Part shown: positions 1 through 64,000 of the stretch, piece after piece | Layout: every line of letters begins with the position of its first letter | Position numbering within the stretch: the first letter of the stretch is position 1 | Source: Brevibacterium sp. CS2 | GTDB lineage: Bacteria > Actinomycetota > Actinomycetes > Actinomycetales > Brevibacteriaceae | DNA length: 64,000 nt | Assembly: GCF_005280295.1 (NCBI RefSeq) | Contig: NZ_CP040020.1 | Span: 186,001 to 250,000 of the forward strand | Direction of reading: 5' to 3' | Notes under the pieces: generated by a model | The model's input: only the letters and a program-made list of their open reading frames with translations | Told to the model about the DNA's origin: nothing | Database searches by the model: none | Made by a program: the position numbers and the translations under genes

Positions 1-634
1 CGCGGCCGAAGGTCGACTCGTTGCGCGGCAGGATCCAGGACGCGGCGGCGAGCTCCTCCACGGTGGGGTCGGGGAGGTGGGCGGCGGCCACGACGCCGAA
101 CCGCTCGGAGCGCATGGTGTGCATGAGGAGTCCGCGCTGCGGGGCGAGCGGGGAGGACGGGTAGTCGATCCCGATGCCCACGTCGATCCGGCCCTCGAGC
201 ACGGCCGACTGCATGACCTCGACGTCGACCTCGCGCGCCTGCAGGCTGATGCCGGAGCCGGAGAGCTTGGCGGCCGCCGGGCCGAAGGCCACGACCGAGG
301 CGGAGCCGAACACCCCGAGCGTCACCCCGTGGAGACTGCCCTCCACCCGTCCGCGCACCGCCTGGGCCGCCTGCTCCTCGGCGGCGAGCACGGCGCGCGC
401 CCGGCCGAGCAGAAGCTGCCCGGTCTCGGTGAGCGCGAGCCCGCGGCCGGACTGCACGACGAGGTCGGTGCCCACGACCCGCCGCAGGGCACTCATGTGC
501 TGGCTCACCGCCCCGGGCGTGTAGCCGAGCACTCGGGCGGCAGCGGTCATCGTGCCGTGGTCGGCCACCGCGACGAAGGTCCGCAGCTGGCCGAGAGTCC
601 AGTTCATCGAGCCCTGCATCGTGCTCTGCGCCAT
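1..634 (-). CDS. LysR-family transcriptional regulator (C-terminus cut off by window edge)
   Basis: Reading leftward from ATG at 634, the protein starts MAQSTMQGSMNWTLGQLRTF and continues with a winged-helix DNA-binding domain (AARVLGYTPGAVSQHMSALRR, residues about 33-53), then the start of the effector domain. About 211 codons lie in the window; a full LysR protein is near 300, so the C-terminal third is outside. AAGGAG lies 6-7 bases before the ATG. It is divergent from the FAD oxidoreductase at 959, so it probably controls that gene and the aldehyde dehydrogenase after it. The inducer cannot be read from sequence; a lysine-pathway metabolite is an inference from the neighbours. Confidence 0.9.
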   Translation of the reverse strand, partial: MAQSTMQGSMNWTLGQLRTFVAVADHGTMTAAARVLGYTPGAVSQHMSALRRVVGTDLVVQSGRGLALTETGQLLLGRARAVLAAEEQAAQAVRGRVEGSLHGVTLGVFGSASVVAFGPAAAKLSGSGISLQAREVDVEVMQSAVLEGRIDVGIGIDYPSSPLAPQRGLLMHTMRSERFGVVAAAHLPDPTVEELAAASWILPRNESTFGR

Positions 635-751
635 CCCCGCTCCTTCTGACCACCCAGGGGGCGACACCCTATCCATCAAGCGTCGGCACGGGGACTGCCC
701 ACCGGCCACCGCCCACCAGCCGACCCTGCATCAATCCTATGCGCGATTCAG

Positions 752-762
752 TATCACTGATA
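752..762. promoter_or_regulatory. Candidate LysR operator (TATCA-C-TGATA)
   Basis: A perfect 11-base palindrome, TATCACTGATA, sits in the 324-base gap between the divergent LysR gene and the FAD oxidoreductase. It has the T-N-A dyad form typical of LysR boxes and lies in the expected place. A possible -35 (TTGACG, 769-774) follows, but no convincing -10 is seen. The rest of the 635-958 gap shows nothing else. Confidence 0.35.
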
Positions 763-958
763 GCACTGTTGACGTTCTATCGCTTGTCTGAACCTCGCCG
801 AGACCGCACGATGAAGGAACAGTGATCTCCGTCACAGGAGACGGCTCCGGGTGGCATGGATCGCTGTGCACCACGGATCTCCGTCACCGCACGGGATCCG
901 AGCAGCGCACGACCGCACCCGGTCGCCGCGCACAGTTCCCTTCGCAGCGGGAGGACCG

Positions 959-2131
959 ATGACCACGGGATCGACACCCCAGGTGGCCCCGTCCCATGCC
1001 TCCGTCGTCGTCATCGGCGGCGGCATCATGGGCGCGGCCACAGCGCACTACCTCGCCGAGGCCGGAGTCGAGGACGTCGTCCTCGTCGAACGCGACGAGC
1101 TCGGCAGCGGCTCGACCTCGAAGGCGGCCGGCGGGCTCCGCTCGCAGTTCTCCGACGAGGTCAACATCGCCCTCGGGGCGCGCAGCCTCGAGACGTTCCG
1201 CCGGTTCGCCACGGACTTCGACCACGACATCGACCTCGTCACGAGCGGCTACCTGTTCCTCCTCGACAACGACGAGGACGCGGCCGCCTTCGAGCGCAAT
1301 GTCGCACTCCAGCAGTCGCTCGGCCAGGCCTCGCGGATGGTCTCCGTCGCCGAGGCGGCCGCCCTGTCCCCGATCATCAGCACCACCGGCCTGGTCGCCG
1401 GGGCCTTCAACCCGGAGGACGCCCACTGCACGCCCGAGGCGGCCGTCGCCGGGTTCGCCCGCGCCGCCCGCCGCCGCGGGGTCACCGTGTGCAAGCACAC
1501 CGAGGTCACCGACATCCTCGTGGAGGACGGCGCGGTCACCGGGGTGGAGACGAGCCGCGGGCCGATCGCCACGGACACCGTGGTGTGCGCCGCCGGCGTG
1601 TGGTCGCAGGCACTCGGGGCGATGGCCGGCGTCGAGCTGCCGGTGACGCCGCTGCGTCGCCAGATCATGGTCACCGAGCCGGTCGACTTCGACGCCCGGT
1701 CGCTGCCGTTCACCATCGACTTCTCCACCTCGTTCTACTTCCACTCCGAGGGCGACGGGCTGCTCATGGGCGCGCCCGAGGTCGCTGACGTGCGCGAGTT
1801 CGACATGCACCGCGATCCCGAGTGGGCGGAGCACCTGTCCGGGCTCATCAGCCGCCGCGCCCCCGCGCTCGAGGACGTGTGCGCGCGCAGCGGCTGGGCC
1901 GGCCTCTACGAGTGCACCCCGGACCACAACGCACTCATCGGCTCGGCCGAGGAGGTCAGCGGCTTCCTCTACGCCTGCGGGTTCTCCGGCCACGGCTTCC
2001 TCCAGGGCCCGGCCGTCGGCGAGGTCATGCGCGACCTCTACCTGGGCCGACAGCCCTTCGTCGACGTCAGCCCGATGGGCGTCGGCCGCTTCAGCACCGA
2101 TGAGCTCCGCGTCGAGCTCAACATCGTGTGA
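959..2131 (+). CDS. FAD-dependent amino acid/amine oxidoreductase (DAO family)
   Basis: A 390-residue DAO-family flavoprotein. The N-terminal FAD-binding motif is VVVIGGGIMGAATAHYL (GxGxxG, about residues 14-30), followed by an acidic strand end (VLVERDELG) and STSKAAGG. The C-terminus has GLYECTPDHNALIG and CGFSGHGFLQGP, typical of sarcosine/proline/pipecolate oxidases. I chose ATG 959 because GGGAGG precedes it and the dinucleotide-binding strand begins soon after; an upstream in-frame start at 851 would only add unconserved residues. The neighbouring ALDH7/AmaB gene suggests an L-pipecolate oxidase-like (AmaA-like) role, giving piperideine-6-carboxylate. The substrate is inference; sarcosine or a D-amino acid remain possible. 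Confidence 0.85.
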   Translation: MTTGSTPQVAPSHASVVVIGGGIMGAATAHYLAEAGVEDVVLVERDELGSGSTSKAAGGLRSQFSDEVNIALGARSLETFRRFATDFDHDIDLVTSGYLFLLDNDEDAAAFERNVALQQSLGQASRMVSVAEAAALSPIISTTGLVAGAFNPEDAHCTPEAAVAGFARAARRRGVTVCKHTEVTDILVEDGAVTGVETSRGPIATDTVVCAAGVWSQALGAMAGVELPVTPLRRQIMVTEPVDFDARSLPFTIDFSTSFYFHSEGDGLLMGAPEVADVREFDMHRDPEWAEHLSGLISRRAPALEDVCARSGWAGLYECTPDHNALIGSAEEVSGFLYACGFSGHGFLQGPAVGEVMRDLYLGRQPFVDVSPMGVGRFSTDELRVELNIV

Positions 2132-2153
2132 GCGCCCGGGTCGGCCGAGCCGC

Positions 2154-2179
2154 GGGGCACCTCGGCGCCGAGGTGCCCC
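2154..2179. terminator. Perfect 26-bp palindrome in the gap before the aldehyde dehydrogenase
   Basis: GGGGCACCTCGG and its exact reverse complement meet with no loop. A third copy of the GGCACCTCGGCGCC core follows at about 2188. There is no T run. It may act as a rho-independent-like hairpin or as a partial terminator between the oxidoreductase and the dehydrogenase, or be a repeat element. Confidence 0.4.
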
Positions 2180-2299
2180 ACCGGCAGGGCACCTCGGCGC
2201 CGGTGATCCCGCACCCCGAACCGGCTCCCTGTGAGCCATGACACGATGACAGCAGACCGCTCCACGACCGTGAGCACACCGCTCCAGAGAGGACACACC

Positions 2300-3862
2300 A
2301 TGACCGCTCCCGACTCCACGACGACCGCCCTCCCCACCGAGGACGCGATCATCGACCTCGCCCGCAGCGGCCTGTCCGCGTGCGGCGCCGACCTCGACGC
2401 GCTGCTCGCCGGCGGCGCCGAGGCGTCGTCCACGATCACGCTCCGCTCCCCGATCACCGGCCAGGTGCTCGGGCAGATGGCCGCGGACACCGCGGAGTCC
2501 GCGACAGACACGATCGGGAAGGCGCACGAGGCGTTCCTCGCCTGGCGCGACGTGCCCGCCCCGGTGCGCGGCATGGTCGTGCAGCGCTGGGGCCAGCTCC
2601 TCACCGAGCACAAGGAGGACCTCGCCAAGCTCGTCACCCTCGAGGCCGGGAAGACCCCGTCCGAGGCTGCGGGCGAGGTGCAGGAGATGATCGACATCTG
2701 CGAGCTCGCCGTCGGCCAGTCCCGGCAGCTGTTCGGCAAGACCCTGCCGAGCGAGCGGCCCGGCCACCGGCTCATGGAGACCTGGCACCCGCTCGGCGTG
2801 GTCGGCATCATCTCCGCCTTCAACTTCCCCGTCGCCGTCTACTCGTGGAACACCGCGCTCGCCCTGATCTGCGGCGACTCCGTGGTGTGGAAGCCCTCGG
2901 AGGTGTCCACGCTGTCGGCGGTCGGGGCGAACGCGCTGCTGACCCGCGCGATCGAGGAGAAGGGCGGCCCGGCCGGCCTCAACGGGCTGCTCGTCGGCGA
3001 GCGCGCGATCGGCGAGGCGCTCGTCGACGATCCGCGCGTCGAGCTCCTGTCGGCGACCGGCTCGGTGCGGATGGGCCGCGAGGTCGGCCCGCGGGTGGCG
3101 CAGCGGTTCGGCCGCTCACTGCTCGAGCTCGGCGGCAACAACGCCGCGATCGTCACCCCGAGCGCGGACATCGATCTGGCGCTGCGCGGCGTCGTGTTCG
3201 CCGCAGCCGGCACCGCCGGGCAGCGCTGCACGACGCTGCGCCGCCTCATCGTCCACTCCGACATCGCCGGCGAGCTCGTCGACAAGATCGTCGCCGCCTA
3301 CGGCACGCTGAGCATCGGCTCCCCGACCGCCGAGGGCGTGCTCGTCGGACCGCTCGTCAACCAGGCGTCCTACGAGAAGATGCAGGCCTCGCTCGAAGCC
3401 GCACAGGCGCAGGGCGGCGAGGTGCTGTGCGGCGGCACCCGCGTGCTCGCCGATGCCGCGGCCGACGCCTACTACGTCGAGCCCGCCGTCGTGCGGATGC
3501 CGGGTCAGACGGAGATCGTCGAGGACGAGACCTTCGCGCCGATCCTCTACGTCATGGAGTACACCGACTTCGATGCTGCGATCGAGCTCAACAACGCGGT
3601 GCCGCAGGGGCTGTCCTCGGCGGTGTTCACCTCCGACCTGTCCGAGGCGGAGCGGTTCATCGCCCGCTCGGACACGGGGATCGCGAACGTCAACATCGGC
3701 ACCTCGGGTGCGGAGATCGGCGGGGCGTTCGGCGGCAACAAGGAGACCGGCGGCGGGCGCGAGTCCGGCACCGACTCCTGGCAGGCCTACATGCGCCAGG
3801 CGACGAACACCGTCAACTACTCCGGCGAGCTGCCGCTGGCCCAGGGCGTCGAGTTCCTCTGA
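2300..3862 (+). CDS. amaB: ALDH7-type aminoadipate-semialdehyde dehydrogenase (AmaB/Pcd-like)
   Basis: A 520-residue NAD(P)-dependent aldehyde dehydrogenase. The fold motif is AFNFPVAVYSWN, the general base region is LELGGNNA, and the catalytic cysteine is in GTAGQRCTTLRR. The C-terminal block NVNIGTSGAEIGGAFGG, continuing through ETGGGRESG, is diagnostic of the ALDH7 (antiquitin) family rather than generic aldehyde dehydrogenases. That family oxidises alpha-aminoadipate semialdehyde (open form of piperideine-6-carboxylate) to aminoadipate in lysine catabolism. ATG 2300 is preceded by GAGAGG; the in-frame start at 2231 has no ribosome site. With the oxidase at 959 it would form a two-step pipecolate-to-aminoadipate route under LysR control. 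Confidence 0.88.
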   Translation: MTAPDSTTTALPTEDAIIDLARSGLSACGADLDALLAGGAEASSTITLRSPITGQVLGQMAADTAESATDTIGKAHEAFLAWRDVPAPVRGMVVQRWGQLLTEHKEDLAKLVTLEAGKTPSEAAGEVQEMIDICELAVGQSRQLFGKTLPSERPGHRLMETWHPLGVVGIISAFNFPVAVYSWNTALALICGDSVVWKPSEVSTLSAVGANALLTRAIEEKGGPAGLNGLLVGERAIGEALVDDPRVELLSATGSVRMGREVGPRVAQRFGRSLLELGGNNAAIVTPSADIDLALRGVVFAAAGTAGQRCTTLRRLIVHSDIAGELVDKIVAAYGTLSIGSPTAEGVLVGPLVNQASYEKMQASLEAAQAQGGEVLCGGTRVLADAAADAYYVEPAVVRMPGQTEIVEDETFAPILYVMEYTDFDAAIELNNAVPQGLSSAVFTSDLSEAERFIARSDTGIANVNIGTSGAEIGGAFGGNKETGGGRESGTDSWQAYMRQATNTVNYSGELPLAQGVEFL

Positions 3863-3871
3863 GCCGGGGCT

Positions 3872-4025
3872 CCCGGGCAGGCGGGCGCGGTTGCCCCGTT
3901 CCCGGGCAGGCGGGCGCGGTTGCCCCGTTCCCGGGTAGGAGGGGTTCCCCGTCCCCAGGCAGGCGGGCGCGGTTGCCCCGTTCCCGGGTAGGAGGGCTCC
4001 CGGTTCCCGGGTAGGCGGGGCTTCC
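3872..4025. repeat. Tandem array A: 29-bp GC-rich units with shorter variants
   Basis: The unit CCCGGGCAGGCGGGCGCGGT plus TGCCCCGTT is repeated perfectly at 3872-3900 and 3901-3929. It is followed by shortened variants built on CCCGGGTAGG and one more near-complete copy. The array follows the dehydrogenase stop codon. There are no unique spacers, so it is not CRISPR. The 545-base gap 3863-4407 is mostly this array and array B; no gene is supported in it. Confidence 0.85.
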
Positions 4026-4145
4026 GGGGCATTCCAGTGCGGTTCCCCGGTTACCGGGTCATTCCAGTGCGGTTCCCCGATTCCAGGGTCACTCCAGTGC
4101 GGTTCCACGATTACCGAGTCACACCAGTGCGGATACTCGCCGGTA
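4026..4145. repeat. Tandem array B: four 30-bp units containing CCAGTGCGG
   Basis: Four head-to-tail 30-base units start at 4026, 4056, 4086 and 4116. Each contains TCCAGTGCGGTTCC or a close variant, and the last is the most diverged. Because 30 is a multiple of 3, the minus strand can be read as a decapeptide repeat (EPHWxDPxxG), but there is no start, ribosome site or homology to support a protein. The same CCAGTGCGG core forms the long hairpin after ppa (32731-32786). Confidence 0.85.
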
Positions 4146-4407
4146 AGCGCACTGAACCGACTCAGGAACACCTGACGCCGCTGCGTTCTGCGGCCCACCG
4201 ATGCCGCCGCTCCGTCCGGGAGCGGCGGCATCGTCGTGTCCGGGTGCGCTGTCGAGTCCGAGGTGGACCACCGAGTTCGTTGGCCCCCGTCCCCGAGGCG
4301 GATCGCCGGGTCCGAGGTGGTCGCCTCGCCCGCGGCGGGTCGCTGCAAGGTGGTCGCCGGGCCCGAGCCGAGGTGCCGTGTCCGGGGTGCGTGCCAGACT
4401 GAGGGCC

Positions 4408-5814
4408 ATGGCATACACCTGCACCGAATGCGGTCATTCGAACCCCAAGTGGCTCGGCCGCTGCCCCCAGTGCCAGGCCTGGGGCACCCTCGAGGAGACC
4501 GGCCCGGCCGCCACGTCCGTGCGCACGAAGGCGAAGGCCGCCCCGGCCGGCCGTCGCGCCGCCCCCATCACCGGGGTCGACGGCACCCTGGCTCGTGCCC
4601 GGCCCACCGGGGTCGGCGAGTTCGACCGGGTGCTCGGCGGCGGCCTCGTGCCCGGCGCGGTGATCCTGCTCGCCGGCGAGCCCGGGGTCGGCAAGTCGAC
4701 CCTGCTGCTCGACGTGGCCGCCCGGGCGGCGCGCGCCTCGGCCCGGGCGCTCTACGTGTCCGGCGAGGAGTCCGCCGGGCAGGTGCGACTGCGCGCGGAG
4801 CGGATCGGCGCACTTGAGGACTCGCTCCTCCTCGCCGCGGAGACCGACCTCGGCGTCGTGCTCGGGATGATCGATTCGGAGAAGCCCGACCTCCTCGTCA
4901 TCGACTCGGTGCAGACTCTCGCCTCGAGCGATGTCGAGGGCGTGCCCGGCGGTGTCACCCAGGTGCGCGAGGTCGCCGCCGGGGTCATCCGCGCGGCCAA
5001 GGACCACGGCATCCCGACGATCCTCGTCGGCCACATCACCAAGGAGGGCACGGTCGCCGGGCCCCGCCTGCTCGAGCACCTCGTCGACGTCGTGTGCTCC
5101 TTCGAGGGCGACCGGCATTCGCGGCTGCGCCTGCTGCGGACCACGAAGAACCGGTTCGGCCCCGCGGACGAGGTCGGCTGCTTCGACATGACGGAGACCG
5201 GGATCGAGAGCCTCGCCGATCCCTCCGGGCTGTTCCTGTCGCGGTCGAACACGCGTGCGCCGGGCACGTGCCTGGCGGTGAGCCAGGAGGGCCGCCGGCC
5301 GATGGTCGTCGAGGTGCAGGCGCTCGTCGAGGAGTCCGCGGCGGGCAATCCGCGGCGCACCGTGAGCGGTGTCGACGGCAACCGGGTGGCGATGAACATC
5401 GCGGTGACCTCGAAGTACACCAAGCTCGGCAAGCACGACGTGTTCGTCGCGACCGTCGGAGGGGTGCGGGTGAGCGAACCGGCCGCGGACCTCGCGGTGT
5501 GCCTGGCGCTCGTATCCGCCGCCGTCGACCGCCCGCTGTACTCGCGACTCGTGGCGATCGGTGAGATCAGCCTGTCCGGGGAGATCCGCAATGTCCCGAA
5601 CGTCGGACTCCGGCTGGCCGAGGCCGCCCGGCTCGGGGTGACGAACGCCGTCGTGGCGCGCGGGGCGCTGGAGAACGTCCCGGTCCCGGCGGGGATGCGG
5701 GTCAAGGAGTGCGAGACGGTCATCGATGCGATCGACGTCGTGCTCACCGGCGCCGAGGAGACCCGGCCGGTGTGGAAGGGCAGCCGCGCACCGGGACAGG
5801 AGGCACCAGTGTAG
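4408..5814 (+). CDS. radA: DNA repair protein RadA (Sms)
   Basis: A 468-residue RadA. The N-terminal zinc finger reads CTECGHSNPKWLGRCPQC. The RecA-like ATPase has Walker A GEPGVGKSTLL and Walker B LLVIDSVQT, and the RadA-specific KNRFG motif is in TTKNRFGPADEVG. The C-terminal Lon-like domain follows (NVGLRLAEAARLG). RadA drives branch migration and helps process recombination intermediates. ATG 4408 places the zinc finger at the N-terminus; longer in-frame starts run into repeat DNA. Its neighbour disA is conserved: RadA is known to bind and restrain DisA in Bacillus and mycobacteria. The stop codon lies inside a triplicated 15-mer. Confidence 0.96.
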   Translation: MAYTCTECGHSNPKWLGRCPQCQAWGTLEETGPAATSVRTKAKAAPAGRRAAPITGVDGTLARARPTGVGEFDRVLGGGLVPGAVILLAGEPGVGKSTLLLDVAARAARASARALYVSGEESAGQVRLRAERIGALEDSLLLAAETDLGVVLGMIDSEKPDLLVIDSVQTLASSDVEGVPGGVTQVREVAAGVIRAAKDHGIPTILVGHITKEGTVAGPRLLEHLVDVVCSFEGDRHSRLRLLRTTKNRFGPADEVGCFDMTETGIESLADPSGLFLSRSNTRAPGTCLAVSQEGRRPMVVEVQALVEESAAGNPRRTVSGVDGNRVAMNIAVTSKYTKLGKHDVFVATVGGVRVSEPAADLAVCLALVSAAVDRPLYSRLVAIGEISLSGEIRNVPNVGLRLAEAARLGVTNAVVARGALENVPVPAGMRVKECETVIDAIDVVLTGAEETRPVWKGSRAPGQEAPV

Positions 5815-5853
5815 GTGGGCGCGGTGTAGGTGGGCGCGGTGTAGGTGGGCGCA
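5809..5853. repeat. Three tandem copies of a 15-mer over the radA stop codon
   Basis: GTGTAGGTGGGCGCG occurs at 5809, 5824 and 5839 (last base differs in the third). The first copy supplies the final valine codon and TAG stop of radA. Expansion or loss of units would leave the stop intact because each unit carries its own TAG in the same frame. The rest of the gap before disA has only a short perfect palindrome, GTATCGATAC, at 5981-5990. Confidence 0.85.
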
Positions 5854-6088
5854 GGCGCAGGAGGTGTGAGCGCAGGCGTGGCGCCGGGCGCAGAAGTCGT
5901 GGGTGCGCGCTTGAGTTCCGACCCCGACCCCAGCGGGGTGGTCGCTCGCGTGCCGCCGCCGACCGCAAGCCGGGTTGTCGGTATCGATACAGTTTCGAAC
6001 CCCATTCGTTACCTGCAGCACCGGTCGTGCCGCACCCCTGATCGATAGGCTGGAGGGGTCCTCCCCCTTGCTCCGAAAGGCCTTGCCG

Positions 6089-7201
6089 GTGCGCACCCAT
6101 TCCAATCCGCACATCCTCGACCCCCAGTCGGAGGAGGACCGGGCGAGCGGCGATCTGCTCCTCTCCACCCTCGCCGCGGCCGCCCCCGGGACGGAGCTCC
6201 GCGACGGCCTCGAGCGGATCCTGCGCGGGCGCACCGGTGCGCTCATCGTGCTCGGCAGCTCGCGCACCGTGGAGTCGATCTCCACCGGCGGCTTCCCCAT
6301 CGACATCGAGTTCTCCGCCACCCGGCTGCGCGAGCTCGCGAAGATGGACGGGGCGATCGTCCTCGACCGCGGCGCCTCGCGCATCCACTCCGCCGGCGTC
6401 CAGCTGCTCCCCGACCCGGCGATCGACACGACCGAGTCCGGGACCCGCCACCGCACCGCCGAGCGCGTGGCCAAGCAGACCGGGTTCCCGGTGATCTCGG
6501 TGAGCCAGTCGATGCAGATCGTGCAGATCTACGTCCACAACTCCCGGCACGTCCTCCAGGTGTCCGACCGGATCCTGTCCCACGCCAACCAGGCCCTCGA
6601 CACGCTCGAGCGCTACAAGGCGCGGCTCGACGAGGTCACCGGCACGCTGACCTACCTCGAAGTCGTCGACCGCGCCACGCTCGCCGACGTCCTCGTCGTC
6701 CTCCAGCGCCAGGAGATGGTGCGCCGGATCTCCGCGGAGATCTCCACCTACATCCTCGAGCTCGGGCAGGACGGACGGCTCGTCACGCTCCAGCACGAGG
6801 AGCTCATGGGTTCGTTCGGCAACGTCCAGTTCAACCTGCTGCGCGACTACATCGATGCGATCCCCGAGCACGGGGAGATCGACGACGTCATGCGCAACCT
6901 CTCCCGCCTGTCCGGCAGCGAGCTCGTCGACATCGACGTCGTCGCCCGCTCGATCGGCTCCTCGGCGGCGAGCGAATCGCTCGACCGCCACGTCTACCCG
7001 CTCGGCTACCGGGTGCTGTCCTCGATGCGACGCGTCCCCTCGCTCGTCGTCGAGCGGCTGGCCGAGCACTTCGGTCGCTTCACCGAGCTCCTCGCCGCCG
7101 ACGTCACCGAGCTCAAATCGGTCGAGGGCGTGGGCGAGCACCGGGCACGGATCGTGCGCGAGGGCCTCAACCGGATCGTGGAAGAGGCGACCGAGAGCTG
7201 A
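6089..7201 (+). CDS. disA: DNA integrity scanning protein DisA (diadenylate cyclase)
   Basis: A 370-residue protein that makes c-di-AMP from two ATP and scans DNA for branched structures. The N-terminal DAC domain has the catalytic DGA (MDGAIVLDRGASRIHSAGVQ) and RHR (GTRHRTAER) motifs. A helical spine follows, and the C-terminal helix-hairpin-helix domain reads LKSVEGVGEHRARIVREGL. I chose GTG 6089 because GAAAGG lies about 10 bases upstream and the length then fits the family (about 360). The TTG six bases earlier is too close to that site, and 5975 would add an unconserved leader. Probably co-expressed with radA across a 274-base gap. Confidence 0.95.
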   Translation: MRTHSNPHILDPQSEEDRASGDLLLSTLAAAAPGTELRDGLERILRGRTGALIVLGSSRTVESISTGGFPIDIEFSATRLRELAKMDGAIVLDRGASRIHSAGVQLLPDPAIDTTESGTRHRTAERVAKQTGFPVISVSQSMQIVQIYVHNSRHVLQVSDRILSHANQALDTLERYKARLDEVTGTLTYLEVVDRATLADVLVVLQRQEMVRRISAEISTYILELGQDGRLVTLQHEELMGSFGNVQFNLLRDYIDAIPEHGEIDDVMRNLSRLSGSELVDIDVVARSIGSSAASESLDRHVYPLGYRVLSSMRRVPSLVVERLAEHFGRFTELLAADVTELKSVEGVGEHRARIVREGLNRIVEEATES

Positions 7202-7219
7202 GGCCCGGCGCGGCTCCGG

Positions 7220-8188
7220 TCACTCGCCGGTGTCCTCCTCGCCGGAGTCCTCCTCGACGGATTCCTCGGACGGCTCCTCGGTGGGCTCCGGGGCGGTGAT
7301 CTCGAACTCGACGGGTTCGCTCTCCGTCTCCCCCAGCGAGGTCACGAGCTCGTACTTCCCGCCCTCGAAGCCCTCGGCCATGCGGTTGCAGTTCTTGTCC
7401 ACGGGCTCCACGGTCCACTTGAGCGCCGCGCGCTTCTCCGACCCGGCGGCGAACACGACCTCGGCCTCGGCGGCGTCGCCGTCGGCCTCGGGGTCCGCGC
7501 AATACTCCGAGCTCCACACCGTCTCCCCGTCCTTGCGGACGGTGAAGGTCTGCTCGCTCGTGCCGACCGCGATCCGGCAGGCGGCGTCGTGGGTGTTCGT
7601 GACGATGAGCTCGAGGGTGGCGCTCGCCCCGGGGTCGTAGGACTTCTCATTGGTCGCCGCCCCCACGGTCACCGCCTCCGTCGGGCAGGCTCCGCTCGCG
7701 TCGTCGCCGGTGGGCATGGGCGCGGTGGGCTCCGCGGTCTCCGTCGGCTCCGCGACGGGGGCGGGATCCTCGGACGGGGACCGCAGCGCCTGGACGATGA
7801 CGATGGTCGCACCGACGACGACGGCGAGGATGATCAGACCGAGCACGGCCACGGTCATCCGGCGGCGACGGTACACGGCATCCATGCCCTGTCCGCCGCC
7901 TCCGCGCCCGCTGCCCGAGCCGCCTCCGGTCGCCGAGGTGCGCGCACCTCGGGCCCGGTTCGCGGCCGGTCCGGCGCCGGGCGAACGGGGGCCGGTGGAC
8001 GTGCGGCCACTAGACTGCGCTGAGGGGGAGCGCCCGCCTGCCGAGCCGCTGCTCCGGCCGGTGCCGCTCGCCTTCCCGGTGCCGCGGCGCGATCCGCCGG
8101 CAGCGGACTGACCCCCGCGGCGCCGGGCGCCGGAGGAGCCGGATGAGCGCGGGGGTTCGGAACCAGGACCACGGGTCGAAGGAGACAT
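7220..8188 (-). CDS. Membrane-anchored protein with exported beta-sandwich-like domain, function unknown
   Basis: About 322 residues in three parts: a Ser/Gly/Arg-rich disordered N-terminus (about 100 residues), an RRRRMT stop-transfer patch followed by one hydrophobic segment (VAVLGLIILAVVVGATIVIV), then an extracellular domain with paired cysteines (C in ASGACPTE, HDAACRI, SSEYCAD, DKNCNRM) and a Glu-rich tail. The domain pattern (LELIVTNTHDAACRI, ETVWSSEYC, KYELVTSLG) resembles BsuPI/DUF4232-type Ig-like domains, but I am not sure. The start is uncertain: ATG 8188 or 8191 touches the mutY start and has no ribosome site, while ATG 7885, just before the membrane segment, is an alternative. 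Convergent with disA. Confidence 0.7.
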   Translation of the reverse strand: MSPSTRGPGSEPPRSSGSSGARRRGGQSAAGGSRRGTGKASGTGRSSGSAGGRSPSAQSSGRTSTGPRSPGAGPAANRARGARTSATGGGSGSGRGGGGQGMDAVYRRRRMTVAVLGLIILAVVVGATIVIVQALRSPSEDPAPVAEPTETAEPTAPMPTGDDASGACPTEAVTVGAATNEKSYDPGASATLELIVTNTHDAACRIAVGTSEQTFTVRKDGETVWSSEYCADPEADGDAAEAEVVFAAGSEKRAALKWTVEPVDKNCNRMAEGFEGGKYELVTSLGETESEPVEFEITAPEPTEEPSEESVEEDSGEEDTGE

Positions 8189-8189
8189 C

Positions 8190-9314
8190 ATCTCGAGAGT
8201 AGAACGCCGGGCCGCGAACACCGCCCAGACACTCCGGATCCCGCACGAATCCCAGCTCGCACGGGTCCGGCGCACCGTCGTCGACTGGTTCGCCGCGCAC
8301 GCCCGCGACCTGCCGTGGCGGGCGGAGGGCACCTCGGCATGGGGCATCCTCGTGAGCGAGGTGATGTCCCAGCAGACACCGATGGTCCGGGTCGCGCCGC
8401 GCTGGACGGAGTGGATGCGGCGCTGGCCCACCCCGGCGGACCTCGCGGACGCCTCCCCCGCCGAGGTGCTCCTCGCCTGGGACTCGCTCGGCTACCCGCG
8501 GCGCGCCCTGCGGCTGCGCGACACCGCGCGGGCGATCGCCGACGACCACGACAACGCGGTTCCGGTGGGTGAGGCGGCGCTGCGTGCACTGCCCGGGGTC
8601 GGCGACTACACCGCCGCGGCGGTCACCGCGTTCGCGCACCGACAGCCTGCAACCGTGCTCGACGTCAACATCCGGCGGGTGCTCGGCCGGGTGTTCGCCG
8701 GCCGCTCGCACCCGACTCCCGCACCCACCCGGGCCGAGCGCGACTGGGCCGCGGCCCTTGTGCCGACTGAGGAGCACGTCGAGTGGAACGCCGGGCTCAT
8801 GGAGTTCGGGGCGCTCGTGTGCACCTCGCGGAACCCCGCGTGCGAAGAGTGCCCGTTGCAGGCCGAGTGCCGGTGGTTCGCCGCCGGGCGGCCGGCGGAC
8901 GCCGGGCGGAAGCCCACGACCCAGGCCTGGCACGGCACGGACCGGCAGCTGCGCGGGGCGATCATGGCCGTGCTCCGCGCCGCCGGGCCGCCAGGCGCTG
9001 ACGGTTCAGGCGCGCCGGCCGAGGCTGGCACCGCAGCCGGCGCGAACGAGGCGGCGGGATCCGATGCAGCAGCCGCGAGTGAGACTGCGCCGGCCGGGGC
9101 GGAGAAGGTGAGCGGCGTGGCGCGGGCGCTCCTCACCGCGGGCACTGCGGACCTCGACGCCGAGGCGCTCGCCGCGCTGCCCGACCGGGTCGAGGCGGCG
9201 GTGCTGCGGGTGCGGGAGCTCGGGGACTCCGAGCGGGTGGACCGGCTGGTGCGCGCGCTCGTCGCCGAGGGACTGGCCGCGGAGTCCGGCGGCGTCCTCC
9301 ACCTCCCGCAGTAG
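8190..9314 (+). CDS. mutY: A/G-specific adenine glycosylase MutY, non-canonical start
   Basis: A HhH-GPD glycosylase that removes adenine opposite 8-oxoguanine. Visible are DLPWR, the catalytic-helix region VSEVMSQQTPMVRV, the hairpin LPGVGDYTAAAV with its Asp (LDVNIRRVLGR), and the 4Fe-4S ligand pattern C-x6-C-x2-C-x5-C in CTSRNPACEECPLQAEC. An Ala/Glu-rich insert precedes a short C-terminal domain; there is no NUDIX domain, as usual in actinobacteria. The conserved N-terminus reads back to about 8277, but this frame has no ATG, GTG or TTG from the stop at 8109 to GTG 8352, which lies within the conserved domain. AAGGAG at 8179-8184 sits 5 bases before ATC 8190, so I place the start there tentatively. 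Confidence 0.88.
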   Translation: MSRVERRAANTAQTLRIPHESQLARVRRTVVDWFAAHARDLPWRAEGTSAWGILVSEVMSQQTPMVRVAPRWTEWMRRWPTPADLADASPAEVLLAWDSLGYPRRALRLRDTARAIADDHDNAVPVGEAALRALPGVGDYTAAAVTAFAHRQPATVLDVNIRRVLGRVFAGRSHPTPAPTRAERDWAAALVPTEEHVEWNAGLMEFGALVCTSRNPACEECPLQAECRWFAAGRPADAGRKPTTQAWHGTDRQLRGAIMAVLRAAGPPGADGSGAPAEAGTAAGANEAAGSDAAAASETAPAGAEKVSGVARALLTAGTADLDAEALAALPDRVEAAVLRVRELGDSERVDRLVRALVAEGLAAESGGVLHLPQ

Positions 9315-9316
9315 CG

Positions 9317-9358
9317 GTGCGGGCAGGCGCGTGGGCAGGCGGGTGCGGGCAGGCGCGT
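9317..9358. repeat. Short direct repeat between mutY and the acetyltransferase gene
   Basis: GTGCGGGCAGGCGCGT occurs at 9317 and 9343 with GGGCAGGCGG between. It resembles the GGGCAGGCGGGCGCGG core of array A at 3872. No clear terminator is visible between these two convergent genes. Confidence 0.6.
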
Positions 9359-9363
9359 ACGGG

Positions 9364-10104
9364 TCAGAGGTGCTTGAGCATCCGTGAGTTGCCCAGGGTG
9401 TTCGGCTTGACGCGGGCGAGGTCGAGGAACTCGGCGGTGCCCTCGTCGTGGGAGTGGAGGAGCTCGACGTAGACCTCGGGCGACACCGGGGTGCCGGAGA
9501 TCTCCTCGAAGCCGAGCGATTGGAAGAAGCGGGTCTCGAAGGTCAGGCAGAACACGCGGGAGACCCCGATGTCCCGGGCGTCGGCGAGGATCTGCTCCAT
9601 GAGCGAGCGGCCGATGCCGCGCCCCCGGTAGTCGGGGTGGGTGGCGACGGTGCGCGCTTCGGCGAGGTCGTCCCACAGCACGTGGAGGGCCGCGCAGCCG
9701 ACGACGACCTCCTGCGGCCCGGAGCGGTCGACGACGAGGCGGAACTCCTGGAGCGACTCGAAGTAGTTCACCGGGTCCTTCGCGACGAGGATCCGCGCCT
9801 CGGCGAGCGGCTCGACCAGCCCGCGGATCGCCTTGACGTCCGGGGTGCGCGCGCGGCGGATGAACAGTCCGCTCGGCAGTTCCCGGGCCTCGGGCAACGG
9901 CGGCGTCCCGGGGTCGAACCCGGCCGCAGCGGTCACCTGGGAGGCGGTGGCCCGCTCATGCGTGGTGGCCCGCTCATGCGTGGTGGGCGCCTCGGACACG
10001 GTGGGCGCCTCGGTGGCGGTGGTCGCCTGGGGTGCCGTGGTCGCCTCGGGCACGGTGGTCCGCTCGGGACCGGAGATCGGTGGCGTCGCGGGGTCGGCAG
10101 GCAT
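9364..10104 (-). CDS. GNAT amino-acid N-acetyltransferase (actinobacterial ArgA type)
   Basis: The GNAT core from about residue 78 (IRRARTPDVKAIRGLVEPL) through ALHVLWDDLAEARTVATHP, the acetyl-CoA loop YRGRGIGRSLM, RVFCLTFETRFFQSLGFEEI and the end EFLDLARVKPNTLGNSRM closely follow the M. tuberculosis ArgA (Rv2747) family, which makes N-acetylglutamate for arginine synthesis. The first 75 or so residues are an unusual Thr/Ala/Glu-rich extension with a perfect THERAT duplication and several EATT/EAPT copies. Its DNA is repetitive and may not be translated. ATG 10104 is used, but GGAGGA abuts it with almost no spacing, so an upstream GTG/TTG (near 10116) or a start just before the GNAT core are alternatives. 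The core is certain, the start is not. Confidence 0.82.
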   Translation of the reverse strand: MPADPATPPISGPERTTVPEATTAPQATTATEAPTVSEAPTTHERATTHERATASQVTAAAGFDPGTPPLPEARELPSGLFIRRARTPDVKAIRGLVEPLAEARILVAKDPVNYFESLQEFRLVVDRSGPQEVVVGCAALHVLWDDLAEARTVATHPDYRGRGIGRSLMEQILADARDIGVSRVFCLTFETRFFQSLGFEEISGTPVSPEVYVELLHSHDEGTAEFLDLARVKPNTLGNSRMLKHL

Positions 10105-10253
10105 TCCTCCATTCAACACCCGAGACTGCAATTTCCCAAGGTTCCTGAGAGCGGATCCGCCAAATAGCGCAAGGTCACGGTGCCTGAGCTCGGGCCGGCG
10201 AGCAGCGACGGAACGTCGACGCCGGGCCGTCGCTGCCGTGCCGGCTCCGCCGA

Positions 10254-10311
10254 CTGCGCGGTATCCGATGATCGACGCTCAATTGCGCGCTCCGTTCTGG
10301 ATACTCCGCAG
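10254..10311 (+). repeat. 58-bp nested palindrome, copy 1 (decayed), downstream of clpC
   Basis: It aligns without gaps to 13501-13558 (51 of 58 bases identical, same orientation). Outer arms (CTGCGCGGTATCCGA against GGATACTCCGCAG) and the inner CAATTGCGC palindrome are degraded compared with copy 2. It lies in the 540-base gap 10105-10644 between the acetyltransferase gene and clpC, where no gene is supported. Confidence 0.8.
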
Positions 10312-10490
10312 TCGGTCGGTGATGGATCGGCCGCACCCGCTGCCGCATCCACCGCGCGCACCGAACACAGCGCGGACGCACCACCCGTTGCAGCACCCAC
10401 CGAATCGCCCTCGACACAGCACCGACGCCGTACCCGGCACTCAGTAGACCCACCCGATACGCAGCACCGACGCCCCAACGCCGTCCTGAC

Positions 10491-10539
10491 ACAGCAGAAT
10501 CCTGCGGTTCCGTTCTCAGGAACCGCAGGATTGTGCTGT
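10491..10539. terminator. Strong hairpin downstream of clpC
   Basis: Two 21-base arms (10491-10511 and 10519-10539) pair with one mismatch around a 7-base loop. The inner stem is AATCCTGCGGTTCC against GGAACCGCAGGATT. It lies about 105 bases past the clpC stop and lacks a long T run, as is common in actinomycetes. It would end clpC transcription and could work in both directions. Confidence 0.75.
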
Positions 10540-10644
10540 ATGAACCGCGAGCCGACCGGACGCAGCGGGCCGAGCTCAGCGGGCCGAGCTCAACCGACCA
10601 GACTCAATCGGCCGGACTCAGCCGACGGACCTCAGTGGGCCGGT

Positions 10645-13269
10645 TCAGAGGGTGCGCTCGGCGCCTCCGGCCGCGGCCCCTCCGGCGGGACCCTCGGAGG
10701 AGTCATCCGCATCCGGGTCCGCGTGCGAGGTGGCCGCCGCGTTCGCGACACCGGCCTCCGGGATGGCCCCGCTCACGTCCTCGGACTCGTCCGCGCCCAC
10801 GGTCACCGGCACCCGCTCGGTGTCGCGGCCGTCGAACGTGAACTTGGCGTCCGCGCCCTCGCCCTCGACATCGACGAACACCGTCTGGCCCGAGTGCAGC
10901 TCGTCGAACAGGATCCGCTCCGAGAGCTGGTCCTCGATCTCCGACTGGATGGTGCGGCGCAGCGGGCGCGCACCGAGCACCGGATCGTAGCCGCGTTCGG
11001 CCAGCAGGTTCTTGGCCTCCTGGGTGACCTCGACCTTCATGCCCTTGTCCGCCAGGCGCTCGTCCAGGCGGGCGAGGAACAGGTCGACGATCCGCACGAT
11101 CTCCGGCTTGCTCAGCTGCGGGAACACGATGGTGTCGTCCACGCGGTTGAGGAACTCCGGCCGGAAGTGCTGCTTGAGCTCGTCGTTGACGCGCTGCTTC
11201 ATCCGCTCGTACGAAGTGGAGGTGTCCCCCTCGATCTGGAAGCCCAGCTGCTGACCCTTGGCGATGTCGCGCGTGCCGAGGTTCGTGGTCATGATGATGA
11301 TGGTGTTCTTGAAGTCCACCTCACGACCCTGCGAATCCGTCAGACGCCCGTCCTCGAGGATCTGGAGCAGCGAGTTGAAGATGTCCGCGTGCGCCTTCTC
11401 GACCTCGTCGAACAGGACCACGGAGAACGGCTTGCGCCGCACCTTCTCGGTGAGCTGCCCGCCCTCCTCGTAGCCCACGTAGCCGGGAGGCGAGCCGAAC
11501 AGCCGCGACACCGTGTGCTTCTCCGAGAACTCGCTCATGTCGAGCGAGATCAGCGAGGACTCGTCGCCGAACAGGAACTCCGCGAGCGCCTTGGCGAGCT
11601 CGGTCTTGCCGACGCCCGTGGGCCCGGCGAAGATGAACGAGCCCGAAGGCCGCTTGGGGTCCTTGAGGCCGGCGCGGGTACGGCGGATCGCCCGGGACAC
11701 CGACTTGATGGCGTCCTGCTGACCGATGATCCGCTTGTGCAGCTCGTCCTCCATGCGGAGCAGCCGCGCGGACTCCTCCTCGGTGAGCTTGAAGATCGGG
11801 ATCCCGGTCGCCGAAGCGAGCACGTCGGCGATGAGCTCCTCGTCGACGATCGCGGAGCCGTTCTTGGCGCCGGAGCGCCATTCCTTCTCCGCCTCGTCGT
11901 GCTTGGTCTGGAGCTTCATCTCCGCATCGCGCTCGTTGGCGGCGAGCTCGAAGTCCTGCGCGTCGATCGCCGCCTCCTTGCGATGGCGGGCCTCGACGAT
12001 CTGCTCCTCGAGCTCCTTGATCTCCGGCGGGGTCGACAGCCGCGAGATCCGCAGCTTCGCGCCGGCCTCGTCGATGAGATCGATCGCCTTGTCCGGCAGG
12101 AACCGGTCGTTGACGTAGCGGTCGGAGAGGTTGACGGCTGCGGCGAGCGCACCGTCGGTGATCGTCACCTTGTGGTGCGACTCGTAGCGGTCGCGCAGAC
12201 CCTCGAGGATCTTGATCGCGTCCGACAGCGAGGGCTCCGGGACCTGGATCGGCTGGAACCGGCGCTCGAGCGCGGCGTCCTTCTCGATGTTCTTCCGGTA
12301 CTCGTCGAGGGTGGTCGCACCGATCGTCTGGAGCTCACCGCGGGCGAGCATCGGCTTGAGGATCGAGGCGGCGTCGATCGCGCCCTCGGCCGCGCCGGCA
12401 CCCACGAGGGTGTGGATCTCATCGATGAACAGGATGATGTCGCCGCGGGTGCGGATCTCCTTGAGGACCTTCTTCAGGCGCTCCTCGAAGTCACCGCGGT
12501 AGCGGGATCCGGCGACGAGCGAGCCCAGGTCGAGCGTGTAGAGCTGCTTGTCCTTGAGCGTCTCCGGCACCTCGTCGTTGACGATCGCGGCGGCGAGGCC
12601 TTCGACGACGGCGGTCTTGCCGACGCCGGGCTCGCCGATGAGCACCGGGTTGTTCTTGGTCCGGCGCGACAGCACCTGCATGACCCGCTGCATCTGCTCC
12701 TTGCGGCCGATGACCGGGTCGAGCTTGCCCTCGCGGGCGGCGGCGGTGAGGTTGCGACCGAACTGGTCGAGGACGAGCGAACCCGAGGGCGTGCCCTCCT
12801 CGCGACCGCCGGCGGCCACCGGCTCCTTGCCCTGGTAGCCGGAGATCAGCTTGATGACCTCCTGGCGCACGCGCCCGAGGTCCGCGCCGAGCTTGACGAG
12901 CACCTGGGCGGCGACGCCCTCGCCCTCGCGGATGAGGCCGAGGAGGATGTGCTCGGTGCCGATGTAGGTGTGGCCGAGCTGGAGTGCCTCGCGGAGGCTG
13001 AGCTCGAGCACCTTCTTGGCACGCGGGGTGAACGGGATGTGGCCGCTCGGGGCCTGCTGTCCCTGGCCGATGATCTCGGTGACCTGTTCACGGACCTGGT
13101 CGAGCGAGATGCCCATGCCTTCGAGCGCCTTGGCGGCGACGCCCTCGCCCTCGTGGATGAGGCCGAGCAGGATGTGCTCGGTGCCGATGTAGTTGTGTTT
13201 GAGCAGCTTGGCCTCTTCCTGCGCCAAGACCACTACGCGACGGGCACGATCTGTGAACCGTTCGAACAT
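10645..13269 (-). CDS. clpC: ATP-dependent Clp protease ATPase subunit ClpC
   Basis: An 874-residue Hsp100 unfoldase that feeds substrates to ClpP. Two N-terminal repeats ([18 protein letters not shown] near residue 27 and [18 protein letters not shown] near 102), first AAA+ module with GEPGVGKT and ILFIDEIHT, a UVR-type coiled-coil middle domain ([20 protein letters not shown]), and a second AAA+ module with [11 protein letters not shown] and [11 protein letters not shown]. The C-terminus ends in an acidic, Ala/Gly-rich tail. ATG 13269 has AGGAGGGG before it. The gene stands alone, bounded by two copies of the 58-bp palindrome, with a possible ClgR box upstream. Confidence 0.97.
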
Positions 13270-13310
13270 TTGCCCCTCCTCGGTCTGTTGATTCCTTCGA
13301 CTCTAACCAC

Positions 13311-13321
13311 CGCTCGCGGCG
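13311..13321. promoter_or_regulatory. Candidate ClgR box upstream of clpC
   Basis: CGC-TCGCG-GCG fits the CGC-N5-GCG core of ClgR sites known upstream of clp genes in Streptomyces and Corynebacterium, with an AT-rich flank (ATTTATT). It is about 42 bases from the clpC start, with a -10-like TTAGAGT (minus strand) in between. In DNA this GC-rich an 11-mer of this kind can occur by chance, so position is the main support. Confidence 0.4.
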
Positions 13322-13500
13322 ATTTATTGCGGTTTCGCGGTCAGCCGAAAGGGATTCGGCTCACGGCGTAATCGCCGGGTGCGGCGGCGGGAATCCGCAT
13401 GACCGCGCGGGGTGATCGTGGGATGAGCGCGAAGTGGGCGTGGGTGATCCGCCGTTCCCGAGGCGCGGGCCGGCTCGGGCACAGACCGCAACCCGCCGTA

Positions 13501-13558
13501 CTGCGGAGTATCCGAGGATCGACGCGCAATTGCGCGTTCCGTTTCGGATACTCCGCAG
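13501..13558 (+). repeat. 58-bp nested palindrome, copy 2 (intact), upstream of clpC
   Basis: Outer arms CTGCGGAGTATCCGA and TCGGATACTCCGCAG pair perfectly over 15 bases, and the centre holds a perfect 14-base palindrome, CGCGCAATTGCGCG. This double symmetry suggests a REP-like or MITE-like element rather than a plain terminator. The 403-base gap 13270-13672 between clpC and lsr2 contains this element, the clpC promoter region and no supported gene. Confidence 0.82.
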
Positions 13559-13672
13559 TTCGACGAGGCACTGCGCAGGGAGGGGCGACGAACGGGCCGG
13601 CCCTCGCGAGGAGGACCGACCCGTTCGATGAACCGTCCGCGGTGGCGCTGCGGTTCAAGTACTGCGCGTAAT

Positions 13673-14020
13673 TCAGTGCGCGGCGTCGTAGGCCTCGAAC
13701 ACCTCGGCCGGGATGCGGCCGCGGTCGGAGACGTCGTGGCCGTTGGCCTTGGCCCAGGCGCGCACCGTCGAGGTGTCCGCGCCGGTGCGCGAGGAGGCAC
13801 CTGCACCGCCGCCGGTGCGGTGACGACCGGTGGAACGCTGGCGGGAGGCCACGCGGCGCGCCTTCTCGATGTACGGGGCGAGGGCCTCGCGCAGCTTGGC
13901 GGCGTTGGCGCTGGAGAGTTCGATCTCGTAGCTGTGCTGGTCGAGCGAGAAGCTCACGGTCTCCGCGGCCTCGCTGCCATCGATGTCGTCAGTCAGCATG
14001 AGTTTCATTTCACGAGCCAT
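13673..14020 (-). CDS. lsr2: Lsr2 nucleoid-associated protein
   Basis: A 115-residue H-NS-like silencer found in actinobacteria. The N-terminal dimerisation domain has MKLMLTDDIDGSEAAETVSF and YEIELSSANAAKLREAL. A Ser/Gly/Arg linker follows. The C-terminal DNA-binding domain has VRAWAKANGHDVSDRGRIP, with the RGR minor-groove clamp. Lsr2 binds AT-rich, often foreign DNA, so the lower-GC defence island in this window is a plausible target (inference). AAAGGA precedes ATG 14020; this site and the start codon lie within the end of the upstream small gene, which suggests translational coupling. Confidence 0.96.
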   Translation of the reverse strand: MAREMKLMLTDDIDGSEAAETVSFSLDQHSYEIELSSANAAKLREALAPYIEKARRVASRQRSTGRHRTGGGAGASSRTGADTSTVRAWAKANGHDVSDRGRIPAEVFEAYDAAH

Positions 14021-14303
14021 GTTCGGGGTCCTTTCGGGAGGTCGATTCGACCGGCACGGTGGAGTCGTGCGCAGGCGAATCGGATGCATTCAGTGCGTCG
14101 TGAGTCGGATCCGCTCCGGACGAACGGAGATCATTCGGATCACCCGTGGATTCCGGGGACTCACCCGCGGAATCTTCGTTCTCCGAATAGAAACGGTCCA
14201 TCTCCCTCCGTTCGATGCTGTCGGCGCGGACCACGGAACGGATGACGTACCAGAAGAGCAGTCCGACACAGATCGAAGGAAGGAGGACTTTGACGTATTC
14301 CAT
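14010..14303 (-). CDS. Small single-pass membrane protein overlapping lsr2, function unknown
   Basis: A 97-residue protein: MEYVKVLLPSICVGLLFWYV forms one N-terminal membrane segment, followed by VIRSVVRADSIERREMDRFY and a hydrophilic Ser/Asp/Glu-rich tail. Such small proteins are often found beside lsr2 in Micrococcales. Its last 11 bases overlap the lsr2 start, with the junction GAACATGGCTCGTGA carrying both the ATG of lsr2 and this TGA. AGGAGG lies within the N-terminal codon region rather than upstream, so the start at 14303 rests on the membrane segment. No enzymatic motif is seen. Confidence 0.7.
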   Translation of the reverse strand: MEYVKVLLPSICVGLLFWYVIRSVVRADSIERREMDRFYSENEDSAGESPESTGDPNDLRSSGADPTHDALNASDSPAHDSTVPVESTSRKDPEHGS

Positions 14304-14631
14304 AATGAATCCTAACCGACGAATACCGCCGCGGCGAATAGAGAGCTGAAATATGATCTGGACAACACGGTTATTCTCCCACCGCGTGATGAGCACTTCA
14401 TGTGACCGCGCGCCGCATATGCTCGAATGTGCATATCATGGAACGCCGCATCCGGCCCGGATCGCGCCGATAAACCGCACCTGAGGCGAATGCACTCTGC
14501 GCGGGATATCGGCCGCCACCATCGATCACCTCGCAGTTGTGCGGGTCACCGCAGAACGCAGAACCGGATAACCGGAATTCGCAGTGTCGCTGACCACAGG
14601 GCGATCCATCTGACGATGAAGCGGAGTCCGC
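14304..14631. other. 328-base gap without a recognised gene
   Basis: Between lysS and the small membrane protein. It is less GC-rich than the surrounding DNA and probably holds the promoter of the small-protein/lsr2 pair. No clear hairpin, tRNA or conserved reading frame was seen on either strand. Confidence 0.5.
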
Positions 14632-16167
14632 TCACTTCTCGAGCGGCTTGACGAGCGGGAAGAGCACCGTCTCCCGGATCCCCAGCCCGGTGAGCGCCAT
14701 GAGCAGACGGTCGATCCCCATGCCCATGCCGCCGCTGGGCGGCATGCCGTACTCCATGGCCATGAGGAACTCCTCGTCCACCGCCATCGCCTCGTCGTCG
14801 CCGCGCGCGGCGTCGCGGGCCTGCGATTCGAAGCGCTCGCGCTGGATCACCGGGTCGATGAGCTCCGAATAGCCGGTGGCGAGCTCGAATCCGCGCACAT
14901 AGAGATCCCATTTCTCCACCACGCCCGGCTTCGAGCGGTGCTCACGGGTGAGCGGCGAGGTGTCGAGCGGGAAATCGACGACGAATGTCGGCGCCCACAG
15001 CCGGTCGGAATAGAAGTGCTCCCACATCTCCTCGACGTATTTGCCGTGGCTGCGGAACACTCCTTCGAGATCGATATCGTATTTCTGCGCAATCTCCGCG
15101 AGCCGCTCCACGGTGGTCTCCGCGGTGATCTTCTCACCGACCTCCTCGGACAGCGAATCGTACATGCTCACGACGGCCCATTCGCCGCCGAAATCGTATT
15201 CCGTGCCGTCGGACAGGGTGACCTGGAGCGAACCGGTGGCATCGCGGGCGGCATTCTGGATGAGCGTCTTCGTGAGATCCGCGATCGAATGATAATCGCC
15301 ATATGCCTGATAGGCCTCGAGCATCGCGAATTCCGGGGAATGCGTGGAATCCGCGCCCTCATTGCGGAAATTGCGGTTGATCTCGAACACGTTGTCGAGG
15401 CCGCCGACCACCGCCCGCTTGAGGAACAGCTCCGGGGCGATCCGCAGGAACAGCTCCATGTCGTAGGCGTTCATGTGGGTGGAGAACGGCCGGGCGGCGG
15501 CGCCGCCGTGGAGGGTCTGGAGCATGGGCGTCTCGATCTCCATGAAGCCGGTGTCCGCGAAGGTGCGGCGCAGGGAGATCATGACGTCGGAGCGGAGCTT
15601 GACCGCCTGGCGCGCGGCGTCGCGGGTGATGAGGTCGATGTAGCGCTGGCGCACCCGGGTCTCGTCGGTGAGCTCGGTGTGGAGCGCGGGCAGCGGACGC
15701 AGGGCCTTGGCCGCAAGCTGCCATTCCGAAGCCATGACGGAGAGCTCGCCGCGCTTGGACTTGATGACCCGGCCGCGGAGGAACACGTGGTCGCCGAGGT
15801 CGACGTCGGACTTCCAGGCGTCGAGCCGCTCCTTGCCGACCTCCTTCTGCGACAGCATGCCTTGGAGGCGGGTGCCGTCCCCGGCCTGCAGGGTGACGAA
15901 GCAGAGCTTGCCGGTATTGCGGAAGAACACGACGCGGCCGGCGACGGCGACGACGTCCTCGGTCTCCTCCCCGTCCTCGAGCGCGGGGTACGCCTCGCGC
16001 ACCTCGGCCAGGGTGTGGGTGCGGGGCACGTGGACCGGGTAGGGCTCCTGCCCCTCCTCGAGCAGCCGGACGCGCTTGTCCTTGCGGATCCGCAGCTGTT
16101 CGGGGTCGAGGTGGTCCGGGGCGTCGGCCGGGGCAGCACCGGCCTGGGCGGGATCGAGTTCTGGCAT
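14632..16167 (-). CDS. lysS: Lysyl-tRNA synthetase, class II
   Basis: A 511-residue LysRS that charges tRNA-Lys. The N-terminal OB-fold anticodon domain ([20 protein letters not shown]) is followed by the class II core: motif 2 [20 protein letters not shown] and motif 3 [16 protein letters not shown] near the C-terminus. ATG 16167 ([10 protein letters not shown]) gives the normal bacterial length; the longer in-frame start at 16281 reads through a 37-base direct repeat and is unlikely. A weak GGAG precedes it. It stands between the DUF2520 gene and the lsr2 pair, all on the minus strand. Confidence 0.96.
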
Positions 16168-16197
16168 GGCTCCAAGGCTACCGCGTGCGGTGCGCCC

Positions 16198-16271
16198 GGC
16201 AGGAATCCGCGGTTCCCGAGGCGCCCGCCGGCCTGGCAGGAATCCGCGGGTCCCGAGGCGCCCGCCGGCCC
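16198..16271. repeat. 37-bp direct repeat upstream of lysS
   Basis: Two adjacent 37-base units start at 16198 and 16235 (GGCAGGAATCCGCGG, then TCCCGAGGCGCCCGCCGGCC), differing at one or two positions. They lie just upstream of the lysS start and may contain or displace its promoter. Confidence 0.8.
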
Positions 16272-16317
16272 GGCAGACCACGCGCAGTCCCGGCCGCCCG
16301 GCCGGAATCAGAGCTTC

Positions 16318-17211
16318 TCAGCTCTCGAGGAGCTCGATGATCTGCAGGGCCTTGGCGTCGTCGATCGTGCCATTGCGCAGGGCACGGGCCACGGTCGCCC
16401 GGGCGAGCGCCCGGTACGTGTCCCCCACCTCGGTGGAGCCGGCCTCGACGGCCTGCTCGGAGAGCGCCTCGAGGTGAGCGCGCACGGTGTCGACGTCGCC
16501 GCGGCTCACGGGCCCGGTGAGCGCACCCGGCCCGGACTGCAGCGTGTTGTCGACGCTCGCGCGGAGCAGCGATGCGAGCACCCGCGGGGCGTCGTCGATG
16601 CCGAGCCCGGCGAGCACCTCGAGCGCCTGGCCGACGACCGCGACGGTGTGGTTCGAGGCGTGCGCGATCGCGGCGTGGTAGAGCGGGCGGTCGGCCTCGG
16701 CGACGACGATCGGCTCCGCGCCCATCTCGACGACGAGCGCCTGCCCGATCGGCAGCACGGTGCGGGCGGCGGTGACGGCGATCGTCGCCTCCTGCAGTCG
16801 CGGCAGGTCCATGCTCGTACCGGTGAAGGACAGCGAGGGGTGCAGGGCGATGGTGATGGCACCGGCCCGGGCGGCGGGCTCGAGCACCTCGGTGCCGAAC
16901 CGGCCGGCGCAGTGCATGATGATCTGCCCGGGCTTGAAGCGGCCGAGTGCGGCGAGCCCGGACACGAGCTCGCCGAGCACGTCGTCGGAGACGGTGAAGA
17001 GGACGAGCTCGGCGCGCTCGACGACGGTCTCGATGTCGAGGACGGGCACACCGGGGAGCATCGCCTCGGCGCGGTCGCGGCTCGCCTCGGAGGTGGCGGT
17101 GACGCCGACGACGGCGTGACCGGCGGCCCGCAGCGCCCGGCCGATGACCGCACCGACCTTCCCGCAGCCGACGATGCCGACCCCGAGCCGGGTCTGATCC
17201 TCGAGATTCAT
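16318..17211 (-). CDS. Rossmann-fold/DUF2520 protein (putative NAD(P)-binding reductase)
   Basis: 297 residues. The N-terminal dinucleotide-binding motif is GVGIVGCGKVGAVIGRALRA, with MHCAGRFGTEVLEP and ALHPSLSFTG typical of the Rossmann/DUF2520 family. The C-terminal helical domain has HAAIAHASNHTVAVVGQALEVL. The family is related to ketopantoate reductase and ProC folds. In many actinobacteria it neighbours panC and lysS; here panC is not adjacent and nsrR-hmp lies upstream instead. The substrate is unknown. GGGAGTG precedes ATG 17211. Confidence 0.85.
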   Translation of the reverse strand: MNLEDQTRLGVGIVGCGKVGAVIGRALRAAGHAVVGVTATSEASRDRAEAMLPGVPVLDIETVVERAELVLFTVSDDVLGELVSGLAALGRFKPGQIIMHCAGRFGTEVLEPAARAGAITIALHPSLSFTGTSMDLPRLQEATIAVTAARTVLPIGQALVVEMGAEPIVVAEADRPLYHAAIAHASNHTVAVVGQALEVLAGLGIDDAPRVLASLLRASVDNTLQSGPGALTGPVSRGDVDTVRAHLEALSEQAVEAGSTEVGDTYRALARATVARALRNGTIDDAKALQIIELLES

Positions 17212-17298
17212 CGCACTCCCTCCCCTGCCCGGAGCGTCCGCCGGGCCCAGTCCACACAGGCTACCGGGCGCCGACGGACGCAGTCGCCGTGGTGCGAC

Positions 17299-18567
17299 TC
17301 AGGCGTCGAGCAGCCAGTCGTTCGGAGCGAACAGCTCGTAGTGGACGTCGGCGGCGGCGACGCCGCGCTCGTCCAGCTGCGTCCTGATGAACTGGAGGAA
17401 CCCGTTGGAGCCGCAGATGTAGACGCTCGCGCCCTCCGGCAGCTCGACCGCACTGAGGTCCATGAGGCCTTCGCGGACCTCGCCCTGGAGCTCGGCGTCG
17501 GGGGTCCCGGTGCCGTACCAGGTGATCGCGGAGCCCTCGGCCAGACCGGCGGCGTACCCGGTGCGGGCGGCACCGAACGCGTCGACCTCGGCGGAGTCGT
17601 CGGCGTGGAGCGCGACCACGGTGCGGGCGGAACCGCTCGCGGCCAGGCTGTCGAGCATCCCGAGCATCGGGGTCACGCCGATCCCGGCGGAGATCAGCAC
17701 GACCGGGTTCGTCGCCTGCGCGTCGAGCACGAGGTCGCCGGCGGGCAGGGTGACCTCGAGGGAGTCGCCCACCTGGACGTTCTCGCCGAGCCAGTTGGAC
17801 ACCTCGCCCTCGGGGGCGCTCTCCGTGGCACGGATCCGCTTGACGGCGAAGGACAGCTCGCCGGCCGCGCTGCCGCCGCGCACCAGGGAGTACTGGCGCA
17901 GCTGGCGGGCACCGTCGGGCAGGCGTGCGCCGACGGACACGTACTGCCCCGGGAGGTGCCCGGGCAGGTCCGCCGAGCCCTCGGCGGCGCGCACGGTGAA
18001 GTGGACGATGTCGCCGGGCAGGTCCCGGCGATCGACCACAGTGGTCGCACGGAACACGTCGCCGGGCTCCACCCGGGCCGAGCGGTAGAGGTCGTACTCG
18101 AAGTCGGTGAGGACGTCGGCCATGAGCCAGTACACGGAGTCCCAGGCCGCGGCGACGTCCGGGGTGACGACGTCCTCGCCGAGCACCTCGACGATCGCGG
18201 CGAAGAGGTTGTCGTGGACGATCTGGTACTGGTCCTTGGTGATGCCCAGGGACACGTGCTTGTGCCCGATCCGCGAGAGCAGGTTGACCGGGGCCGGGGC
18301 CTCGGGGTCGACGAGCATGGTGGCGAAGGTCGCCACGGAGGCGGCGAGCGCACGCTGCTGGGCACCCTGCTTCTGGTTGCCGCGGTTGAAGGTGTCGGCG
18401 ATGAGCTCGGGGTGGGCCTCGAACATGCGGGAGTAGAAGATCGGGGTGATCTCGTTGATCTTCGACCCGACGAGCGGCAGGGTCGCCTTGATGATCTCCT
18501 CGTGCTCCGGGGTGAGGCCGATGGAGTCGAGTTCCTTCTCGTCGAGGTAGAGGTCGGACGTGCTCAT
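17299..18567 (-). CDS. hmp: Flavohemoglobin / nitric oxide dioxygenase
   Basis: 422 residues. The N-terminal globin domain has ITPIFYSRMFEAHPEL (B10 tyrosine) and LSRIGHKHVSLGITKDQY (proximal histidine). Next is a ferredoxin-reductase FAD domain (ARQLRQYSLVRGG, the RxYS signature), then an NAD(P) domain with ISAGIGVTPMLGMLDSL and VYICGSNGFLQFIR. It oxidises NO to nitrate using O2 and NAD(P)H in the cytoplasm. GGAGA precedes ATG 18567. The NsrR-type repressor is encoded 185 bases upstream on the same strand, so NO-responsive control is likely. Confidence 0.95.
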   Translation of the reverse strand: MSTSDLYLDEKELDSIGLTPEHEEIIKATLPLVGSKINEITPIFYSRMFEAHPELIADTFNRGNQKQGAQQRALAASVATFATMLVDPEAPAPVNLLSRIGHKHVSLGITKDQYQIVHDNLFAAIVEVLGEDVVTPDVAAAWDSVYWLMADVLTDFEYDLYRSARVEPGDVFRATTVVDRRDLPGDIVHFTVRAAEGSADLPGHLPGQYVSVGARLPDGARQLRQYSLVRGGSAAGELSFAVKRIRATESAPEGEVSNWLGENVQVGDSLEVTLPAGDLVLDAQATNPVVLISAGIGVTPMLGMLDSLAASGSARTVVALHADDSAEVDAFGAARTGYAAGLAEGSAITWYGTGTPDAELQGEVREGLMDLSAVELPEGASVYICGSNGFLQFIRTQLDERGVAAADVHYELFAPNDWLLDA

Positions 18568-18653
18568 GGATTCTCCTGAACTGTTGCGGATTCACACACC
18601 GCCGCCGGCGGCATGCCTGAGCTGGTGGAACATCTGTGGGGAGCGCGCGGGCA

Positions 18654-18731
18654 CCGGGCCCGAGGCGGTCAGTGCCCGGGCATCGGACCGGGCCGGGCCC
18701 GAGGCGGTCGGTGCGCGGGCATCGGGTCGGG
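18654..18731. repeat. 39-bp direct repeat in the hmp upstream region
   Basis: Two adjacent 39-base copies start at 18654 and 18693 (CCGGGCCCGAGGCGGTC, then GGGCATCGG), with a few differences. They occupy about half of the 185-base gap between nsrR and hmp. Confidence 0.75.
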
Positions 18732-18752
18732 CAAGGCAGGGCAGGGCCGGGA

Positions 18753-19256
18753 TCACGACACCGCTGCCGGTCTTCCGCAGTCCGGGCCGGCACGCTCGGA
18801 GGGAGGCACCGCAGGCCCGGGGTCGCCCGGCGAGCCGGTGAGCAGGGTCAGCAGCACGGGTCCGGTCGGGGAGTCGACGAGATCGCTGAGGCAGACCTCG
18901 TCGAGGACGGCGAGGAACGCCTGCTCCGCGCGGTCGAGAACGCTCTTGAGCCGGCAGTTCCCCCGCAGCGGGCAGGTCGAGCAGTCGACGACGGCGCCGA
19001 CCCCTTCGAGCTCGCGGACGATCGAGCCGATCGGGCGGGTGCGGCCCTCCTCGGTGAGTGTGAGCCCTCCGGTGCGCCCGCGCCGTGAGGCGATGACGCC
19101 GGTCCCGGACAGTCGGGAGATCGCCTTCGCCAGGTGCGTCTCCGAGGCCTCGAGGCGCAGGGCGAGCTCGGCGGTGGTCATGCGCGTCCCGGCCTCGGCC
19201 GTGGCGAGCATCATGAGTGCGCGGAGGCCGAGGTCGGTGAACCGGGATACCTGCAT
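18753..19256 (-). CDS. nsrR: Rrf2-family NO-sensing repressor (NsrR-like)
   Basis: 167 residues. An Rrf2 winged helix (MQVSRFTDLGLRALMMLAT, then LALRLEASETHLAKAISRL and the wing GRTGGLTL) is followed by the iron-sulfur ligand region DCSTCPLRGNCRLK. The three cysteines fit the NsrR cluster, and adjacency to hmp supports NsrR over IscR or RirA. The C-terminus is a longer Pro/Gly-rich tail. ATG 19256 follows GGAG; the in-frame start at 19352 adds residues not found in the family. It is probably autoregulated through the palindrome at 19272-19295. Confidence 0.88.
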   Translation of the reverse strand: MQVSRFTDLGLRALMMLATAEAGTRMTTAELALRLEASETHLAKAISRLSGTGVIASRRGRTGGLTLTEEGRTRPIGSIVRELEGVGAVVDCSTCPLRGNCRLKSVLDRAEQAFLAVLDEVCLSDLVDSPTGPVLLTLLTGSPGDPGPAVPPSERAGPDCGRPAAVS

Positions 19257-19271
19257 GGCTCCACCGTACCT

Positions 19272-19295
19272 AATTCGGAGTCTGTAACTCCAATT
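19272..19295. promoter_or_regulatory. Candidate operator of the Rrf2/NsrR gene
   Basis: AATT-C-GGAGT-CTGTA-ACTCC-AATT is an inverted repeat starting 16 bases upstream of the nsrR ATG. It overlaps the last codons of the PH-domain gene upstream. It does not match the Streptomyces NsrR consensus, so its reader is uncertain. Confidence 0.35.
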
Positions 19296-21423
19296 AACGG
19301 AGCGGGCCGTGCTCCACAGCATTCGGCCCTCCGCTATGCGGCTCCATGACATCCGGCCCGCCCGTGTGCGCGTCGAGCGCGGCGCGGGCCTGCCGGGTGA
19401 TCTCCGCGTGCTCGAAGAAGAACTCCTCCGCCGTCGCCGCCGTCTGGTGGCTCACCTGCGGCTTGACCGGGCCGGCGGTGGAGTGGAGATCGACGCTCGC
19501 GAGTCCGAGCGCTCGCTGGATGGGCCCGGCGAACATCCGCATCGACTGCACGCGGGCATGCGGCACGCAGTCGACGCGCCGGTCGAAGCGGCCGGAGCGG
19601 ATGACGAGCATGCTGCCGGTGCGGACCCAGCCGTTGCGCCGGAAGGTCAGCGGGTCGAGCCAGCGCGAGGCCCGGTCCTGGTGGTGGAACAGCGCGGCGG
19701 CGGCGCGCGCCCCGGCATTCCCCTGCTCGGCATGCGGCCCCTCGACGTCCGGCTTCTCGGCACCCGGACCGTCGGCATCCGACGGTTCGGCATCCGCGCC
19801 CGGCGCGGGGCCGGCGTACATCGCCTCGACCATGAGCTCGCGGCCGCTCACGCCGTCGGGCACGTCCGGGTGCGGGAGGACGAGCCCGAGCATCATGAGG
19901 CTCTGGTCGAGCGAGCCGACGGGCAGCAGGGTCGTCGAGTTCTTCTCCCCCTCCTGCCCGGCGATCGTGTACTCGGCGCGCCACCAGCCGGGGCCGCGCC
20001 ACAGCAGCGGCTGCGAGAGCCGCACCGCCTGGATCCGGTCGAGCGGGATGATGCGGCGCGTGGTCGTGGTGAGCCCGTGCGTCACGGCGAGCCCGTCGCG
20101 GGTGACGGCGACGGAGAAGTTCGATTCGTCGAAGGACTTCTTCACGATGCCGTAGGCGGCCGCGAAGAGCGGGATGATCGCGACCACGCTTCCGGTGATC
20201 GCCTCCCAGCGGCCGAGCACGGCGAGGACGACGAACCCGGCGAGCACCGCGAGGACGAACAGGAGCGTCACGAGGGTGCCGGTCGACAGCAGCCCGGAGA
20301 GCAGCACGGTGTGGGCGGGGATGCGGAGGATCCGGCCGTCGTCGTCGGCGCCCGCCCGCACCCGGTACGGGCTGAGCACGTCGGTGAGGGTGCCGCCGAT
20401 GTCGCCGATCACTCCGGCCGCGGTCGGTTCGATCCGCGCCATGAGCCGGCTGCCGAGGTTCGCCCCCGGCGCCGAGGCGGCACTCGCCCGGCCGTGTCCG
20501 GCACCCGGCGCATGCGCGCTGCCCGTAGCACCCGCCGCGTGGCCTCCCGGATGGGCTCCGGGACCGCCACCGGGGCCGCCACCGGGGCCGAGGTGCGGGT
20601 CGGTCGGTGCCCCGGCGGCCGGTGGGCCGGCTCCCGGGCCGCCGGGGACCCCGCCCCCGGCACTCACGGCGTCGGGGCGGTCGGCACCGCCGGGATACGT
20701 TCCTCCGGGGCCGGCGCCGGAAGCGGTGCCGGGACCGACGCCATGTCCAGCACCAGGACCGGCACCGGCCGGGCCGCCGGCGAGGCGGCTGTCCTCGGCC
20801 GCACGGAGCGCCCGCACACGTTCGAGGAGCGCGTCCCGGAGCGCCTCGGCGCGGTCGCGGCCGAGGTATTCGAGGTCGACGGAGGAGTCCTTGCCGCCGG
20901 CGACGTCGAAGCGCAGCTTCGCGAGCCCGAACAGGCGCGGCACGAGGGGCTGGTTGATGTCGATCGACTGCACCCGGTCGAGCCGGGCGGTGCGCAGCTG
21001 CCGGTTGAGCAGGCCCTTGCGCAGGTAGATCGCCTCGTCGTCGATGTGGTAGCCGGTGCGCCGCCACACGAGCCAGTTGAGGAACCCGATGAGTGCGAGG
21101 AGCAGGATGAGGCCGCCGAGGATGCCGAGCACCGCGAGCGGGTGGGCGAACAGCCACTCGAGGAGCCCGCTGGTCCCGGTGAACCGGCCGGTGACGAGCT
21201 CCTGGAGGAACTGCTGGCTCTGCGCCAGGAGCACGCCGATCGCGGCGAGGATGAACAGCCAGCTCTTGAGTGCCGGGGTCAGGGGATGGACGCGCCGCCA
21301 CTCGGTGAAGTCGGGGGCCGAGGACCCCGGTTCAGGCGTTCCGGAGGCGGGCACCTCGCGGGCGGGCGCTCCGGGCTCGGGCACACGCGGTTCGGGCAGT
21401 CCGGGTTCAGGCGTTCCGGTCAT
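19294..21423 (-). CDS. Large PH-domain (bPH2/YdbT-like) membrane protein
   Basis: 709 residues, much longer than typical YdbT (about 490) because of a long Gly/Pro/Ala linker (roughly residues 225-330). Order: Pro/Glu-rich N-terminus, two membrane segments (SWLFILAAIGVLLAQS; PLAVLGILGGLILLLALIGFL), a first bPH2 domain (LRTARLDRVQSIDINQPLVP), linker, two more membrane segments (TLVTLLFVLAVLAGFVVLAVL), a second bPH2 (RIIPLDRIQAVRLSQPLLW), and a third with VDCVPHARVQSMRMFAGPIQ. The role is unknown; bPH2 proteins are tied to the envelope. It lies 6 bases after the smaller PH gene in one operon. Confidence 0.85.
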   Translation of the reverse strand: MTGTPEPGLPEPRVPEPGAPAREVPASGTPEPGSSAPDFTEWRRVHPLTPALKSWLFILAAIGVLLAQSQQFLQELVTGRFTGTSGLLEWLFAHPLAVLGILGGLILLLALIGFLNWLVWRRTGYHIDDEAIYLRKGLLNRQLRTARLDRVQSIDINQPLVPRLFGLAKLRFDVAGGKDSSVDLEYLGRDRAEALRDALLERVRALRAAEDSRLAGGPAGAGPGAGHGVGPGTASGAGPGGTYPGGADRPDAVSAGGGVPGGPGAGPPAAGAPTDPHLGPGGGPGGGPGAHPGGHAAGATGSAHAPGAGHGRASAASAPGANLGSRLMARIEPTAAGVIGDIGGTLTDVLSPYRVRAGADDDGRILRIPAHTVLLSGLLSTGTLVTLLFVLAVLAGFVVLAVLGRWEAITGSVVAIIPLFAAAYGIVKKSFDESNFSVAVTRDGLAVTHGLTTTTRRIIPLDRIQAVRLSQPLLWRGPGWWRAEYTIAGQEGEKNSTTLLPVGSLDQSLMMLGLVLPHPDVPDGVSGRELMVEAMYAGPAPGADAEPSDADGPGAEKPDVEGPHAEQGNAGARAAAALFHHQDRASRWLDPLTFRRNGWVRTGSMLVIRSGRFDRRVDCVPHARVQSMRMFAGPIQRALGLASVDLHSTAGPVKPQVSHQTAATAEEFFFEHAEITRQARAALDAHTGGPDVMEPHSGGPNAVEHGPLR

Positions 21424-21429
21424 CGGCGA

Positions 21430-21903
21430 TCACAGCCCTGCGAGCCGGGCCTCGCCGCGGGCGGCGAGCGCATCGCGGAGGCGCTCGGCCTCCGCCGCGG
21501 GCAGTCCGGGGATCGAGGCGTCGGTGGCGGCGGAGGCGGTGTGGAGCTCGACGGTGGCGAGCCCGAACAGCCGCTCGATCGGCCCGGACTTGACGTCGAC
21601 GAACTGCATCCGCCCGAACGGCACCACGGTGGTCGAGCGGAAGAGGATGCCGCGGCGGATGAGCAGGTCGTCGGGGCGCTCGGCGTACCCGAGCCGCCCG
21701 ACCTGGCGGATGAGGACGATCGCGCTCCACACGAGGATGACGAGCCACACCGCGGCGGCGGCCCACATCCACGGACGCACGGCCTCGAAGATCACGCCGA
21801 GCACGACCATCGGCACGAGGAAGGGGAGCATCCCGATGAGCAGGCCGATGAGGTGGACCCAGATGAGCTTGCGGCTGACGGGGACGAACTCGATGTCGGT
21901 CAT
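21430..21903 (-). CDS. Small PH-domain (bPH2) membrane protein
   Basis: 157 residues with two membrane segments (LIGLLIGMLPFLVPMVVLGV; WAAAAVWLVILVWSAIVLI) and one bPH2 domain (RRGILFRSTTVVPFGRMQFV, then GPIERLFGLATVELHTASA). Its ATG overlaps the DUF3180 stop as ATGA, and the larger PH protein follows, so the two PH proteins are likely partners, as YdbS and YdbT are in Bacillus. No catalytic residues are seen. Confidence 0.88.
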   Translation of the reverse strand: MTDIEFVPVSRKLIWVHLIGLLIGMLPFLVPMVVLGVIFEAVRPWMWAAAAVWLVILVWSAIVLIRQVGRLGYAERPDDLLIRRGILFRSTTVVPFGRMQFVDVKSGPIERLFGLATVELHTASAATDASIPGLPAAEAERLRDALAARGEARLAGL

Positions 21904-22361
21904 GCGGGATCGGCTCCTGCGGTGTCGTCGGGTGGCAGGGTGCAGTAGGACTCGACGATGAGCCCTACGATCATGAGGATCGCCGAGGCGGCGACGGCGA
22001 GCAGCATGCCGAGTGCGGCGCTCGCCCGCACCCCGGCGGCGCTGATGAACAGGTAGGCGGCGGCGCCGAGGTACCAGCCGGTGAGCAGGCTCCCGGTGAG
22101 CGAGGCGGCCTTGGCGAGCATCGCCGTGCGAGCGGCGGCGACGTGGTCGATGTCGCGGCTGCGGTCGCCGTCGTTCCACTTCTTGATCGGCCAGCCGAGG
22201 ACGAGGAGGACGAGGGAGAGCACGATCATCCCGAGGATCGCCGGCCACGGCAGGCCGGGCAGCGCCTGGCCGAGCGACTCCCACACGTAGTGGAACGCGA
22301 GCGAGGCGAGGAGTCCGACGAACCCCCAGCTGAAGAGCTGCGTCGAGGTGGTCTGCTTCAT
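21900..22361 (-). CDS. DUF3180 membrane protein
   Basis: 153 residues with four predicted membrane segments (LFSWGFVGLLASLAFHYV; ILGMIVLSLVLLVLGWPI; GSLLTGWYLGAAAYLFI; GMLLAVAASAILMIVGLIVE) and a basic loop KKWNDGDRSRDID. DUF3180 proteins stand next to folK in many actinobacteria; their function is unknown. ATGA overlaps join it to both neighbours. Confidence 0.85.
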   Translation of the reverse strand: MKQTTSTQLFSWGFVGLLASLAFHYVWESLGQALPGLPWPAILGMIVLSLVLLVLGWPIKKWNDGDRSRDIDHVAAARTAMLAKAASLTGSLLTGWYLGAAAYLFISAAGVRASAALGMLLAVAASAILMIVGLIVESYCTLPPDDTAGADPA

Positions 22362-23395
22362 CGCGCCTCCTCACTCCCGGGAGCCGGCTGCGGTGCCGGG
22401 GAGGTGGGCGGTTCCGGAACCGCAGGCCCCAGGGTGTCCGCGGTGCGCTCGACCCCGCCGGCGTCGGCGGCACGGGCGATCGCCTCGGCGAGGCCGACGG
22501 CCGCACCGGCGACCTCCACCCGAGCGCCGGGGGCGATCTCCTCCCAGGGGGCGAGGACGAAGGCGCGCTCGGCGGCCCGCGGGTGGGGCAGGTCGAGGCG
22601 GGGCAGCGCGAGGCGCGTCTGCTGCGCCGGGTCGTCGAGCTCGGCACCCGGTGCGGCATACCGGATGAGGTCGATGTCGAGGGTGCGCGGGCCCCAGCGG
22701 ACGTCGCGGGTGCGGTGGGCGGCGACCTCGATCCCCTGGGCGACGCCGAGGAGTTCGAGCGGGGTGAGTGCGGTGTCGACGAGGACGGCGGCATTGAGGA
22801 AGTCGGGCTGCTCGACCCCGCCGACGGGTGCGGTGCGGTACACGTGGGAGGCCGCGGTGACGGTGATGTGCGGGTGTCTTTCGAGCGCAGCGACCGCGGT
22901 GCGGAGCGCGGTGAGCGGCTCGCCGAGGTTCGCCCCGAGGGCGAGGACAGCGCGCGCCGATCCCTCCCCCGCCGCGTCTCCGCCGCGCGCGATCCCGGCC
23001 TGCGCCTCACCGGTCCCGGCGGGCCGGCTGCCGGCGCTGCTCGCACCTCGGGAGCGGGTGACGGTGACGGACACGTCGGCGAAGGCGTGCGGGATCGGGG
23101 CCTGCGGCTTGTGGACGGTGACGGTGATCTGCGCGCAGTGGGCCAGGCAGCGGCGGGCGATCTCCTCCGCCACGCTCTCGATGAGGTCGAAGGGCTCCCC
23201 GGTGATCACCGCGACGGCCTCCTCGGCGAGCACCCCGTAGTCGACGGTGTCGGCGAGCGCGTCGCCGCGCCCGGCCGTGGAGAGGTCTCCGGGCACCTCG
23301 AGGTCGACGAGGAACTCCTGCCCGTCCGTGCGCTCATGGTCGAACACCCCGTGGTGTCCGAACGCGCGCAGCCCGGTGAGCCGGATCCGGTCCAT
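22358..23395 (-). CDS. folBK: Fused dihydroneopterin aldolase / HPPK (FolB-FolK)
   Basis: 345 residues. The N-terminal FolB domain (residues 1-115; LTGLRAFGHHGVFDHERTDG, VDYGVLAEEA) converts dihydroneopterin to 6-hydroxymethyl-dihydropterin. After a Gly/Ala linker, the FolK domain (from about 148; VLALGANLGEPL, RTLDIDLIRY, LPHPRAAERAFVLAPW) adds pyrophosphate from ATP. The fusion puts two consecutive folate steps in one chain. The start overlaps the folP stop by one base (TGATG). A Pro-rich tail of about 25 residues follows the FolK domain. Confidence 0.94.
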   Translation of the reverse strand: MDRIRLTGLRAFGHHGVFDHERTDGQEFLVDLEVPGDLSTAGRGDALADTVDYGVLAEEAVAVITGEPFDLIESVAEEIARRCLAHCAQITVTVHKPQAPIPHAFADVSVTVTRSRGASSAGSRPAGTGEAQAGIARGGDAAGEGSARAVLALGANLGEPLTALRTAVAALERHPHITVTAASHVYRTAPVGGVEQPDFLNAAVLVDTALTPLELLGVAQGIEVAAHRTRDVRWGPRTLDIDLIRYAAPGAELDDPAQQTRLALPRLDLPHPRAAERAFVLAPWEEIAPGARVEVAGAAVGLAEAIARAADAGGVERTADTLGPAVPEPPTSPAPQPAPGSEEAR

Positions 23396-24330
23396 CAGGG
23401 GACCTCGGAGTCCGGTCGGGTGCCGGGGGCCGGGCGGGAGGTCCCCGGCCCGACTGCCGCCTCCGGGCGCGGGGAGTCCTCCGCCCCGGCCGGGTCGAGC
23501 GGCAGCTCGGGTGCGCGGGCGGCGTGCTCGGCGAGCGCCTCGGCGACCTGCACGGCGATGAGGGAGCTGCGCGGTTCGTGGACGCGCACCGCCCAGGCCC
23601 CGGCGCGGGCGCAGTAGGCGCTGATCGCGGCGGTCGCTGAGTCCCGGTCGGTGTTCGTCACGCCGGCCGGGTCCTGCGGGTCGAGCAGGGAGGCGAGGAA
23701 GCGCTTGCGGGAGCCGGCGACGAGCAGCCGGAAGCCCATCCGGGTGAAGGCGTCGAGGCCGGCGAGGAGCTGCCAGTTGTGCTCGGCGTTCTTCGAGAAC
23801 CCCAGGCCGGGGTCGAGGATGATGTCGGATTCGGCGATCCCGGCGGCGAGCGCGGCGTCGATCCGCTCGCTGAGCTCGGTGCGCACCTCGGCGACGACGT
23901 CGTCGTAGGTGTACTCCGCGTGGGCGTCGGTGAGGAGGCCGCGCCAGTGCATGAGAACGATGGGGGCGCCGGATTCGGCGGCCACGCCGAGCATCGCGGG
24001 GTCGGCGAGCCCGGCGGAGACGTCGTTGATGATGCGGGCGCCGGCGTCGAGTGCGGCCCGGGCGACGGCGGCGCGCATGGTGTCGACGCTGATCACCGCA
24101 CCCTGCCGGGCGAGCTCGCGGGTGACGGGGACGACGCGGGCGAGCTCCTCGTCCTCGGGCACCCGGACGGAGCCGGGGCGGGTGGACTCCCCGCCGATGT
24201 CGATGATGTCCGCACCGGCCTCGAGCAGCGCGATGCCGTGGCCGACCGCCTGATCGAAGTCGAGCCAGCGGCCGCCGTCGGAGAACGAGTCCGCGGTGAC
24301 GTTGAGCACGCCCATGATCTGCGTCCGCAT
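23395..24330 (-). CDS. folP: Dihydropteroate synthase
   Basis: 311 residues. MGVLNVTADSFSDGG and DIIDIGGESTRPGS are the two DHPS signatures; later IINDVSAGL, DPGLGFSKNAEHNW and GSRKRF complete the TIM-barrel active site. It joins p-aminobenzoate to the pterin pyrophosphate and is the sulfonamide target. I chose ATG 24330 because the barrel starts at once (MRTQIMGVLN); an upstream TTG at 24345 lies within folE. The C-terminus has a Pro-rich tail beyond the family length. Confidence 0.95.
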   Translation of the reverse strand: MRTQIMGVLNVTADSFSDGGRWLDFDQAVGHGIALLEAGADIIDIGGESTRPGSVRVPEDEELARVVPVTRELARQGAVISVDTMRAAVARAALDAGARIINDVSAGLADPAMLGVAAESGAPIVLMHWRGLLTDAHAEYTYDDVVAEVRTELSERIDAALAAGIAESDIILDPGLGFSKNAEHNWQLLAGLDAFTRMGFRLLVAGSRKRFLASLLDPQDPAGVTNTDRDSATAAISAYCARAGAWAVRVHEPRSSLIAVQVAEALAEHAARAPELPLDPAGAEDSPRPEAAVGPGTSRPAPGTRPDSEVP

Positions 24331-24334
24331 CGGC

Positions 24335-24898
24335 TCACTTCCCAAGGATCAGGCTCATGGCCTCGGCGCGGGAGGCCCCGTCGCGCAGCTGGCCGCGCAC
24401 CGCGGAGGTGATCGTCGAGGCGCCGGGGCGCTGCACGCCGCGCATCGACATGCACAGGTGCTCGGCCTCGACGACGACGATGACGCCGGCGGGGTTGAGG
24501 TGGGTGACCATCGCGTCGGCGATCTGCGCGGTGAGCCGCTCCTGCACCTGCGGGCGGCGGGCGTAGATGTCGACGAGCCGGGCGAGCTTGGACAGCCCGG
24601 TGACGTACCCGTCGGTGCCCGGGATGTAGCCGATGTGGGCCACACCGTGGAAGGGCACGAGGTGGTGCTCGCAGGTGGAGTACATCTCGATGTTGCGGAC
24701 GAGCACCATCTCGTCGTAGCCGACGTCGAAGTACACGCCGAGCACCTCGGCGGCGTCGCGGCCGAGGCCGGAGAAGATCTCCTCGTAGGCGCGGGCGACG
24801 CGGGCCGGGGTGCCCTTGAGGCCGTCGCGGTCGGGATCCTCGCCGATCGCGGCGAGGATCTCCCTCACGGCGGCCTCGATGCGCGGCTGGTCGACCAT
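24335..24898 (-). CDS. folE: GTP cyclohydrolase I
   Basis: 187 residues. Zinc ligands sit in [19 protein letters not shown] and in [15 protein letters not shown], with [19 protein letters not shown] between. It makes dihydroneopterin triphosphate from GTP, the first step of folate synthesis. ATG 24898 follows the ftsH stop by one base, and the folP start is 4 bases after its own stop, so ftsH-folE-folP-folBK is one tight operon. Confidence 0.97.
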
Positions 24899-24899
24899 G

Positions 24900-27233
<2,334 letters not shown>

Positions 27234-27442
27234 GGGTCCTCTCAGGCAGACGGATCGGTTCGGAGCACGGTCAGCCTACCCGAGTGGGTTGGGAATCCCT
27301 GTGACGGAGCGGAAGGGCTGGAGCCGCCAGGTGGCGGCGGACCGCAGCGCCGGTGGGCCACCGGTGCCGAGGCGCCCGCGCCTCGGCACCGTGCCTCGGC
27401 CTCGCGCCTCGGCCTCGTGCCGCGGCTCGCGGCCGCGGCGGG

Positions 27443-27994
<552 letters not shown>

Positions 27995-28038
27995 TGTGTC
28001 AGCTCCTCGGTGCTGTGCGCGATGCTCGGGGTCCGGTC

Positions 28039-29208
28039 TCAGCGTATCCCAGAACCGGTGGGGGCCGGCAGGCCGAGCAGGGTGAAGATCAGCCCTCCGC
28101 CGGCGGTCCGCCGCACCTCCGCGGCGCCGGGCACCGAGACCGCGCCGCGGCGCCGCCCGGTGAGCAGATCGTCGACCGCCTCGACGTGGTGGGCGCCGAC
28201 CTCCTGCGCGGTGCCGGCGTGCTCGCGCAGCCAGTCGCGCAGCACCCGGGTGCGCACCGCCTGCGGGAGTCCGGAAGCGCTCGCGTGCACCTCCGGGCCC
28301 GAGGTATGGGCCGGGCGGGCGGCCGCCGCCTGCGCCTCGAGTGCGTCGGAGTCGGCGGCGAGGAGGGCGGCGGTGCGGGCGAGCGCGCGGGCGGCGCCGG
28401 GGCCGAGCTCGGCCTCGAGCACGGGCAGGACGCGGGTGCGGGCGCGGACCCGCGCGAACCGGGGGTCGGCGTTCATCGGGTCCTCCCATACGGGGATGCC
28501 GGAGGCGGCGCAGGAGGCCCGGGTCTGTGCGCGGGTGATGTCGAGGAGCGGCCGCCACAGGTACCCGGAGCGGGACCGCATGCCGGCCAGGGACCGGGCA
28601 CCGGAGCCGCGCAGCAGCCCGAGGAGCACGGTCTCGGCCTGGTCGTCGCGGGTGTGCCCGGTGAGGATCGCCGCTGCTCCCCGGGTGGCGCGGATGCGTT
28701 CGAGGGCGGAGTAGCGGGCGGTGCGGGCGGCGGCCTCGATGCCGCCGTGAGCGGGGTCGACGGCGACGCGCATGGACTCGGCGGACAGGCCGAGGGCGGT
28801 GAGGCGCTCGACGACTGCGGCGGCGGTCGCGGCGGAGCCGTCCTGGAGGCCGTGGTCGACGACGACGGCGTGGAAGCGGGGAGCGGGTGCTGCTGGTGCG
28901 GAGTTCGGTCCCGGGTCCGGGCGGGTGCCGACAGCGGTGCCAGCTCCTGAGCGGAGGCTCGGTCCCGGGTCCGGGCGGGTGCCGAGGTGGGCGCAGGCGG
29001 CGGCGAGCGCCATCGAGTCCGCTCCCCCGGACACCGCGAGGACGAACTCCGGTGCGGGCTCCTGCTCGTGCGGCGGGGCCGGGGCCGCGACGGCGGGGTG
29101 ATCCGGTGAGTCGGCGGGCGCCTCGGCGAGCAGGGCGCGCACCGCGTTGCGGATCTCCGCGGTGGCCCTGTCCAGGCGCGGCAGTCGACTTCCTGCCGAC
29201 CCGGTCAT
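28039..29208 (-). CDS. tilS: tRNA(Ile)-lysidine synthetase
   Basis: 389 residues. The PP-loop ATP-binding motif is LAVSGGADSMAL, then VVVDHGLQDGSA, TGHTRDDQAETVLLGLLRGSG and RPLLDITRAQTR. It modifies C34 of the AUA-reading tRNA-Ile. A Pro/Gly insert after the PP-loop carries a duplicated GTRPDPGP segment that is also a DNA-level repeat. ATG 29208 follows GGCAGG; the frame is open further upstream without support. Confidence 0.94.
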   Translation of the reverse strand: MTGSAGSRLPRLDRATAEIRNAVRALLAEAPADSPDHPAVAAPAPPHEQEPAPEFVLAVSGGADSMALAAACAHLGTRPDPGPSLRSGAGTAVGTRPDPGPNSAPAAPAPRFHAVVVDHGLQDGSAATAAAVVERLTALGLSAESMRVAVDPAHGGIEAAARTARYSALERIRATRGAAAILTGHTRDDQAETVLLGLLRGSGARSLAGMRSRSGYLWRPLLDITRAQTRASCAASGIPVWEDPMNADPRFARVRARTRVLPVLEAELGPGAARALARTAALLAADSDALEAQAAAARPAHTSGPEVHASASGLPQAVRTRVLRDWLREHAGTAQEVGAHHVEAVDDLLTGRRRGAVSVPGAAEVRRTAGGGLIFTLLGLPAPTGSGIR

Positions 29209-29264
29209 CCTGCCGGTCCCGTCATCGCCGCCGCCTCGGCCGTGGTCCTGCCATCGGAGCAGCC

Positions 29265-30482
29265 TCAGGCGTCGCCGGGGCGGGGCACGCGGGCGAGCCA
29301 GAGTGCGGGCTCGGCGATCTCCGCCGCGCTCGGCAGGAGCTCGGGGGCCTCCCACACGGCGGCGAGCCCGTCGTGGCCGCGATCGCGGACGACGGCGCGG
29401 ACGAACGCGGCACCGCGGGCGTACTGGGCGATCTTCTCGTCGATGCCGAGCAGCGTGGAGACGATCGCGCGGATCCCGGTGGCCGAACGCCTCCGCGCGT
29501 CGAAGGCCCGGCGGATCCGGCCCACGCGCGGGATGACCTTCCGGCCGACGGTGTCCATGAGGACGTCGGCGTGGCCTTCGAGGAGGCTCATGAGGGCGCC
29601 GATCTCCTCGACCGCGGCGGCCTGCTCCGGTCCGACGACCGCATCGAGGAGGCTCTCGCCCTCGCGCAGCGCATCGGGCAGGGCGCGCAGGCTGTCAAGG
29701 AACTCGTCGCCGGCCTCGGCGCCGAGCAGCGGGTTCAGCAGTCCGTCGATCCGGGAGCGCAGGTGATCGGCGAGCCAGGGCGCGGCGGCGAACTGGACGT
29801 GGTGGGTGCGCTCGTGGAGGGCGACCCAGAGCCGGAAGTCGCGCGGCGGGACGTCGAGGGCGTGCTCGACTTCCCACACGCTCGGGGCGACGAGGTAGAG
29901 CACCCCAGCTTCCCCGGCGAAGGGGTCGAACTGGCCGAGCACCCGGGAGCCGACGAGCGCGAGCGCCCCGCCGAGCTCCACCGAGGCCGTAGTGCGCGCC
30001 GAGCGGTCCCGCAGCCGCCGGAGCATGCCGGGGCCGCGCGAACCCTGGGGCACGGTCCCGCGCGAACCCTGGGGCACGGTCCCGCGCGAACCCTCGGGCC
30101 CGGTTCCACGCGAGCCGCTGGGTCCGGTCCCGGCGGTGCCGCCCGGCGTGGGCACTCCTCCGCGCGCCGTGCCGCGCTCCCGCGCCCCGCCGGACTCGCC
30201 CGGCTGCGCGCCGGAGAGAAGGCTCGCGAAGGTCTCCGCGTTGGCCTGCACCCAGCCGAGCCGGTCGACCACGCGGGTCTCCCCGGCGGCCAGGCGCACC
30301 CGGGCGGCGTCCTCGACCGCGGGCGCCAGGCGCATCGCGTCGAGGACGAGGTCGGTCGAGGTCTCCGCCGCCTCGCGGAGGTCGTGGACGAGGGCGCGCG
30401 CCTCGGCGGGGTCCGGCAGCGCGCCGGGCGGCATGAGCTCGCGGGCGGCAGCGGTGACGGCGGGGACGGAGATGAGGTTCAC
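29265..30482 (-). CDS. Zinc-dependent metalloprotease, DUF2342 / 'F420-associated' family
   Basis: About 405 residues. The metal site is ALHERTHHVQFAAAPWL (HExxH), with later LLEGHADVLMDTVG giving further ligands. In actinobacteria this family sits between dacB and tilS; its substrate is unknown. An insert at about residues 110-155 consists of tandem GSRGTVPQ units encoded by 24-base repeats (30037-30108). The start is either GTG 30482, giving a 4-base GTGA overlap with the dacB stop, or GTG 30488; neither has a clear ribosome site, and I prefer 30482 because of the coupling pattern. Confidence 0.85.
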   Translation of the reverse strand: MNLISVPAVTAAARELMPPGALPDPAEARALVHDLREAAETSTDLVLDAMRLAPAVEDAARVRLAAGETRVVDRLGWVQANAETFASLLSGAQPGESGGARERGTARGGVPTPGGTAGTGPSGSRGTGPEGSRGTVPQGSRGTVPQGSRGPGMLRRLRDRSARTTASVELGGALALVGSRVLGQFDPFAGEAGVLYLVAPSVWEVEHALDVPPRDFRLWVALHERTHHVQFAAAPWLADHLRSRIDGLLNPLLGAEAGDEFLDSLRALPDALREGESLLDAVVGPEQAAAVEEIGALMSLLEGHADVLMDTVGRKVIPRVGRIRRAFDARRRSATGIRAIVSTLLGIDEKIAQYARGAAFVRAVVRDRGHDGLAAVWEAPELLPSAAEIAEPALWLARVPRPGDA

Positions 30483-31930
30483 GGGCACCCGCAGTCGGCG
30501 ATCGCGGTGACCGCCTCGTCGACGACCTGCCGGGCGCGGCCGGCGGTGCCGGGGTCGAGGTCGTCGGCGAGGATCGAGAACACGATGAGCCGGCCGTCGG
30601 CGGTGAGCACGGCGCCGGCGAGCGAGGTCACTGTGCGCAGGGTGCCGGTCTTCGCCGACACCTTCCCGGCGGCGTCCCGGGTGTCCTCGTCGAGGTAGCG
30701 GTCGAACAGGGTGCCGGACAGTCCGCCCACCGGCATGCTCGGCAGGAGGAGGGAGAGGTCGCCATCGGTGGCCGCGGCGGCCTGGAGGATCGTCGTGAGG
30801 TCGTGCGCGGAGATGCGGTTCGCGTAGTCGAGTCCGGAGGTGTCGGAGAGCTCGATCGAGCCGGTGTCGAGCTGCTGGGCGGCGAGCGCGTCGATGACCG
30901 CGGCGGGCGCCTCGGCGGCGGCCCCATGGCGGCCGAGGGCGAGCGCGACCTCCCGGCCGATCGCCTCGGACACGACGTTGTCGCTGGCGAGCATGAGGTG
31001 GCGCACCACCCCGGCGACGGGCGCGGACTCGACGAACGCGAGGTCCGTGGCGCCCTCGGGTGCAGGAGCGGGTTCGGCCGTGTCGACGGCGATGCCGTGG
31101 CCTTCGAGGGCTGCGGCGAAGGCGTCGAGCGCGACCTGGGCGGGGTCCTCCTGGCGGGGGGTGCCGCGCTGGGTGGAGGTGAGCCCGGAGTCGGTCATGA
31201 GGGGTTCGATGGGTGAGATGTAGCCGTTGCCGATGTCCGCGCGGTCCCAGCCGGGGTTGAACGCGGGCCCGGAGTAGCGGGAGAGGTCGGCGGCGACGGT
31301 GACGGTGTCGATGCCGGCCTCGGTGAGAGCGGCGGCGGTGTCCGCGGCGAGCGTGCCGAGCCCGGCGTGGCCCATGACGCCGTCGGGCTTCGACTCCCCG
31401 GTGCCCAGCAGCACGTCTCCCCCGCCCACGAGGTGCACCGTGGCGCCGGCGTCGGACTGGCCGGAGAGGCGGGTCTCGGTGCGGAAGCGGGTGTCGGCGC
31501 CGATCGTGCCGAGCGCGGCGGCGGCGGTGAGGACCTTGGTGACGGAGGCCGGGGTCTTGGCGCTGTTCTCATCCGCCGTGTAGAGCACCTCGTCGGTCAT
31601 CGCGTCGCGGATGTCGATGCTCAACCCGCCGGTCATCCCGTCCTGGTCGAGGATCGGATCGATGCGCGAGGCGAGGTCCTGCGGGATCGGGGCGGACTCC
31701 GGCAGGGTGCTCACCGGTTCGGCGGGGGCCGCGTCGGCCTGGGGCTGCGGCAGCGCCTGGACGGTGATCGGCGGGTCGAGGGTGAGGATTCCGGGGGCCA
31801 CGTCGAAGGCGTCGGCGGTCCCGTAGCCCACCAGCGCCAGAGCCAGGGCGCCGGCGGTGAGCGGCAGGGCACGCGAACGGCGCCGGTCGCGGCGCCGGGC
31901 GTCGCGGCGGCTGCCTCGGGTGTCCTCCAC
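30479..31930 (-). CDS. dacB: D-alanyl-D-alanine carboxypeptidase (PBP4/DacB, S13 family)
   Basis: 483 residues. A basic N-terminus ([17 protein letters not shown]) and one hydrophobic segment ([18 protein letters not shown]) indicate a signal/anchor. The penicillin-binding triad is visible: TPASVTKV (SxxK), ASDNVVSEA (SxN) and [10 protein letters not shown] (KTG). It trims cell-wall peptides. GTG 31930 is preceded by AGGACGG and makes the basic signal N-terminal. First gene of the run dacB-metalloprotease-tilS-hpt, divergent from ppa. Confidence 0.93.
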
Positions 31931-32089
31931 GTGACCGTCCTGTCCTGTCGTGTGCGCTGGCGTGCTGTGCGGTGGTGCGGGCCGGGCGGTCCCGGCGGGC
32001 ACCTCGGGGAGCGGCACCGGTCCTGCGCCGCTGTGATGACGCGGTGCGCGGCGCGTGGACCGATTGCGGGCCGCGGCTCGCCCTTCATT

Positions 32090-32127
32090 ATGCTAGTGGA
32101 GTCGCACAATGCTCGTGGCGCCGCACA
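32090..32127. repeat. 19-bp tandem duplication in the ppa promoter region
   Basis: ATGCTAGTGGAGTCGCACA (32090-32108) is followed by ATGCTCGTGGCGCCGCACA (32109-32127), 16 of 19 identical. The first copy overlaps a -10-like TATGCT (32089-32094). It may reflect promoter duplication. Confidence 0.55.
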
Positions 32128-32172
32128 CAGCACGTCGTGCACCCCGTTCGCACATCATTTCTAGGAGTCCGC

Positions 32173-32709
32173 ATGGAACTGCTCGCCACCGTCGAAATCC
32201 CCAAGGGTTCGCGCAACAAGTACGAGGTCGACCACGAGACCGGTCACGTCAAGCTCGACCGCTACCTCTACACCTCGATGGCCTACCCCACGGACTACGG
32301 GTACTTCGAGGACACCCTCGGCCTCGACGGCGACCCGCTCGACGTCATGGTGCTGCTCACCGAGTCGGTGTTCCCGGGCTGCGGCGTGGACGTCCGCCCG
32401 ATCGGCATGTTCAAGATGACCGACGAGGCCGGGGGCGACGACAAGGTCCTCGCCGTGGTCGCCGGTGATCCCCGCTGGGACGCGATCCAGGACATCGACG
32501 ACGTCGACTCCTTCACCCGCGACGCGATCGAGCACTTCTTCGTCCACTACAAGGACCTCGAGCCGAACAAGTTCGTCAAGGGCTCGAACTGGGTGGGCCG
32601 CGAGGAGGCCGAGGCGGAGGTCAAGGCCTCGCTCGAGCGCTTCCAGGCCGCCGGCGAGCCCTCCGAGCCCGACGACCGCGAAGGCCGCCAGGGCCGCGAC
32701 GTCGAGTGA
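32173..32709 (+). CDS. ppa: Inorganic pyrophosphatase, family I
   Basis: 178 residues. The signature [11 protein letters not shown] carries the metal-binding aspartates; [31 protein letters not shown] and [17 protein letters not shown] complete the active site. It hydrolyses pyrophosphate made in biosynthesis. TAGGAG precedes ATG 32173. The C-terminal 15 residues are a charged tail. A strong hairpin follows the gene. Confidence 0.97.
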
Positions 32710-32730
32710 GCTGAGCTTCCGCTCCTCCGC

Positions 32731-32786
32731 TGAGGTGTCGATCCAGTGCGGTTTCCCACGGGAATCCGCACTGGATCGGCACCTCA
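32731..32786. terminator. Very long hairpin after ppa
   Basis: Two 27-base arms pair at 25 positions around a 2-base loop (inner stem GATCCAGTGCGG with CCGCACTGGATC; outer stem TGAGGTG with CACCTCA). No T run follows. It contains the CCAGTGCGG core of array B. Probably a terminator for ppa, but the length and near-perfect symmetry also suit a mobile palindromic repeat. Confidence 0.75.
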
Positions 32787-32861
32787 GTCGCATTCAGGGA
32801 TCAACCGGGCGCAGGTGCTCAGCCGGGCACGCACGAGAGAGTGACGCGCGCCACAGAAAGC

Positions 32862-32881
32862 GAGTTAGGGTGACCTAACTC
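32862..32881. promoter_or_regulatory. Perfect palindrome GAGTTAGG-GTGA-CCTAACTC upstream of the VOC gene
   Basis: Eight-base arms separated by 4 bases, ending 33 bases before the ATG at 32915. TTAGG/CCTAA half-sites recall DtxR/IdeR iron boxes, but the spacing does not match the 19-base consensus. A similar AGTTA/TAACT dyad lies before the TetR gene at 63648. Confidence 0.4.
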
Positions 32882-32914
32882 ACGGTCCGGTCCGCGATAT
32901 GCGATTCTCGTGGC

Positions 32915-33556
32915 ATGCATCTCGATCATGTCTCCTTCGCCAGCGAACACGACGGTCTGCAGGCCACCGCGGCCCGGATCTCCGAGAAGCTCGGGATCGA
33001 ACCGTACGACGGCGGAGTCCATCCGCGGTTCGGCACCCGCAACCTCATCTTCCCGCTCGCCGACGGGCACTACCTCGAGGTCGTCGAAGCCCTCGAGCAC
33101 CCCGCCGCACTGAGCACCCCGTTCGGCCAGGCCGTGCGCGCCCGCAGCGAGCTCGGCGGCGGCTGGATGGGTTGGTGCGTGTCGGTGAGCGACCTCGCTC
33201 CGGTCGAGGACCGCCTCGAGCGCAAGGCCGTCGACGGCAACCGCACCCCCGACGACGGGGTCGAGCTGCTGTGGAAGCAGATCGGCGTCAAGGGCCTCAT
33301 CGCCGACCCTCAGCTGCCGTTCTTCATCCACTGGCTCTCCCCCGCAACCCAGCACCCCTCGGCGCGTGGCGCGGAGTCCGGCGTGACGATCTCCGCACTC
33401 GAGATCGCCGGCGACCGCGACCGGCTGCGCGAGTGGCTGGGAACCGACGAGCCCAAGCCGATCCCGGAGATCAGCATCGCCTGGACCGCCCCGCACGGCA
33501 CCCCGGGGCTGATGTCGGTGACCTTCGAGACCCCCCGGGGCCCCATCACCCTCTGA
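32915..33556 (+). CDS. VOC-superfamily (glyoxalase-like) protein
   Basis: 213 residues beginning MHLDHVSFASEHDGLQATAA, a typical first VOC strand with a metal-ligand histidine; later GGVHPRFGTRNLIFPLADGH, YLEVVEALEHP and FFIHWLSPATQHPS. It fits the Glyoxalase_3-like group with an extra C-terminal module (ISIAWTAPHGTPGLMSVTFE). The reaction is unknown. There is no good ribosome site before ATG 32915; the start is set by the conserved N-terminal strand. The palindrome just upstream suggests regulated expression. Confidence 0.85.
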   Translation: MHLDHVSFASEHDGLQATAARISEKLGIEPYDGGVHPRFGTRNLIFPLADGHYLEVVEALEHPAALSTPFGQAVRARSELGGGWMGWCVSVSDLAPVEDRLERKAVDGNRTPDDGVELLWKQIGVKGLIADPQLPFFIHWLSPATQHPSARGAESGVTISALEIAGDRDRLREWLGTDEPKPIPEISIAWTAPHGTPGLMSVTFETPRGPITL

Positions 33557-33569
33557 GCGGCCGGCGCTC

Positions 33570-34481
33570 TCAGAGCGGGTCGACGGCGGCGAGGATGCCC
33601 GGCGCGAGGAAGCCCACGGCGTCGATGAGGGTGTGGGCGACGACGAACGGCATGACACGCCGCCACCGCAGGTAGAGCCAGCCGAACAGCAGCCCCATGA
33701 GGACGTTCCCGACGAACGGCCCCACCCCCTGGTACAGGTGGTAGGAGGCGCGGAACAGCGCGAGGCCGACGATGATCGTCCACGGGCGCACGCGCAGCTT
33801 CTCGAGCCGGTCGACGCCGTAGCCCAGGAGGAGCACCTCCTCGAGGATCCCGTTCTTCGCCGCCGACAGCAGGAGCACCGGCACCGTCCACCAGTAGGCG
33901 GAGAGGTTGTTCGGGAGGATCTCCGCGGTCAGCCCGGCCGCCCGGCCGGCCGCGTACACGCCGAGGGTGCCGATCCCGATGACGAGGAACAGCGCAGTGC
34001 CCGTCCCGAGGTCCCAGCCGGGACGCCGCAGATCGAATCCCATGCGGGTGGTCGCCGGCCGGATGTCCGCCGCGCCTTCACCGCGCACGGCGTCCGCCTT
34101 CCGGCTCCCTCGGAAGCCGAGCCCCCGCAGGGCAACTGGCCCGCCGCCGAGGTCGGCACCGGTGGCCGCCCACACCCGGTCGCGGTTGAGGAGGAACAGG
34201 ACGAGGAGCACCGGCACGAGCGCGAACCCGATGCCGAGGAGCTGGTACACGAGGTCGAACCACGGCCGCGGGGATGCCTCGACGTTGAGCCGGGCCTGGG
34301 CCTCGGTGAGCGGTCCGCGGGTGGAGATGTCGATGAGCCGGACGAGCGCGTACACCGCCGACTGGCCGAGGGCGAGCGCGGCGACGAGAGTGAGCTCCCA
34401 CCCCCACCGCGGCCGCCCGAGGCGGGGGCCCGCCTGGCCTCCCACCTCGGGGTGAGCGGTCTCGTCGGCCATCGGGGTCAC
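33570..34481 (-). CDS. CPBP-family intramembrane metalloprotease (Abi/CAAX-like)
   Basis: 303 residues with about seven hydrophobic segments. The CPBP motifs are in order: NGILEEVLLLGYGVDRL (EExxxxxxxxR-like), RASYHLYQGVGPFVGN and VVAHTLIDAVGFLA. These are the glutamate and histidine ligands of Rce1-like proteases. The target is unknown; such proteins can process peptides or give phage/bacteriocin immunity. GTG 34481 overlaps the RND stop as GTGA; ATG 34472 is an alternative. It is last in the five-gene chain. Confidence 0.88.
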   Translation of the reverse strand: MTPMADETAHPEVGGQAGPRLGRPRWGWELTLVAALALGQSAVYALVRLIDISTRGPLTEAQARLNVEASPRPWFDLVYQLLGIGFALVPVLLVLFLLNRDRVWAATGADLGGGPVALRGLGFRGSRKADAVRGEGAADIRPATTRMGFDLRRPGWDLGTGTALFLVIGIGTLGVYAAGRAAGLTAEILPNNLSAYWWTVPVLLLSAAKNGILEEVLLLGYGVDRLEKLRVRPWTIIVGLALFRASYHLYQGVGPFVGNVLMGLLFGWLYLRWRRVMPFVVAHTLIDAVGFLAPGILAAVDPL

Positions 34482-37400
34482 CGGGCGGTCGAACCGCCGC
34501 CGGTGGTGCCGCGCCCGCCGTCGTGGCCGGGGCCGTCCGTGCGATCCCGAGCTGCGGGCCCGTCCGTGCGATCCCGGGTCACAGGACCGTCGTCCGCATG
34601 CCCGGCGGCGGCATCGGAATCCGTCGTTCCAGCGGACCCGGAGTCGTCGGCCCTCCCTGCATCGCCGAGTGCTCCGGTCGCCCCGGCACCAGCAGCCGCG
34701 GTGCTCGCACCGGCGGTGCCATCGTCGCCGGCGCCGCCCGCAGCACCGTCAACCCCCGCACCAGCGCCAGCCCCGGTACCCGCACCAGCCCCGCCACTCG
34801 CGGCGGCCTCGGCGCGGATCCGCTCGGAGCGCGCCTGCTCGCGGCGGGCGTCCTCGGCGGCCTCGGCCTCGTCGATGACCTGCCCACGGGTGAGGTCGCG
34901 GATCGCCCGCTTCTCCGCCCGGCGCTCCTTGATGCCCTCGAGGAGCTGGTAGAGCACGGGGACGAGGACGAGCGTGAGGATCGTCGAGCTCACCAGGCCG
35001 CCGATCACGGTGATCGCGAGCGGCTTCGAGATGAACACGCCGCCGCCGGTGAGGCCGAGCGCCATGGGGACGAGCGCGAAGATCGTCGCCGCCGCCGTCA
35101 TGAGGATCGGCCGGTAGCGCAGGCGCGACCCCTGGACCACCGCGGTGCGCAGCGGCACCCCGCGGGCGCGGAAGTGGTTGATGAGGTCGATGAGGACGAT
35201 CGCGTTCGTCACGACGATGCCGATGAGCATGAGCAGACCGATCATCGCGGTGAGGCCGAGCGGGGTGTCGGTGAGCAGCAGCAGCCCGATCGACCCGGTC
35301 GCGGCGAACGGGATCGACACGAGGAGGATGAGCGGCTGGAGCAGCGACTTGAAGGTCGCGACGAGGATGACGAACACGATGAGCACGGCGGCGAGCATCG
35401 CGAGGCCCAGCTGGGTGAACGCCTCGGTCTGCTCCGCGGTCGCACCGCCGATGTCTGCGCTCACCGCGTCGGGCAGTTCGGCGGAGTCGAGAGCACCGGT
35501 GACCGCGGTGCTCGCCGCGCCGAGGTCGTCGCCGGCCGGGGTGACGCTCACCGTGACCGAGCGCAGACCGTCGGAGTGGGTGATCGTCGGCGCGGTCATG
35601 ACCTCGTTGACGTCGGCAACCTCGTCGAGGGTGATCGTCTCCGGCTCCGGTTCCGGGGCCGGCACAGCGGGAGCACCGCCGGGTGCCTGCGCCCCGCCGC
35701 CGGGAGCCTGACCCCCCGGTGCCTGGCCGCCGGCCCCACCCTCGGGACCGCCGGGGGCGGGGGCTGCCGGAGCGGGAGCTGCGGCCGGCTGCGCAGGCAA
35801 GGTGATCTCGAAGTCGCGGAGCTCCTCGACCGTCTCGACGTTCCCGTCGTAGAGGAGCACGCGGTGGGAGATGTTGTCGAGCACGACGTCGCCGAGCTGC
35901 TGGCCGCGCATCGCCCGTGCGACGAGGCTGCCGATCTCGGACTCCGACAGGCCGTTGTCCGCGGCCTCCTCGCGGTCGATGTCGACCTCGATGATCGGCT
36001 GCACGGCCTCGAGGTCGGTCGACACCGACTGCACCTCGGCGAGGTCCTCGAGCTCCGTGGTGAGCGCCTCGGCGCCGGCTTCGAGCTCGTCGGGGTCGTT
36101 CGCGGTGAGGGTGACGTCGATCGTCGAGCCACCGGGCATGGTGCCGCCGGCGAGCACCTCGACGTCGCCCACATCGGTGAGCTCGTCGAGCTGCTCCTGG
36201 AGCTCGGTGCCGAACGCACCGGTGTCGGTGCCGGGGGCGATGTTGACGAAGTAGTTGCCGGTCGTCGCACCGCCGCCGAACGCGAGGTCGCCGCCGATCG
36301 AGAGCTGGTAGGACTCGACGTCGGGGTGGTCGGCGATGACCTGCTCGACCGGTTCGGCGTCCCTGCCCGCCTGTTCGAGCTCGGTGCCCGGCTCGAAGGT
36401 CTGCATGACCTGGACGCTGTCCTCTCCGGTGTCGCCGAACAGCTCGGTCTTGAGCAGCGGGGTCATCGCGAAGGTCGCGACGAGGACGAGGAGCGAGGCG
36501 ACGACGGTGATCACCGGGTGCCGGGTGGTGAACCCGATGACCGGGAGGTACGTCTTCTGCAGACGGGTGACCGGCGACTTGAGGCTCGCGAGCTCGTCGA
36601 CCTCGGCGGCCTCGTCGTCGGTCCGCGGGCCGACGATGGGCAGCTCGGACGTCGAGTGCCGACCCGATGGGTTCTCGACGTCGACCTCACGGGAGCGGGC
36701 GGCCTTCCGCTCGGCCTTCCATTCCGCGAGCGCGGACTTCCGGTCGGACTTCACGCGGGCCTTCTGCTCCCGGGTGAGCCTGACCCGGCTCTCGCGGGCC
36801 CGGAGGAACCAGTAGGCGAGGACGGGGACGATGGTGAGCGCGACGAGCAGCGAGCTCAGCAGCGCGATCGTCGCGGTCATCGCGAACGGCCGGAACAGCT
36901 CGCCGGTCTGCCCGGAGACGAAGACGAGCGGGAGGAACACGGCGACCGCGGTGAGGGTCGAGGCGGTGATGGCGCCGGCGACCTCGCCGACGGCGGCGAG
37001 GATGTTGGAGAACTTCGAGCCGCCCAGGGAGTGGCGGCGGCGGATCGATTCGATGACGACGATCGAGTCGTCGACGACGCGGCCGATCGAGATCGTCAGC
37101 GCTCCGAGGGTGAGCATGTTGAGCGTGTACCCGCCCAGCCACAGGCCGATGAGGGTGACGAGCAGCGAGAGGGGGATGGAGATCGCGGTGATGATCGTCG
37201 CGCGGACGCTGAAGAGGAAGACGAGGATGACGACGACGGCGAACACGAGGCCCAGCAGACCCTCGGTCATGAGGTCCTCGATGGACTGCTCGATGAACGG
37301 CGCCTGGTCGAACACCGTGACGAACTCGACGTCGCCGCCCATGGTGTCGGTGATCTCCGGCAGCGCGGCGATCACGGCGTTGGAGATCTCCACGGTGTTC

Positions 37401-38263
37401 GCGTCCGGCTTCTTCGACACCGAGAGGGTGAGCGAGGGCTCGCCGTTCGTGCGGGAGATCGAGGTGGCCTCCTCGTCGCGGAGCTCGACGTCAGCGACGT
37501 CGCGGACGAGCACGGGGCCGTCGGGTCCGGCGAGAGCGATGTCGGCGATCGCCTCGACGCTGCGGATCCGGGTGCCGATCTCCACGGGGGCGGACCCCTC
37601 GCCGGTCTCGAGCGCACCGGCCGAGGTGGGCACGCCGTTGGCCTGGAGGATCGAGGCGAGCTGGTCGACGGACACGCCCTCGTCCTCGAGGTCGTCCTCG
37701 CGGACGGTGATCGCGACCTCCTGCGGGAGGTCACCAGCGACCTCGACCTGCCGGACGCCCTCGATGTCGCGCAGCTCCGGGACCGCGATGTCCTCGAGGT
37801 CGGCGGCGAGCTGGTCGGTGTCCTCCCCGCCGGCGACGGAGAAGACGATGATCGGGAAGTCGTCGAGCCCACCGGACATCACCGTGGGCTCGACCCCGTC
37901 GGGCAGCTGGGACTCGACCTGGGACACGGCGCGCTGGAGGGAGCGGACGATGTCGTCGGAGCTCGTGCCATAGGCGGTCTCGACGGTGATCTGGGCGGAG
38001 CCGGTCGAGGACACCGAGGACACCGATTCGACCTCCTCGACGCCGTTGAGCGCGGCCTCGAGGGGTTCGACGACCTCGGATTCCACGGCCTCGGGCGAGG
38101 CGCCCTCGTACTGGGCGGAGATGAACGACTGCGGGAGCTCGAAGGAGGGGAACAGCTCCTGCTTGAGCGCACCGGCCCCGATCACGCCGAAGATCACGGC
38201 GCACAGGGAGATGAGGGCGATGAGGGCCCGGTTCTTGAGACTGATGCGGGTCAGCTGGTTCAC
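34478..38263 (-). CDS. RND-superfamily efflux permease (AcrB/SwrC-like)
   Basis: 1261 residues. MNQLTRISLKNRALIALISL opens TM1, followed by a periplasmic-type pore loop (LKQELFPSFELPQSFISAQY), the membrane block with VILVFLFSVRATIITAISIP and GALTISIGRVVDDSIVVIES (essential Asp pair), a second loop, and FVILVATFKSLLQPLILLVS onward. It resembles Gram-positive SwrC-type hydrophobe/amphiphile exporters. No membrane-fusion protein gene is next to it. A Pro/Gly-rich insert (about 840-890) and an Ala/Gly/Asp tail of about 110 residues are additions. GTG 38263 has GAAGGG upstream and overlaps the MFS stop. Confidence 0.93.
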   Translation of the reverse strand: MNQLTRISLKNRALIALISLCAVIFGVIGAGALKQELFPSFELPQSFISAQYEGASPEAVESEVVEPLEAALNGVEEVESVSSVSSTGSAQITVETAYGTSSDDIVRSLQRAVSQVESQLPDGVEPTVMSGGLDDFPIIVFSVAGGEDTDQLAADLEDIAVPELRDIEGVRQVEVAGDLPQEVAITVREDDLEDEGVSVDQLASILQANGVPTSAGALETGEGSAPVEIGTRIRSVEAIADIALAGPDGPVLVRDVADVELRDEEATSISRTNGEPSLTLSVSKKPDANTVEISNAVIAALPEITDTMGGDVEFVTVFDQAPFIEQSIEDLMTEGLLGLVFAVVVILVFLFSVRATIITAISIPLSLLVTLIGLWLGGYTLNMLTLGALTISIGRVVDDSIVVIESIRRRHSLGGSKFSNILAAVGEVAGAITASTLTAVAVFLPLVFVSGQTGELFRPFAMTATIALLSSLLVALTIVPVLAYWFLRARESRVRLTREQKARVKSDRKSALAEWKAERKAARSREVDVENPSGRHSTSELPIVGPRTDDEAAEVDELASLKSPVTRLQKTYLPVIGFTTRHPVITVVASLLVLVATFAMTPLLKTELFGDTGEDSVQVMQTFEPGTELEQAGRDAEPVEQVIADHPDVESYQLSIGGDLAFGGGATTGNYFVNIAPGTDTGAFGTELQEQLDELTDVGDVEVLAGGTMPGGSTIDVTLTANDPDELEAGAEALTTELEDLAEVQSVSTDLEAVQPIIEVDIDREEAADNGLSESEIGSLVARAMRGQQLGDVVLDNISHRVLLYDGNVETVEELRDFEITLPAQPAAAPAPAAPAPGGPEGGAGGQAPGGQAPGGGAQAPGGAPAVPAPEPEPETITLDEVADVNEVMTAPTITHSDGLRSVTVSVTPAGDDLGAASTAVTGALDSAELPDAVSADIGGATAEQTEAFTQLGLAMLAAVLIVFVILVATFKSLLQPLILLVSIPFAATGSIGLLLLTDTPLGLTAMIGLLMLIGIVVTNAIVLIDLINHFRARGVPLRTAVVQGSRLRYRPILMTAAATIFALVPMALGLTGGGVFISKPLAITVIGGLVSSTILTLVLVPVLYQLLEGIKERRAEKRAIRDLTRGQVIDEAEAAEDARREQARSERIRAEAAASGGAGAGTGAGAGAGVDGAAGGAGDDGTAGASTAAAGAGATGALGDAGRADDSGSAGTTDSDAAAGHADDGPVTRDRTDGPAARDRTDGPGHDGGRGTTGGGSTAR

Positions 38264-39728
38264 GGGAGCCCTTCGCCGGCGGGGATGATCGCACTCAAGT
38301 CTAGGGGTCGGGCGCTCGGCGCGCGCTCAGGGTTCTCCCCGGTTCCGGGTCGGGGTTTCCCTACTGGTGGGCGGGGGTTGCGGGCGGGCAGCGTCTCGCG
38401 GCCGCCGAGCCAGACGGCGAAGGCGATGAGGACGACGACGCCGGAGGCGATGAACGCCGCGGAGTACCCCATCGATTCGGCGAGCAGGCCGGCGATGATC
38501 GGGCCGAAGATCGCGCCGGTGTCGATCGCCATCTGGTAGCGGGAGAGCACGACGCCGCCGGCGCGGTGGGAGCCGACGACGTCGGCGACAGCGGCCTGCT
38601 GGGAGGGGTTGAGCAGCCCGGCGCCGATCCCGGCGATGACGGAGAGCACGAAGAACATCGTGATCGAGGCGGAGAAGCCGAGCGCGAGGGTGCTGATCCC
38701 GAGGATGAGGAGGCCGGTGAGGATGAAGGGGCGGCGACCCAGGCGGTCGGCCCAGCGGCCCACCGCGGCCACCGCGAAGGTGTTGCCGAGCGCGAACACG
38801 GTGAGCGCGAGCCCGGACACGGCCGCACCCGCGCCGAGCACGTGGAGGGCGAACAGCGGGTAGATCGCCACCCGGATGCCCATGGACGTCCAGCCGTGCG
38901 CGGCCCCGGAGACAAGTGCTGCCCGGTAGGCGGAGTCCCGCCAGGCCTCGCGGAACCGCATGACCGAGCGGTCGGATGCGGGCTCGGCCGGTGCGGTGGG
39001 CTCGGCGGCGCTGGGGGGGCGGGCTGGGGTGCTGCGGGCGCCGCGGCAGAGGTCCCGGTGTCCCCGCCGTCAGTGGCCTGGTCCCGGCCTGCCGGCTCGC
39101 GGTCGTCCTGGTCCTGGGCGGCCTGTTCGGCGGCGAGGAGGCGTTCGTTGCGGCCGAGCCGGAAGTACACGACGGCCGCGGCGGCGACGAGGGCGGCGGC
39201 GTAGACGAGGAAGGGCACGCGCATGCCCCAGCCGGCCATGAGGCCGCCGACCACGGGGCCGGCGATGTTGCCGAGCAGGAAGGCGGTGGCGTAGCGGCCG
39301 GCGGCGCGCGCCCGGGCGGTGGGCGGGGCGAGGCGGATGATGAGCGCCATCGCGGACACGGTGAACATCGTCGAGCCGAGCCCGCCGAGGGCACGGAAGA
39401 GGAGGAGCTGCCAGTACGTCTGGGCGAGGGCGACGGCGAAGGTCGAGGCGGCGACGATGAGGAGGCCGGTGACGTAGACGGGCCGTTCGCCCAGCCGGTT
39501 GACGAGCCTGCCGCCGGCCGGTGCGGACACGAGCCGGAAGAACGCGAAGGAGCTCACGACGATCGTCGCGGCGGTCACCCCGAGGCCGAAGGATTCGGCG
39601 AACTGCGGGAGGACGGGCGCGATGATCCCGTAGCCGATCGCGACGATGAACGCCCCAGCGACGAGCACCCAGATGTCGGTGGGGAGCTTCGCTTCGTCGA
39701 CGGCGGAGTCCGGGCGGGTGCGGGTCAC
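38260..39728 (-). pseudogene. MFS transporter split by a frameshift at a G7 run
   Basis: The N-terminal half (from GTG 39728; DIWVLVAGAFIVAIGYGIIA, then GGRLVNRLGERPVYVTGLL, to LVAAAAVVYFRLGRNERLL) and the C-terminal half (MRFREAWRDSAYRAALVSGA, RWADRLGRRPFILTGLLILG, to VLIAFAVWLGGRETL) together make a 12-segment MFS protein. They are in different frames. A run of seven G at 39013-39019 lies in the linker between them, and reading back one base there gives an open join (PPSAAEPTAPAEPASDRSVM) with no stop. The defect may be a sequencing error, phase variation, a programmed -1 slip or a real mutation. The start overlaps the nitroreductase stop (GTGA). Confidence 0.85.
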
Positions 39729-40312
39729 CTCGGCGTCGGGTCCGGAAGGCGGCCGAGGAACGGTGCCGGATCGAGCGGCGGGCGGTTGGAAGCGGCGAGC
39801 TTCTCGCGGAAGGCGGGGTCGATGTCGCCGACGTAGAGCCACCCCATGAGGAGCTCGTCCTCGGTGAGCCCGTGAAGGGCGCGGACGGCCGGCGCGTTCG
39901 CCTGGACGCCGGAGCGCCACATCACGCCCCACCCGGCCTGGAACAGGGCGAGCTCGAGGAGGTGGGCGGCACCGGCGGCGGTCGCGTGCTGCTCCCACGC
40001 GGGGACCTTGCGGTTCTCGGTCGGCGAGGAGACGACGGCGATGAGGAGCTCGGCGCGCAGCGGCTTGGGGTTGTGCTCGCCGGGAGCGCGCTCGGTGCCG
40101 GAGGCGGTGTCGAGGGCCTCGCCGAGGCGCAACCGGTCGTCGCCGCGGAGCAGGAGGAGCCGCCAGGGGCGCAGCGCCTTGTGGTCGGCGACGGGGGTGA
40201 CGGCGGCGAGGAGGTCGGCGATCTCCGCGTCGGTGGGGGTGGCGGGTCCGACCTTCGACACCGAGCGGCGGGAGGCCATGGCCTGCAGGACGGGGTCCTC
40301 GAAGTGCTTCAC
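39725..40312 (-). CDS. Nitroreductase-family flavoprotein
   Basis: 195 residues, a compact FMN-dependent nitroreductase of the YdjA-like group: MASRRSVSKVGPATPTDAEI, ADHKALRPWRLLLLRGDD, then GAAHLLELALFQAGWGVMWR, and GLTEDELLMGWLYVGDIDP. Substrates cannot be told; quinones or nitro compounds are usual. GTG 40312 overlaps the msrA stop as GTGA, and its own stop overlaps the MFS start in the same way. Confidence 0.9.
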   Translation of the reverse strand: MKHFEDPVLQAMASRRSVSKVGPATPTDAEIADLLAAVTPVADHKALRPWRLLLLRGDDRLRLGEALDTASGTERAPGEHNPKPLRAELLIAVVSSPTENRKVPAWEQHATAAGAAHLLELALFQAGWGVMWRSGVQANAPAVRALHGLTEDELLMGWLYVGDIDPAFREKLAASNRPPLDPAPFLGRLPDPTPR

Positions 40313-40830
40313 GACATCCACTCCGCGAAGCCGGCGCGGGCCCGGGCGAGCTTGGGGTCGATGATGTACGTGCAGTAGCCGTTGTACGGGTTGCGCGAGT
40401 AGAAGTCCTGGTGGACCTCCTCGGCGGGGTAGAAGGTGCCGAGGGGTTCGAGAGTGGTGACGATGGGCTGGTCGAAGAGCTCCTGCGCCTGTTCGATAGC
40501 GGCGGCGAAGCGCTGCTTCTCGTCCTCGTCGCGGTAGAACATCGCGGAGCGGTACTGGGTGCCGACGTCGTTGCCCTGGCGGTTGAGCGAGGTGGGGTCG
40601 TGGCCGGTGAAGAACATGCCCAGGACGACTTCGGTGGGGACGACGGTCTCGTCGAAGGTGACCTGGAGCGCCTCGGCGTGGCCGGTGATGCCGGCACACA
40701 CGGAGTAGTAGTCCGGGTTGGGGACCTCTCCCCCGGTGTATCCGGAGATCACCTCGGTCACGCCGCGGGTGCGGCGGTAGACCGCGTCGAGGCACCAGAA
40801 GCACCCGGCGGCCAGAGTGAGAGTCTGCAT
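40309..40830 (-). CDS. msrA: Peptide-methionine (S)-S-oxide reductase MsrA
   Basis: 173 residues. The catalytic motif is LAAGCFWCLDAVYRRTRGV, with GYTGGEVPNPDYYSVCAGIT and later HDPTSLNRQGNDVGTQYRSA and FYPAEEVHQDFYSRNPYNGY. It repairs methionine-S-sulfoxide. The first gene of the msrA-nitroreductase-MFS-RND-CPBP chain, 50 bases after the CitE-like gene on the same strand, so read-through from maoC-citE is possible. Confidence 0.97.
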   Translation of the reverse strand: MQTLTLAAGCFWCLDAVYRRTRGVTEVISGYTGGEVPNPDYYSVCAGITGHAEALQVTFDETVVPTEVVLGMFFTGHDPTSLNRQGNDVGTQYRSAMFYRDEDEKQRFAAAIEQAQELFDQPIVTTLEPLGTFYPAEEVHQDFYSRNPYNGYCTYIIDPKLARARAGFAEWMS

Positions 40831-40880
40831 ACCGTGTAGGACACCCGCGGCCCGGTGATTATTCCGTGGGCGGCTGTGCG

Positions 40881-41717
40881 TCAGCGGTCGCGGGCGACGA
40901 TGTGGCTGGCGTGCTTGAGCAGCGGGGCGTCGATCATCTTGCCCTCGTAGCTGAAGGCCCCGGCCGAGGTCTCCGCGAGTTCGAGCGCGGCGCGCGCCCA
41001 GGCGAGCTGCTCCGGGGTGGGGCGGTAGGCGTCGCGGACCACGGGGATGTGCTTGGGGTGGATGGAGACCTTGCCGGCGAAGCCGCTCTCCACCGCGTCG
41101 AGCGCCTCGGCGGCGAGCCCGTCGAGGTCATGGATATCGGCCCAGATCGAATCGAGCACCCACTTGCCGTGGGCGCGCCCGGTGAGCAGGGTCTGCGAGC
41201 GGACATGGAGCGCGACGTCGCGGTACCCGCCGGAGGGCAGCCGGGAGGAGCCGCCGCCGAGGTCGGCGATGAGGTCCTCGGAGCCCCACATGAGGCCGGC
41301 GACCTCGGGGGCGGCGGCGATTTCGGAGAGGTTGACGGCGCCGCGGGCGGTCTCGATGAGCGCGACGACGCGGTAGTCGGACAGGGGTGCGGAGTCCGCG
41401 GCGGATTCCGCCTTGGGCAGCATGACGTGGGTGTAGGGCAGGGAGGCGAGGAGTTCGAGGTCGGCGGCGAACTCCTGAGTGTCGCGCGGGTTGATGCGCA
41501 CCACCGTGCGGGCTGGGTCGAGGAGGTTCTCTGCGACCGACTGGCGGGCGGCGGCCTTGTCCGCGGGGGCGACGGCGTCCTCGAGGTCGATGATGACGAT
41601 GTCGGCGCGCTCGGCCGCCTTGGCGTAGCGGTCGGGGCGGTCGGCGGGGACGAACAGCCAGGCCGGTGCGAAGTCGAAGTCGGCGGGGCCGGTGTTCGGG
41701 GTGTCGGCGGCGCTCAT
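40881..41717 (-). CDS. CitE-like CoA-ester lyase (HpcH/HpaI fold)
   Basis: 278 residues. APAWLFVPADRPDRYAKAAE, DIVIIDLEDAVAP (metal-binding Glu/Asp), VVRINPRDTQEF, YRVVALIETARGAVNL and LMWGSEDLIADLGG place it with CitE-like lyases. The closest known synteny is mycobacterial Rv2498c, a short-chain beta-hydroxyacyl/(S)-citramalyl-CoA lyase in the leucine-degradation block. Its ATG overlaps the MaoC stop (ATGA). Its expected partners (acyl-CoA dehydrogenase, carboxylase) are now 17 kb away. Confidence 0.9.
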   Translation of the reverse strand: MSAADTPNTGPADFDFAPAWLFVPADRPDRYAKAAERADIVIIDLEDAVAPADKAAARQSVAENLLDPARTVVRINPRDTQEFAADLELLASLPYTHVMLPKAESAADSAPLSDYRVVALIETARGAVNLSEIAAAPEVAGLMWGSEDLIADLGGGSSRLPSGGYRDVALHVRSQTLLTGRAHGKWVLDSIWADIHDLDGLAAEALDAVESGFAGKVSIHPKHIPVVRDAYRPTPEQLAWARAALELAETSAGAFSYEGKMIDAPLLKHASHIVARDR

Positions 41718-42220
41718 GCGGTAACCTCCGGGTTCTGCGGATCGTGCGCGGAGGTGAAGACCATGGTCTGGCGGACGGCCTTGGCGACGACCTCGCCGCG
41801 CTGGTTGCGGCCGATGTGTTCGAGGGTGACGATGCCCTGGTTGGGGCGGGACTTCGATTCGCGCTTGTCGAGGATCGTCGTCTCCGCGTAGAGGGTGTCA
41901 CCGTGGAACAGGGGCTTGGGGAATGAGACCTCGGAGAAGCCGAGGTTGCCGACGATCGTGCCCTGCGTGAGCTGGGAGACCGAGAGCCCGACGAGCGTGG
42001 CGAGCGTGAACATCGAGTTGACCAGCCGCTGGCCGAACGGCTCGGTCTCCGCGAAGGCCGCGTCGAGGTGCAGCGCCTGAGTGTTCATGGTCACCGCGGT
42101 GAACCACGTGTTGTCCGCCTCGGTGATGGTGCGGCCCGGCGCGTGCTTGTAGACCGTGCCGACCTCCATCTCGTCGAACCAGAGCCCGCGTTGGGTGATG
42201 GTCTTGGGGGTGTCGCTCAC
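41714..42220 (-). CDS. MaoC-like acyl-CoA hydratase
   Basis: 168 residues of a hot-dog-fold MaoC dehydratase: TVYKHAPGRTITEADNTWFT (hydratase motif), MNTQALHLDAAFAETEPFGQ, LVNSMFTLATLVGLSVSQL and FPKPLFHGDTLYAETTILDK. It matches the MaoC that sits between fadE19 and citE (Rv2499c) in mycobacteria. GTG 42220 has GAGGAGGA about 10 bases upstream. The 137 bases above it are the left boundary of the island; a TTGACT there (minus strand) could be a -35 of a new promoter, without a clear -10. Confidence 0.9.
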   Translation of the reverse strand: MSDTPKTITQRGLWFDEMEVGTVYKHAPGRTITEADNTWFTAVTMNTQALHLDAAFAETEPFGQRLVNSMFTLATLVGLSVSQLTQGTIVGNLGFSEVSFPKPLFHGDTLYAETTILDKRESKSRPNQGIVTLEHIGRNQRGEVVAKAVRQTMVFTSAHDPQNPEVTA

Positions 42221-42357
42221 TTCAGGGTTCCTCCTCGAACCGGGTCCTACCACTTAGGTCGATCGTATCGGGACGAAGTCAAGAAGCAGTCCCGGTCACG
42301 AAACACATCCCCCATTCTGATCATCGAGGTAAGGAAGATCAGAAGCCGCGATTCGCA

Positions 42358-45300
42358 TCACGCCGTAACAAGCTGCATTAGCTCGGTGTAATCGGTCACC
42401 ACGTCGTAGGTGACGTCGTTGCCGTTCTTCTCGCTGAGGGAAGCGAAGAACTTGCGGGCACATTCGATCTTGGCGTCCTCGACGCCCTTGAGCTGGAGCG
42501 TGGACAGCGAGCCCTTGGTCTCTGCGACGAAGTAGACGTGCTTGACGCTGCCCTCGGTGAACGCGATGGCCCAGTCCGGGTTGTAGTCGCCAACGGGCGT
42601 GGGGATGAAGAACCCTCGCGGGAGTTTCGCGTAGACGGCGACCTCGTGGCTGGTGTCGAGTTCGGTGACGAACTCGCGTTCAATCTTGGAGTCGGTGACC
42701 ACGTAGTCGTAGACGTGCTTCTTGAGCTTCGACCCGGCCTTCGAGAAGTCTTGGGCCGTCTGGTTCTCGGTGAAGATCGCGGAGTCGAAGCGGTCTTCGA
42801 GAGCGTCATATGCGAGGTGCTCGACGATGACGGTGGCCTTCTGTTCGTTGATGAGCCGGGCTGCCTCGGTGATGAACTGCTCGGGGTTGAGACGGAACTT
42901 GGCGAACGTTCCTGGCGTGACGCCGCGGAGGATCGCTGCGACCGTGCGACGGGTGAGCTGGGTCTTCTCGGTGATCTCACCCAGCAGGTCGTACTTCACC
43001 TGCGAGCCTGCGCTGACGGTTTCGGTGTGCGTCTGCGTGGTCTGCACCGCGAAGCCGGAGCCGCTGGTCAGGTCGTCCGCCTCCAACTGCTCGCGCTGCT
43101 GGCCGGCTTGCGCGACGTATTGCAGCGCGGCGACATTGAGGTGCTTGTCGAGGTGGTCGATCGCCTTGCGGATCAGTTCACCGGAGTCGAACTCAACCTG
43201 GTAGACGGCGCGGTGGTTGATCCTGCCCCACAGGGCCTGGAACTCCTTGCGAGCAAAGTTGGCCTCGTTCAGCGGTACCTTCTTCGGCTTGCGGTCATCG
43301 GTGGGCACCGGCAGGTCCAGGTAGAGAACGTCAATCAGCGGCCACACGAAGTCGATGACAGGCTTGAGTACCTCAGAGGTCGGAGCGGCGAGTGTCCCGT
43401 CTTCCTTGGCCTGCTTGTAGGCGTCGGAGATGGTGTCGTCGTCGTTCACGTAGTCGTTCTTGACCAGGTACTTGTAGAGCGCCTGGGCGACGGCTTCCTC
43501 GATGACCGACTCACCCGAGAGGGTCTGGATGGTCTTGCCGACGAAGAACTTGACGCTGGCCTTGCGCGGCCGGGCGGCGAGCGACTCGGAGATTTCGCGT
43601 TGGAGGCCGGTCACGAAGTCGGTGTAGGACTCGTCAGTGACGACGGTCAACTCGTTGATGTCGTGCACCGTGACGGGGTTGTCCATCCGCTCCCCGTGCT
43701 GGTCAACGGCCAGCCGGAGCCCGCGCCCGATCTCCTGGCGACGGGAGACGGTGTTGTCGCTCTTCTTGAGCATACCCATGACGAACACGTTGGGGTTATC
43801 CCAGCCCTCGCGCAGCGCCGAGTGGGAGAAGATGAATCGGACGGGTTCGGTGAAGGACAGCAGGCGTTCCTTGTCTTTCAGGATCAGGTCGTAGGCGTCG
43901 GTGTCCGTAGACTGGCCCTTGTCGTCGCCCCGGCCGGAGACCCTGCCGTCGATCTGGTGCTTGGTCTTCTTGTCGATGGAGAAGTAGCCCTCGTGCACCT
44001 GCCGCACGTCGTCGCGGCGCAAGTAGGTCTGGTACTCCTCGGTCGCCGCGTCGATGGCGAGTTCGCCGAGCACCTCGTCACGGATCGCGGCGTACTCCTC
44101 CTCAAACATCCGCGCATAGTCGCCAAGAGTGTCCTCACGGCTGTAGTCGCGGTACTTGGCGACCTCGTCGATGAAGAACAACGAGAGCACCTTAACGCCC
44201 TGGCTGAACAGCTCGCGTTCCTTGTCCAGATGAGCGCGAACGACCTCGCGAATCTGGATGCGTCGCTTGGTCTCCTCGGTGACGTCCCGGTCGGCAAGCT
44301 GCCCAGCCACGACCACATCGCCGTTGCTCAGCTCGATCACGTCCCGGTTCGCGTCAACCTCGGTGATGAACAGCCCCTTGTATGCCTCGATTCCGTTCGA
44401 GACATCATGAAGGTTCGTTCCCACGTCGAGGCGCTTGACCTGTCGCCTGATGCCGGTTACCATCTGCACCTCGATCTCGACCCGCGCGCGTGGCTTGGCG
44501 CCCTTCGCGATCTCGATGGAGTCGAGGTACAGGTAGGCAGTCGATCCAGCGAGACCCTTCACGGTGATGCCCCGCACCGAGATCTTCTTCACCAGCTTCT
44601 GGTTGTAGGCGTCCAGCGCGTCGAGCCGGTGCACCTTGGTGTGATCGACCTTGTGCGTAGCGGAGTACCGCAGCAGCATCAGCGCGTTGAACCGTGACAG
44701 CGCTTCCAGCGACTTGGGCGCTCCGATCTTCTGCGGCTCGTCAATGATCACGATAGGGCGGTTGGCGCTGATGACATCGATCGGACGGCGCGACTGGAAG
44801 TCATCGAGTTCGTCGTAGATGCGGCGGTTGTCCTTACCGGTGGCGTTGAACGCCTGGATGTTGATGATCATCACCTGCACGCCAGCATCGGAGCTGAACC
44901 GCTCCAACTCGTGCAGCTGGGAGGAGTTGTAGATGAACGAGCGCGGCTTGGTGCCGTAGAGCTGCTGGAAGTGCTCGGAAGTCACATCGAACGACTTTTT
45001 CACGCCCTCCCGGATCGCGACCGACGGCACCACAATGATGTACTTCGACCAGCCATACCGCTTGTGCAGCTCCATGATCGTCTTGATGTAGACGTAGGTC
45101 TTACCCGTGCCCGTCTCCATCTCCACGTCAAGGTTCGGTGCGCCGGGAGCGGCGGCGCTGGAGGCGAGCTTGGCCGACAGCGGGAGGTTCCGTGACCGCT
45201 GCACTGCGTGCACGTTCTCCAGCAGTTGCGCTCCCGACAGGACGATCTCAGCGTTGCGCAGACCGGCGTCCGAGCACTCCTCGGCCTCGAACAGTTCCAG

Positions 45301-45435
45301 GTCGGTCACGGGGCGGACTTTGCCAGGGTCGATCCGGTAGGAGATGCCGTCATGCTTCGGTTGCCCGGCGAAGGTCTCGACGACGGCATCGACGGCATCG
45401 GTCTGGTACTGCTGGACCTTGAACTGGAGCTTCAT
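42358..45435 (-). CDS. res: Type III restriction enzyme Res subunit (SF2 helicase-endonuclease)
   Basis: 1025 residues. The helicase has METGTGKTYVYIKTI (Walker A), IVIIDEPQKIG (DExH-like), RYSATH (motif III), then IFSHSALREGWDNPNVFVMG and RRQEIGRGLRLAVDQHGERM (motifs V and VI). The C-terminal PD-(D/E)xK nuclease is readable as GDYNPDWAIAFTEG followed by YFVAETKG. Type III Res cuts only with its Mod partner and translocates on DNA between two head-to-head sites. It is last in the operon. Its GC content is visibly lower than the flanking metabolic genes. ATG 45435 has only a weak AAAGA site. Confidence 0.94.
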   Translation of the reverse strand: MKLQFKVQQYQTDAVDAVVETFAGQPKHDGISYRIDPGKVRPVTDLELFEAEECSDAGLRNAEIVLSGAQLLENVHAVQRSRNLPLSAKLASSAAAPGAPNLDVEMETGTGKTYVYIKTIMELHKRYGWSKYIIVVPSVAIREGVKKSFDVTSEHFQQLYGTKPRSFIYNSSQLHELERFSSDAGVQVMIINIQAFNATGKDNRRIYDELDDFQSRRPIDVISANRPIVIIDEPQKIGAPKSLEALSRFNALMLLRYSATHKVDHTKVHRLDALDAYNQKLVKKISVRGITVKGLAGSTAYLYLDSIEIAKGAKPRARVEIEVQMVTGIRRQVKRLDVGTNLHDVSNGIEAYKGLFITEVDANRDVIELSNGDVVVAGQLADRDVTEETKRRIQIREVVRAHLDKERELFSQGVKVLSLFFIDEVAKYRDYSREDTLGDYARMFEEEYAAIRDEVLGELAIDAATEEYQTYLRRDDVRQVHEGYFSIDKKTKHQIDGRVSGRGDDKGQSTDTDAYDLILKDKERLLSFTEPVRFIFSHSALREGWDNPNVFVMGMLKKSDNTVSRRQEIGRGLRLAVDQHGERMDNPVTVHDINELTVVTDESYTDFVTGLQREISESLAARPRKASVKFFVGKTIQTLSGESVIEEAVAQALYKYLVKNDYVNDDDTISDAYKQAKEDGTLAAPTSEVLKPVIDFVWPLIDVLYLDLPVPTDDRKPKKVPLNEANFARKEFQALWGRINHRAVYQVEFDSGELIRKAIDHLDKHLNVAALQYVAQAGQQREQLEADDLTSGSGFAVQTTQTHTETVSAGSQVKYDLLGEITEKTQLTRRTVAAILRGVTPGTFAKFRLNPEQFITEAARLINEQKATVIVEHLAYDALEDRFDSAIFTENQTAQDFSKAGSKLKKHVYDYVVTDSKIEREFVTELDTSHEVAVYAKLPRGFFIPTPVGDYNPDWAIAFTEGSVKHVYFVAETKGSLSTLQLKGVEDAKIECARKFFASLSEKNGNDVTYDVVTDYTELMQLVTA

Positions 45436-45511
45436 CGAGTGTCTTTCTTTCTGCAATCGGCGCTGTTCGTCGTCGCTGCTAGAGGGATGCGGGCGTTGTG
45501 GATGCCTGTGC

Positions 45512-47257
45512 TCACGCTGATCCCGGCCCTCTTGCGTCGTCACTGTCGCCGTCATCCTTCTTGCCAGCGGGCTCAGACGGTACGCCTTCGTCGCCTGCGT
45601 AAGAAAGCTCCCATCGTGGCTTCGTGCGGGTGCCGCGGTTGACGATGACGCCGTGGCGGCGCAGCTTGGTCAGGAGGTTCGTGATCTTGGTTGTCTTCTG
45701 CTGCTCGGTGAGCGCTTCGCTGAGCGCTGGCCGGAGCAGCACCTCTACGTCACCACGGTCTGCGTGTCCTTGCGCGCGGAGGAAGTCGGTGAGGAGCGTG
45801 GCGTAGTGCGCGTCGGCCTGGGGCCGGGTGCGGATATAGTCGGCCATCGCCCCGGTCGCCGCTGCGACGCGAGGAGTGATCCGGCGGTGGGGCTTCCGGC
45901 CTTCGATCAACCCGACTCTGCGCAGGTGGCGGGCGGCCTTCTCACTGATGTCGAGTCCCTTCTGAACGCGGTCCAGCGCAAGTACGTCTTCGAGCGGGAG
46001 ATCGGTGCGGACCATGAGCAGCTGAGAGTACGACTCATCGATCACCGCGCCCGGGATTGTGAGCTTCACCTCGCCGGTGGTGCTGAGGTCGTAGTCGGGC
46101 AGCGGTAGGAAACGACGCACCTGGTCCTGCACCATCCGGTGGATTCCGTAGCCCATCTGGTCGATGAGGTTCAGCTCAGTCATCGCCTCGACGAGGAACG
46201 GGTTGCGATACTGGCGCGGGGTGCGCTCGTCCAGCGCGTAGTCGTCGGGTGTGCCGTCGAAGAACTCGCCCACACTCTCGAAGACGATGCGGTCGGCGTG
46301 CTCGGTGACGATGATCCGAGAGTTTCGCGTGTAGTCCTGGTGCGCGATGCAGTTGTAGAGCGCTTCGAGCAGGCTGCGTTCGTCGTACTTGCTGATCTCT
46401 CGATAGATCAGCTCGTCAGGCGGCAGAAGTCGAAGCTGCACGTTACGGATACGCTTCGCCAGCGCCGTGGTGTTCAGCAAGAACGGCAGCCGGAAGTGCT
46501 CGTTTGCCCGCTGCTCGCCAACCAGCTTCCAAGTCATCTGCGCAGGGTGCGGACTTAACTGATGCGTCGAGGTGTCGGCGCCGAGCAGGAGGAGTGCAGC
46601 CCGCGTGATCTGGTCATCACGGGTCAACCGTGCTTTAGACAGGAACGTCGCGTCGTCCCATGCCTCAATGTCGCCGGCAGGGATACGGGACGCGTACCGT
46701 TCGGTGAACCCTTGACGTGCGCGGGCGATCGCTGCCGGATCGAGGTCAGCGAGCGTGGCGTCAGCAACGACGACAGCCGACCAGTCCGCACTGATGGTCT
46801 GTCGGCGGATCTCATCCAGTTTGTCCAGCGACAGCGGCACCAGGCTCTCGCCTGCGCGAGCGCGGTAGTCGCCCTTCCACGAGATCGGGATGCCGCGGGG
46901 CGCCGCCGGCACCTCCAGAAGCACCACGCGCTTGCCCGAGTGAATGACCTCGTAGACCTCGCGGACTGTCAGCCCCTGGTCGATCGACTGGTGGATGTGA
47001 TGCTTCAACGTCTGATGCTGCTGTACTTCGAAGAGATGCGTCGTGCCGACCACCTGCCGAGCGTTCGAGACCCCGAAGACGAGCCACCCCGAGGCGAGTC
47101 CGCGCAGGTTCGCTTCGTTGCTCAGCGCCGAGACGTACTCACCGGTCTTGTCCGCAGAGAACTGACGAGCAGCCTCCTTGAACTCGACAACCTCGTTCTC
47201 CCAACCGGCCAACAGTCGGTCGAGGAATTCGGTGAGTTCGTCGTTCGTCAAGGTCAT
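45512..47257 (-). CDS. AlbA_2 (Schlafen-like) domain ATP-binding protein
   Basis: 581 residues. The N-terminal AlbA_2 domain reads ENEVVEFKEAARQFSADKTG, then LSNEANLRGLASGWLVFGVS. The middle is a GHKL-type ATPase half: LLEALYNCIAHQDYTRNSRI and TEHADRIVFESVGEFFDG, then LVEAMTELNLIDQMGYGIHR. Winged-helix segments follow (GLDISEKAARHLRRVGLIEG), and the C-terminus is charged. Such proteins are called transcriptional regulators or putative helicases and are frequent beside restriction genes. Inserted between mod1 (8-base gap) and res, so probably a working member of the operon. Role unknown: regulator, or an added effector/sensor. Confidence 0.88.
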   Translation of the reverse strand: MTLTNDELTEFLDRLLAGWENEVVEFKEAARQFSADKTGEYVSALSNEANLRGLASGWLVFGVSNARQVVGTTHLFEVQQHQTLKHHIHQSIDQGLTVREVYEVIHSGKRVVLLEVPAAPRGIPISWKGDYRARAGESLVPLSLDKLDEIRRQTISADWSAVVVADATLADLDPAAIARARQGFTERYASRIPAGDIEAWDDATFLSKARLTRDDQITRAALLLLGADTSTHQLSPHPAQMTWKLVGEQRANEHFRLPFLLNTTALAKRIRNVQLRLLPPDELIYREISKYDERSLLEALYNCIAHQDYTRNSRIIVTEHADRIVFESVGEFFDGTPDDYALDERTPRQYRNPFLVEAMTELNLIDQMGYGIHRMVQDQVRRFLPLPDYDLSTTGEVKLTIPGAVIDESYSQLLMVRTDLPLEDVLALDRVQKGLDISEKAARHLRRVGLIEGRKPHRRITPRVAAATGAMADYIRTRPQADAHYATLLTDFLRAQGHADRGDVEVLLRPALSEALTEQQKTTKITNLLTKLRRHGVIVNRGTRTKPRWELSYAGDEGVPSEPAGKKDDGDSDDARGPGSA

Positions 47258-47265
47258 GTCGTTCC

Positions 47266-49239
47266 TCAGATCGTCCTTACCTCGGTCGCGGGCGACATCT
47301 CACGGAACACCTGCTCAGCATTGATGCGCGCGGCATCGGATTCGAAGGCATCGTCGCGGAAGACGGCGCGCAGCGGGCCACGTTCGGCGATAGCTCGCAC
47401 GACATCCGGAGACACAGACTCCGCGAAGCAGGCGATCAACGCGTCGTCGTCAACTGCGAACACCTCGCGGGCATCGACCTCGGCGCGTGTGATCTGTACT
47501 GACGGTTCGAGTCCCCAGTCGAGCAACACTTGGAACAGCAGGTCTTCTCCAGACCGGCCAGCCTTGATACTCGCTTCCAGCGAGTCAAGTCCGAGTTGAT
47601 CTGTATCAACCGCCGTTCTCAGAACATCGGCCTTGTTGCTATCATCGATACGCAGCGCGCGGAAGCCGACATCAAGGTCGGAACCGAGGAGCCCCACCTC
47701 TTCCTTCACTTGCGCTCCGGCCCGACGCAGGCGCTCGCGGGCGACGTCGGCAAGACTCGTAAATCCGCGCCTGCCCCCAGTCGATCCTGGGTCGAGACTT
47801 TCGTCGAGTTGCACCAGGATGAAACGTCGATTGCCGCGGTCGGCAGCGTTGAGGTTCATGATGGCGTGCCCGGTCGATCCTGAACCCGCGAAGAAGTCGA
47901 GGATGATCGCGTTCTTGTCGCTGCTCGTCACGGCGTCGACCCAGGTTCCAAGGACCCCAACATCCTTCGGGTAATCGAACATCTTGCCGTCAAGTAGCCT
48001 CGTCAACGCGTCGCTCGCTGGGGCACGCTCCTGGGTGACGACTGGGCGGATCGCTTGCTGTCCCATCTCGTCGAGGAACCGCTTGTAACGTGGGGTTGTC
48101 TGGTGATCGGGACCGAACTGGATCCGGCCCTCGGCGATACTCGCTTCCATGGACTCTTTGGACAGCCGCCACCCGTTCGGGTGCATCGGGACCGGCACTC
48201 CCGTCGTTGGGTGCGGAAGGTCATACATGAGGTTTGCCCGCGGGTTCGGACTCGCGAGATCACTCTTCGTAAACGCTCTGCCCGAGTCGTCGATCTCGTT
48301 GTAGGCCCGCAGGCCAGCCTCAGCATCGGGCTTCGTCCGCCACCAGTCGCGAAACAGTCCGGTGGCTCGTGAAGCATCGTGCCCCGACTCTTCCCAGGCC
48401 CTGCGTCCCGCCTCCATGACTTCGTCGTAACCGCGCTTCGGCCCTTTGAAGCGCACGTCAAGCCCGATCAGCGCGGCCTTGCTCCGCGCGTAGATGAGCA
48501 TGTAATCAAGGCCGCCTGCCGTGAACCGCGCATCGTTTTTACCCGACCCTTGCCACACCACATCGGCCAGGAAGTTATCGGCCCCAAAGACCATGTCGAG
48601 CAGCGACCGCAGGTTCGCATGCTCGTGGTCATCGATCGCGACGATCATGACTCCGTCATCGGTCAGAAGGTTCCTCGCCAGGCGAAGCCGCGGATACATC
48701 ATGCTCAGCCAATCGGAGTGGAACCGCCCGTTGGCCTCGGTATTGGCAACGAGGCGAGCGCCCGTCTCAGATTTCTGTCCCGAACGGGCGAGGTAGTCGG
48801 CGCTCGACTCCGCAAAGTCGTCCTCGTAGACGAAATCGTTTCCAGTGTTGTACGGCGGATCGATGTAGACCACCTTGACCTTGCCGAGATAGGACTCCTG
48901 AAGCAGCTTGAGCGCTTCAAGATTGTCGCCCTCGATGAAGAGGTTCATCGTTGTGTCGAAGTCCACTGAGTCCTCGCGCACGGGACGCAAGGTCTTGGCG
49001 ATCGGTGCGCTGGCGGCGAAGGCGGCGGCGCGCTTGCCAGGCCAGTCGAGCTGGTAGCGCTCCTGTGGCCCCTCGACTACGTGGTCGGAGAGCTCTTGTC
49101 GGAGCAGATCGAAGTCAACGGCGAGGGTCAAGTTGCCCTCCGCGTCTCGCGATTCGGTGATGACCTGCGGGAACAGGTCGGCGATTCGCTCGATGTTTCG
49201 AGCGGTGAGGTCGGGTGTGTGCAGGGTGCGCTTCTCCAT
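47266..49239 (-). CDS. mod: Type III DNA methyltransferase Mod1 (beta class)
   Basis: About 657 residues, intact. Motif IV is VVYIDPPYNTGNDFVYEDDF, near residue 130; motif I is ILDFFAGSGSTGHAIMNL, near residue 445. This IV-before-I order is the beta class of type III Mod proteins, N6-adenine methyltransferases. The ends closely match Mod2, while the middle (roughly 195-430, the target-recognition region) is unrelated: ADVVWQGSGKNDARFTAGGL here. The end TEVRTI is the normal Mod C-terminus. ATG 49239 (or GTG 49242) lies 27 bases after the in-frame end that Mod2 would have. Confidence 0.94.
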   Translation of the reverse strand: MEKRTLHTPDLTARNIERIADLFPQVITESRDAEGNLTLAVDFDLLRQELSDHVVEGPQERYQLDWPGKRAAAFAASAPIAKTLRPVREDSVDFDTTMNLFIEGDNLEALKLLQESYLGKVKVVYIDPPYNTGNDFVYEDDFAESSADYLARSGQKSETGARLVANTEANGRFHSDWLSMMYPRLRLARNLLTDDGVMIVAIDDHEHANLRSLLDMVFGADNFLADVVWQGSGKNDARFTAGGLDYMLIYARSKAALIGLDVRFKGPKRGYDEVMEAGRRAWEESGHDASRATGLFRDWWRTKPDAEAGLRAYNEIDDSGRAFTKSDLASPNPRANLMYDLPHPTTGVPVPMHPNGWRLSKESMEASIAEGRIQFGPDHQTTPRYKRFLDEMGQQAIRPVVTQERAPASDALTRLLDGKMFDYPKDVGVLGTWVDAVTSSDKNAIILDFFAGSGSTGHAIMNLNAADRGNRRFILVQLDESLDPGSTGGRRGFTSLADVARERLRRAGAQVKEEVGLLGSDLDVGFRALRIDDSNKADVLRTAVDTDQLGLDSLEASIKAGRSGEDLLFQVLLDWGLEPSVQITRAEVDAREVFAVDDDALIACFAESVSPDVVRAIAERGPLRAVFRDDAFESDAARINAEQVFREMSPATEVRTI

Positions 49240-49266
49240 CACGCGCCACCGACCAGCGAGCGACGG

Positions 49267-51148
49267 TCATATGGTCTTGACCTCAGTGTGTGGCGAGCAT
49301 TCACTGAACACCTGCCCGACGTTGATGCGCTCCGCGTCGTCCGCGAAGTCTTCGTCGAAGAACACGACACGTAGCGGCTGACGCTCCGCGATGGCTGCGG
49401 CAGCCCGAGAGAGAGAGGGAGAGAGAGGAATCGCGCGCCTCACGCGGACGTGTGCACAGGATCAACGCACCCTCCTCAACGTCGTACACCTCAAAGCCAT
49501 CAGCAGTCTCCTTCTGGATCGGCATCGTGAGTTCCAAGCCCCAGTCGAGAAGGACCTGGAACAGGAGGTCTTCGCTTGTGCGGCCAGGTTTCACGCTGCC
49601 GACAACGTCGAGCAGGGATGTCTGCACGAGCTCGTCGGCGGTAATGGATGTGTCGGCCAGGTTCGTTGTATCCACACGGAGCGCTCTGAACCCAACATCA
49701 ACCCGGTCTTGGAGAACGCCGGCGTCGCTCTTGAGCTTGAGGCCCGCGCGACGGATGCGCTCTCGACTGATCTCGGAGACCACGCCGTACCCATTCTGTG
49801 CTGCCGTGGAACCCTGGCTCACCACTTCATCGAGCTGAACCACAATGAAGCGGCGCGTGCCGCCATCAATGGCATTCGCGGCCAATACGGCATGCGCGGT
49901 GGTTGCCGATCCTGCGAAGAAGTCCATGACGATCGAGTCCTTGACGCTCGCAAGTCCGATGATCCGTTGGAGGAGAGAGACTGGCTTGACGGTGTCGAAG
50001 ACCGCATCTCCGAACAGGTCCAGGATTGCCTTTTTACCCTCTTTGTTCGAGCCGGTCGTATCCCAGTAGTTCGTCGTCGGCTGCCCTTGGCCTTCGTGCG
50101 CGTACATCACTCGCTGAGGAACACCGGCTCCATTTGCACCCCAGTAGAGTCGCCCCGACAAAGCCAGTCTCTCGAAGCTCTCGCGGGGATAGGCCCATGT
50201 TCTGGAAATCTCGTCACCGGACGGGGTCACGACCGAGTAGACGTATCCGCCGCCCTTCAGCCCCTTGGAAACCGTAATAGGTACCCCTCGCCAACGTCCT
50301 TCCGGAAACTCGGAGGTCGGGTCGCGATACGACGCAGCAACGTAATCCTCGGCCAGGGGCTCAAGTGCGAGGGCTCCCTCCACTGAGCGCGCGTAAACAA
50401 GAATGAACTCACCCTGGATCGCGACGTTCTTGGAGTCATTCGACGTTTCGCGCTTGCGACGCCACATGATCGTTGTGACGTAGCTCGGGGTCCCGAAGAC
50501 CTCATCACAGATGTGACGCAAGGCGGCTTGTTCGCCTTCGTCGATGCTGATGAATATGAATCCATCGGAAGAGAGCAAGTTCCGCGCCAACCTCAACCTC
50601 GGGTACATCATCGATAGCCAATCCGAGTGGAAGCGCCCGTTCGACTCCGGGTTCGCCACGAGCCGTTCACCTGATGCGAGTGTCTGCCCAGAACGCTCCA
50701 GGTAGTCGACGTTCGACTCGGCGAAGTCGTCCTCGTAGACGAAGTCGTTGCCAGTGTTGTACGGAGGGTCGATATAGATCAGCTTCACCTTGCCGAGGTA
50801 CGACTCCTGGAGCAGCTTGAGTGCATCCAGGTTGTCGCCTTCGATGAAGAGGTTCTTCGTGGTGTCGAAGTCGACCGACTCCTCCCGCACGGGGCGAAGG
50901 GTCTTCGCGATCGGAGCGTTCGCAGCGAAAGCGGCGGCACGCTTGCCGGGCCAGTCGAGCCGGTACCGTTCCTGCGGACCCTCCACGATGTGGTCGCTGA
51001 GTTCCTGGCGCAGCAGGTCGAAGTCGACCGCTCGCACGGAGTTGCCGTCGGCGTCGGAGCTCTCGGTGACGACGTTGGGGAACAGATCAGCGATCTTGTC
51101 AATGTTGGCCCGCGTGAGGTCGGGCGATGTCATGCGTAGTCTCTCCAC
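49267..51148 (-). pseudogene. mod: Type III DNA methyltransferase Mod2, out of frame at a GA repeat (phase-variable?)
   Basis: The frame from GTG 51148 gives IDPPYNTGNDFVYEDDF (motif IV), its own middle region (VTTIMWRRKRETSNDSKNVA) and IVMDFFAGSATTAHAVLAAN (motif I), then the C-terminal module to EEGALILC. After that the GA tract at 49407-49428 shifts the frame: it runs LSLSLSGCRSHRG to a stop at 49301. The other frame continues with IAERQPLRVVFFDEDF, NVGQVFSECSPHTEVKTI and TGA at 49267, matching the Mod1 end. One more dinucleotide, or two fewer, would restore it. About 43 conserved residues are lost in the present state. It starts 3 bases after the DUF4391 stop. ATG 51133 is an alternative start, but alignment with Mod1 favours 51148. 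Confidence 0.9.
49407..49428. repeat. GA-dinucleotide tract inside mod2
   Basis: On the plus strand the tract is (GA)5, GG, (GA)4, GG; on the coding strand it is a CT repeat read as Ser-Leu. It lies exactly where the frame breaks in mod2. The homologous stretch of mod1 has no repeat and is about 25 bases shorter. Confidence 0.95.
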
Positions 51149-51151
51149 GGG

Positions 51152-51817
51152 TTACCTCTGCTGTTCCAGTTCGTGTTGCTTCGTCTTGAGTGTGCGGCGG
51201 AGCTCGACCTTGCGGTTGAGCTGTGGTTCGGTACGGAGCTTGCGCTCCAAGGACGCGACCTCACGTTCGAGCTTGCGCACCGTGGCCAGTCTGTCGGCGA
51301 CGTCTGACATCTCCTCGCCCGGGCGCGCTGTGATCGGGGTCAGCGGTTGCAGGAGCGCAGCGTAGAGCGCCGGCAAGGTGATCGCCGTCGGCAGGGCTTG
51401 CCGCAGGGTGTCCTCTGGCTGCCAACCGGTCGGGTAGTAAGGGCTGAGCTTCGGCGTTCCGGCCCCGAGCTGCTTGTGCGCCGCGACCATCCGAGCCTCG
51501 GGCTGATCGGCGCGGTGGCGCGCGATCTCGAAGATAATCGGGAACGGAATGGCCTTGTCGATGGCGCCCAGGACGGCTTCGCTGACGTCGTCAGTCTTGG
51601 CGTCGATCGTGAAGACCTGTATTTCCGGCACCGTCGGCACTCCGGGCAGGTTGATCGTGGCCTCGGCGAGTTTGTAAGCCCAGGTGATGCGTTGGACTTC
51701 GGCGATGAACTTCTCACGGATTGCGGTACTGACGGTGCCGTGCTCGTAGAACTTCTCTTTGGGCACTCGTCTGCCGAACTTCGCTGCCTCGGGCCACCGG
51801 TAGAGGACGTCAGTCAT
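51152..51817 (-). CDS. DUF4391 protein of the restriction operon
   Basis: 221 residues: FYEHGTVSTAIREKFIAEVQ, ITWAYKLAEATINLPGVPTV, EIQVFTIDAKTDDVSEAVLG, AIPFPIIFEIARHR, then a C-terminal coiled coil (VADRLATVRKLEREVASLER to HELEQQR). This is the DUF4391 pattern; these proteins occur beside SNF2-type helicases and type III mod genes, and their function is unknown. The start overlaps the helicase stop by 8 bases and mod2 follows after 3. The coiled coil suggests a bridging or adaptor part (inference). Confidence 0.85.
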   Translation of the reverse strand: MTDVLYRWPEAAKFGRRVPKEKFYEHGTVSTAIREKFIAEVQRITWAYKLAEATINLPGVPTVPEIQVFTIDAKTDDVSEAVLGAIDKAIPFPIIFEIARHRADQPEARMVAAHKQLGAGTPKLSPYYPTGWQPEDTLRQALPTAITLPALYAALLQPLTPITARPGEEMSDVADRLATVRKLEREVASLERKLRTEPQLNRKVELRRTLKTKQHELEQQR

Positions 51818-54800
51818 CGGCGCCGCCCTCGGTGGGGTCTACGACGGCGATGAACGCGGTCAGCTCGAAGTCATCGAGTCCCGCGATGGTGTGGGTGAGG
51901 GCGGTGGTGCCGCCCCCGGTGAAGAGGCTGTCGATGTCGCGTTCCTCGGTGACGTCGATCATGGAGTGGATCGCGTCGGTGAGGAGCGCTGAGTACTTGC
52001 CCATCTGTACGCCCTCATTGGTTGCGGTGTTGAATGCGTGGACGACGTCGGTGACGGGTTCCTCGTATGGACGGCATCCGACGCGGAGGAGGTCGAGGAG
52101 GTGCTTCGCTTCGGTGTGGTTCGCGATGACTTCACCCTGGTCGTCGAGGTAGATGAGGTAGTGCGGGTGGAGCCGGTTGCCGCGGTTGCCGGAACCCTCT
52201 GAGAACGGGGTCTCGTCGGGGGTGAGGTTCCGGAGGGCGAAGATGACGCCGGGTCGCAGCCCCTTGCTAGGGTCTGCGGGGATCACGGCGTGGAGGCCGC
52301 GGGGTGCGGTGTCGAGGTCGCCGTGTTCCTTGATGTAGCCGAGTAGGTCCATGCGGAAGTCGTTGAGTCCGAGGTCGGTGATCGAGACTCCCGTACGGAC
52401 GTCTTCCAGCTCGATGACCTCATCTTGAAGTTTGCGTAGCTGCTCCTTGCGGAAAGCTGCGTCAGAGTCTTCGAGGGTGAGGACGTTGTCGTCGGCGGTG
52501 CTGGCGAGGTCCGCTATGACCATACGATTCTCGACACGTTCCTTGAGGTTGATGTACTCGTCGAGAGAGATGTCTGGCCAGAAGTTCACGAGTTGAATCT
52601 GGCTATTGGTGGAGCCGATGCGGTCAATGCGCCCGAAGCGCTGGATGATGCGCACGGGGTTCCAGTGGATATCGTAGTTGATCAGATAGTCACAGTCTTG
52701 GAGGTTCTGCCCCTCACTGATTACGTCGGTGCCGATAAGCACGTCCAGTTCGCGCGTCTCGCGTGGCATCGTAAGGTGGCGTTGCTTGGAGCGTGGCGAG
52801 AATACCGACATGACCTGTTGGAAGTCGAAGCCTGTTCCCAGGGTCGTTTTCGTTCCGTGGCTTCCACCGGTGATCACTGCCGAGCCCAGTCCGGCGGCAG
52901 CGAGGTCTGGAGCGAGTTCCCTGTAGAGGTAATCAGCGGTGTCGGCAAAGGCTGAGAATACGATCACCTTGCGGTTGCCGTCATTGATTGGGCGCTGAGC
53001 CTTGTCTTCGATGAGCTGTTTGAGCTTGCGTAGCTTGAGGTCGCGGTCAGGCGTGACCTTGCCCATCTCATCGAGAAGCTCTCGAAGAGTTTCGCGATCG
53101 TTCCACAAGTCGCGTTGCCAGGATTCGATATCGAGGTCACCGAGGTCGATCTTGATCTTCTCACCAAAGAACAATGCCTCGATGTTCGCGTCGTCTTCGT
53201 CATCGCCATCAAAGTCGAGCCCGTCGAGGTCTGGACTCAGTTCGGCGAGGTTGCCAGCATGATTGCTGATGCGCCCGAGCGTGTGAGTGACGGAGTTTTC
53301 GATCTTCGCCAGGGTGAGGCGGAATGCATCGATTGAACTCTCCAGCCGCTTGAGCAAATTCACTGTCATGAGCTTCTTCAAGCCCTGCTCACGTCCTGCC
53401 TGACCGAGATTGGACCGAGCGTTGCCTGCGGTGACGTTGTAGATGTCTTCGTACTTGGAGCGCCGACTCGGGAATACGTACGCGAGCGGGGTGTAAACAG
53501 CGAGGGTCAGCTCCTGTAGCTGTTCAAAGATGTCTTTGAATCCGGGCGCGTCCGGCAGGTCGGTGAGCGGCTCACGGATCGAGAGCGGAGGGCGCCGCTC
53601 GGGAAAGGCACCGACTTCAGTCGTGTCGTAAAAAGCTTGAATATGCTTCCGTGACCGGGCGATGGTTACCGAGTCGAGCAGTTCGAAGAAGTCGAAGTCG
53701 AGCATCTGAAGGATGCGCTCGGTCGTACGATGATCAGCGTCGAGCTTGGACCACTCATTGAATACTCGCTGAGCATCGGCAAAAGCTTTCTCGATCGTAG
53801 TGGACAGGCTCAGGTGCTGAGCGAGATTGCCTGACTCGCCCTCGTAGGCAAGCTGGAGCTGGTTCTTGAGGTCATTGAACCGGTTGTTCACAGGCGTTGC
53901 CGAAAGCATCAGCACCTTGGTCTTCACACCCTCGCGAATCACTTGGCGCATGAGACGCTGGTAGCGCGATTCCTTTTCCACGGCATAGTCGGCGTTGCGA
54001 AAGTTGTGGGACTCGTCGATCACGACGAGGTCGTAATTGCCCCAATTGATCCGATCCAAACGCAGGCCGAGGGACTCGCCCTTGGTACGGGAGAGATCAG
54101 TATGAGCGAGCACGTCGTAGTTGAAGCGGTCAGAAGCGAAGATGTTGGTCGTAAGGTTGGCATTGTAGTTCGTCCAGTTCTCGGCGAGCTTCTTCGGGCA
54201 CAGCACGAGCACTGACTTGTTGCGCAGCTCGTAGTATTTGATGACAGCGAGCGCAGTGAACGTCTTGCCGAGGCCGACTGAGTCCGCGAGAATGCACCCG
54301 TTGTAAGTCTCCAGCTTATTTATGATGCCTGTGGCAGCATCGCGCTGGAAGTTGTACAGGCTCTGCCAGACCTTTGTCTCTTGGTAGCCGGTGCGATCGT
54401 TCGGCAACACGTCCTCGTTGATGTCGTCGAGGAACTCTGCGAACAGGTTGTAGAGGATCAAGAAGTAGATGCGGGCCGGAGAATTCTCGGCGTAAACGCT
54501 GGCGATGTAGTCGTAAACGGCCTGCGTGACGTCGCTGACCTGCTCGGGGTTATGCCAAATCTGGTCGAACAGCCGCATGTATTGCTCGGTCATCGGGGCT
54601 TCGTCGAGCCTGTTCACGAAGCTCGAGACGGCGTTGCCACTTTCGTAACCGAGATCAGCAGTGGTGAACCCCTGGAGCTGGGTATACGCAGTCGTGTCAT
54701 CGATCACCGCAAACTGCTGCATTGGGTTGCCTGTCGCGTTCGAGCGGAACGTGACCTTGCGGCGCACCCAGTCTGCACACTCCCGCGCGATCGCACGCTG

Positions 54801-55100
54801 GGTGAGCTTGTTGCGCAACCTGATCTCGAACTCTGACCCTGCAAGGCTCGACTCGGCCTGACCGCTGGGGATGAAGAATTCGCGGCGTTCCTTGCGGAGT
54901 TTGTCAGTCACTTTCTCGGTCACAAATGACGGGGACGTGAAGATGAACTCCAGTTCGGAAACTTTTTCCAGTTCCTTGCGAAGTGATTCGAAGGCGAAGA
55001 TGGAGAATGTCGATGCGGCAATGCGCAACTTCGAACCTGGCGCAATCTCGGCCTTGAGATCGTCGCCCAGGAGGTCGCTGACGTTGTTAATAATCCACAC
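51810..55100 (-). CDS. PLD-like/SNF2 helicase of the restriction operon
   Basis: 1096 residues. The N-terminal 150 residues look like a phospholipase-D-type fold (SKLRIAASTFSIFAFESLRK, LEFIFTSPSF), though no clear HKD motif is seen. The SNF2 motor has LADSVGLGKTFTALAVIKYY (I), YDLVVIDESHNFRN (II), VLMLSATPVNNRFNDL (III), KVIVFSAFADTADYLYREL (IV) and VLIGTDVISEGQNLQDCDYL to RIIQRFGRIDRIGS (V-VI). The C-terminus is unassigned. Not a usual part of type III systems; it recalls the helicases of DISARM and other multi-gene defences. GTG 55100 is weakly supported (TAGG 8 bases upstream). First gene of the operon. Confidence 0.9.
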   Translation of the reverse strand: MWIINNVSDLLGDDLKAEIAPGSKLRIAASTFSIFAFESLRKELEKVSELEFIFTSPSFVTEKVTDKLRKERREFFIPSGQAESSLAGSEFEIRLRNKLTQRAIARECADWVRRKVTFRSNATGNPMQQFAVIDDTTAYTQLQGFTTADLGYESGNAVSSFVNRLDEAPMTEQYMRLFDQIWHNPEQVSDVTQAVYDYIASVYAENSPARIYFLILYNLFAEFLDDINEDVLPNDRTGYQETKVWQSLYNFQRDAATGIINKLETYNGCILADSVGLGKTFTALAVIKYYELRNKSVLVLCPKKLAENWTNYNANLTTNIFASDRFNYDVLAHTDLSRTKGESLGLRLDRINWGNYDLVVIDESHNFRNADYAVEKESRYQRLMRQVIREGVKTKVLMLSATPVNNRFNDLKNQLQLAYEGESGNLAQHLSLSTTIEKAFADAQRVFNEWSKLDADHRTTERILQMLDFDFFELLDSVTIARSRKHIQAFYDTTEVGAFPERRPPLSIREPLTDLPDAPGFKDIFEQLQELTLAVYTPLAYVFPSRRSKYEDIYNVTAGNARSNLGQAGREQGLKKLMTVNLLKRLESSIDAFRLTLAKIENSVTHTLGRISNHAGNLAELSPDLDGLDFDGDDEDDANIEALFFGEKIKIDLGDLDIESWQRDLWNDRETLRELLDEMGKVTPDRDLKLRKLKQLIEDKAQRPINDGNRKVIVFSAFADTADYLYRELAPDLAAAGLGSAVITGGSHGTKTTLGTGFDFQQVMSVFSPRSKQRHLTMPRETRELDVLIGTDVISEGQNLQDCDYLINYDIHWNPVRIIQRFGRIDRIGSTNSQIQLVNFWPDISLDEYINLKERVENRMVIADLASTADDNVLTLEDSDAAFRKEQLRKLQDEVIELEDVRTGVSITDLGLNDFRMDLLGYIKEHGDLDTAPRGLHAVIPADPSKGLRPGVIFALRNLTPDETPFSEGSGNRGNRLHPHYLIYLDDQGEVIANHTEAKHLLDLLRVGCRPYEEPVTDVVHAFNTATNEGVQMGKYSALLTDAIHSMIDVTEERDIDSLFTGGGTTALTHTIAGLDDFELTAFIAVVDPTEGGADD

Positions 55101-55111
55101 GAGATACCTAG

Positions 55112-55360
55112 CATCCTCCCCTGATTAATGGCTCAAGCGAACGAATACTCACAATGATACTGGCGGTAGTACGACTGGGACTGATGCGCAACTCCGGACC
55201 GCCACCGGAGACCACGGTGCTGCGGGAAACCATAGGAGTCTTCGGCTGGTCCCGAATGGGGCGGAACATTCGGGAACCGCTGGAGGACGTGGTCGGCTGG
55301 GCTGTAGAGGCGGAGCGGATCTCCATGAACGAGAACGGGGAGTACTTCGTAGAGAAGTAG
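55112..55360 (+). pseudogene. Remnant resembling the C-terminus of a DUF3320-type helicase/ATPase
   Basis: An open frame with no good start reads ILAVVRLGLMRNSG, then VLRETIGVFGWSRMGRNIRE, PLEDVVGWAVEAERISMNEN and GEYFVEK before TAG. This fits, from memory, the winged-helix-like DUF3320 end of large Walker-type helicases (fG-x-x-R-x-G-x-x-I...; G-x-y). It faces the defence operon and has no upstream body, so it looks like the scar of another, lost defence gene. The 372-base gap 55101-55472 holds this and the next remnant only. Confidence 0.45.
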
Positions 55361-55371
55361 TGACCGTTGCG

Positions 55372-55454
55372 CTCGTTCCCGCACGATGAGCATGCCCTGT
55401 TCATGGTCCGTCCCCTCGCCGACTCGGAGGATCATGTCGCGGCATTGAGCAACC
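55372..55454 (-). pseudogene. Remnant of an acyl-CoA dehydrogenase 3' end
   Basis: On the minus strand this reads VAQCRDMILRVGEGTDHEQG, then MLIVRE. It aligns with the C-terminus of the intact dehydrogenase at 58724 (YRDSKILEVGEGTTEV, MLIARE), and the DNA is also similar (CGATGAGCATG, CGTCCCCTC, GAGGATC, GTCGCGG shared in order). It lies just after the TRAP dctQ stop in the same orientation. A second dehydrogenase gene seems to have been lost here, or a duplicate of the end was left behind by recombination. Confidence 0.5.
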
Positions 55455-55472
55455 CTGACCGACCTGCGACCC

Positions 55473-56027
55473 CTAAAGCCCGCTCGGCTCGCCTTCAACC
55501 GCACCTTCAGCAACGTCGACGGTGAACTCCGCACGATCCCGTTGCAGGTTGACCGCGAAGACGAAGCACAGCTCGATGAGCAACAGGAGGAATCCCAGCG
55601 GCACCAGCAGCTGCGCCGGCCATTGTGGCAGCAGTGAGATGCCGGCGAGGAACGACGACCCGGCGGCAAGGTTCCAGATCGCGAAGCCGGTCGTCGCGAC
55701 GAGCACGATGGCGATCACCACGATCTCGACGCCCACGATCACCATGACGGTGCGATTTCGGGCGCCGTCCGACAGCCTCGGCAGCAAGAGGTCCATGTTC
55801 GGCATGACTCCGGACGCACTCACCCATGCAAGGGCTGGGAACACGATGACCGGGAGGAGGTAGTTCTGGACGATCTCGAAGTTGCCGGGGATCGAGATTC
55901 CGACGACGTTGCGCAGCAGGACGTCTCCGACGATGAAGAGCATGAGGACGAAGACGCCGATTCCGCTGATGATCGCGCCGATGCGCTCGATCGTCTGGAA
56001 CTTGCGGTAGCTGTTGAGCATGTTCAT
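55473..56027 (-). CDS. TRAP transporter small permease (DctQ)
   Basis: 184 residues with four membrane segments: AIISGIGVFVLMLFIVGDVL (followed by LRNVVG, the usual DctQ sequence), YLLPVIVFPALAWVSASGVM, MVIVGVEIVVIAIVLVATTG and LLVPLGFLLLLIELCFVFAV. It couples the binding protein to the large permease. GAGGAGA precedes ATG 56027, 16 bases after the dctM stop. Confidence 0.9.
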   Translation of the reverse strand: MNMLNSYRKFQTIERIGAIISGIGVFVLMLFIVGDVLLRNVVGISIPGNFEIVQNYLLPVIVFPALAWVSASGVMPNMDLLLPRLSDGARNRTVMVIVGVEIVVIAIVLVATTGFAIWNLAAGSSFLAGISLLPQWPAQLLVPLGFLLLLIELCFVFAVNLQRDRAEFTVDVAEGAVEGEPSGL

Positions 56028-56043
56028 ATTCGGTCTCCTCGCT

Positions 56044-57354
56044 TCAGCCGGCCGTCGATGGGATGAACGTGACCAGTGACGGGAACAGGATGAGCAGGAC
56101 GCTCAGCACCACGGTGGTGATCAGGGCGATCCAGATCGCGTACCGGAAGATCGGGCCGGCGGACATTCCGCTGGAGCCTGCGACGGAGAACACGCTCAGT
56201 CCGATCGGCGGCGAGATCGTACCCACGGTGCACAGCAGCGAGATGAATACGCCGAACCAGAGCATGTCGATCTGCGACTCCTGGATCAGCGGCAGCACGA
56301 TCGGCACCGTCATGAGGATGACGGCCGCTCCCTCGAGGAACATGAAGAGCACGAAGAACACGAGTGCGAGCACCAGGAGCAGGAGCACCGGGTTGTCCAC
56401 CAGCGGTCCCAAGGCGTCGATGAGCACGCGCGGGAGCAGCGACAGCGATACGAACTTGCTGAACACCTGAGCCGCGACGATGATCAGCAGCACCATGGTG
56501 GAGATCTTCACGGTCTCCAGCAGGGACGTCCGCAGGAACTGCCAGTTGACCTTGCCCAGCAGCAGCGCCGCGACGAATGCCGCGAGCGCTCCGACTGCTC
56601 CGGCTTCGGTCGGAGTGAACCAGCCAAGGTAGATGCCGCCGAAGATGATGAGCACGATCACACCGCCGGAGACGAGCGAGACCGTCGTGCGCCTGACCCC
56701 GATCGGCTCGGCCACGTACGGCTGGCGCGGAGTCGTGCGTTTGCGCTCATCGATGAGATAGCACCCGATGACCACGACGATGTAGACGACCACCGTGGCG
56801 ATGCCGGGGATGATCGCCCCCATGAAGAGGTCGCCGATGGCGGTTTCGGTGGCGACGCCGTAGATGATGAGGATGATGCTCGGCGGGATGATGCCGGCTA
56901 GCGAACCCGCCGCAGCAGCCGTGGCACCGGCCAACGGTGCCGACATGCCGTACCGGGTGAGTTCCGGGATCGCCACCCGGCCCAGCGCCGCCGAGGTGGC
57001 CGAGGCCGAGCCGGACACCGCACCGAGGAGACCGCCGGCAGTCAGGGTCAGCGAGCTCAGGGGCTCAGCACGGCCGCGCGAGAGTCGGCTGACGATGCCG
57101 AAGATGTCCTTGACGATTCCTGCCTGCAGCACGAACTGCGCCATGAGGACGAACAGCGGGATCGTGCTCAATGAATACGAGGCCACGCGGATGAACGGCT
57201 GCGGCCCGACGAGACCCATGATGGAGCCGGGCCCATCGAGGAGCACGAAGCCGACGATGCCCACGGCCAGCAGAACGATGTGGATCCGCACGCCGAAGAC
57301 CAACCCGGCAACGAAGATGACGAGAGCGATTGCAATGACGAGTCCGGTTGCCAT
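56044..57354 (-). CDS. TRAP transporter large permease (DctM)
   Basis: 436 residues with about twelve membrane segments, the Na+-dependent channel subunit. Typical DctM sequences: TIPLFVLMAQFVLQAGIVKD, SASATSAALGRVAIPELTRY, AAAGSLAGIIPPSIILIIYG and LLCTVGTISPPIGLSVFSVA (near the C-terminus). Starts 1 base after the dctP stop. TRAP systems carry organic acids; the cargo is not readable here, but the setting in an acyl-CoA pathway suggests a carboxylate. Confidence 0.94.
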   Translation of the reverse strand: MATGLVIAIALVIFVAGLVFGVRIHIVLLAVGIVGFVLLDGPGSIMGLVGPQPFIRVASYSLSTIPLFVLMAQFVLQAGIVKDIFGIVSRLSRGRAEPLSSLTLTAGGLLGAVSGSASATSAALGRVAIPELTRYGMSAPLAGATAAAAGSLAGIIPPSIILIIYGVATETAIGDLFMGAIIPGIATVVVYIVVVIGCYLIDERKRTTPRQPYVAEPIGVRRTTVSLVSGGVIVLIIFGGIYLGWFTPTEAGAVGALAAFVAALLLGKVNWQFLRTSLLETVKISTMVLLIIVAAQVFSKFVSLSLLPRVLIDALGPLVDNPVLLLLVLALVFFVLFMFLEGAAVILMTVPIVLPLIQESQIDMLWFGVFISLLCTVGTISPPIGLSVFSVAGSSGMSAGPIFRYAIWIALITTVVLSVLLILFPSLVTFIPSTAG

Positions 57355-57355
57355 G

Positions 57356-58465
57356 TCAGCCCTCCCCGTTCTCGAGGATGCCGTCGGGCACCTCGCCGCC
57401 CGCGTCGATGATCGCCTGGCGCCATTCCTCTGCGGCTTCGCGGCCGGGGAGTCCCTGTTCTTCGAGCATGGCCGTCCATTCGTCCCAGGTGGTCACGACA
57501 GAGCCTTCCAGCTGTTCGCGCACCTCGGGCGGGAGCGTCGAGATGTCGATGAACTCACCTCCGGCTTCGGTCTCGTTATACTCTTTCGTCGCAGTCCCCT
57601 GGTCCTTCCAAACGGTAGAGGCGTCGACGTAGGTGTCCTCGATGGCGGTCTCCATGATCGTACGGACCTCCGGATCGAGCGAGTTCCACTTCTCCTCGGT
57701 CATCATGAGATTGAGATTGAAGTGGCCGAAGTTCATCCCCGTCAGGGTGGTCTGATAGAGGTCCTGGAGCCCGTAGTTGGGCCAGTCGGCGACCGAGGCG
57801 AAACCGCCGTCGATGGTCCCGCGGCTCAGCGCATCGAATGCCTCCGCGTTCGGGATCGACACAGTGCTGCCGCTGAAGGCGTCCGTGGTAATGTTCTGGA
57901 CTCGTGAGGCCGCGCGGAGTTTGAGTGATTTCAGCTCCGCAACACTGGACATGTCGCTGCCGGTCGTCGCGATGGAGTACTCGCCTGTCGTGTGCAGCGG
58001 GATCGCTTTGAGTCCCTTGGACCCGAACTGCCACTCGTGGAAGGTCATGCCGTCGTAGACCTCGGCGTCACTCTCGACGAAGTTCTTCCACGCTTCAGAG
58101 CCGACGACTGCGTCGGACTGCTTGAGCGGCAGCATCGAGACCTCGACGAGCGGGTACTGGTCGGGCTGATAGGTCGGCAGGAACAGTGCGATGTCGATGA
58201 CGTCGGTCTGCAGCGCGTGCGTCTCACCCTTGAGCTCGACGAGCTCGCCACCGGTGAATGACTGGAAGGTCACCGCGCCGCCGGTCGCCTTCTCGACCTC
58301 TTCCATCCACGGGACGACTCCTTCGGTCCACGCGAGGTTCTGGCTGCTGAGGCCGGAGGCGACGCGGAGGACCAGCGGGTCGGATTCGGCTTCCGCAGAG
58401 CAGCCGGCGACGAGCACCAGCGATGACAACGCGGCGATAGCCGAGGCGACGAGACGACGTCTCAT
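57356..58465 (-). CDS. TRAP transporter solute-binding lipoprotein (DctP)
   Basis: 369 residues. A lipoprotein signal (MRRRLVASAIAALSSLVLVAGC, lipobox LVAGC, cysteine at 22) anchors it outside the membrane, as expected in a Gram-positive. Family features include GGAVTFQSFTGGELVELKGE, SLKLRAASRVQNITTDAF (ligand-binding Arg) and IPNAEAFDALSRGTIDGGFA. GAGGAGG lies upstream of ATG 58465. dctP-dctM-dctQ form one operon, probably driven from the palindrome-rich region at 58466-58723. Confidence 0.93.
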   Translation of the reverse strand: MRRRLVASAIAALSSLVLVAGCSAEAESDPLVLRVASGLSSQNLAWTEGVVPWMEEVEKATGGAVTFQSFTGGELVELKGETHALQTDVIDIALFLPTYQPDQYPLVEVSMLPLKQSDAVVGSEAWKNFVESDAEVYDGMTFHEWQFGSKGLKAIPLHTTGEYSIATTGSDMSSVAELKSLKLRAASRVQNITTDAFSGSTVSIPNAEAFDALSRGTIDGGFASVADWPNYGLQDLYQTTLTGMNFGHFNLNLMMTEEKWNSLDPEVRTIMETAIEDTYVDASTVWKDQGTATKEYNETEAGGEFIDISTLPPEVREQLEGSVVTTWDEWTAMLEEQGLPGREAAEEWRQAIIDAGGEVPDGILENGEG

Positions 58466-58501
58466 GTGGTCATGACCTCCTCATTGAGTTCACGAATGGT
58501 T

Positions 58502-58615
58502 CAGTTGTGATCCGGGTTACACCCTAAGTCGACTGCGCGACGCACCGGATTGTGTCCACAAAGTGGGATCGAAGTGTCGCGTCGTGAAAAGCTCAGGCGG
58601 GATAGGTCACAACTG
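58502..58615. promoter_or_regulatory. Palindromic sites upstream of the TRAP operon
   Basis: TTGTG-TC-CACAA (58550-58561) is a perfect palindrome, and CAGTTGTGA (58502-58510) and TCACAACTG (58607-58615) are exact reverse complements about 96 bases apart. The shared TTGTG/CACAA half-sites suggest a repressor such as a GntR-type protein, possibly looping DNA, but no regulator gene is adjacent. Confidence 0.4.
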
Positions 58616-58723
58616 TCATCGAGGGCAGGGCACAGATCACCGCCGTGACTTCGATTTCACCGAAGCCCGGGGCGATCTCCCCTCAGCATCGTCTGCGTCG
58701 CAGTGATTGGTGCGGGGTCTCTC

Positions 58724-59902
58724 TCACCCCACCCCCAGCTCCCGGGCGATGAGCATGAGCTGCACCTCGGTCGTCCCCTCCCCCACTTCGAGGATCTTCG
58801 AGTCGCGGTAGTGGCGGGCGACGAGGTACTCGTTCATGAAGCCGTAGCCGCCGTGGATCTGCGTGGCATCCCGCGCATTGTCCATCGCGGCGTCGCCGGC
58901 GACGAGCTTGGCGATCGAGGCCTCCTTCTTGAACGGCAGGCCCGCGAGCATCCGCGACGCCGCCAGGTAGTACGCCGCACGCGCCGCCACCACACGGGCC
59001 TCCATGCGAGCCAGCTTGAACGAGATCCCCTGGTACTCCCCGATAGGCCTCCCGAAGGACCTCCGTTCGTTCGCGTACCGCACCGATTCGTCCACGCACC
59101 CCTGCGCGGCCCCCACGGAGAGTGCTGCCACCGCGATGCGGCCCTCGTCGAGGATGCGGAGGAAGTTCGCGTACCCGCGGCCCCGCTCCCCCAGGAGGTT
59201 CTCCTCCGGCACCTGCACACCATCGAACGTCAGCGGGTGCGTGTCCGAGGAGTTCCAGCCGACCTTGTCGTACGCCGGCTCCACGGTGAACCCGGGAGTG
59301 CCGGACGGGATCATGATCGTCGAGATCTCCGGCTTCTCCACCCCGTCCTTGCCGGTCCGGGTGCCGGTCACCGCGGTGGCGGTGACGAGCCGGGTGATGT
59401 CGGTCCCGGAGTTCGTGATGAAGCACTTGCCGCCGTTGACCGTCCACATGCCGTCCTCGAGCACGGCCCGGGTCTTCGTGCCGCCGGCATCGGAGCCGGC
59501 CTCGGGTTCGGTGAGGCCGAAGGCCGCCAGGCCGGAGCCGTCGGTGAGCTGGGGCAGCCATTCGCGCTTCTGCTCCTCGGTGCCGAACCGGTGGATGGGC
59601 ATCGCGCCCAGCGACACCCCGGCCTCGAGCGTGATCGCGAGCGACTGGTTGACCCGCGCGATCTCCTCGATCGCCAGGCACAGCGCGAAGTAGTCCCCGC
59701 CCATCCCGCCGTGCTCCTCCGCGAACGGCAGGCCGAACAGGCCCATCTGCCCCATCTTCGCCACGAGCTCATAGGGGAATTCGTGCTTGGCGTCGAGCTC
59801 CGCGCTCACCGGCGCGACGTCGTCATCGGTGAACTTCGCGACGCTCTTCCGCAGCGATTCGTACTCGTCGGGGAGCATTCCGGGGGTGAAGGTCGTGGTC
59901 AT
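58724..59902 (-). CDS. Acyl-CoA dehydrogenase (isovaleryl/branched-chain type, FadE19-like)
   Basis: 392 residues. AAFGLTEPEAGSDAGGTKTR and the FAD loop WTVNGGKCFITNSGTDI are the family signatures, with AYDKVGWNSSDTHPLTFDGV, EYQGISFKLARMEARVVAAR and the C-terminal DATQIHGGYGFMNEYLVARH YRDSKILEVGEGT. It makes the alpha,beta-enoyl-CoA for the carboxylase in leucine breakdown (by synteny with fadE19, Rv2500c). ATGA overlaps the carboxylase alpha stop. Downstream the conserved partners maoC-citE are replaced by the TRAP operon and the island. Confidence 0.92.
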   Translation of the reverse strand: MTTTFTPGMLPDEYESLRKSVAKFTDDDVAPVSAELDAKHEFPYELVAKMGQMGLFGLPFAEEHGGMGGDYFALCLAIEEIARVNQSLAITLEAGVSLGAMPIHRFGTEEQKREWLPQLTDGSGLAAFGLTEPEAGSDAGGTKTRAVLEDGMWTVNGGKCFITNSGTDITRLVTATAVTGTRTGKDGVEKPEISTIMIPSGTPGFTVEPAYDKVGWNSSDTHPLTFDGVQVPEENLLGERGRGYANFLRILDEGRIAVAALSVGAAQGCVDESVRYANERRSFGRPIGEYQGISFKLARMEARVVAARAAYYLAASRMLAGLPFKKEASIAKLVAGDAAMDNARDATQIHGGYGFMNEYLVARHYRDSKILEVGEGTTEVQLMLIARELGVG

Positions 59903-62016
59903 GACTGGCCGTCCTTGTCTGTCGAAGATGCGTCGGTGGAGGAATCGCTGGTCTCAGGAGTGTCGGTGCCCGCGTCATCGGTCACGGTGGCAAGCAGCTC
60001 GTCGAGCGCCACCTGAGCGCCGGCGGCGGTGTTGAGGTGCAGGGTGCCGGCCATGGGGGCGGTGAGGACGTGCTCCATCTTCATCGCCTCGACGACGATG
60101 AGCGGCTGGCCCGCCTCGACCGCGTCACCGTCCGCGGCGCGCACGTCGATGACGGAGCCGGGCATGGGGGCGGTGACCTCTGCGCCGGCCTCCCCCGGGT
60201 CGAGCGTCGGGTCGGCGACCGCGCGGGTGAACCGGAAGATCCCGGTCTCCGAGCGGACCCAGATCTCCAGGGTCGGCCGCTGGGCGCGGGAGTCGATCAC
60301 CCGGGTCGTCCACACCGTGGCCCGCCGGTCCACCCCGTCCTCCCGGACCGTGATCTCCCGGCCGCGGGGCGCCTGGGCCGAGGTGCCCGCGGGCCTCGCA
60401 ACACCGGCACCTGCCGTGCCCGCACCACCACTGCCGGCCCCGTCGCGTTCGAACCGGGCGAGGTCGACATTCTCGAGGTCGGCCTCGATCAGGCGCTCCT
60501 CGCCCTCGTGGGTCAGCGGCACGCGCAGCACCCCCGGCTGGGAGGTGCGCCAACTGCTCGGCCGGTTCCACACGCTGTCGGAAGTCCGGGCCTTCGTCGC
60601 ATCCCCGAGCACGGCGAGCGCGGCGAAGGTCCAGTCCACCTCGCTCGGCGTGTGCTCGAGCTCGCTGCCCGTGCTCATCCGGTCGATGAGCCCGGTGTCG
60701 AGGTCACCCGCGGCCACGTCCTCGCGGCTCAGCAGGGTGCGGAGGAAGTCGATGTTCGTCACGATGCCGGGCACCGCGGAGCGCTGCAGGGCGGCGCGGA
60801 GCTTCGCGACGGCCGCCGGGCGGTCCGGGGCGTGGACGATGAGCTTGGCGATCATCGGGTCGTAGTCGGTGGCGATCCGTTGTCCGGCGGTCAGTCCCGC
60901 GTCCACGCGGATGCCCTCACCGTCCGGGAACACGACCGCGAGGGCGGTGCCGCCGGTGGGCAGGAAGCCGCGGGCGGGGTCCTCGGCGTAGATCCGGGCC
61001 TCGATCGCGTGCCCGGTGAGCGTGACCTCGTCCTGGGCGAAGTCGATGCGCTCGCCGGCGCCGATCCGCAGCTGCCATTCGACGAGGTCGAACCCGGTGA
61101 CCTCCTCGGTGACGGGGTGCTCGACCTGGAGGCGGGTGTTCATCTCCATGAAGAAGAACTCCTCCGGATTGTCGGCGGCGACGATGAACTCCACCGTGCC
61201 CGCACCCCGGTACCCGACGGAGCGGGCCGTGTTGCAGGCGGCCTCGCCGATGCGCGCCCGCGTCGCCGCGTCGAGGAGTGCGGAGGGCGCTTCCTCGATG
61301 ACCTTCTGGTGGCGGCGCTGCAGGGAGCATTCGCGCTCGCCGAGGTGGACGACGGTGCCGTGCTCGTCGGCGAGCACCTGCACCTCGATGTGGCGCGGCG
61401 TGGCGACGAGCCGTTCGAGGAACAGCGTGTCGTCGCCGAAGGAGTTCGCCGCCTCTCGCCTCGCGGCTGTGAGCGCGGCCGGGAGGTCAGCGGCGTCGAA
61501 CACCGCGTGCATGCCCTTGCCGCCGCCCCCAGCAGAGGGCTTGATGAGGACGGGGAAGCCGACGTCCTCGGCTGCGGTGATGAGCTGTTCGTCGGTGAGT
61601 CCCGCCTCGGCGACGCCGGGGACCAGCGGCACCCCATGGGCGGCGACGGCTTGCTTGGCGGTGATCTTGTCACCCATGGTGCGGATGGCCTGCGCGGTGG
61701 GGCCGAGGAACACGATCCCGGCGTCCTCGCAGGCAGCGGCGAACGCGGCGTTCTCCGACAGGAAGCCGTAGCCGGGGTGGATCGCCTGCGCGCCGGTGGC
61801 CCGGGCGGCATCGATCACCTTCCTGATGTCGAGGTAGGACTCACTCGCGGCTGCCGGGCCGAGCCGCACGGCGGTGTCGGCGGCGCGCACGTGGGCGGCG
61901 CCTGCGTCCGCGTCGGAGTAGACGGCGACGGTGCGGATGCCGAGCCTGCGGCAGGTGCGGATGACGCGCAGCGCGATCTCGCCGCGGTTGGCGATGAGTA
62001 CGGTATCGAAGAGCAT
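59899..62016 (-). CDS. Acyl-CoA carboxylase alpha subunit with biotin carrier domain (AccA1/MccA-like)
   Basis: 705 residues. The biotin carboxylase domain has LFDTVLIANRGEIALRVIRT, IHPGYGFLSENAAFA, KPSAGGGGKGMHAV and MEMNTRLQVEHPVTEEVTG. A linker domain with a Gly/Ala stretch follows. The C-terminal biotin carrier has VVEAMKMEHVLTAPMAG (biotinylated Lys). It carboxylates biotin with ATP and bicarbonate. ATG 62016 starts 1 base after the beta-subunit stop; the track-length start at 62049 lies inside that gene. The C-terminus adds a Ser/Thr/Asp tail. Confidence 0.94.
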   Translation of the reverse strand: MLFDTVLIANRGEIALRVIRTCRRLGIRTVAVYSDADAGAAHVRAADTAVRLGPAAASESYLDIRKVIDAARATGAQAIHPGYGFLSENAAFAAACEDAGIVFLGPTAQAIRTMGDKITAKQAVAAHGVPLVPGVAEAGLTDEQLITAAEDVGFPVLIKPSAGGGGKGMHAVFDAADLPAALTAARREAANSFGDDTLFLERLVATPRHIEVQVLADEHGTVVHLGERECSLQRRHQKVIEEAPSALLDAATRARIGEAACNTARSVGYRGAGTVEFIVAADNPEEFFFMEMNTRLQVEHPVTEEVTGFDLVEWQLRIGAGERIDFAQDEVTLTGHAIEARIYAEDPARGFLPTGGTALAVVFPDGEGIRVDAGLTAGQRIATDYDPMIAKLIVHAPDRPAAVAKLRAALQRSAVPGIVTNIDFLRTLLSREDVAAGDLDTGLIDRMSTGSELEHTPSEVDWTFAALAVLGDATKARTSDSVWNRPSSWRTSQPGVLRVPLTHEGEERLIEADLENVDLARFERDGAGSGGAGTAGAGVARPAGTSAQAPRGREITVREDGVDRRATVWTTRVIDSRAQRPTLEIWVRSETGIFRFTRAVADPTLDPGEAGAEVTAPMPGSVIDVRAADGDAVEAGQPLIVVEAMKMEHVLTAPMAGTLHLNTAAGAQVALDELLATVTDDAGTDTPETSDSSTDASSTDKDGQS

Positions 62017-62017
62017 G

Positions 62018-63631
62018 TCACATCCTGAAGACGCCGTAGCCGGGCGCATCGAGTGGGCGGGTCAGCGGTGAGTAGCGGCACGCCTCGAGGGCGAGCGCGA
62101 GGACGCGGCGGGTGTCACCGGGTTCGATGATCCCGTCGTCCCACAGCCGGGCGGTCGAGTAGTAGGGGTTGCCCTGCTGCTCGTACTGCTCGAGGATCGG
62201 GGCCTTGAACGCTGCCTCCTCCTCGGCCGGCCAGTCCTCGCCGCGGGCGGTCTTCTGGTCGCGGGTGACGGTGGCGAGCACACCGGCGGCCTGCTCCCCG
62301 CCCATGACGGAGATCCGGGCGTTGGGCCACATCCACAGGAAGCGCGGGGAGTAGGCGCGCCCGCACATCGAGTAGTTGCCGGCCCCGTAGGAGCCGCCGA
62401 TGACCACGGTGAACTTCGGCACGCGGGCGGTGGCGACGGCGTTGACCATCTTCGCCCCGTGCTTGGCGATGCCGCCGGCCTCGTAGTCGCGGCCGACCAT
62501 GAACCCGGAGATGTTCTGGAGGAACACGAGCGGGGTGTCGCGCTGGTCGCACAGCTCGATGAAGTGCGCGCCCTTCATCGCCGACTCCCCGAACAGCACG
62601 CCGTTGTTCGCGATGATCCCCACGGGGTGGCCGTCGATGCGGGCGAACCCGGTGACGAGCGTGGTGCCGTACTCGGCCTTGAACTCGTGGAACTGCGAGC
62701 CGTCGACCACGCGGGCGATGGCCTCGCGCACGTCGTAGGGGACCTTCGAGTCGACGGGGACCACCGCGGTGAGCTCCTCAGGGTCCCAGGCGGGTGATTC
62801 GGGGGTGGCCCGCTCCCAGGCCGGGGCCGGCCGGGGTGCAAGGGTGGTGACGATATCGCGCATGATCTCGAGCGCGTGCGGGTCGTTCGCCGCGAGGTGG
62901 TCGGTCACGCCGGAGGTGCGGGAGTGGAGCACTCCCCCGCCGAGCTCCTCGGCGGAGACGACCTCTCCGGTGGCGGCCTTGACCAGGGGCGGGCCGCCGA
63001 GGAAGATCGTCCCCTGCTCGTTGACGATGATCGATTCGTCCGCCATCGCCGGGACGTAGGCGCCGCCGGCGGTGCAGGAGCCCATGACCGCCGCGAGCTG
63101 CGGGATGCCCGCGGCGGACAGGGTGGCCTGGTTGTAGAAGATCCGGCCGAAGTGCTCGCGGTCGGGGAACACCTCGTCCTGGTTGGGCAGGTTCGCGCCC
63201 CCGGAGTCGACGAGGTAGATGCAGGGCAGCCGGTTGTCCTTGGCGACCTCCTGCGCGCGGAGGTGCTTCTTCACGGTGATCGGGTAGTAGGTGCCGCCCT
63301 TGACGGTGGCGTCGTTGGCGACGATGACGCACTCCCGACCGGCGACCCGGCCGATCCCGGTGATGATGCCGGCCCCGGGCGAGGCGTCGTCGTACATCCC
63401 GTTCGCCGCGAGCGGGGAGAGCTCGAGGAACGGCGAGCCGGGGTCGAGGAGCTGCTCGACGCGGTCGCGCGGCAGGAGCTTGCCGCGGTCGAGGTGCCGC
63501 TGCCGGGACTTCTCGGACCCGCCGCGCGCGGTGGCGGCGATCCGTTCGCGGAGCTCGGCGATGAGCTCGGAATGCGCCGAGGCGTGGGCGGCGCCAGTGG
63601 TCGTGTTCAGCGGTGAACCGATCACTTTCAT
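62018..63631 (-). CDS. Acyl-CoA carboxylase beta subunit (AccD1/MccB-like)
   Basis: 537 residues, a carboxyltransferase of the methylcrotonyl-CoA carboxylase type: [60 protein letters not shown], then [20 protein letters not shown], and [20 protein letters not shown]. The QNISGFMVG motif and length match leucine-pathway MCC beta chains better than propionyl/acetyl ones. First gene of the block, divergent from a TetR gene 54 bases away. Confidence 0.94.
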
Positions 63632-63647
63632 GGATGATCCCCATTTC

Positions 63648-63665
63648 AGTTAATTGAGGCTAACT
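63648..63665. promoter_or_regulatory. Candidate TetR operator between the carboxylase beta gene and the tetR gene
   Basis: AGTTA-ATTGAGGC-TAACT is an inverted repeat in the 54-base divergent gap. Both promoters must lie there, so a repressor bound here could control both genes. Confidence 0.45.
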
Positions 63666-63685
63666 CAGTTGGTATCGTAGCGAGC

Positions 63686-64000
63686 ATGAGCACGATGGAC
63701 AAGGGAACGGGCGCGACGATGCGGCAGACCGCGAAGGCGCGGCGGCGGCAGGCGATCCTCGACCACGCCAAGCGGCTGTTCGCGGCCTCCGGGTTCCGGG
63801 CGGTGTCGATCGAGGAGATCGGGGCGGGCGCGGGGATCTCCGGGCCGGCGGTCTACCGGCACTTCGGGTCGAAGGAGGACATCCTCGCCGAGCTGCTCGT
63901 CGGGATCTCGGAGTACCTCCATGCCGGGGGTGCGGAGATCGCAGGTATTGGGGGTGGGTCGGAAGGTGCGGGCGGGTCGGAAGATGCGGGCGCCTCGGTC
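63686..64000 (+). CDS. TetR-family regulator (C-terminus beyond window)
   Basis: 105 codons are visible. The helix-turn-helix reads QAILDHAKRLFAASGFRAVS, then IEEIGAGAGISGPAVYRHFG and SKEDILAELLVGISEYL, a standard TetR N-terminus. The ligand domain lies outside. It is divergent from the carboxylase beta gene, which matches the placement of a TetR regulator near the mycobacterial leucine block (Rv2506). Probably the repressor of that block. Gly/Glu-rich repeats appear at the window edge. Confidence 0.88.
   Translation, partial: MSTMDKGTGATMRQTAKARRRQAILDHAKRLFAASGFRAVSIEEIGAGAGISGPAVYRHFGSKEDILAELLVGISEYLHAGGAEIAGIGGGSEGAGGSEDAGASV

Follow-up and report, generated by a model that had tools for sequence, protein, structure and literature searches.

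The type III restriction-modification operon

The DNA analyzed here, called the window below, is a 64,000 nucleotide stretch of the Brevibacterium sp. CS2 genome (contig NZ_CP040020.1, positions 186,001 to 250,000). On its minus strand lies an operon with the gene order SNF2-type helicase, DUF4391 protein, mod2, mod1, Schlafen/AlbA_2-HATPase protein and Res (table 1). The mod2 product has the motif arrangement of a type III Mod protein, a beta-class N6 methyltransferase, with DPPY before and an FxGxG-like motif (FFAGS) after the recognition domain, and it matches Pfam family PF01555, the PADLOC MTase_III model (7e-203) and the Mod subunit of EcoP15I (5e-60). The linked Res protein carries both helicase and endonuclease domains, as is required of a type III restriction-modification (R-M) system. 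Mod1 and Mod2 have their N-terminal and methyltransferase parts in common and differ in the target recognition domain. Across genera the mod2 alleles (mod1-mod2 region, 47266-51148 in the window) are 86-100% identical at their ends and only 20-40% identical in the middle (AAs about 200-400), and their target recognition domains look as if they had been exchanged as cassettes. Among plasmid records there is no close copy of the operon; the best place covers 60% of it with 78% identity.

Table 1. Features of the mod2/mod1 operon (window coordinates)
Feature	Position	Strand	Remarks
SNF2-type helicase	51810..55100	-	operon member
DUF4391 protein	51152..51817	-	operon member
mod2 as read, type III DNA methyltransferase (N6_N4_Mtase), 615 aa	49301..51148	-	DPPY at aa 127, FFAGS at aa 410
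Interrupted dinucleotide tract of mod2	49407..49430	-	coding strand TTCCTCTCTCTCCCTCTCTCTCTC; core 49407-49428; 24 nt
Conserved C-terminal tail of mod2, 46 codons + stop	49267..49407	-	one frame over in this genome
TGATG, stop of third mod2 frame overlapping mod1 ATG	49237..49241	-	arrangement common to all 13 alleles tested
mod1, intact second type III methyltransferase, other target recognition domain	47266..49242	-	GTG at 49242 or ATG at 49239
Schlafen/AlbA_2 + HATPase_c_4 protein	45512..47257	-	operon member
Res, type III restriction subunit	42358..45555	-	ResIII + RE_endonuc domains

An interrupted repeat at the mod2 frame break

The sequence GAGAGAGAGAGGGAGAGAGAGG (49407-49428, plus strand) occurs once in the window and in none of 100 shuffles, and pattern searches, from which the genome-wide tract counts given here are taken, find two (GA)5 runs in the whole 3.24-Mb genome. 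Tandem Repeats Finder (TRF) reports the tract as a perfect 10-nt tandem duplication (49409-49428, 2.0 copies); it can also be described as a (CT)10 run interrupted by a single base, and each of its blocks contains 4-5 perfect units. At this tract the conserved Mod2 sequence is lost (after amino acid 572) and the frame of the mod2 body continues into arginine-rich nonsense; the conserved ending RAAAAIAERQPLRVVFFDEDFADDAERINVGQVFSECSPHTEVKTI* resumes one frame over and terminates at 49267. The mod2 gene of the window is thus in an OFF state, and no other stop or frame break is present in its reading frame. A previous reading of this DNA from sequence alone had placed the tract exactly at the frame break, which is confirmed here, and its calculation that a change of +2 or -4 nt would restore the frame is correct because the tail is displaced by +1. 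An allele from Leucobacter has the same flanks as the window and one 10-nt copy fewer, and it is in frame. The window also contains, far from the operon, GC-rich tandem arrays at 3871-4132 and 9946-10068 (29-53 nt units; 18-nt units; about 2 and 5 copies).

Tracts in related loci

One scan of 85,000 species genomes yielded 80 loci. Nearly all of the actinobacterial loci with two tandem mod genes have a CT or a GA tract in the first mod; the CT tract reads Ser-Leu, and the GA tract, which is placed slightly upstream in the gene, reads Arg-Glu. The simple sequence repeat that is interrupted in the window is long and perfect in these relatives (long tracts of 19 to 49 nt), where it lies within the reading frame at or near the same place, and all three frames are represented. 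The sequence-only reading had called for such a comparison among related strains; done across genera, it finds much longer perfect tracts in every frame rather than a single shared out-of-frame length with decay elsewhere in mod2. Four alleles are ON (L037, L040 and both mod2 copies of L054) and eleven are OFF (the window, L036, L038, L039, L042, L050, L062, L076, L086, L094 and L105), the OFF alleles including some from the isolate genomes of Jonesia, Miniimonas and Arthrobacter.

A long tract (at least 6 perfect units) is found in nine of the 11 actinobacterial two-mod operons, with L036 and L038 entered once, and the exceptions are the window and L037, which have runs of 4-5 units. On the other hand, none of the 20 single-mod actinobacterial operons of the same family has a long tract (Fisher p 2.7e-6 by a test that ignores shared ancestry). 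The pattern is also present in L076, a MAG named Trueperaceae, and there is no tract in the two-mod operons of the proteobacterial MAGs L070 and L114. The Acidimicrobiaceae MAG locus (L054:3-3491) has three tandem mod genes, the first two of which each carry a 29-nt CT tract and are both in frame; here the switchable unit has apparently been duplicated. In the Specibacter assembly (L105:5774-5794) an undetermined base (N) stands just where the GA tract begins, which might stem from reads of differing tract length. One viral contig (L173) also matched the tail pattern, but by chance and in unrelated DNA, and was discarded.

Tract length and selection on the tail

Two of these loci, from a Herbiconiux MAG (L036) and Arthrobacter subterraneus (L038), differ by one mismatch over 13,830 bp outside the tract. 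The tract is 36 nt in the former, whose contig has a coverage of about 4x so that this length could carry some error, and 28 nt in the latter; they are four CT units apart and in different frames, a difference that in our judgement exceeds the usual stutter. The near-identity extends over the whole loci (a stretch of about 13.9 kb, 99.99% identical outside the tract) and across genera, which means either recent transfer or misbinning, and in both cases these are two separately assembled copies. The tract has therefore changed far faster than its surroundings, in relatives that belong to other species than that of the window.

Substitutions within the 40-codon tail were counted among OFF alleles only. 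In the ON frame pN/pS is 0.31 for the CT class and 0.11 for the GA class, and the other two frames of the same tails give values of 1.0-2.8. A tail that is never translated would look otherwise, and the sequence comparison indicates that the out-of-frame tail is under purifying selection. As a group, then, the OFF alleles do not have the relaxed selection on the out-of-frame part that is expected of pseudogenes. The tail of the window taken alone has two private amino acid changes and no silent change, very few changes in all, and its private changes may reflect relaxed constraint.

The lost segment and coupling to Res

In an AlphaFold2 model of the L037 ON protein, built from a 39-sequence alignment and of moderate confidence (mean pLDDT 72), the CT tract occupies a predicted loop of the C-terminal domain, between the strand at 588-592 and the helix at 602-611, so that the OFF state would remove the final helix-strand-helix-strand. 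The alignment of the family profile with EcoP15I Mod extends to residue 617, within the C-terminal domain (539-644) of that protein. In EcoP15I the C-terminal domain of one Mod contacts Res, and dimerization occurs through the N-terminal and methyltransferase domains (PMC4490356). The sequence-only reading had suggested that a switch so near the end of the gene might affect Res coupling or stability and leave the rest of the protein in place, and this view is sound, as the lost part corresponds to the end of the Res-contacting domain. Because that domain docks Res and dimerization occurs elsewhere, the OFF state may cut Mod2 off from restriction and yet leave methylation in place; by this analogy the switch may act on restriction rather than by abolishing the Mod2 protein.

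It is a serious possibility, to which we give somewhat less than even weight, that OFF Mod2 is an active methyltransferase without Res coupling, with the repeat toggling that specificity between methylate-and-restrict and methylate-only. OFF Mod2 retains its N-terminal, methyltransferase and recognition parts, which include the domains used for dimerization in EcoP15I, and both kinds of tract, although not at quite the same place, are located within the C-terminal domain. Half of this domain may, however, misfold and Mod2 then be degraded, and the structural model is of only moderate confidence.

The third frame and the mod1 start

The remaining frame is open past the ON stop in 13 of the 13 alleles tested, and it ends at a TGATG or TAATG that overlaps the mod1 ATG; the spacers to this overlap (28, 34, 46 and 82 nt) are each one more than a multiple of three. 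In the TGATG frame, 14 of 14 repeat-bearing mod genes have an open tail, as against 13 of 32 controls (p 1.6e-4), but these alleles are related and the counts are not independent, so the pattern is suggestive only. L038, L062 and L086 are in the TGATG-frame state. An OFF frame that ends at the mod1 start is a sequence arrangement hinting at a third state, and the locus might be a three-state device in which the TGATG frame couples translation to mod1 and the amount of Mod1 also depends on tract length. We regard this as doubtful: the frame that reaches the mod1 overlap is open in every allele tested, but beyond their kinship the chance openness is about 0.3 per allele, and in L105 a stop at the tract precedes the overlap with mod1. 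Joining both ideas, a C-terminal repeat switch of the accessory Mod in actinobacterial two-Mod, one-Res systems would toggle restriction coupling, and its third frame would link translation to the adjacent mod, whereby a single tract would set both restriction and Mod dosage; this we offer as speculation that is rather unlikely to hold as a whole.

Is mod2 phase-variable?

Our best explanation, in which we have considerable confidence, is that mod2 encodes an accessory Mod, which is turned on and off when the dinucleotide repeat within the C-terminal domain slips, and that the window copy is OFF and probably slow or nearly locked. Slippage would change the mod2 frame; in the ON frame full Mod2 would be made, and in the OFF frames Mod2 would lack the last part of this domain, with mod1 intact, so that the cell would keep one specificity and gain or lose the other. 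Mod2 function, or at least its coupling to Res, would presumably be lost in the OFF state. The directly established tract and its frames, the length variation between near-identical copies and the tail selection all argue for switching, as do the bias of tracts to two-mod operons and the position of the lost part in the C-terminal domain. No MutS is detectable in the genome, which also counts in favor of switching; to our knowledge such absence is usual for actinobacteria. Against these stand the short, interrupted tract of the window, the private changes in its tail and the low coverage (about 4x) of the L036 MAG contig, and all of the evidence is comparative. The earlier claim of phase variability is thus well supported, by comparison, for the locus family, in which relatives occupy all frames, near-identical copies differ in tract length and the tail is selected; the copy of the window strain itself, with its short and interrupted tract, probably switches slowly or is locked. 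Short tracts have been described as stable (PMC6265453).

Whatever its relatives do, mod2 could simply be dead in this strain, with the 10-nt duplication or a frozen interrupted tract fixed out of frame and the gene decaying. The interruption of the tract and the two private amino acid changes in the tail, with zero silent ones, speak for this, but mod2 has no stop or frame break elsewhere, the ON frame of its tail is still open to the proper stop, and the 10-nt unit is a perfect tandem repeat that could be lost again; we consider this explanation possible, if on the unlikely side. Two others were considered and rejected. A sequencing or assembly error might be suspected in low-complexity DNA of a species for which one genome was available, but this genome is a single contig and 99.99% complete, the tract has only 24 nt and is no homopolymer, and OFF alleles are present in other isolate genomes (Jonesia, Miniimonas and Arthrobacter), which makes such an error very improbable. 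Programmed ribosomal frameshifting at the tract to give full-length Mod2 would account for selection on a tail that is out of frame; alleles are present in all three frames, with very different lengths and some in-frame, however, and no one programmed shift could restore the frame in every case, so we give this next to no weight.

Relationship to known systems

The phase-variable type III mod genes of pathogens, modA (Haemophilus, Neisseria), modM (Moraxella) and modS (Streptococcus suis) (PMC6265453, PMC8125046, PMC7394358), resemble mod2 in having a repeat in mod, conserved ends, a variable target recognition domain and frame-dependent ON and OFF states. However, the S. suis modS tract is at the 5' end (PMC6265453), whereas that of mod2 lies close to the 3' end of its gene, which belongs to a tandem pair of mod genes in actinobacteria; we claim no regulon for mod2. 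S. suis modS was the first type III phasevarion in a Gram-positive bacterium (PMC8125046). M.MmyCI of Mycoplasma mycoides subsp. capri is also a type III Mod with a dinucleotide repeat within its reading frame, in this case AG, and natural clones with 12 units are OFF and with 10 units ON (PMC3498834). Its tract begins at nt 320, so that OFF removes most of the protein, whereas the mod2 tract is C-terminal; it is a single mod in a low-GC host, and its switching is backed by clones and activity, that of the mod2 family by comparison.

The NgoAV HsdS protein of Neisseria gonorrhoeae, in which a poly-G tract gives full or truncated HsdS (PMC7394358), is like Mod2 in that the repeat yields a full or truncated subunit and not none, but HsdS is a type I specificity subunit whose specificity changes, whereas Mod2 is a type III Mod whose C-terminal domain is cut short. 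EcoP15I (PDB 4zcf, PMC4490356) has the same Mod fold and domain order; it has one Mod species and is not described as phase-variable in that report, and what sets the mod2 family apart is its operon, with two Mods and with helicase, DUF4391 and AlbA partners. We found no phase-variable type III system of actinobacteria in the literature searched, a set without the principal inventory of mod genes with repeats (Atack 2018), and such switches appear to be hardly known in this bacterial group.

Long GA tracts in the order and beyond

Runs of (GA)8 or longer are present in nine of 396 genomes of the order. Gene calls for these were made by reading translations, with the mod genes tested by tblastn, and seven of the nine loci so read lie in R-M-like genes (two mod2-type genes, one other mod, hsdS, hsdM, an adenine methyltransferase and a helicase/restriction-like gene), and the other two lie in an intergenic region and in low-complexity DNA. 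The GA/CT tracts of at least 8 units in genes that read as other than the mod2 type are at L116:1500-1515 (hsdS), L118:1383-1400 (the other mod), L119:1501-1518 (helicase/restriction-like), L120:1500-1519 (hsdM) and L124:1500-1529 (adenine methyltransferase). To judge from these sequences, switching of R-M genes by repeats may be a general feature of the order. A phylum-wide tract search gave mixed genes (secreted proteins, some R-M genes and low-complexity contigs), so R-M enrichment is claimed for the order only, from the nine loci inspected. Two loci of one genome of the same class (L149 and L163, genome G749) have very long GA/CT and other simple repeats, which look like contamination or an assembly artefact.

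Work on repeat-switched type III methyltransferases has centred on host-adapted pathogens. With the mod2 family, a switch of this kind is placed in high-GC actinobacteria and in a two-Mod operon that recurs, and it sits in the C-terminal domain, not at the gene start. In the isolates Jonesia quinghaiensis DSM 15701, Miniimonas arenae KCTC 19750, Arthrobacter subterraneus NP_1H and Leucobacter chromiisoli CSA1 one could examine whether restriction and modification can be separated by a repeat; if so, phage resistance and transformability could differ among the cells of one culture.

What the first reader, a model, noticed from the sequence alone, without database searches (positions are those of the whole stretch)
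55372..55454. Relic of a second acyl-CoA dehydrogenase at the island boundary
A 28-residue minus-strand stretch (RVGEGTD, MLIVRE) mirrors the dehydrogenase C-terminus 3.3 kb away, with DNA-level similarity. It marks a recombination or deletion point between the TRAP operon and the restriction operon, showing the region was built in more than one step.
Basis: partly seen in the sequence, partly recalled or inferred. Interest (0 to 1): 0.6.

Follow-up and report, generated by a model that had tools for sequence, protein, structure and literature searches.

The report
Decayed tail of a neighbouring gene
A short stretch of DNA between two imported gene clusters is a worn-out copy of the end of a nearby metabolic gene, beside the leftover end of a vanished helicase gene; together they suggest the region was assembled in steps, which is an ordinary kind of genome scar.

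Summary
On the minus strand, 55377-55447 aligns with 58740-58813, the 3' end of the acyl-CoA dehydrogenase gene (ACAD): 0 of 20,000 shuffles reached the score, and in 785 kb of real sequence all 40 non-self matches scoring 20 or more lay at ACAD 3' ends. The copy is dead: mismatches fall 4/7/7 on codon positions 1/2/3, against 451/240/3136 in 528 pairs of working orthologues. It scores twice as high against the neighbouring ACAD as against any other ACAD tail of the genome, so that gene's own tail is the simplest parent; no second dehydrogenase is needed. About 70 bases cannot settle local against foreign origin. The scar also holds an unreported plus-strand relic, the C-terminal tail of a DUF3320 helicase (55160-55363). 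The type III restriction module ends at 55099-55104 as in two other genomes, the TRAP operon sits elsewhere in three Brevibacterium genomes, and the ACAD-maoC interval varies across the genus. Stepwise assembly is supported. This is an ordinary recombination scar of low interest.

The parts
55377..55447 (-).
   Evidence: Local alignment with 58740-58813, score 32, 0 of 20,000 shuffles; matches 33 of 33 ACAD tails tested at the same place; mismatches 4/7/7 by codon position
55160..55363 (+). C-terminal tail of a DUF3320-type helicase, with its stop codons; rest of the gene gone
   Evidence: Alignment to DUF3320 proteins of two genus relatives: scores 90 and 103, shuffle maxima 46 and 57 of 500 each; two further DUF3320 loci gave no alignment; Pfam DUF3320 only E 0.16 over 12 residues
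55101..55472 (.). Scar between the restriction module and the TRAP operon, 372 bp, GC 0.599
   Evidence: Module edges, composition
42358..55100 (-). Type III restriction-modification module: Res, AlbA-like (label by eye), two Mod, DUF4391, SNF2-type helicase
   Evidence: PADLOC and Pfam matches; edges shared with G022 and G029
55473..58465 (-). TRAP transporter operon dctP-dctM-dctQ
   Evidence: Pfam DctQ 6.6e-12, DctM 9.3e-67, DctP 5.9e-24
58724..59902 (-). Intact acyl-CoA dehydrogenase (fadE19-like position in a branched-chain catabolic operon); likely parent of the relic
   Evidence: Pfam ACAD domains; one close match at E<=1e-100 in 46 of 59 genomes, own included
40881..42253 (-). maoC-like hydratase and citE-like lyase, downstream part of the split operon
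   Evidence: Gene order ACAD-maoC-citE in relatives; NCBIfam RipB/RipC-like below cut-off

Best explanation
The stretch is a dead duplicate of the last ~25 codons of the resident ACAD gene, lying in the same orientation on the far side of the TRAP operon, so TRAP is bracketed by two imperfect copies of the ACAD tail. Inferred origin: TRAP DNA was joined at or near the end of ACAD by recombination anchored in ACAD on one side, while the other end was joined without homology inside or next to the old ACAD tail. The displaced tail then decayed under no selection. The neighbouring DUF3320-helicase tail and the restriction module mark at least one further join. Shown: the relic, its lack of constraint, the helicase tail, the module edges and the variable interval. 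Inferred: the order of events and the recombination route.
For: Specific DNA match to the ACAD tail. Best own-genome parent is the adjacent ACAD, 32 against 16 for the next. Same orientation, flanking TRAP. Mismatches spread 4/7/7, binomial p 6e-5 against the 82% third-position share of working genes; the pairs are related, so this p is rough. Relic differs from the own ACAD at 18 sites, tied for fewest among 33 tails. TRAP and restriction modules occur elsewhere in relatives. Interval length 965-21,432 bp in 30 genomes including the window and an outgroup.
Against: Two other species' tails (L031, L032) tie with the own gene at 18 differences, and one ACAD tail from another genus matches with a better E-value (7.1e-6 against 4.3e-5), so a donor copy is possible. 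No repeat of 9 or more bases was found between the scar and the flanks, and no genome was seen with TRAP directly after this ACAD. The gap between relic core and helicase tail is only 13 bases, and no stop codon of the relic is recognisable.
Confidence: 0.6

Rival explanations
1. The relic is the tail of a second, foreign ACAD that arrived with TRAP, the helicase or the restriction module and was then deleted down to its end.
For: An ACAD tail in another genus (G568) matches at E 7.1e-6, slightly better than the own gene; at sites where the own gene departs from the genus majority the relic follows the own gene at 3 and the majority at 3 (read by eye).
Against: No ACAD beside dctQ in the 3 Brevibacterium TRAP loci; of 45 TRAP loci, 11 had any ACAD-like match within the fetched flanks, all 26-30% identical, and none matched the relic; a foreign copy should carry more third-position differences than 7 of 24 (inference).
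Confidence: 0.3
2. A site-specific integrative element entered the 3' end of ACAD, rebuilding the gene and leaving the displaced end as the far attachment site.
For: Position at a gene 3' end with the gene intact and a tail copy on the far side of the insert.
Against: No integrase among the genes that fill 42358-58465; no identical attachment-like repeat; no such tail copy downstream of the ACAD in 29 of 32 relatives, and the 3 weak hits look unrelated.
Confidence: 0.06
3. Chance similarity of GC-rich, codon-biased DNA.
For: The reverse query finds an unrelated segment at score 28.
Against: 0 of 20,000 shuffles, window-wide maximum 27 of 150; relic query finds only ACAD tails, 40 of 40 chunks.
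Confidence: 0.03

Closest known systems
Homology-facilitated illegitimate recombination (PMC3240628; abstract and outline read)
   Same: One homologous anchor (ACAD) and one non-homologous join would give the bracketed layout seen here.
   Different: Never observed here; no donor arrangement found, and the join is too eroded to test for microhomology.
fadE19 of the mycobacterial accD1-accA1-fadE19-Rv2499c-citE operon (PMC3920632; passages read)
   Same: The intact ACAD here has the same gene order: carboxyltransferase, biotin carboxylase, ACAD, hydratase, lyase.
   Different: In M. smegmatis fadE19 and the hydratase are 8 bp apart and cotranscribed; here 16.5 kb of other DNA separates them.
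DUF3320-domain helicases (Pfam PF11784)
   Same: Tail of about 58 residues aligns, including FGWSRMG.
   Different: Only the C-terminal tail remains; Pfam score is below cut-off.

Membership tests
Acyl-CoA dehydrogenase gene (PF00441) | Sequence homology to the ACAD C-terminus | tested here: met
Acyl-CoA dehydrogenase gene (PF00441) | Full-length open frame with ACAD domains | tested here: not met
   Only about 25 codons, one of them lost; 0 Pfam families for the 44-aa reading
Acyl-CoA dehydrogenase gene (PF00441) | Selection on codons | tested here: not met
   4/7/7 mismatches
Homology-facilitated illegitimate recombination scar | Duplicated homologous anchor bracketing the insert | tested here: met
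Homology-facilitated illegitimate recombination scar | Short microhomology at the non-homologous join | tested here: inconclusive
   No shared run of 9 or more between scar and right flank; exact join eroded
Site-specific integrative element | Integrase gene | tested here: not met
   None among genes in 42358-58465
DUF3320 helicase | DUF3320 domain above gathering score | tested here: not met
   12.4 bits against 25; homology to tails shown by pairwise alignment instead

The most novel reading that the evidence does not exclude
The spot after this ACAD is a recurrent entry site in Brevibacterium at which incoming DNA repeatedly recombines in the conserved ACAD 3' end, swapping tails; the relic would be a fossil of one such event that inserted a TRAP operon and split a catabolic operon.
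Probability: 0.15. Interest if true: 0.35.

Novelty: new member of a known kind. Interest (0 to 1): 0.13.

Why it matters
It gives a small fixed marker for how a transporter and a restriction module were added to a conserved operon, and shows that a gene-tail relic can be told from chance and from a working gene by codon-position decay. It does not change any general view.

Tried and rejected
Chance similarity: rejected by shuffles and real-sequence control. tRNA or known RNA at the site: no tRNA in the window and no Rfam family at gathering score in 45-64 kb. ACAD linked to TRAP in other genomes: not found as a close relative. Helicase tail by distant search: the hits over the phylum looked like antisense or unrelated frames and were dropped, plasmid and phage searches gave none, and the order-wide DNA search gave one 33-base hit in an unrelated frame. 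The DUF3320 proteins of the genus settled it for 2 of 4 loci; the other 2 (L167, L169) did not align in the frame my script took. Helicase next to ACAD in relatives: in G013 the DUF3320 genes lie on other contigs than the ACAD, and in G015 over 300 kb from it. Whole-window tblastx was too noisy to use. The first comparison with own ACADs used one strand only and was redone. Literature: 3 searches; none of the listings showed a report of this scar, but I did not search for it by name.

Full report
What is there. The window is bases 186001-250000 of a 3.24 Mb single-contig genome. It is a Brevibacterium by inference: same-genus genomes G002, G014 and G030 have TRAP contigs whose lengths equal those of named Brevibacterium records. 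From left to right: maoC-like and citE-like genes (40881-42253), a type III restriction module (42358-55100), a 372-bp scar (55101-55472), a TRAP operon (55473-58465), then the intact ACAD (58724-59902) followed by biotin carboxylase and carboxyltransferase genes, all genes on the minus strand.

The ACAD relic. The minus strand reads QCRDMILRVGEGTDHEQGMLIVRER where the intact gene reads HYRDSKILEVGEGTTEVQLMLIARE. BLAST in the window gives 57 bases at 75%, E 1.4e-7. The relic matches the same place in 33 of 33 ACAD tails (own plus 32 relatives). In 785,149 bases of real sequence all 40 non-self chunks scoring 20 or more are ACAD tails. Against the tails of the 25 own-genome PF00441 matches the neighbour scores 32 and the next 16.

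It is dead. Over 24 comparable codons the relic differs from the own gene at 4, 7 and 7 first, second and third positions. In 528 pairs among the 33 working tails the figures are 451, 240 and 3136. One codon is missing inside the alignment and no stop is recognisable.

Local or foreign? The own tail and two other species' tails (L031, L032) tie at 18 differences; the other 30 have 19-26. In the order, 15 of 396 genomes (own included) match at E 0.001 or better; the best, G568 of another genus, is slightly better than the own gene. Position, orientation and the low third-position count favour a local copy, but about 70 bases cannot decide.

A second relic. The plus strand at 55160-55357 encodes the last 58-66 residues of a protein and ends in two stop codons. 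These align with the C-termini of DUF3320 helicase-like proteins of G013 (score 90, shuffle maximum 46) and G015 (103, maximum 57), 0 of 500 shuffles each; two other DUF3320 loci gave no alignment. Pfam alone gives only E 0.16. That these are helicases is recalled, not tested. So two gene tails face each other inside the scar, 13 bases apart.

Module histories. The SNF2-type helicase of the restriction module has matches at E 1e-100 or better in 3 of 57 genus genomes, own included. In G022 and G029 similarity stops at 55099 and 55104 on the right and starts at 42368 and 42357 on the left. dctQ matches at E 1e-10 or better in 6 of 59 genomes, own included; three relatives have 58-60% identity, and there TRAP is on another contig than the ACAD and has no ACAD beside dctQ. 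GC is 0.61 (restriction), 0.64 (TRAP) and 0.70-0.71 (flanking operon).

The site. In relatives the order carboxyltransferase-carboxylase-ACAD-(insert)-maoC-citE holds, with an interval of 965-21,432 bp in the 30 genomes measured (29 plus the window; one of them an outgroup); relatives with maoC on another contig or not located were left out. In M. smegmatis the equivalent genes are 8 bp apart and cotranscribed (PMC3920632, passages). The ACAD-maoC interval is thus a variable spot in this genus.

Verdict. The claim of a second dehydrogenase is unnecessary, though not excluded. The kind of thing, a gene-tail relic at a recombination join, is common (recalled). The recombination route (PMC3240628, abstract) is inference.

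Noticed in passing
49301-51148 (-), tract near 49407-49430: The second mod gene of the type III module loses its frame in an imperfect CT-rich tract, and the usual C-terminus follows in another frame; either a broken gene or a candidate phase-variable methyltransferase.
   Followed up: partly
47266-51148 (-): Two tandem type III mod genes, about 47% identical, where the related modules in G022 and G029 appear to have one.
   Followed up: partly
42253-58724: 16.5 kb of other genes split an operon that in M. smegmatis is one transcript.
   Followed up: partly
L076 and L163 (G017), ACAD-maoC interval: A 21 kb interval whose first 7 kb has few convincing genes and low third-position GC.
   Followed up: no
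L031 about 8850, and similar places in other relatives: A segment of the cardiolipin-synthase-like gene after ACAD resembles the ACAD tail (score up to 28); probably coincidence.
   Followed up: no
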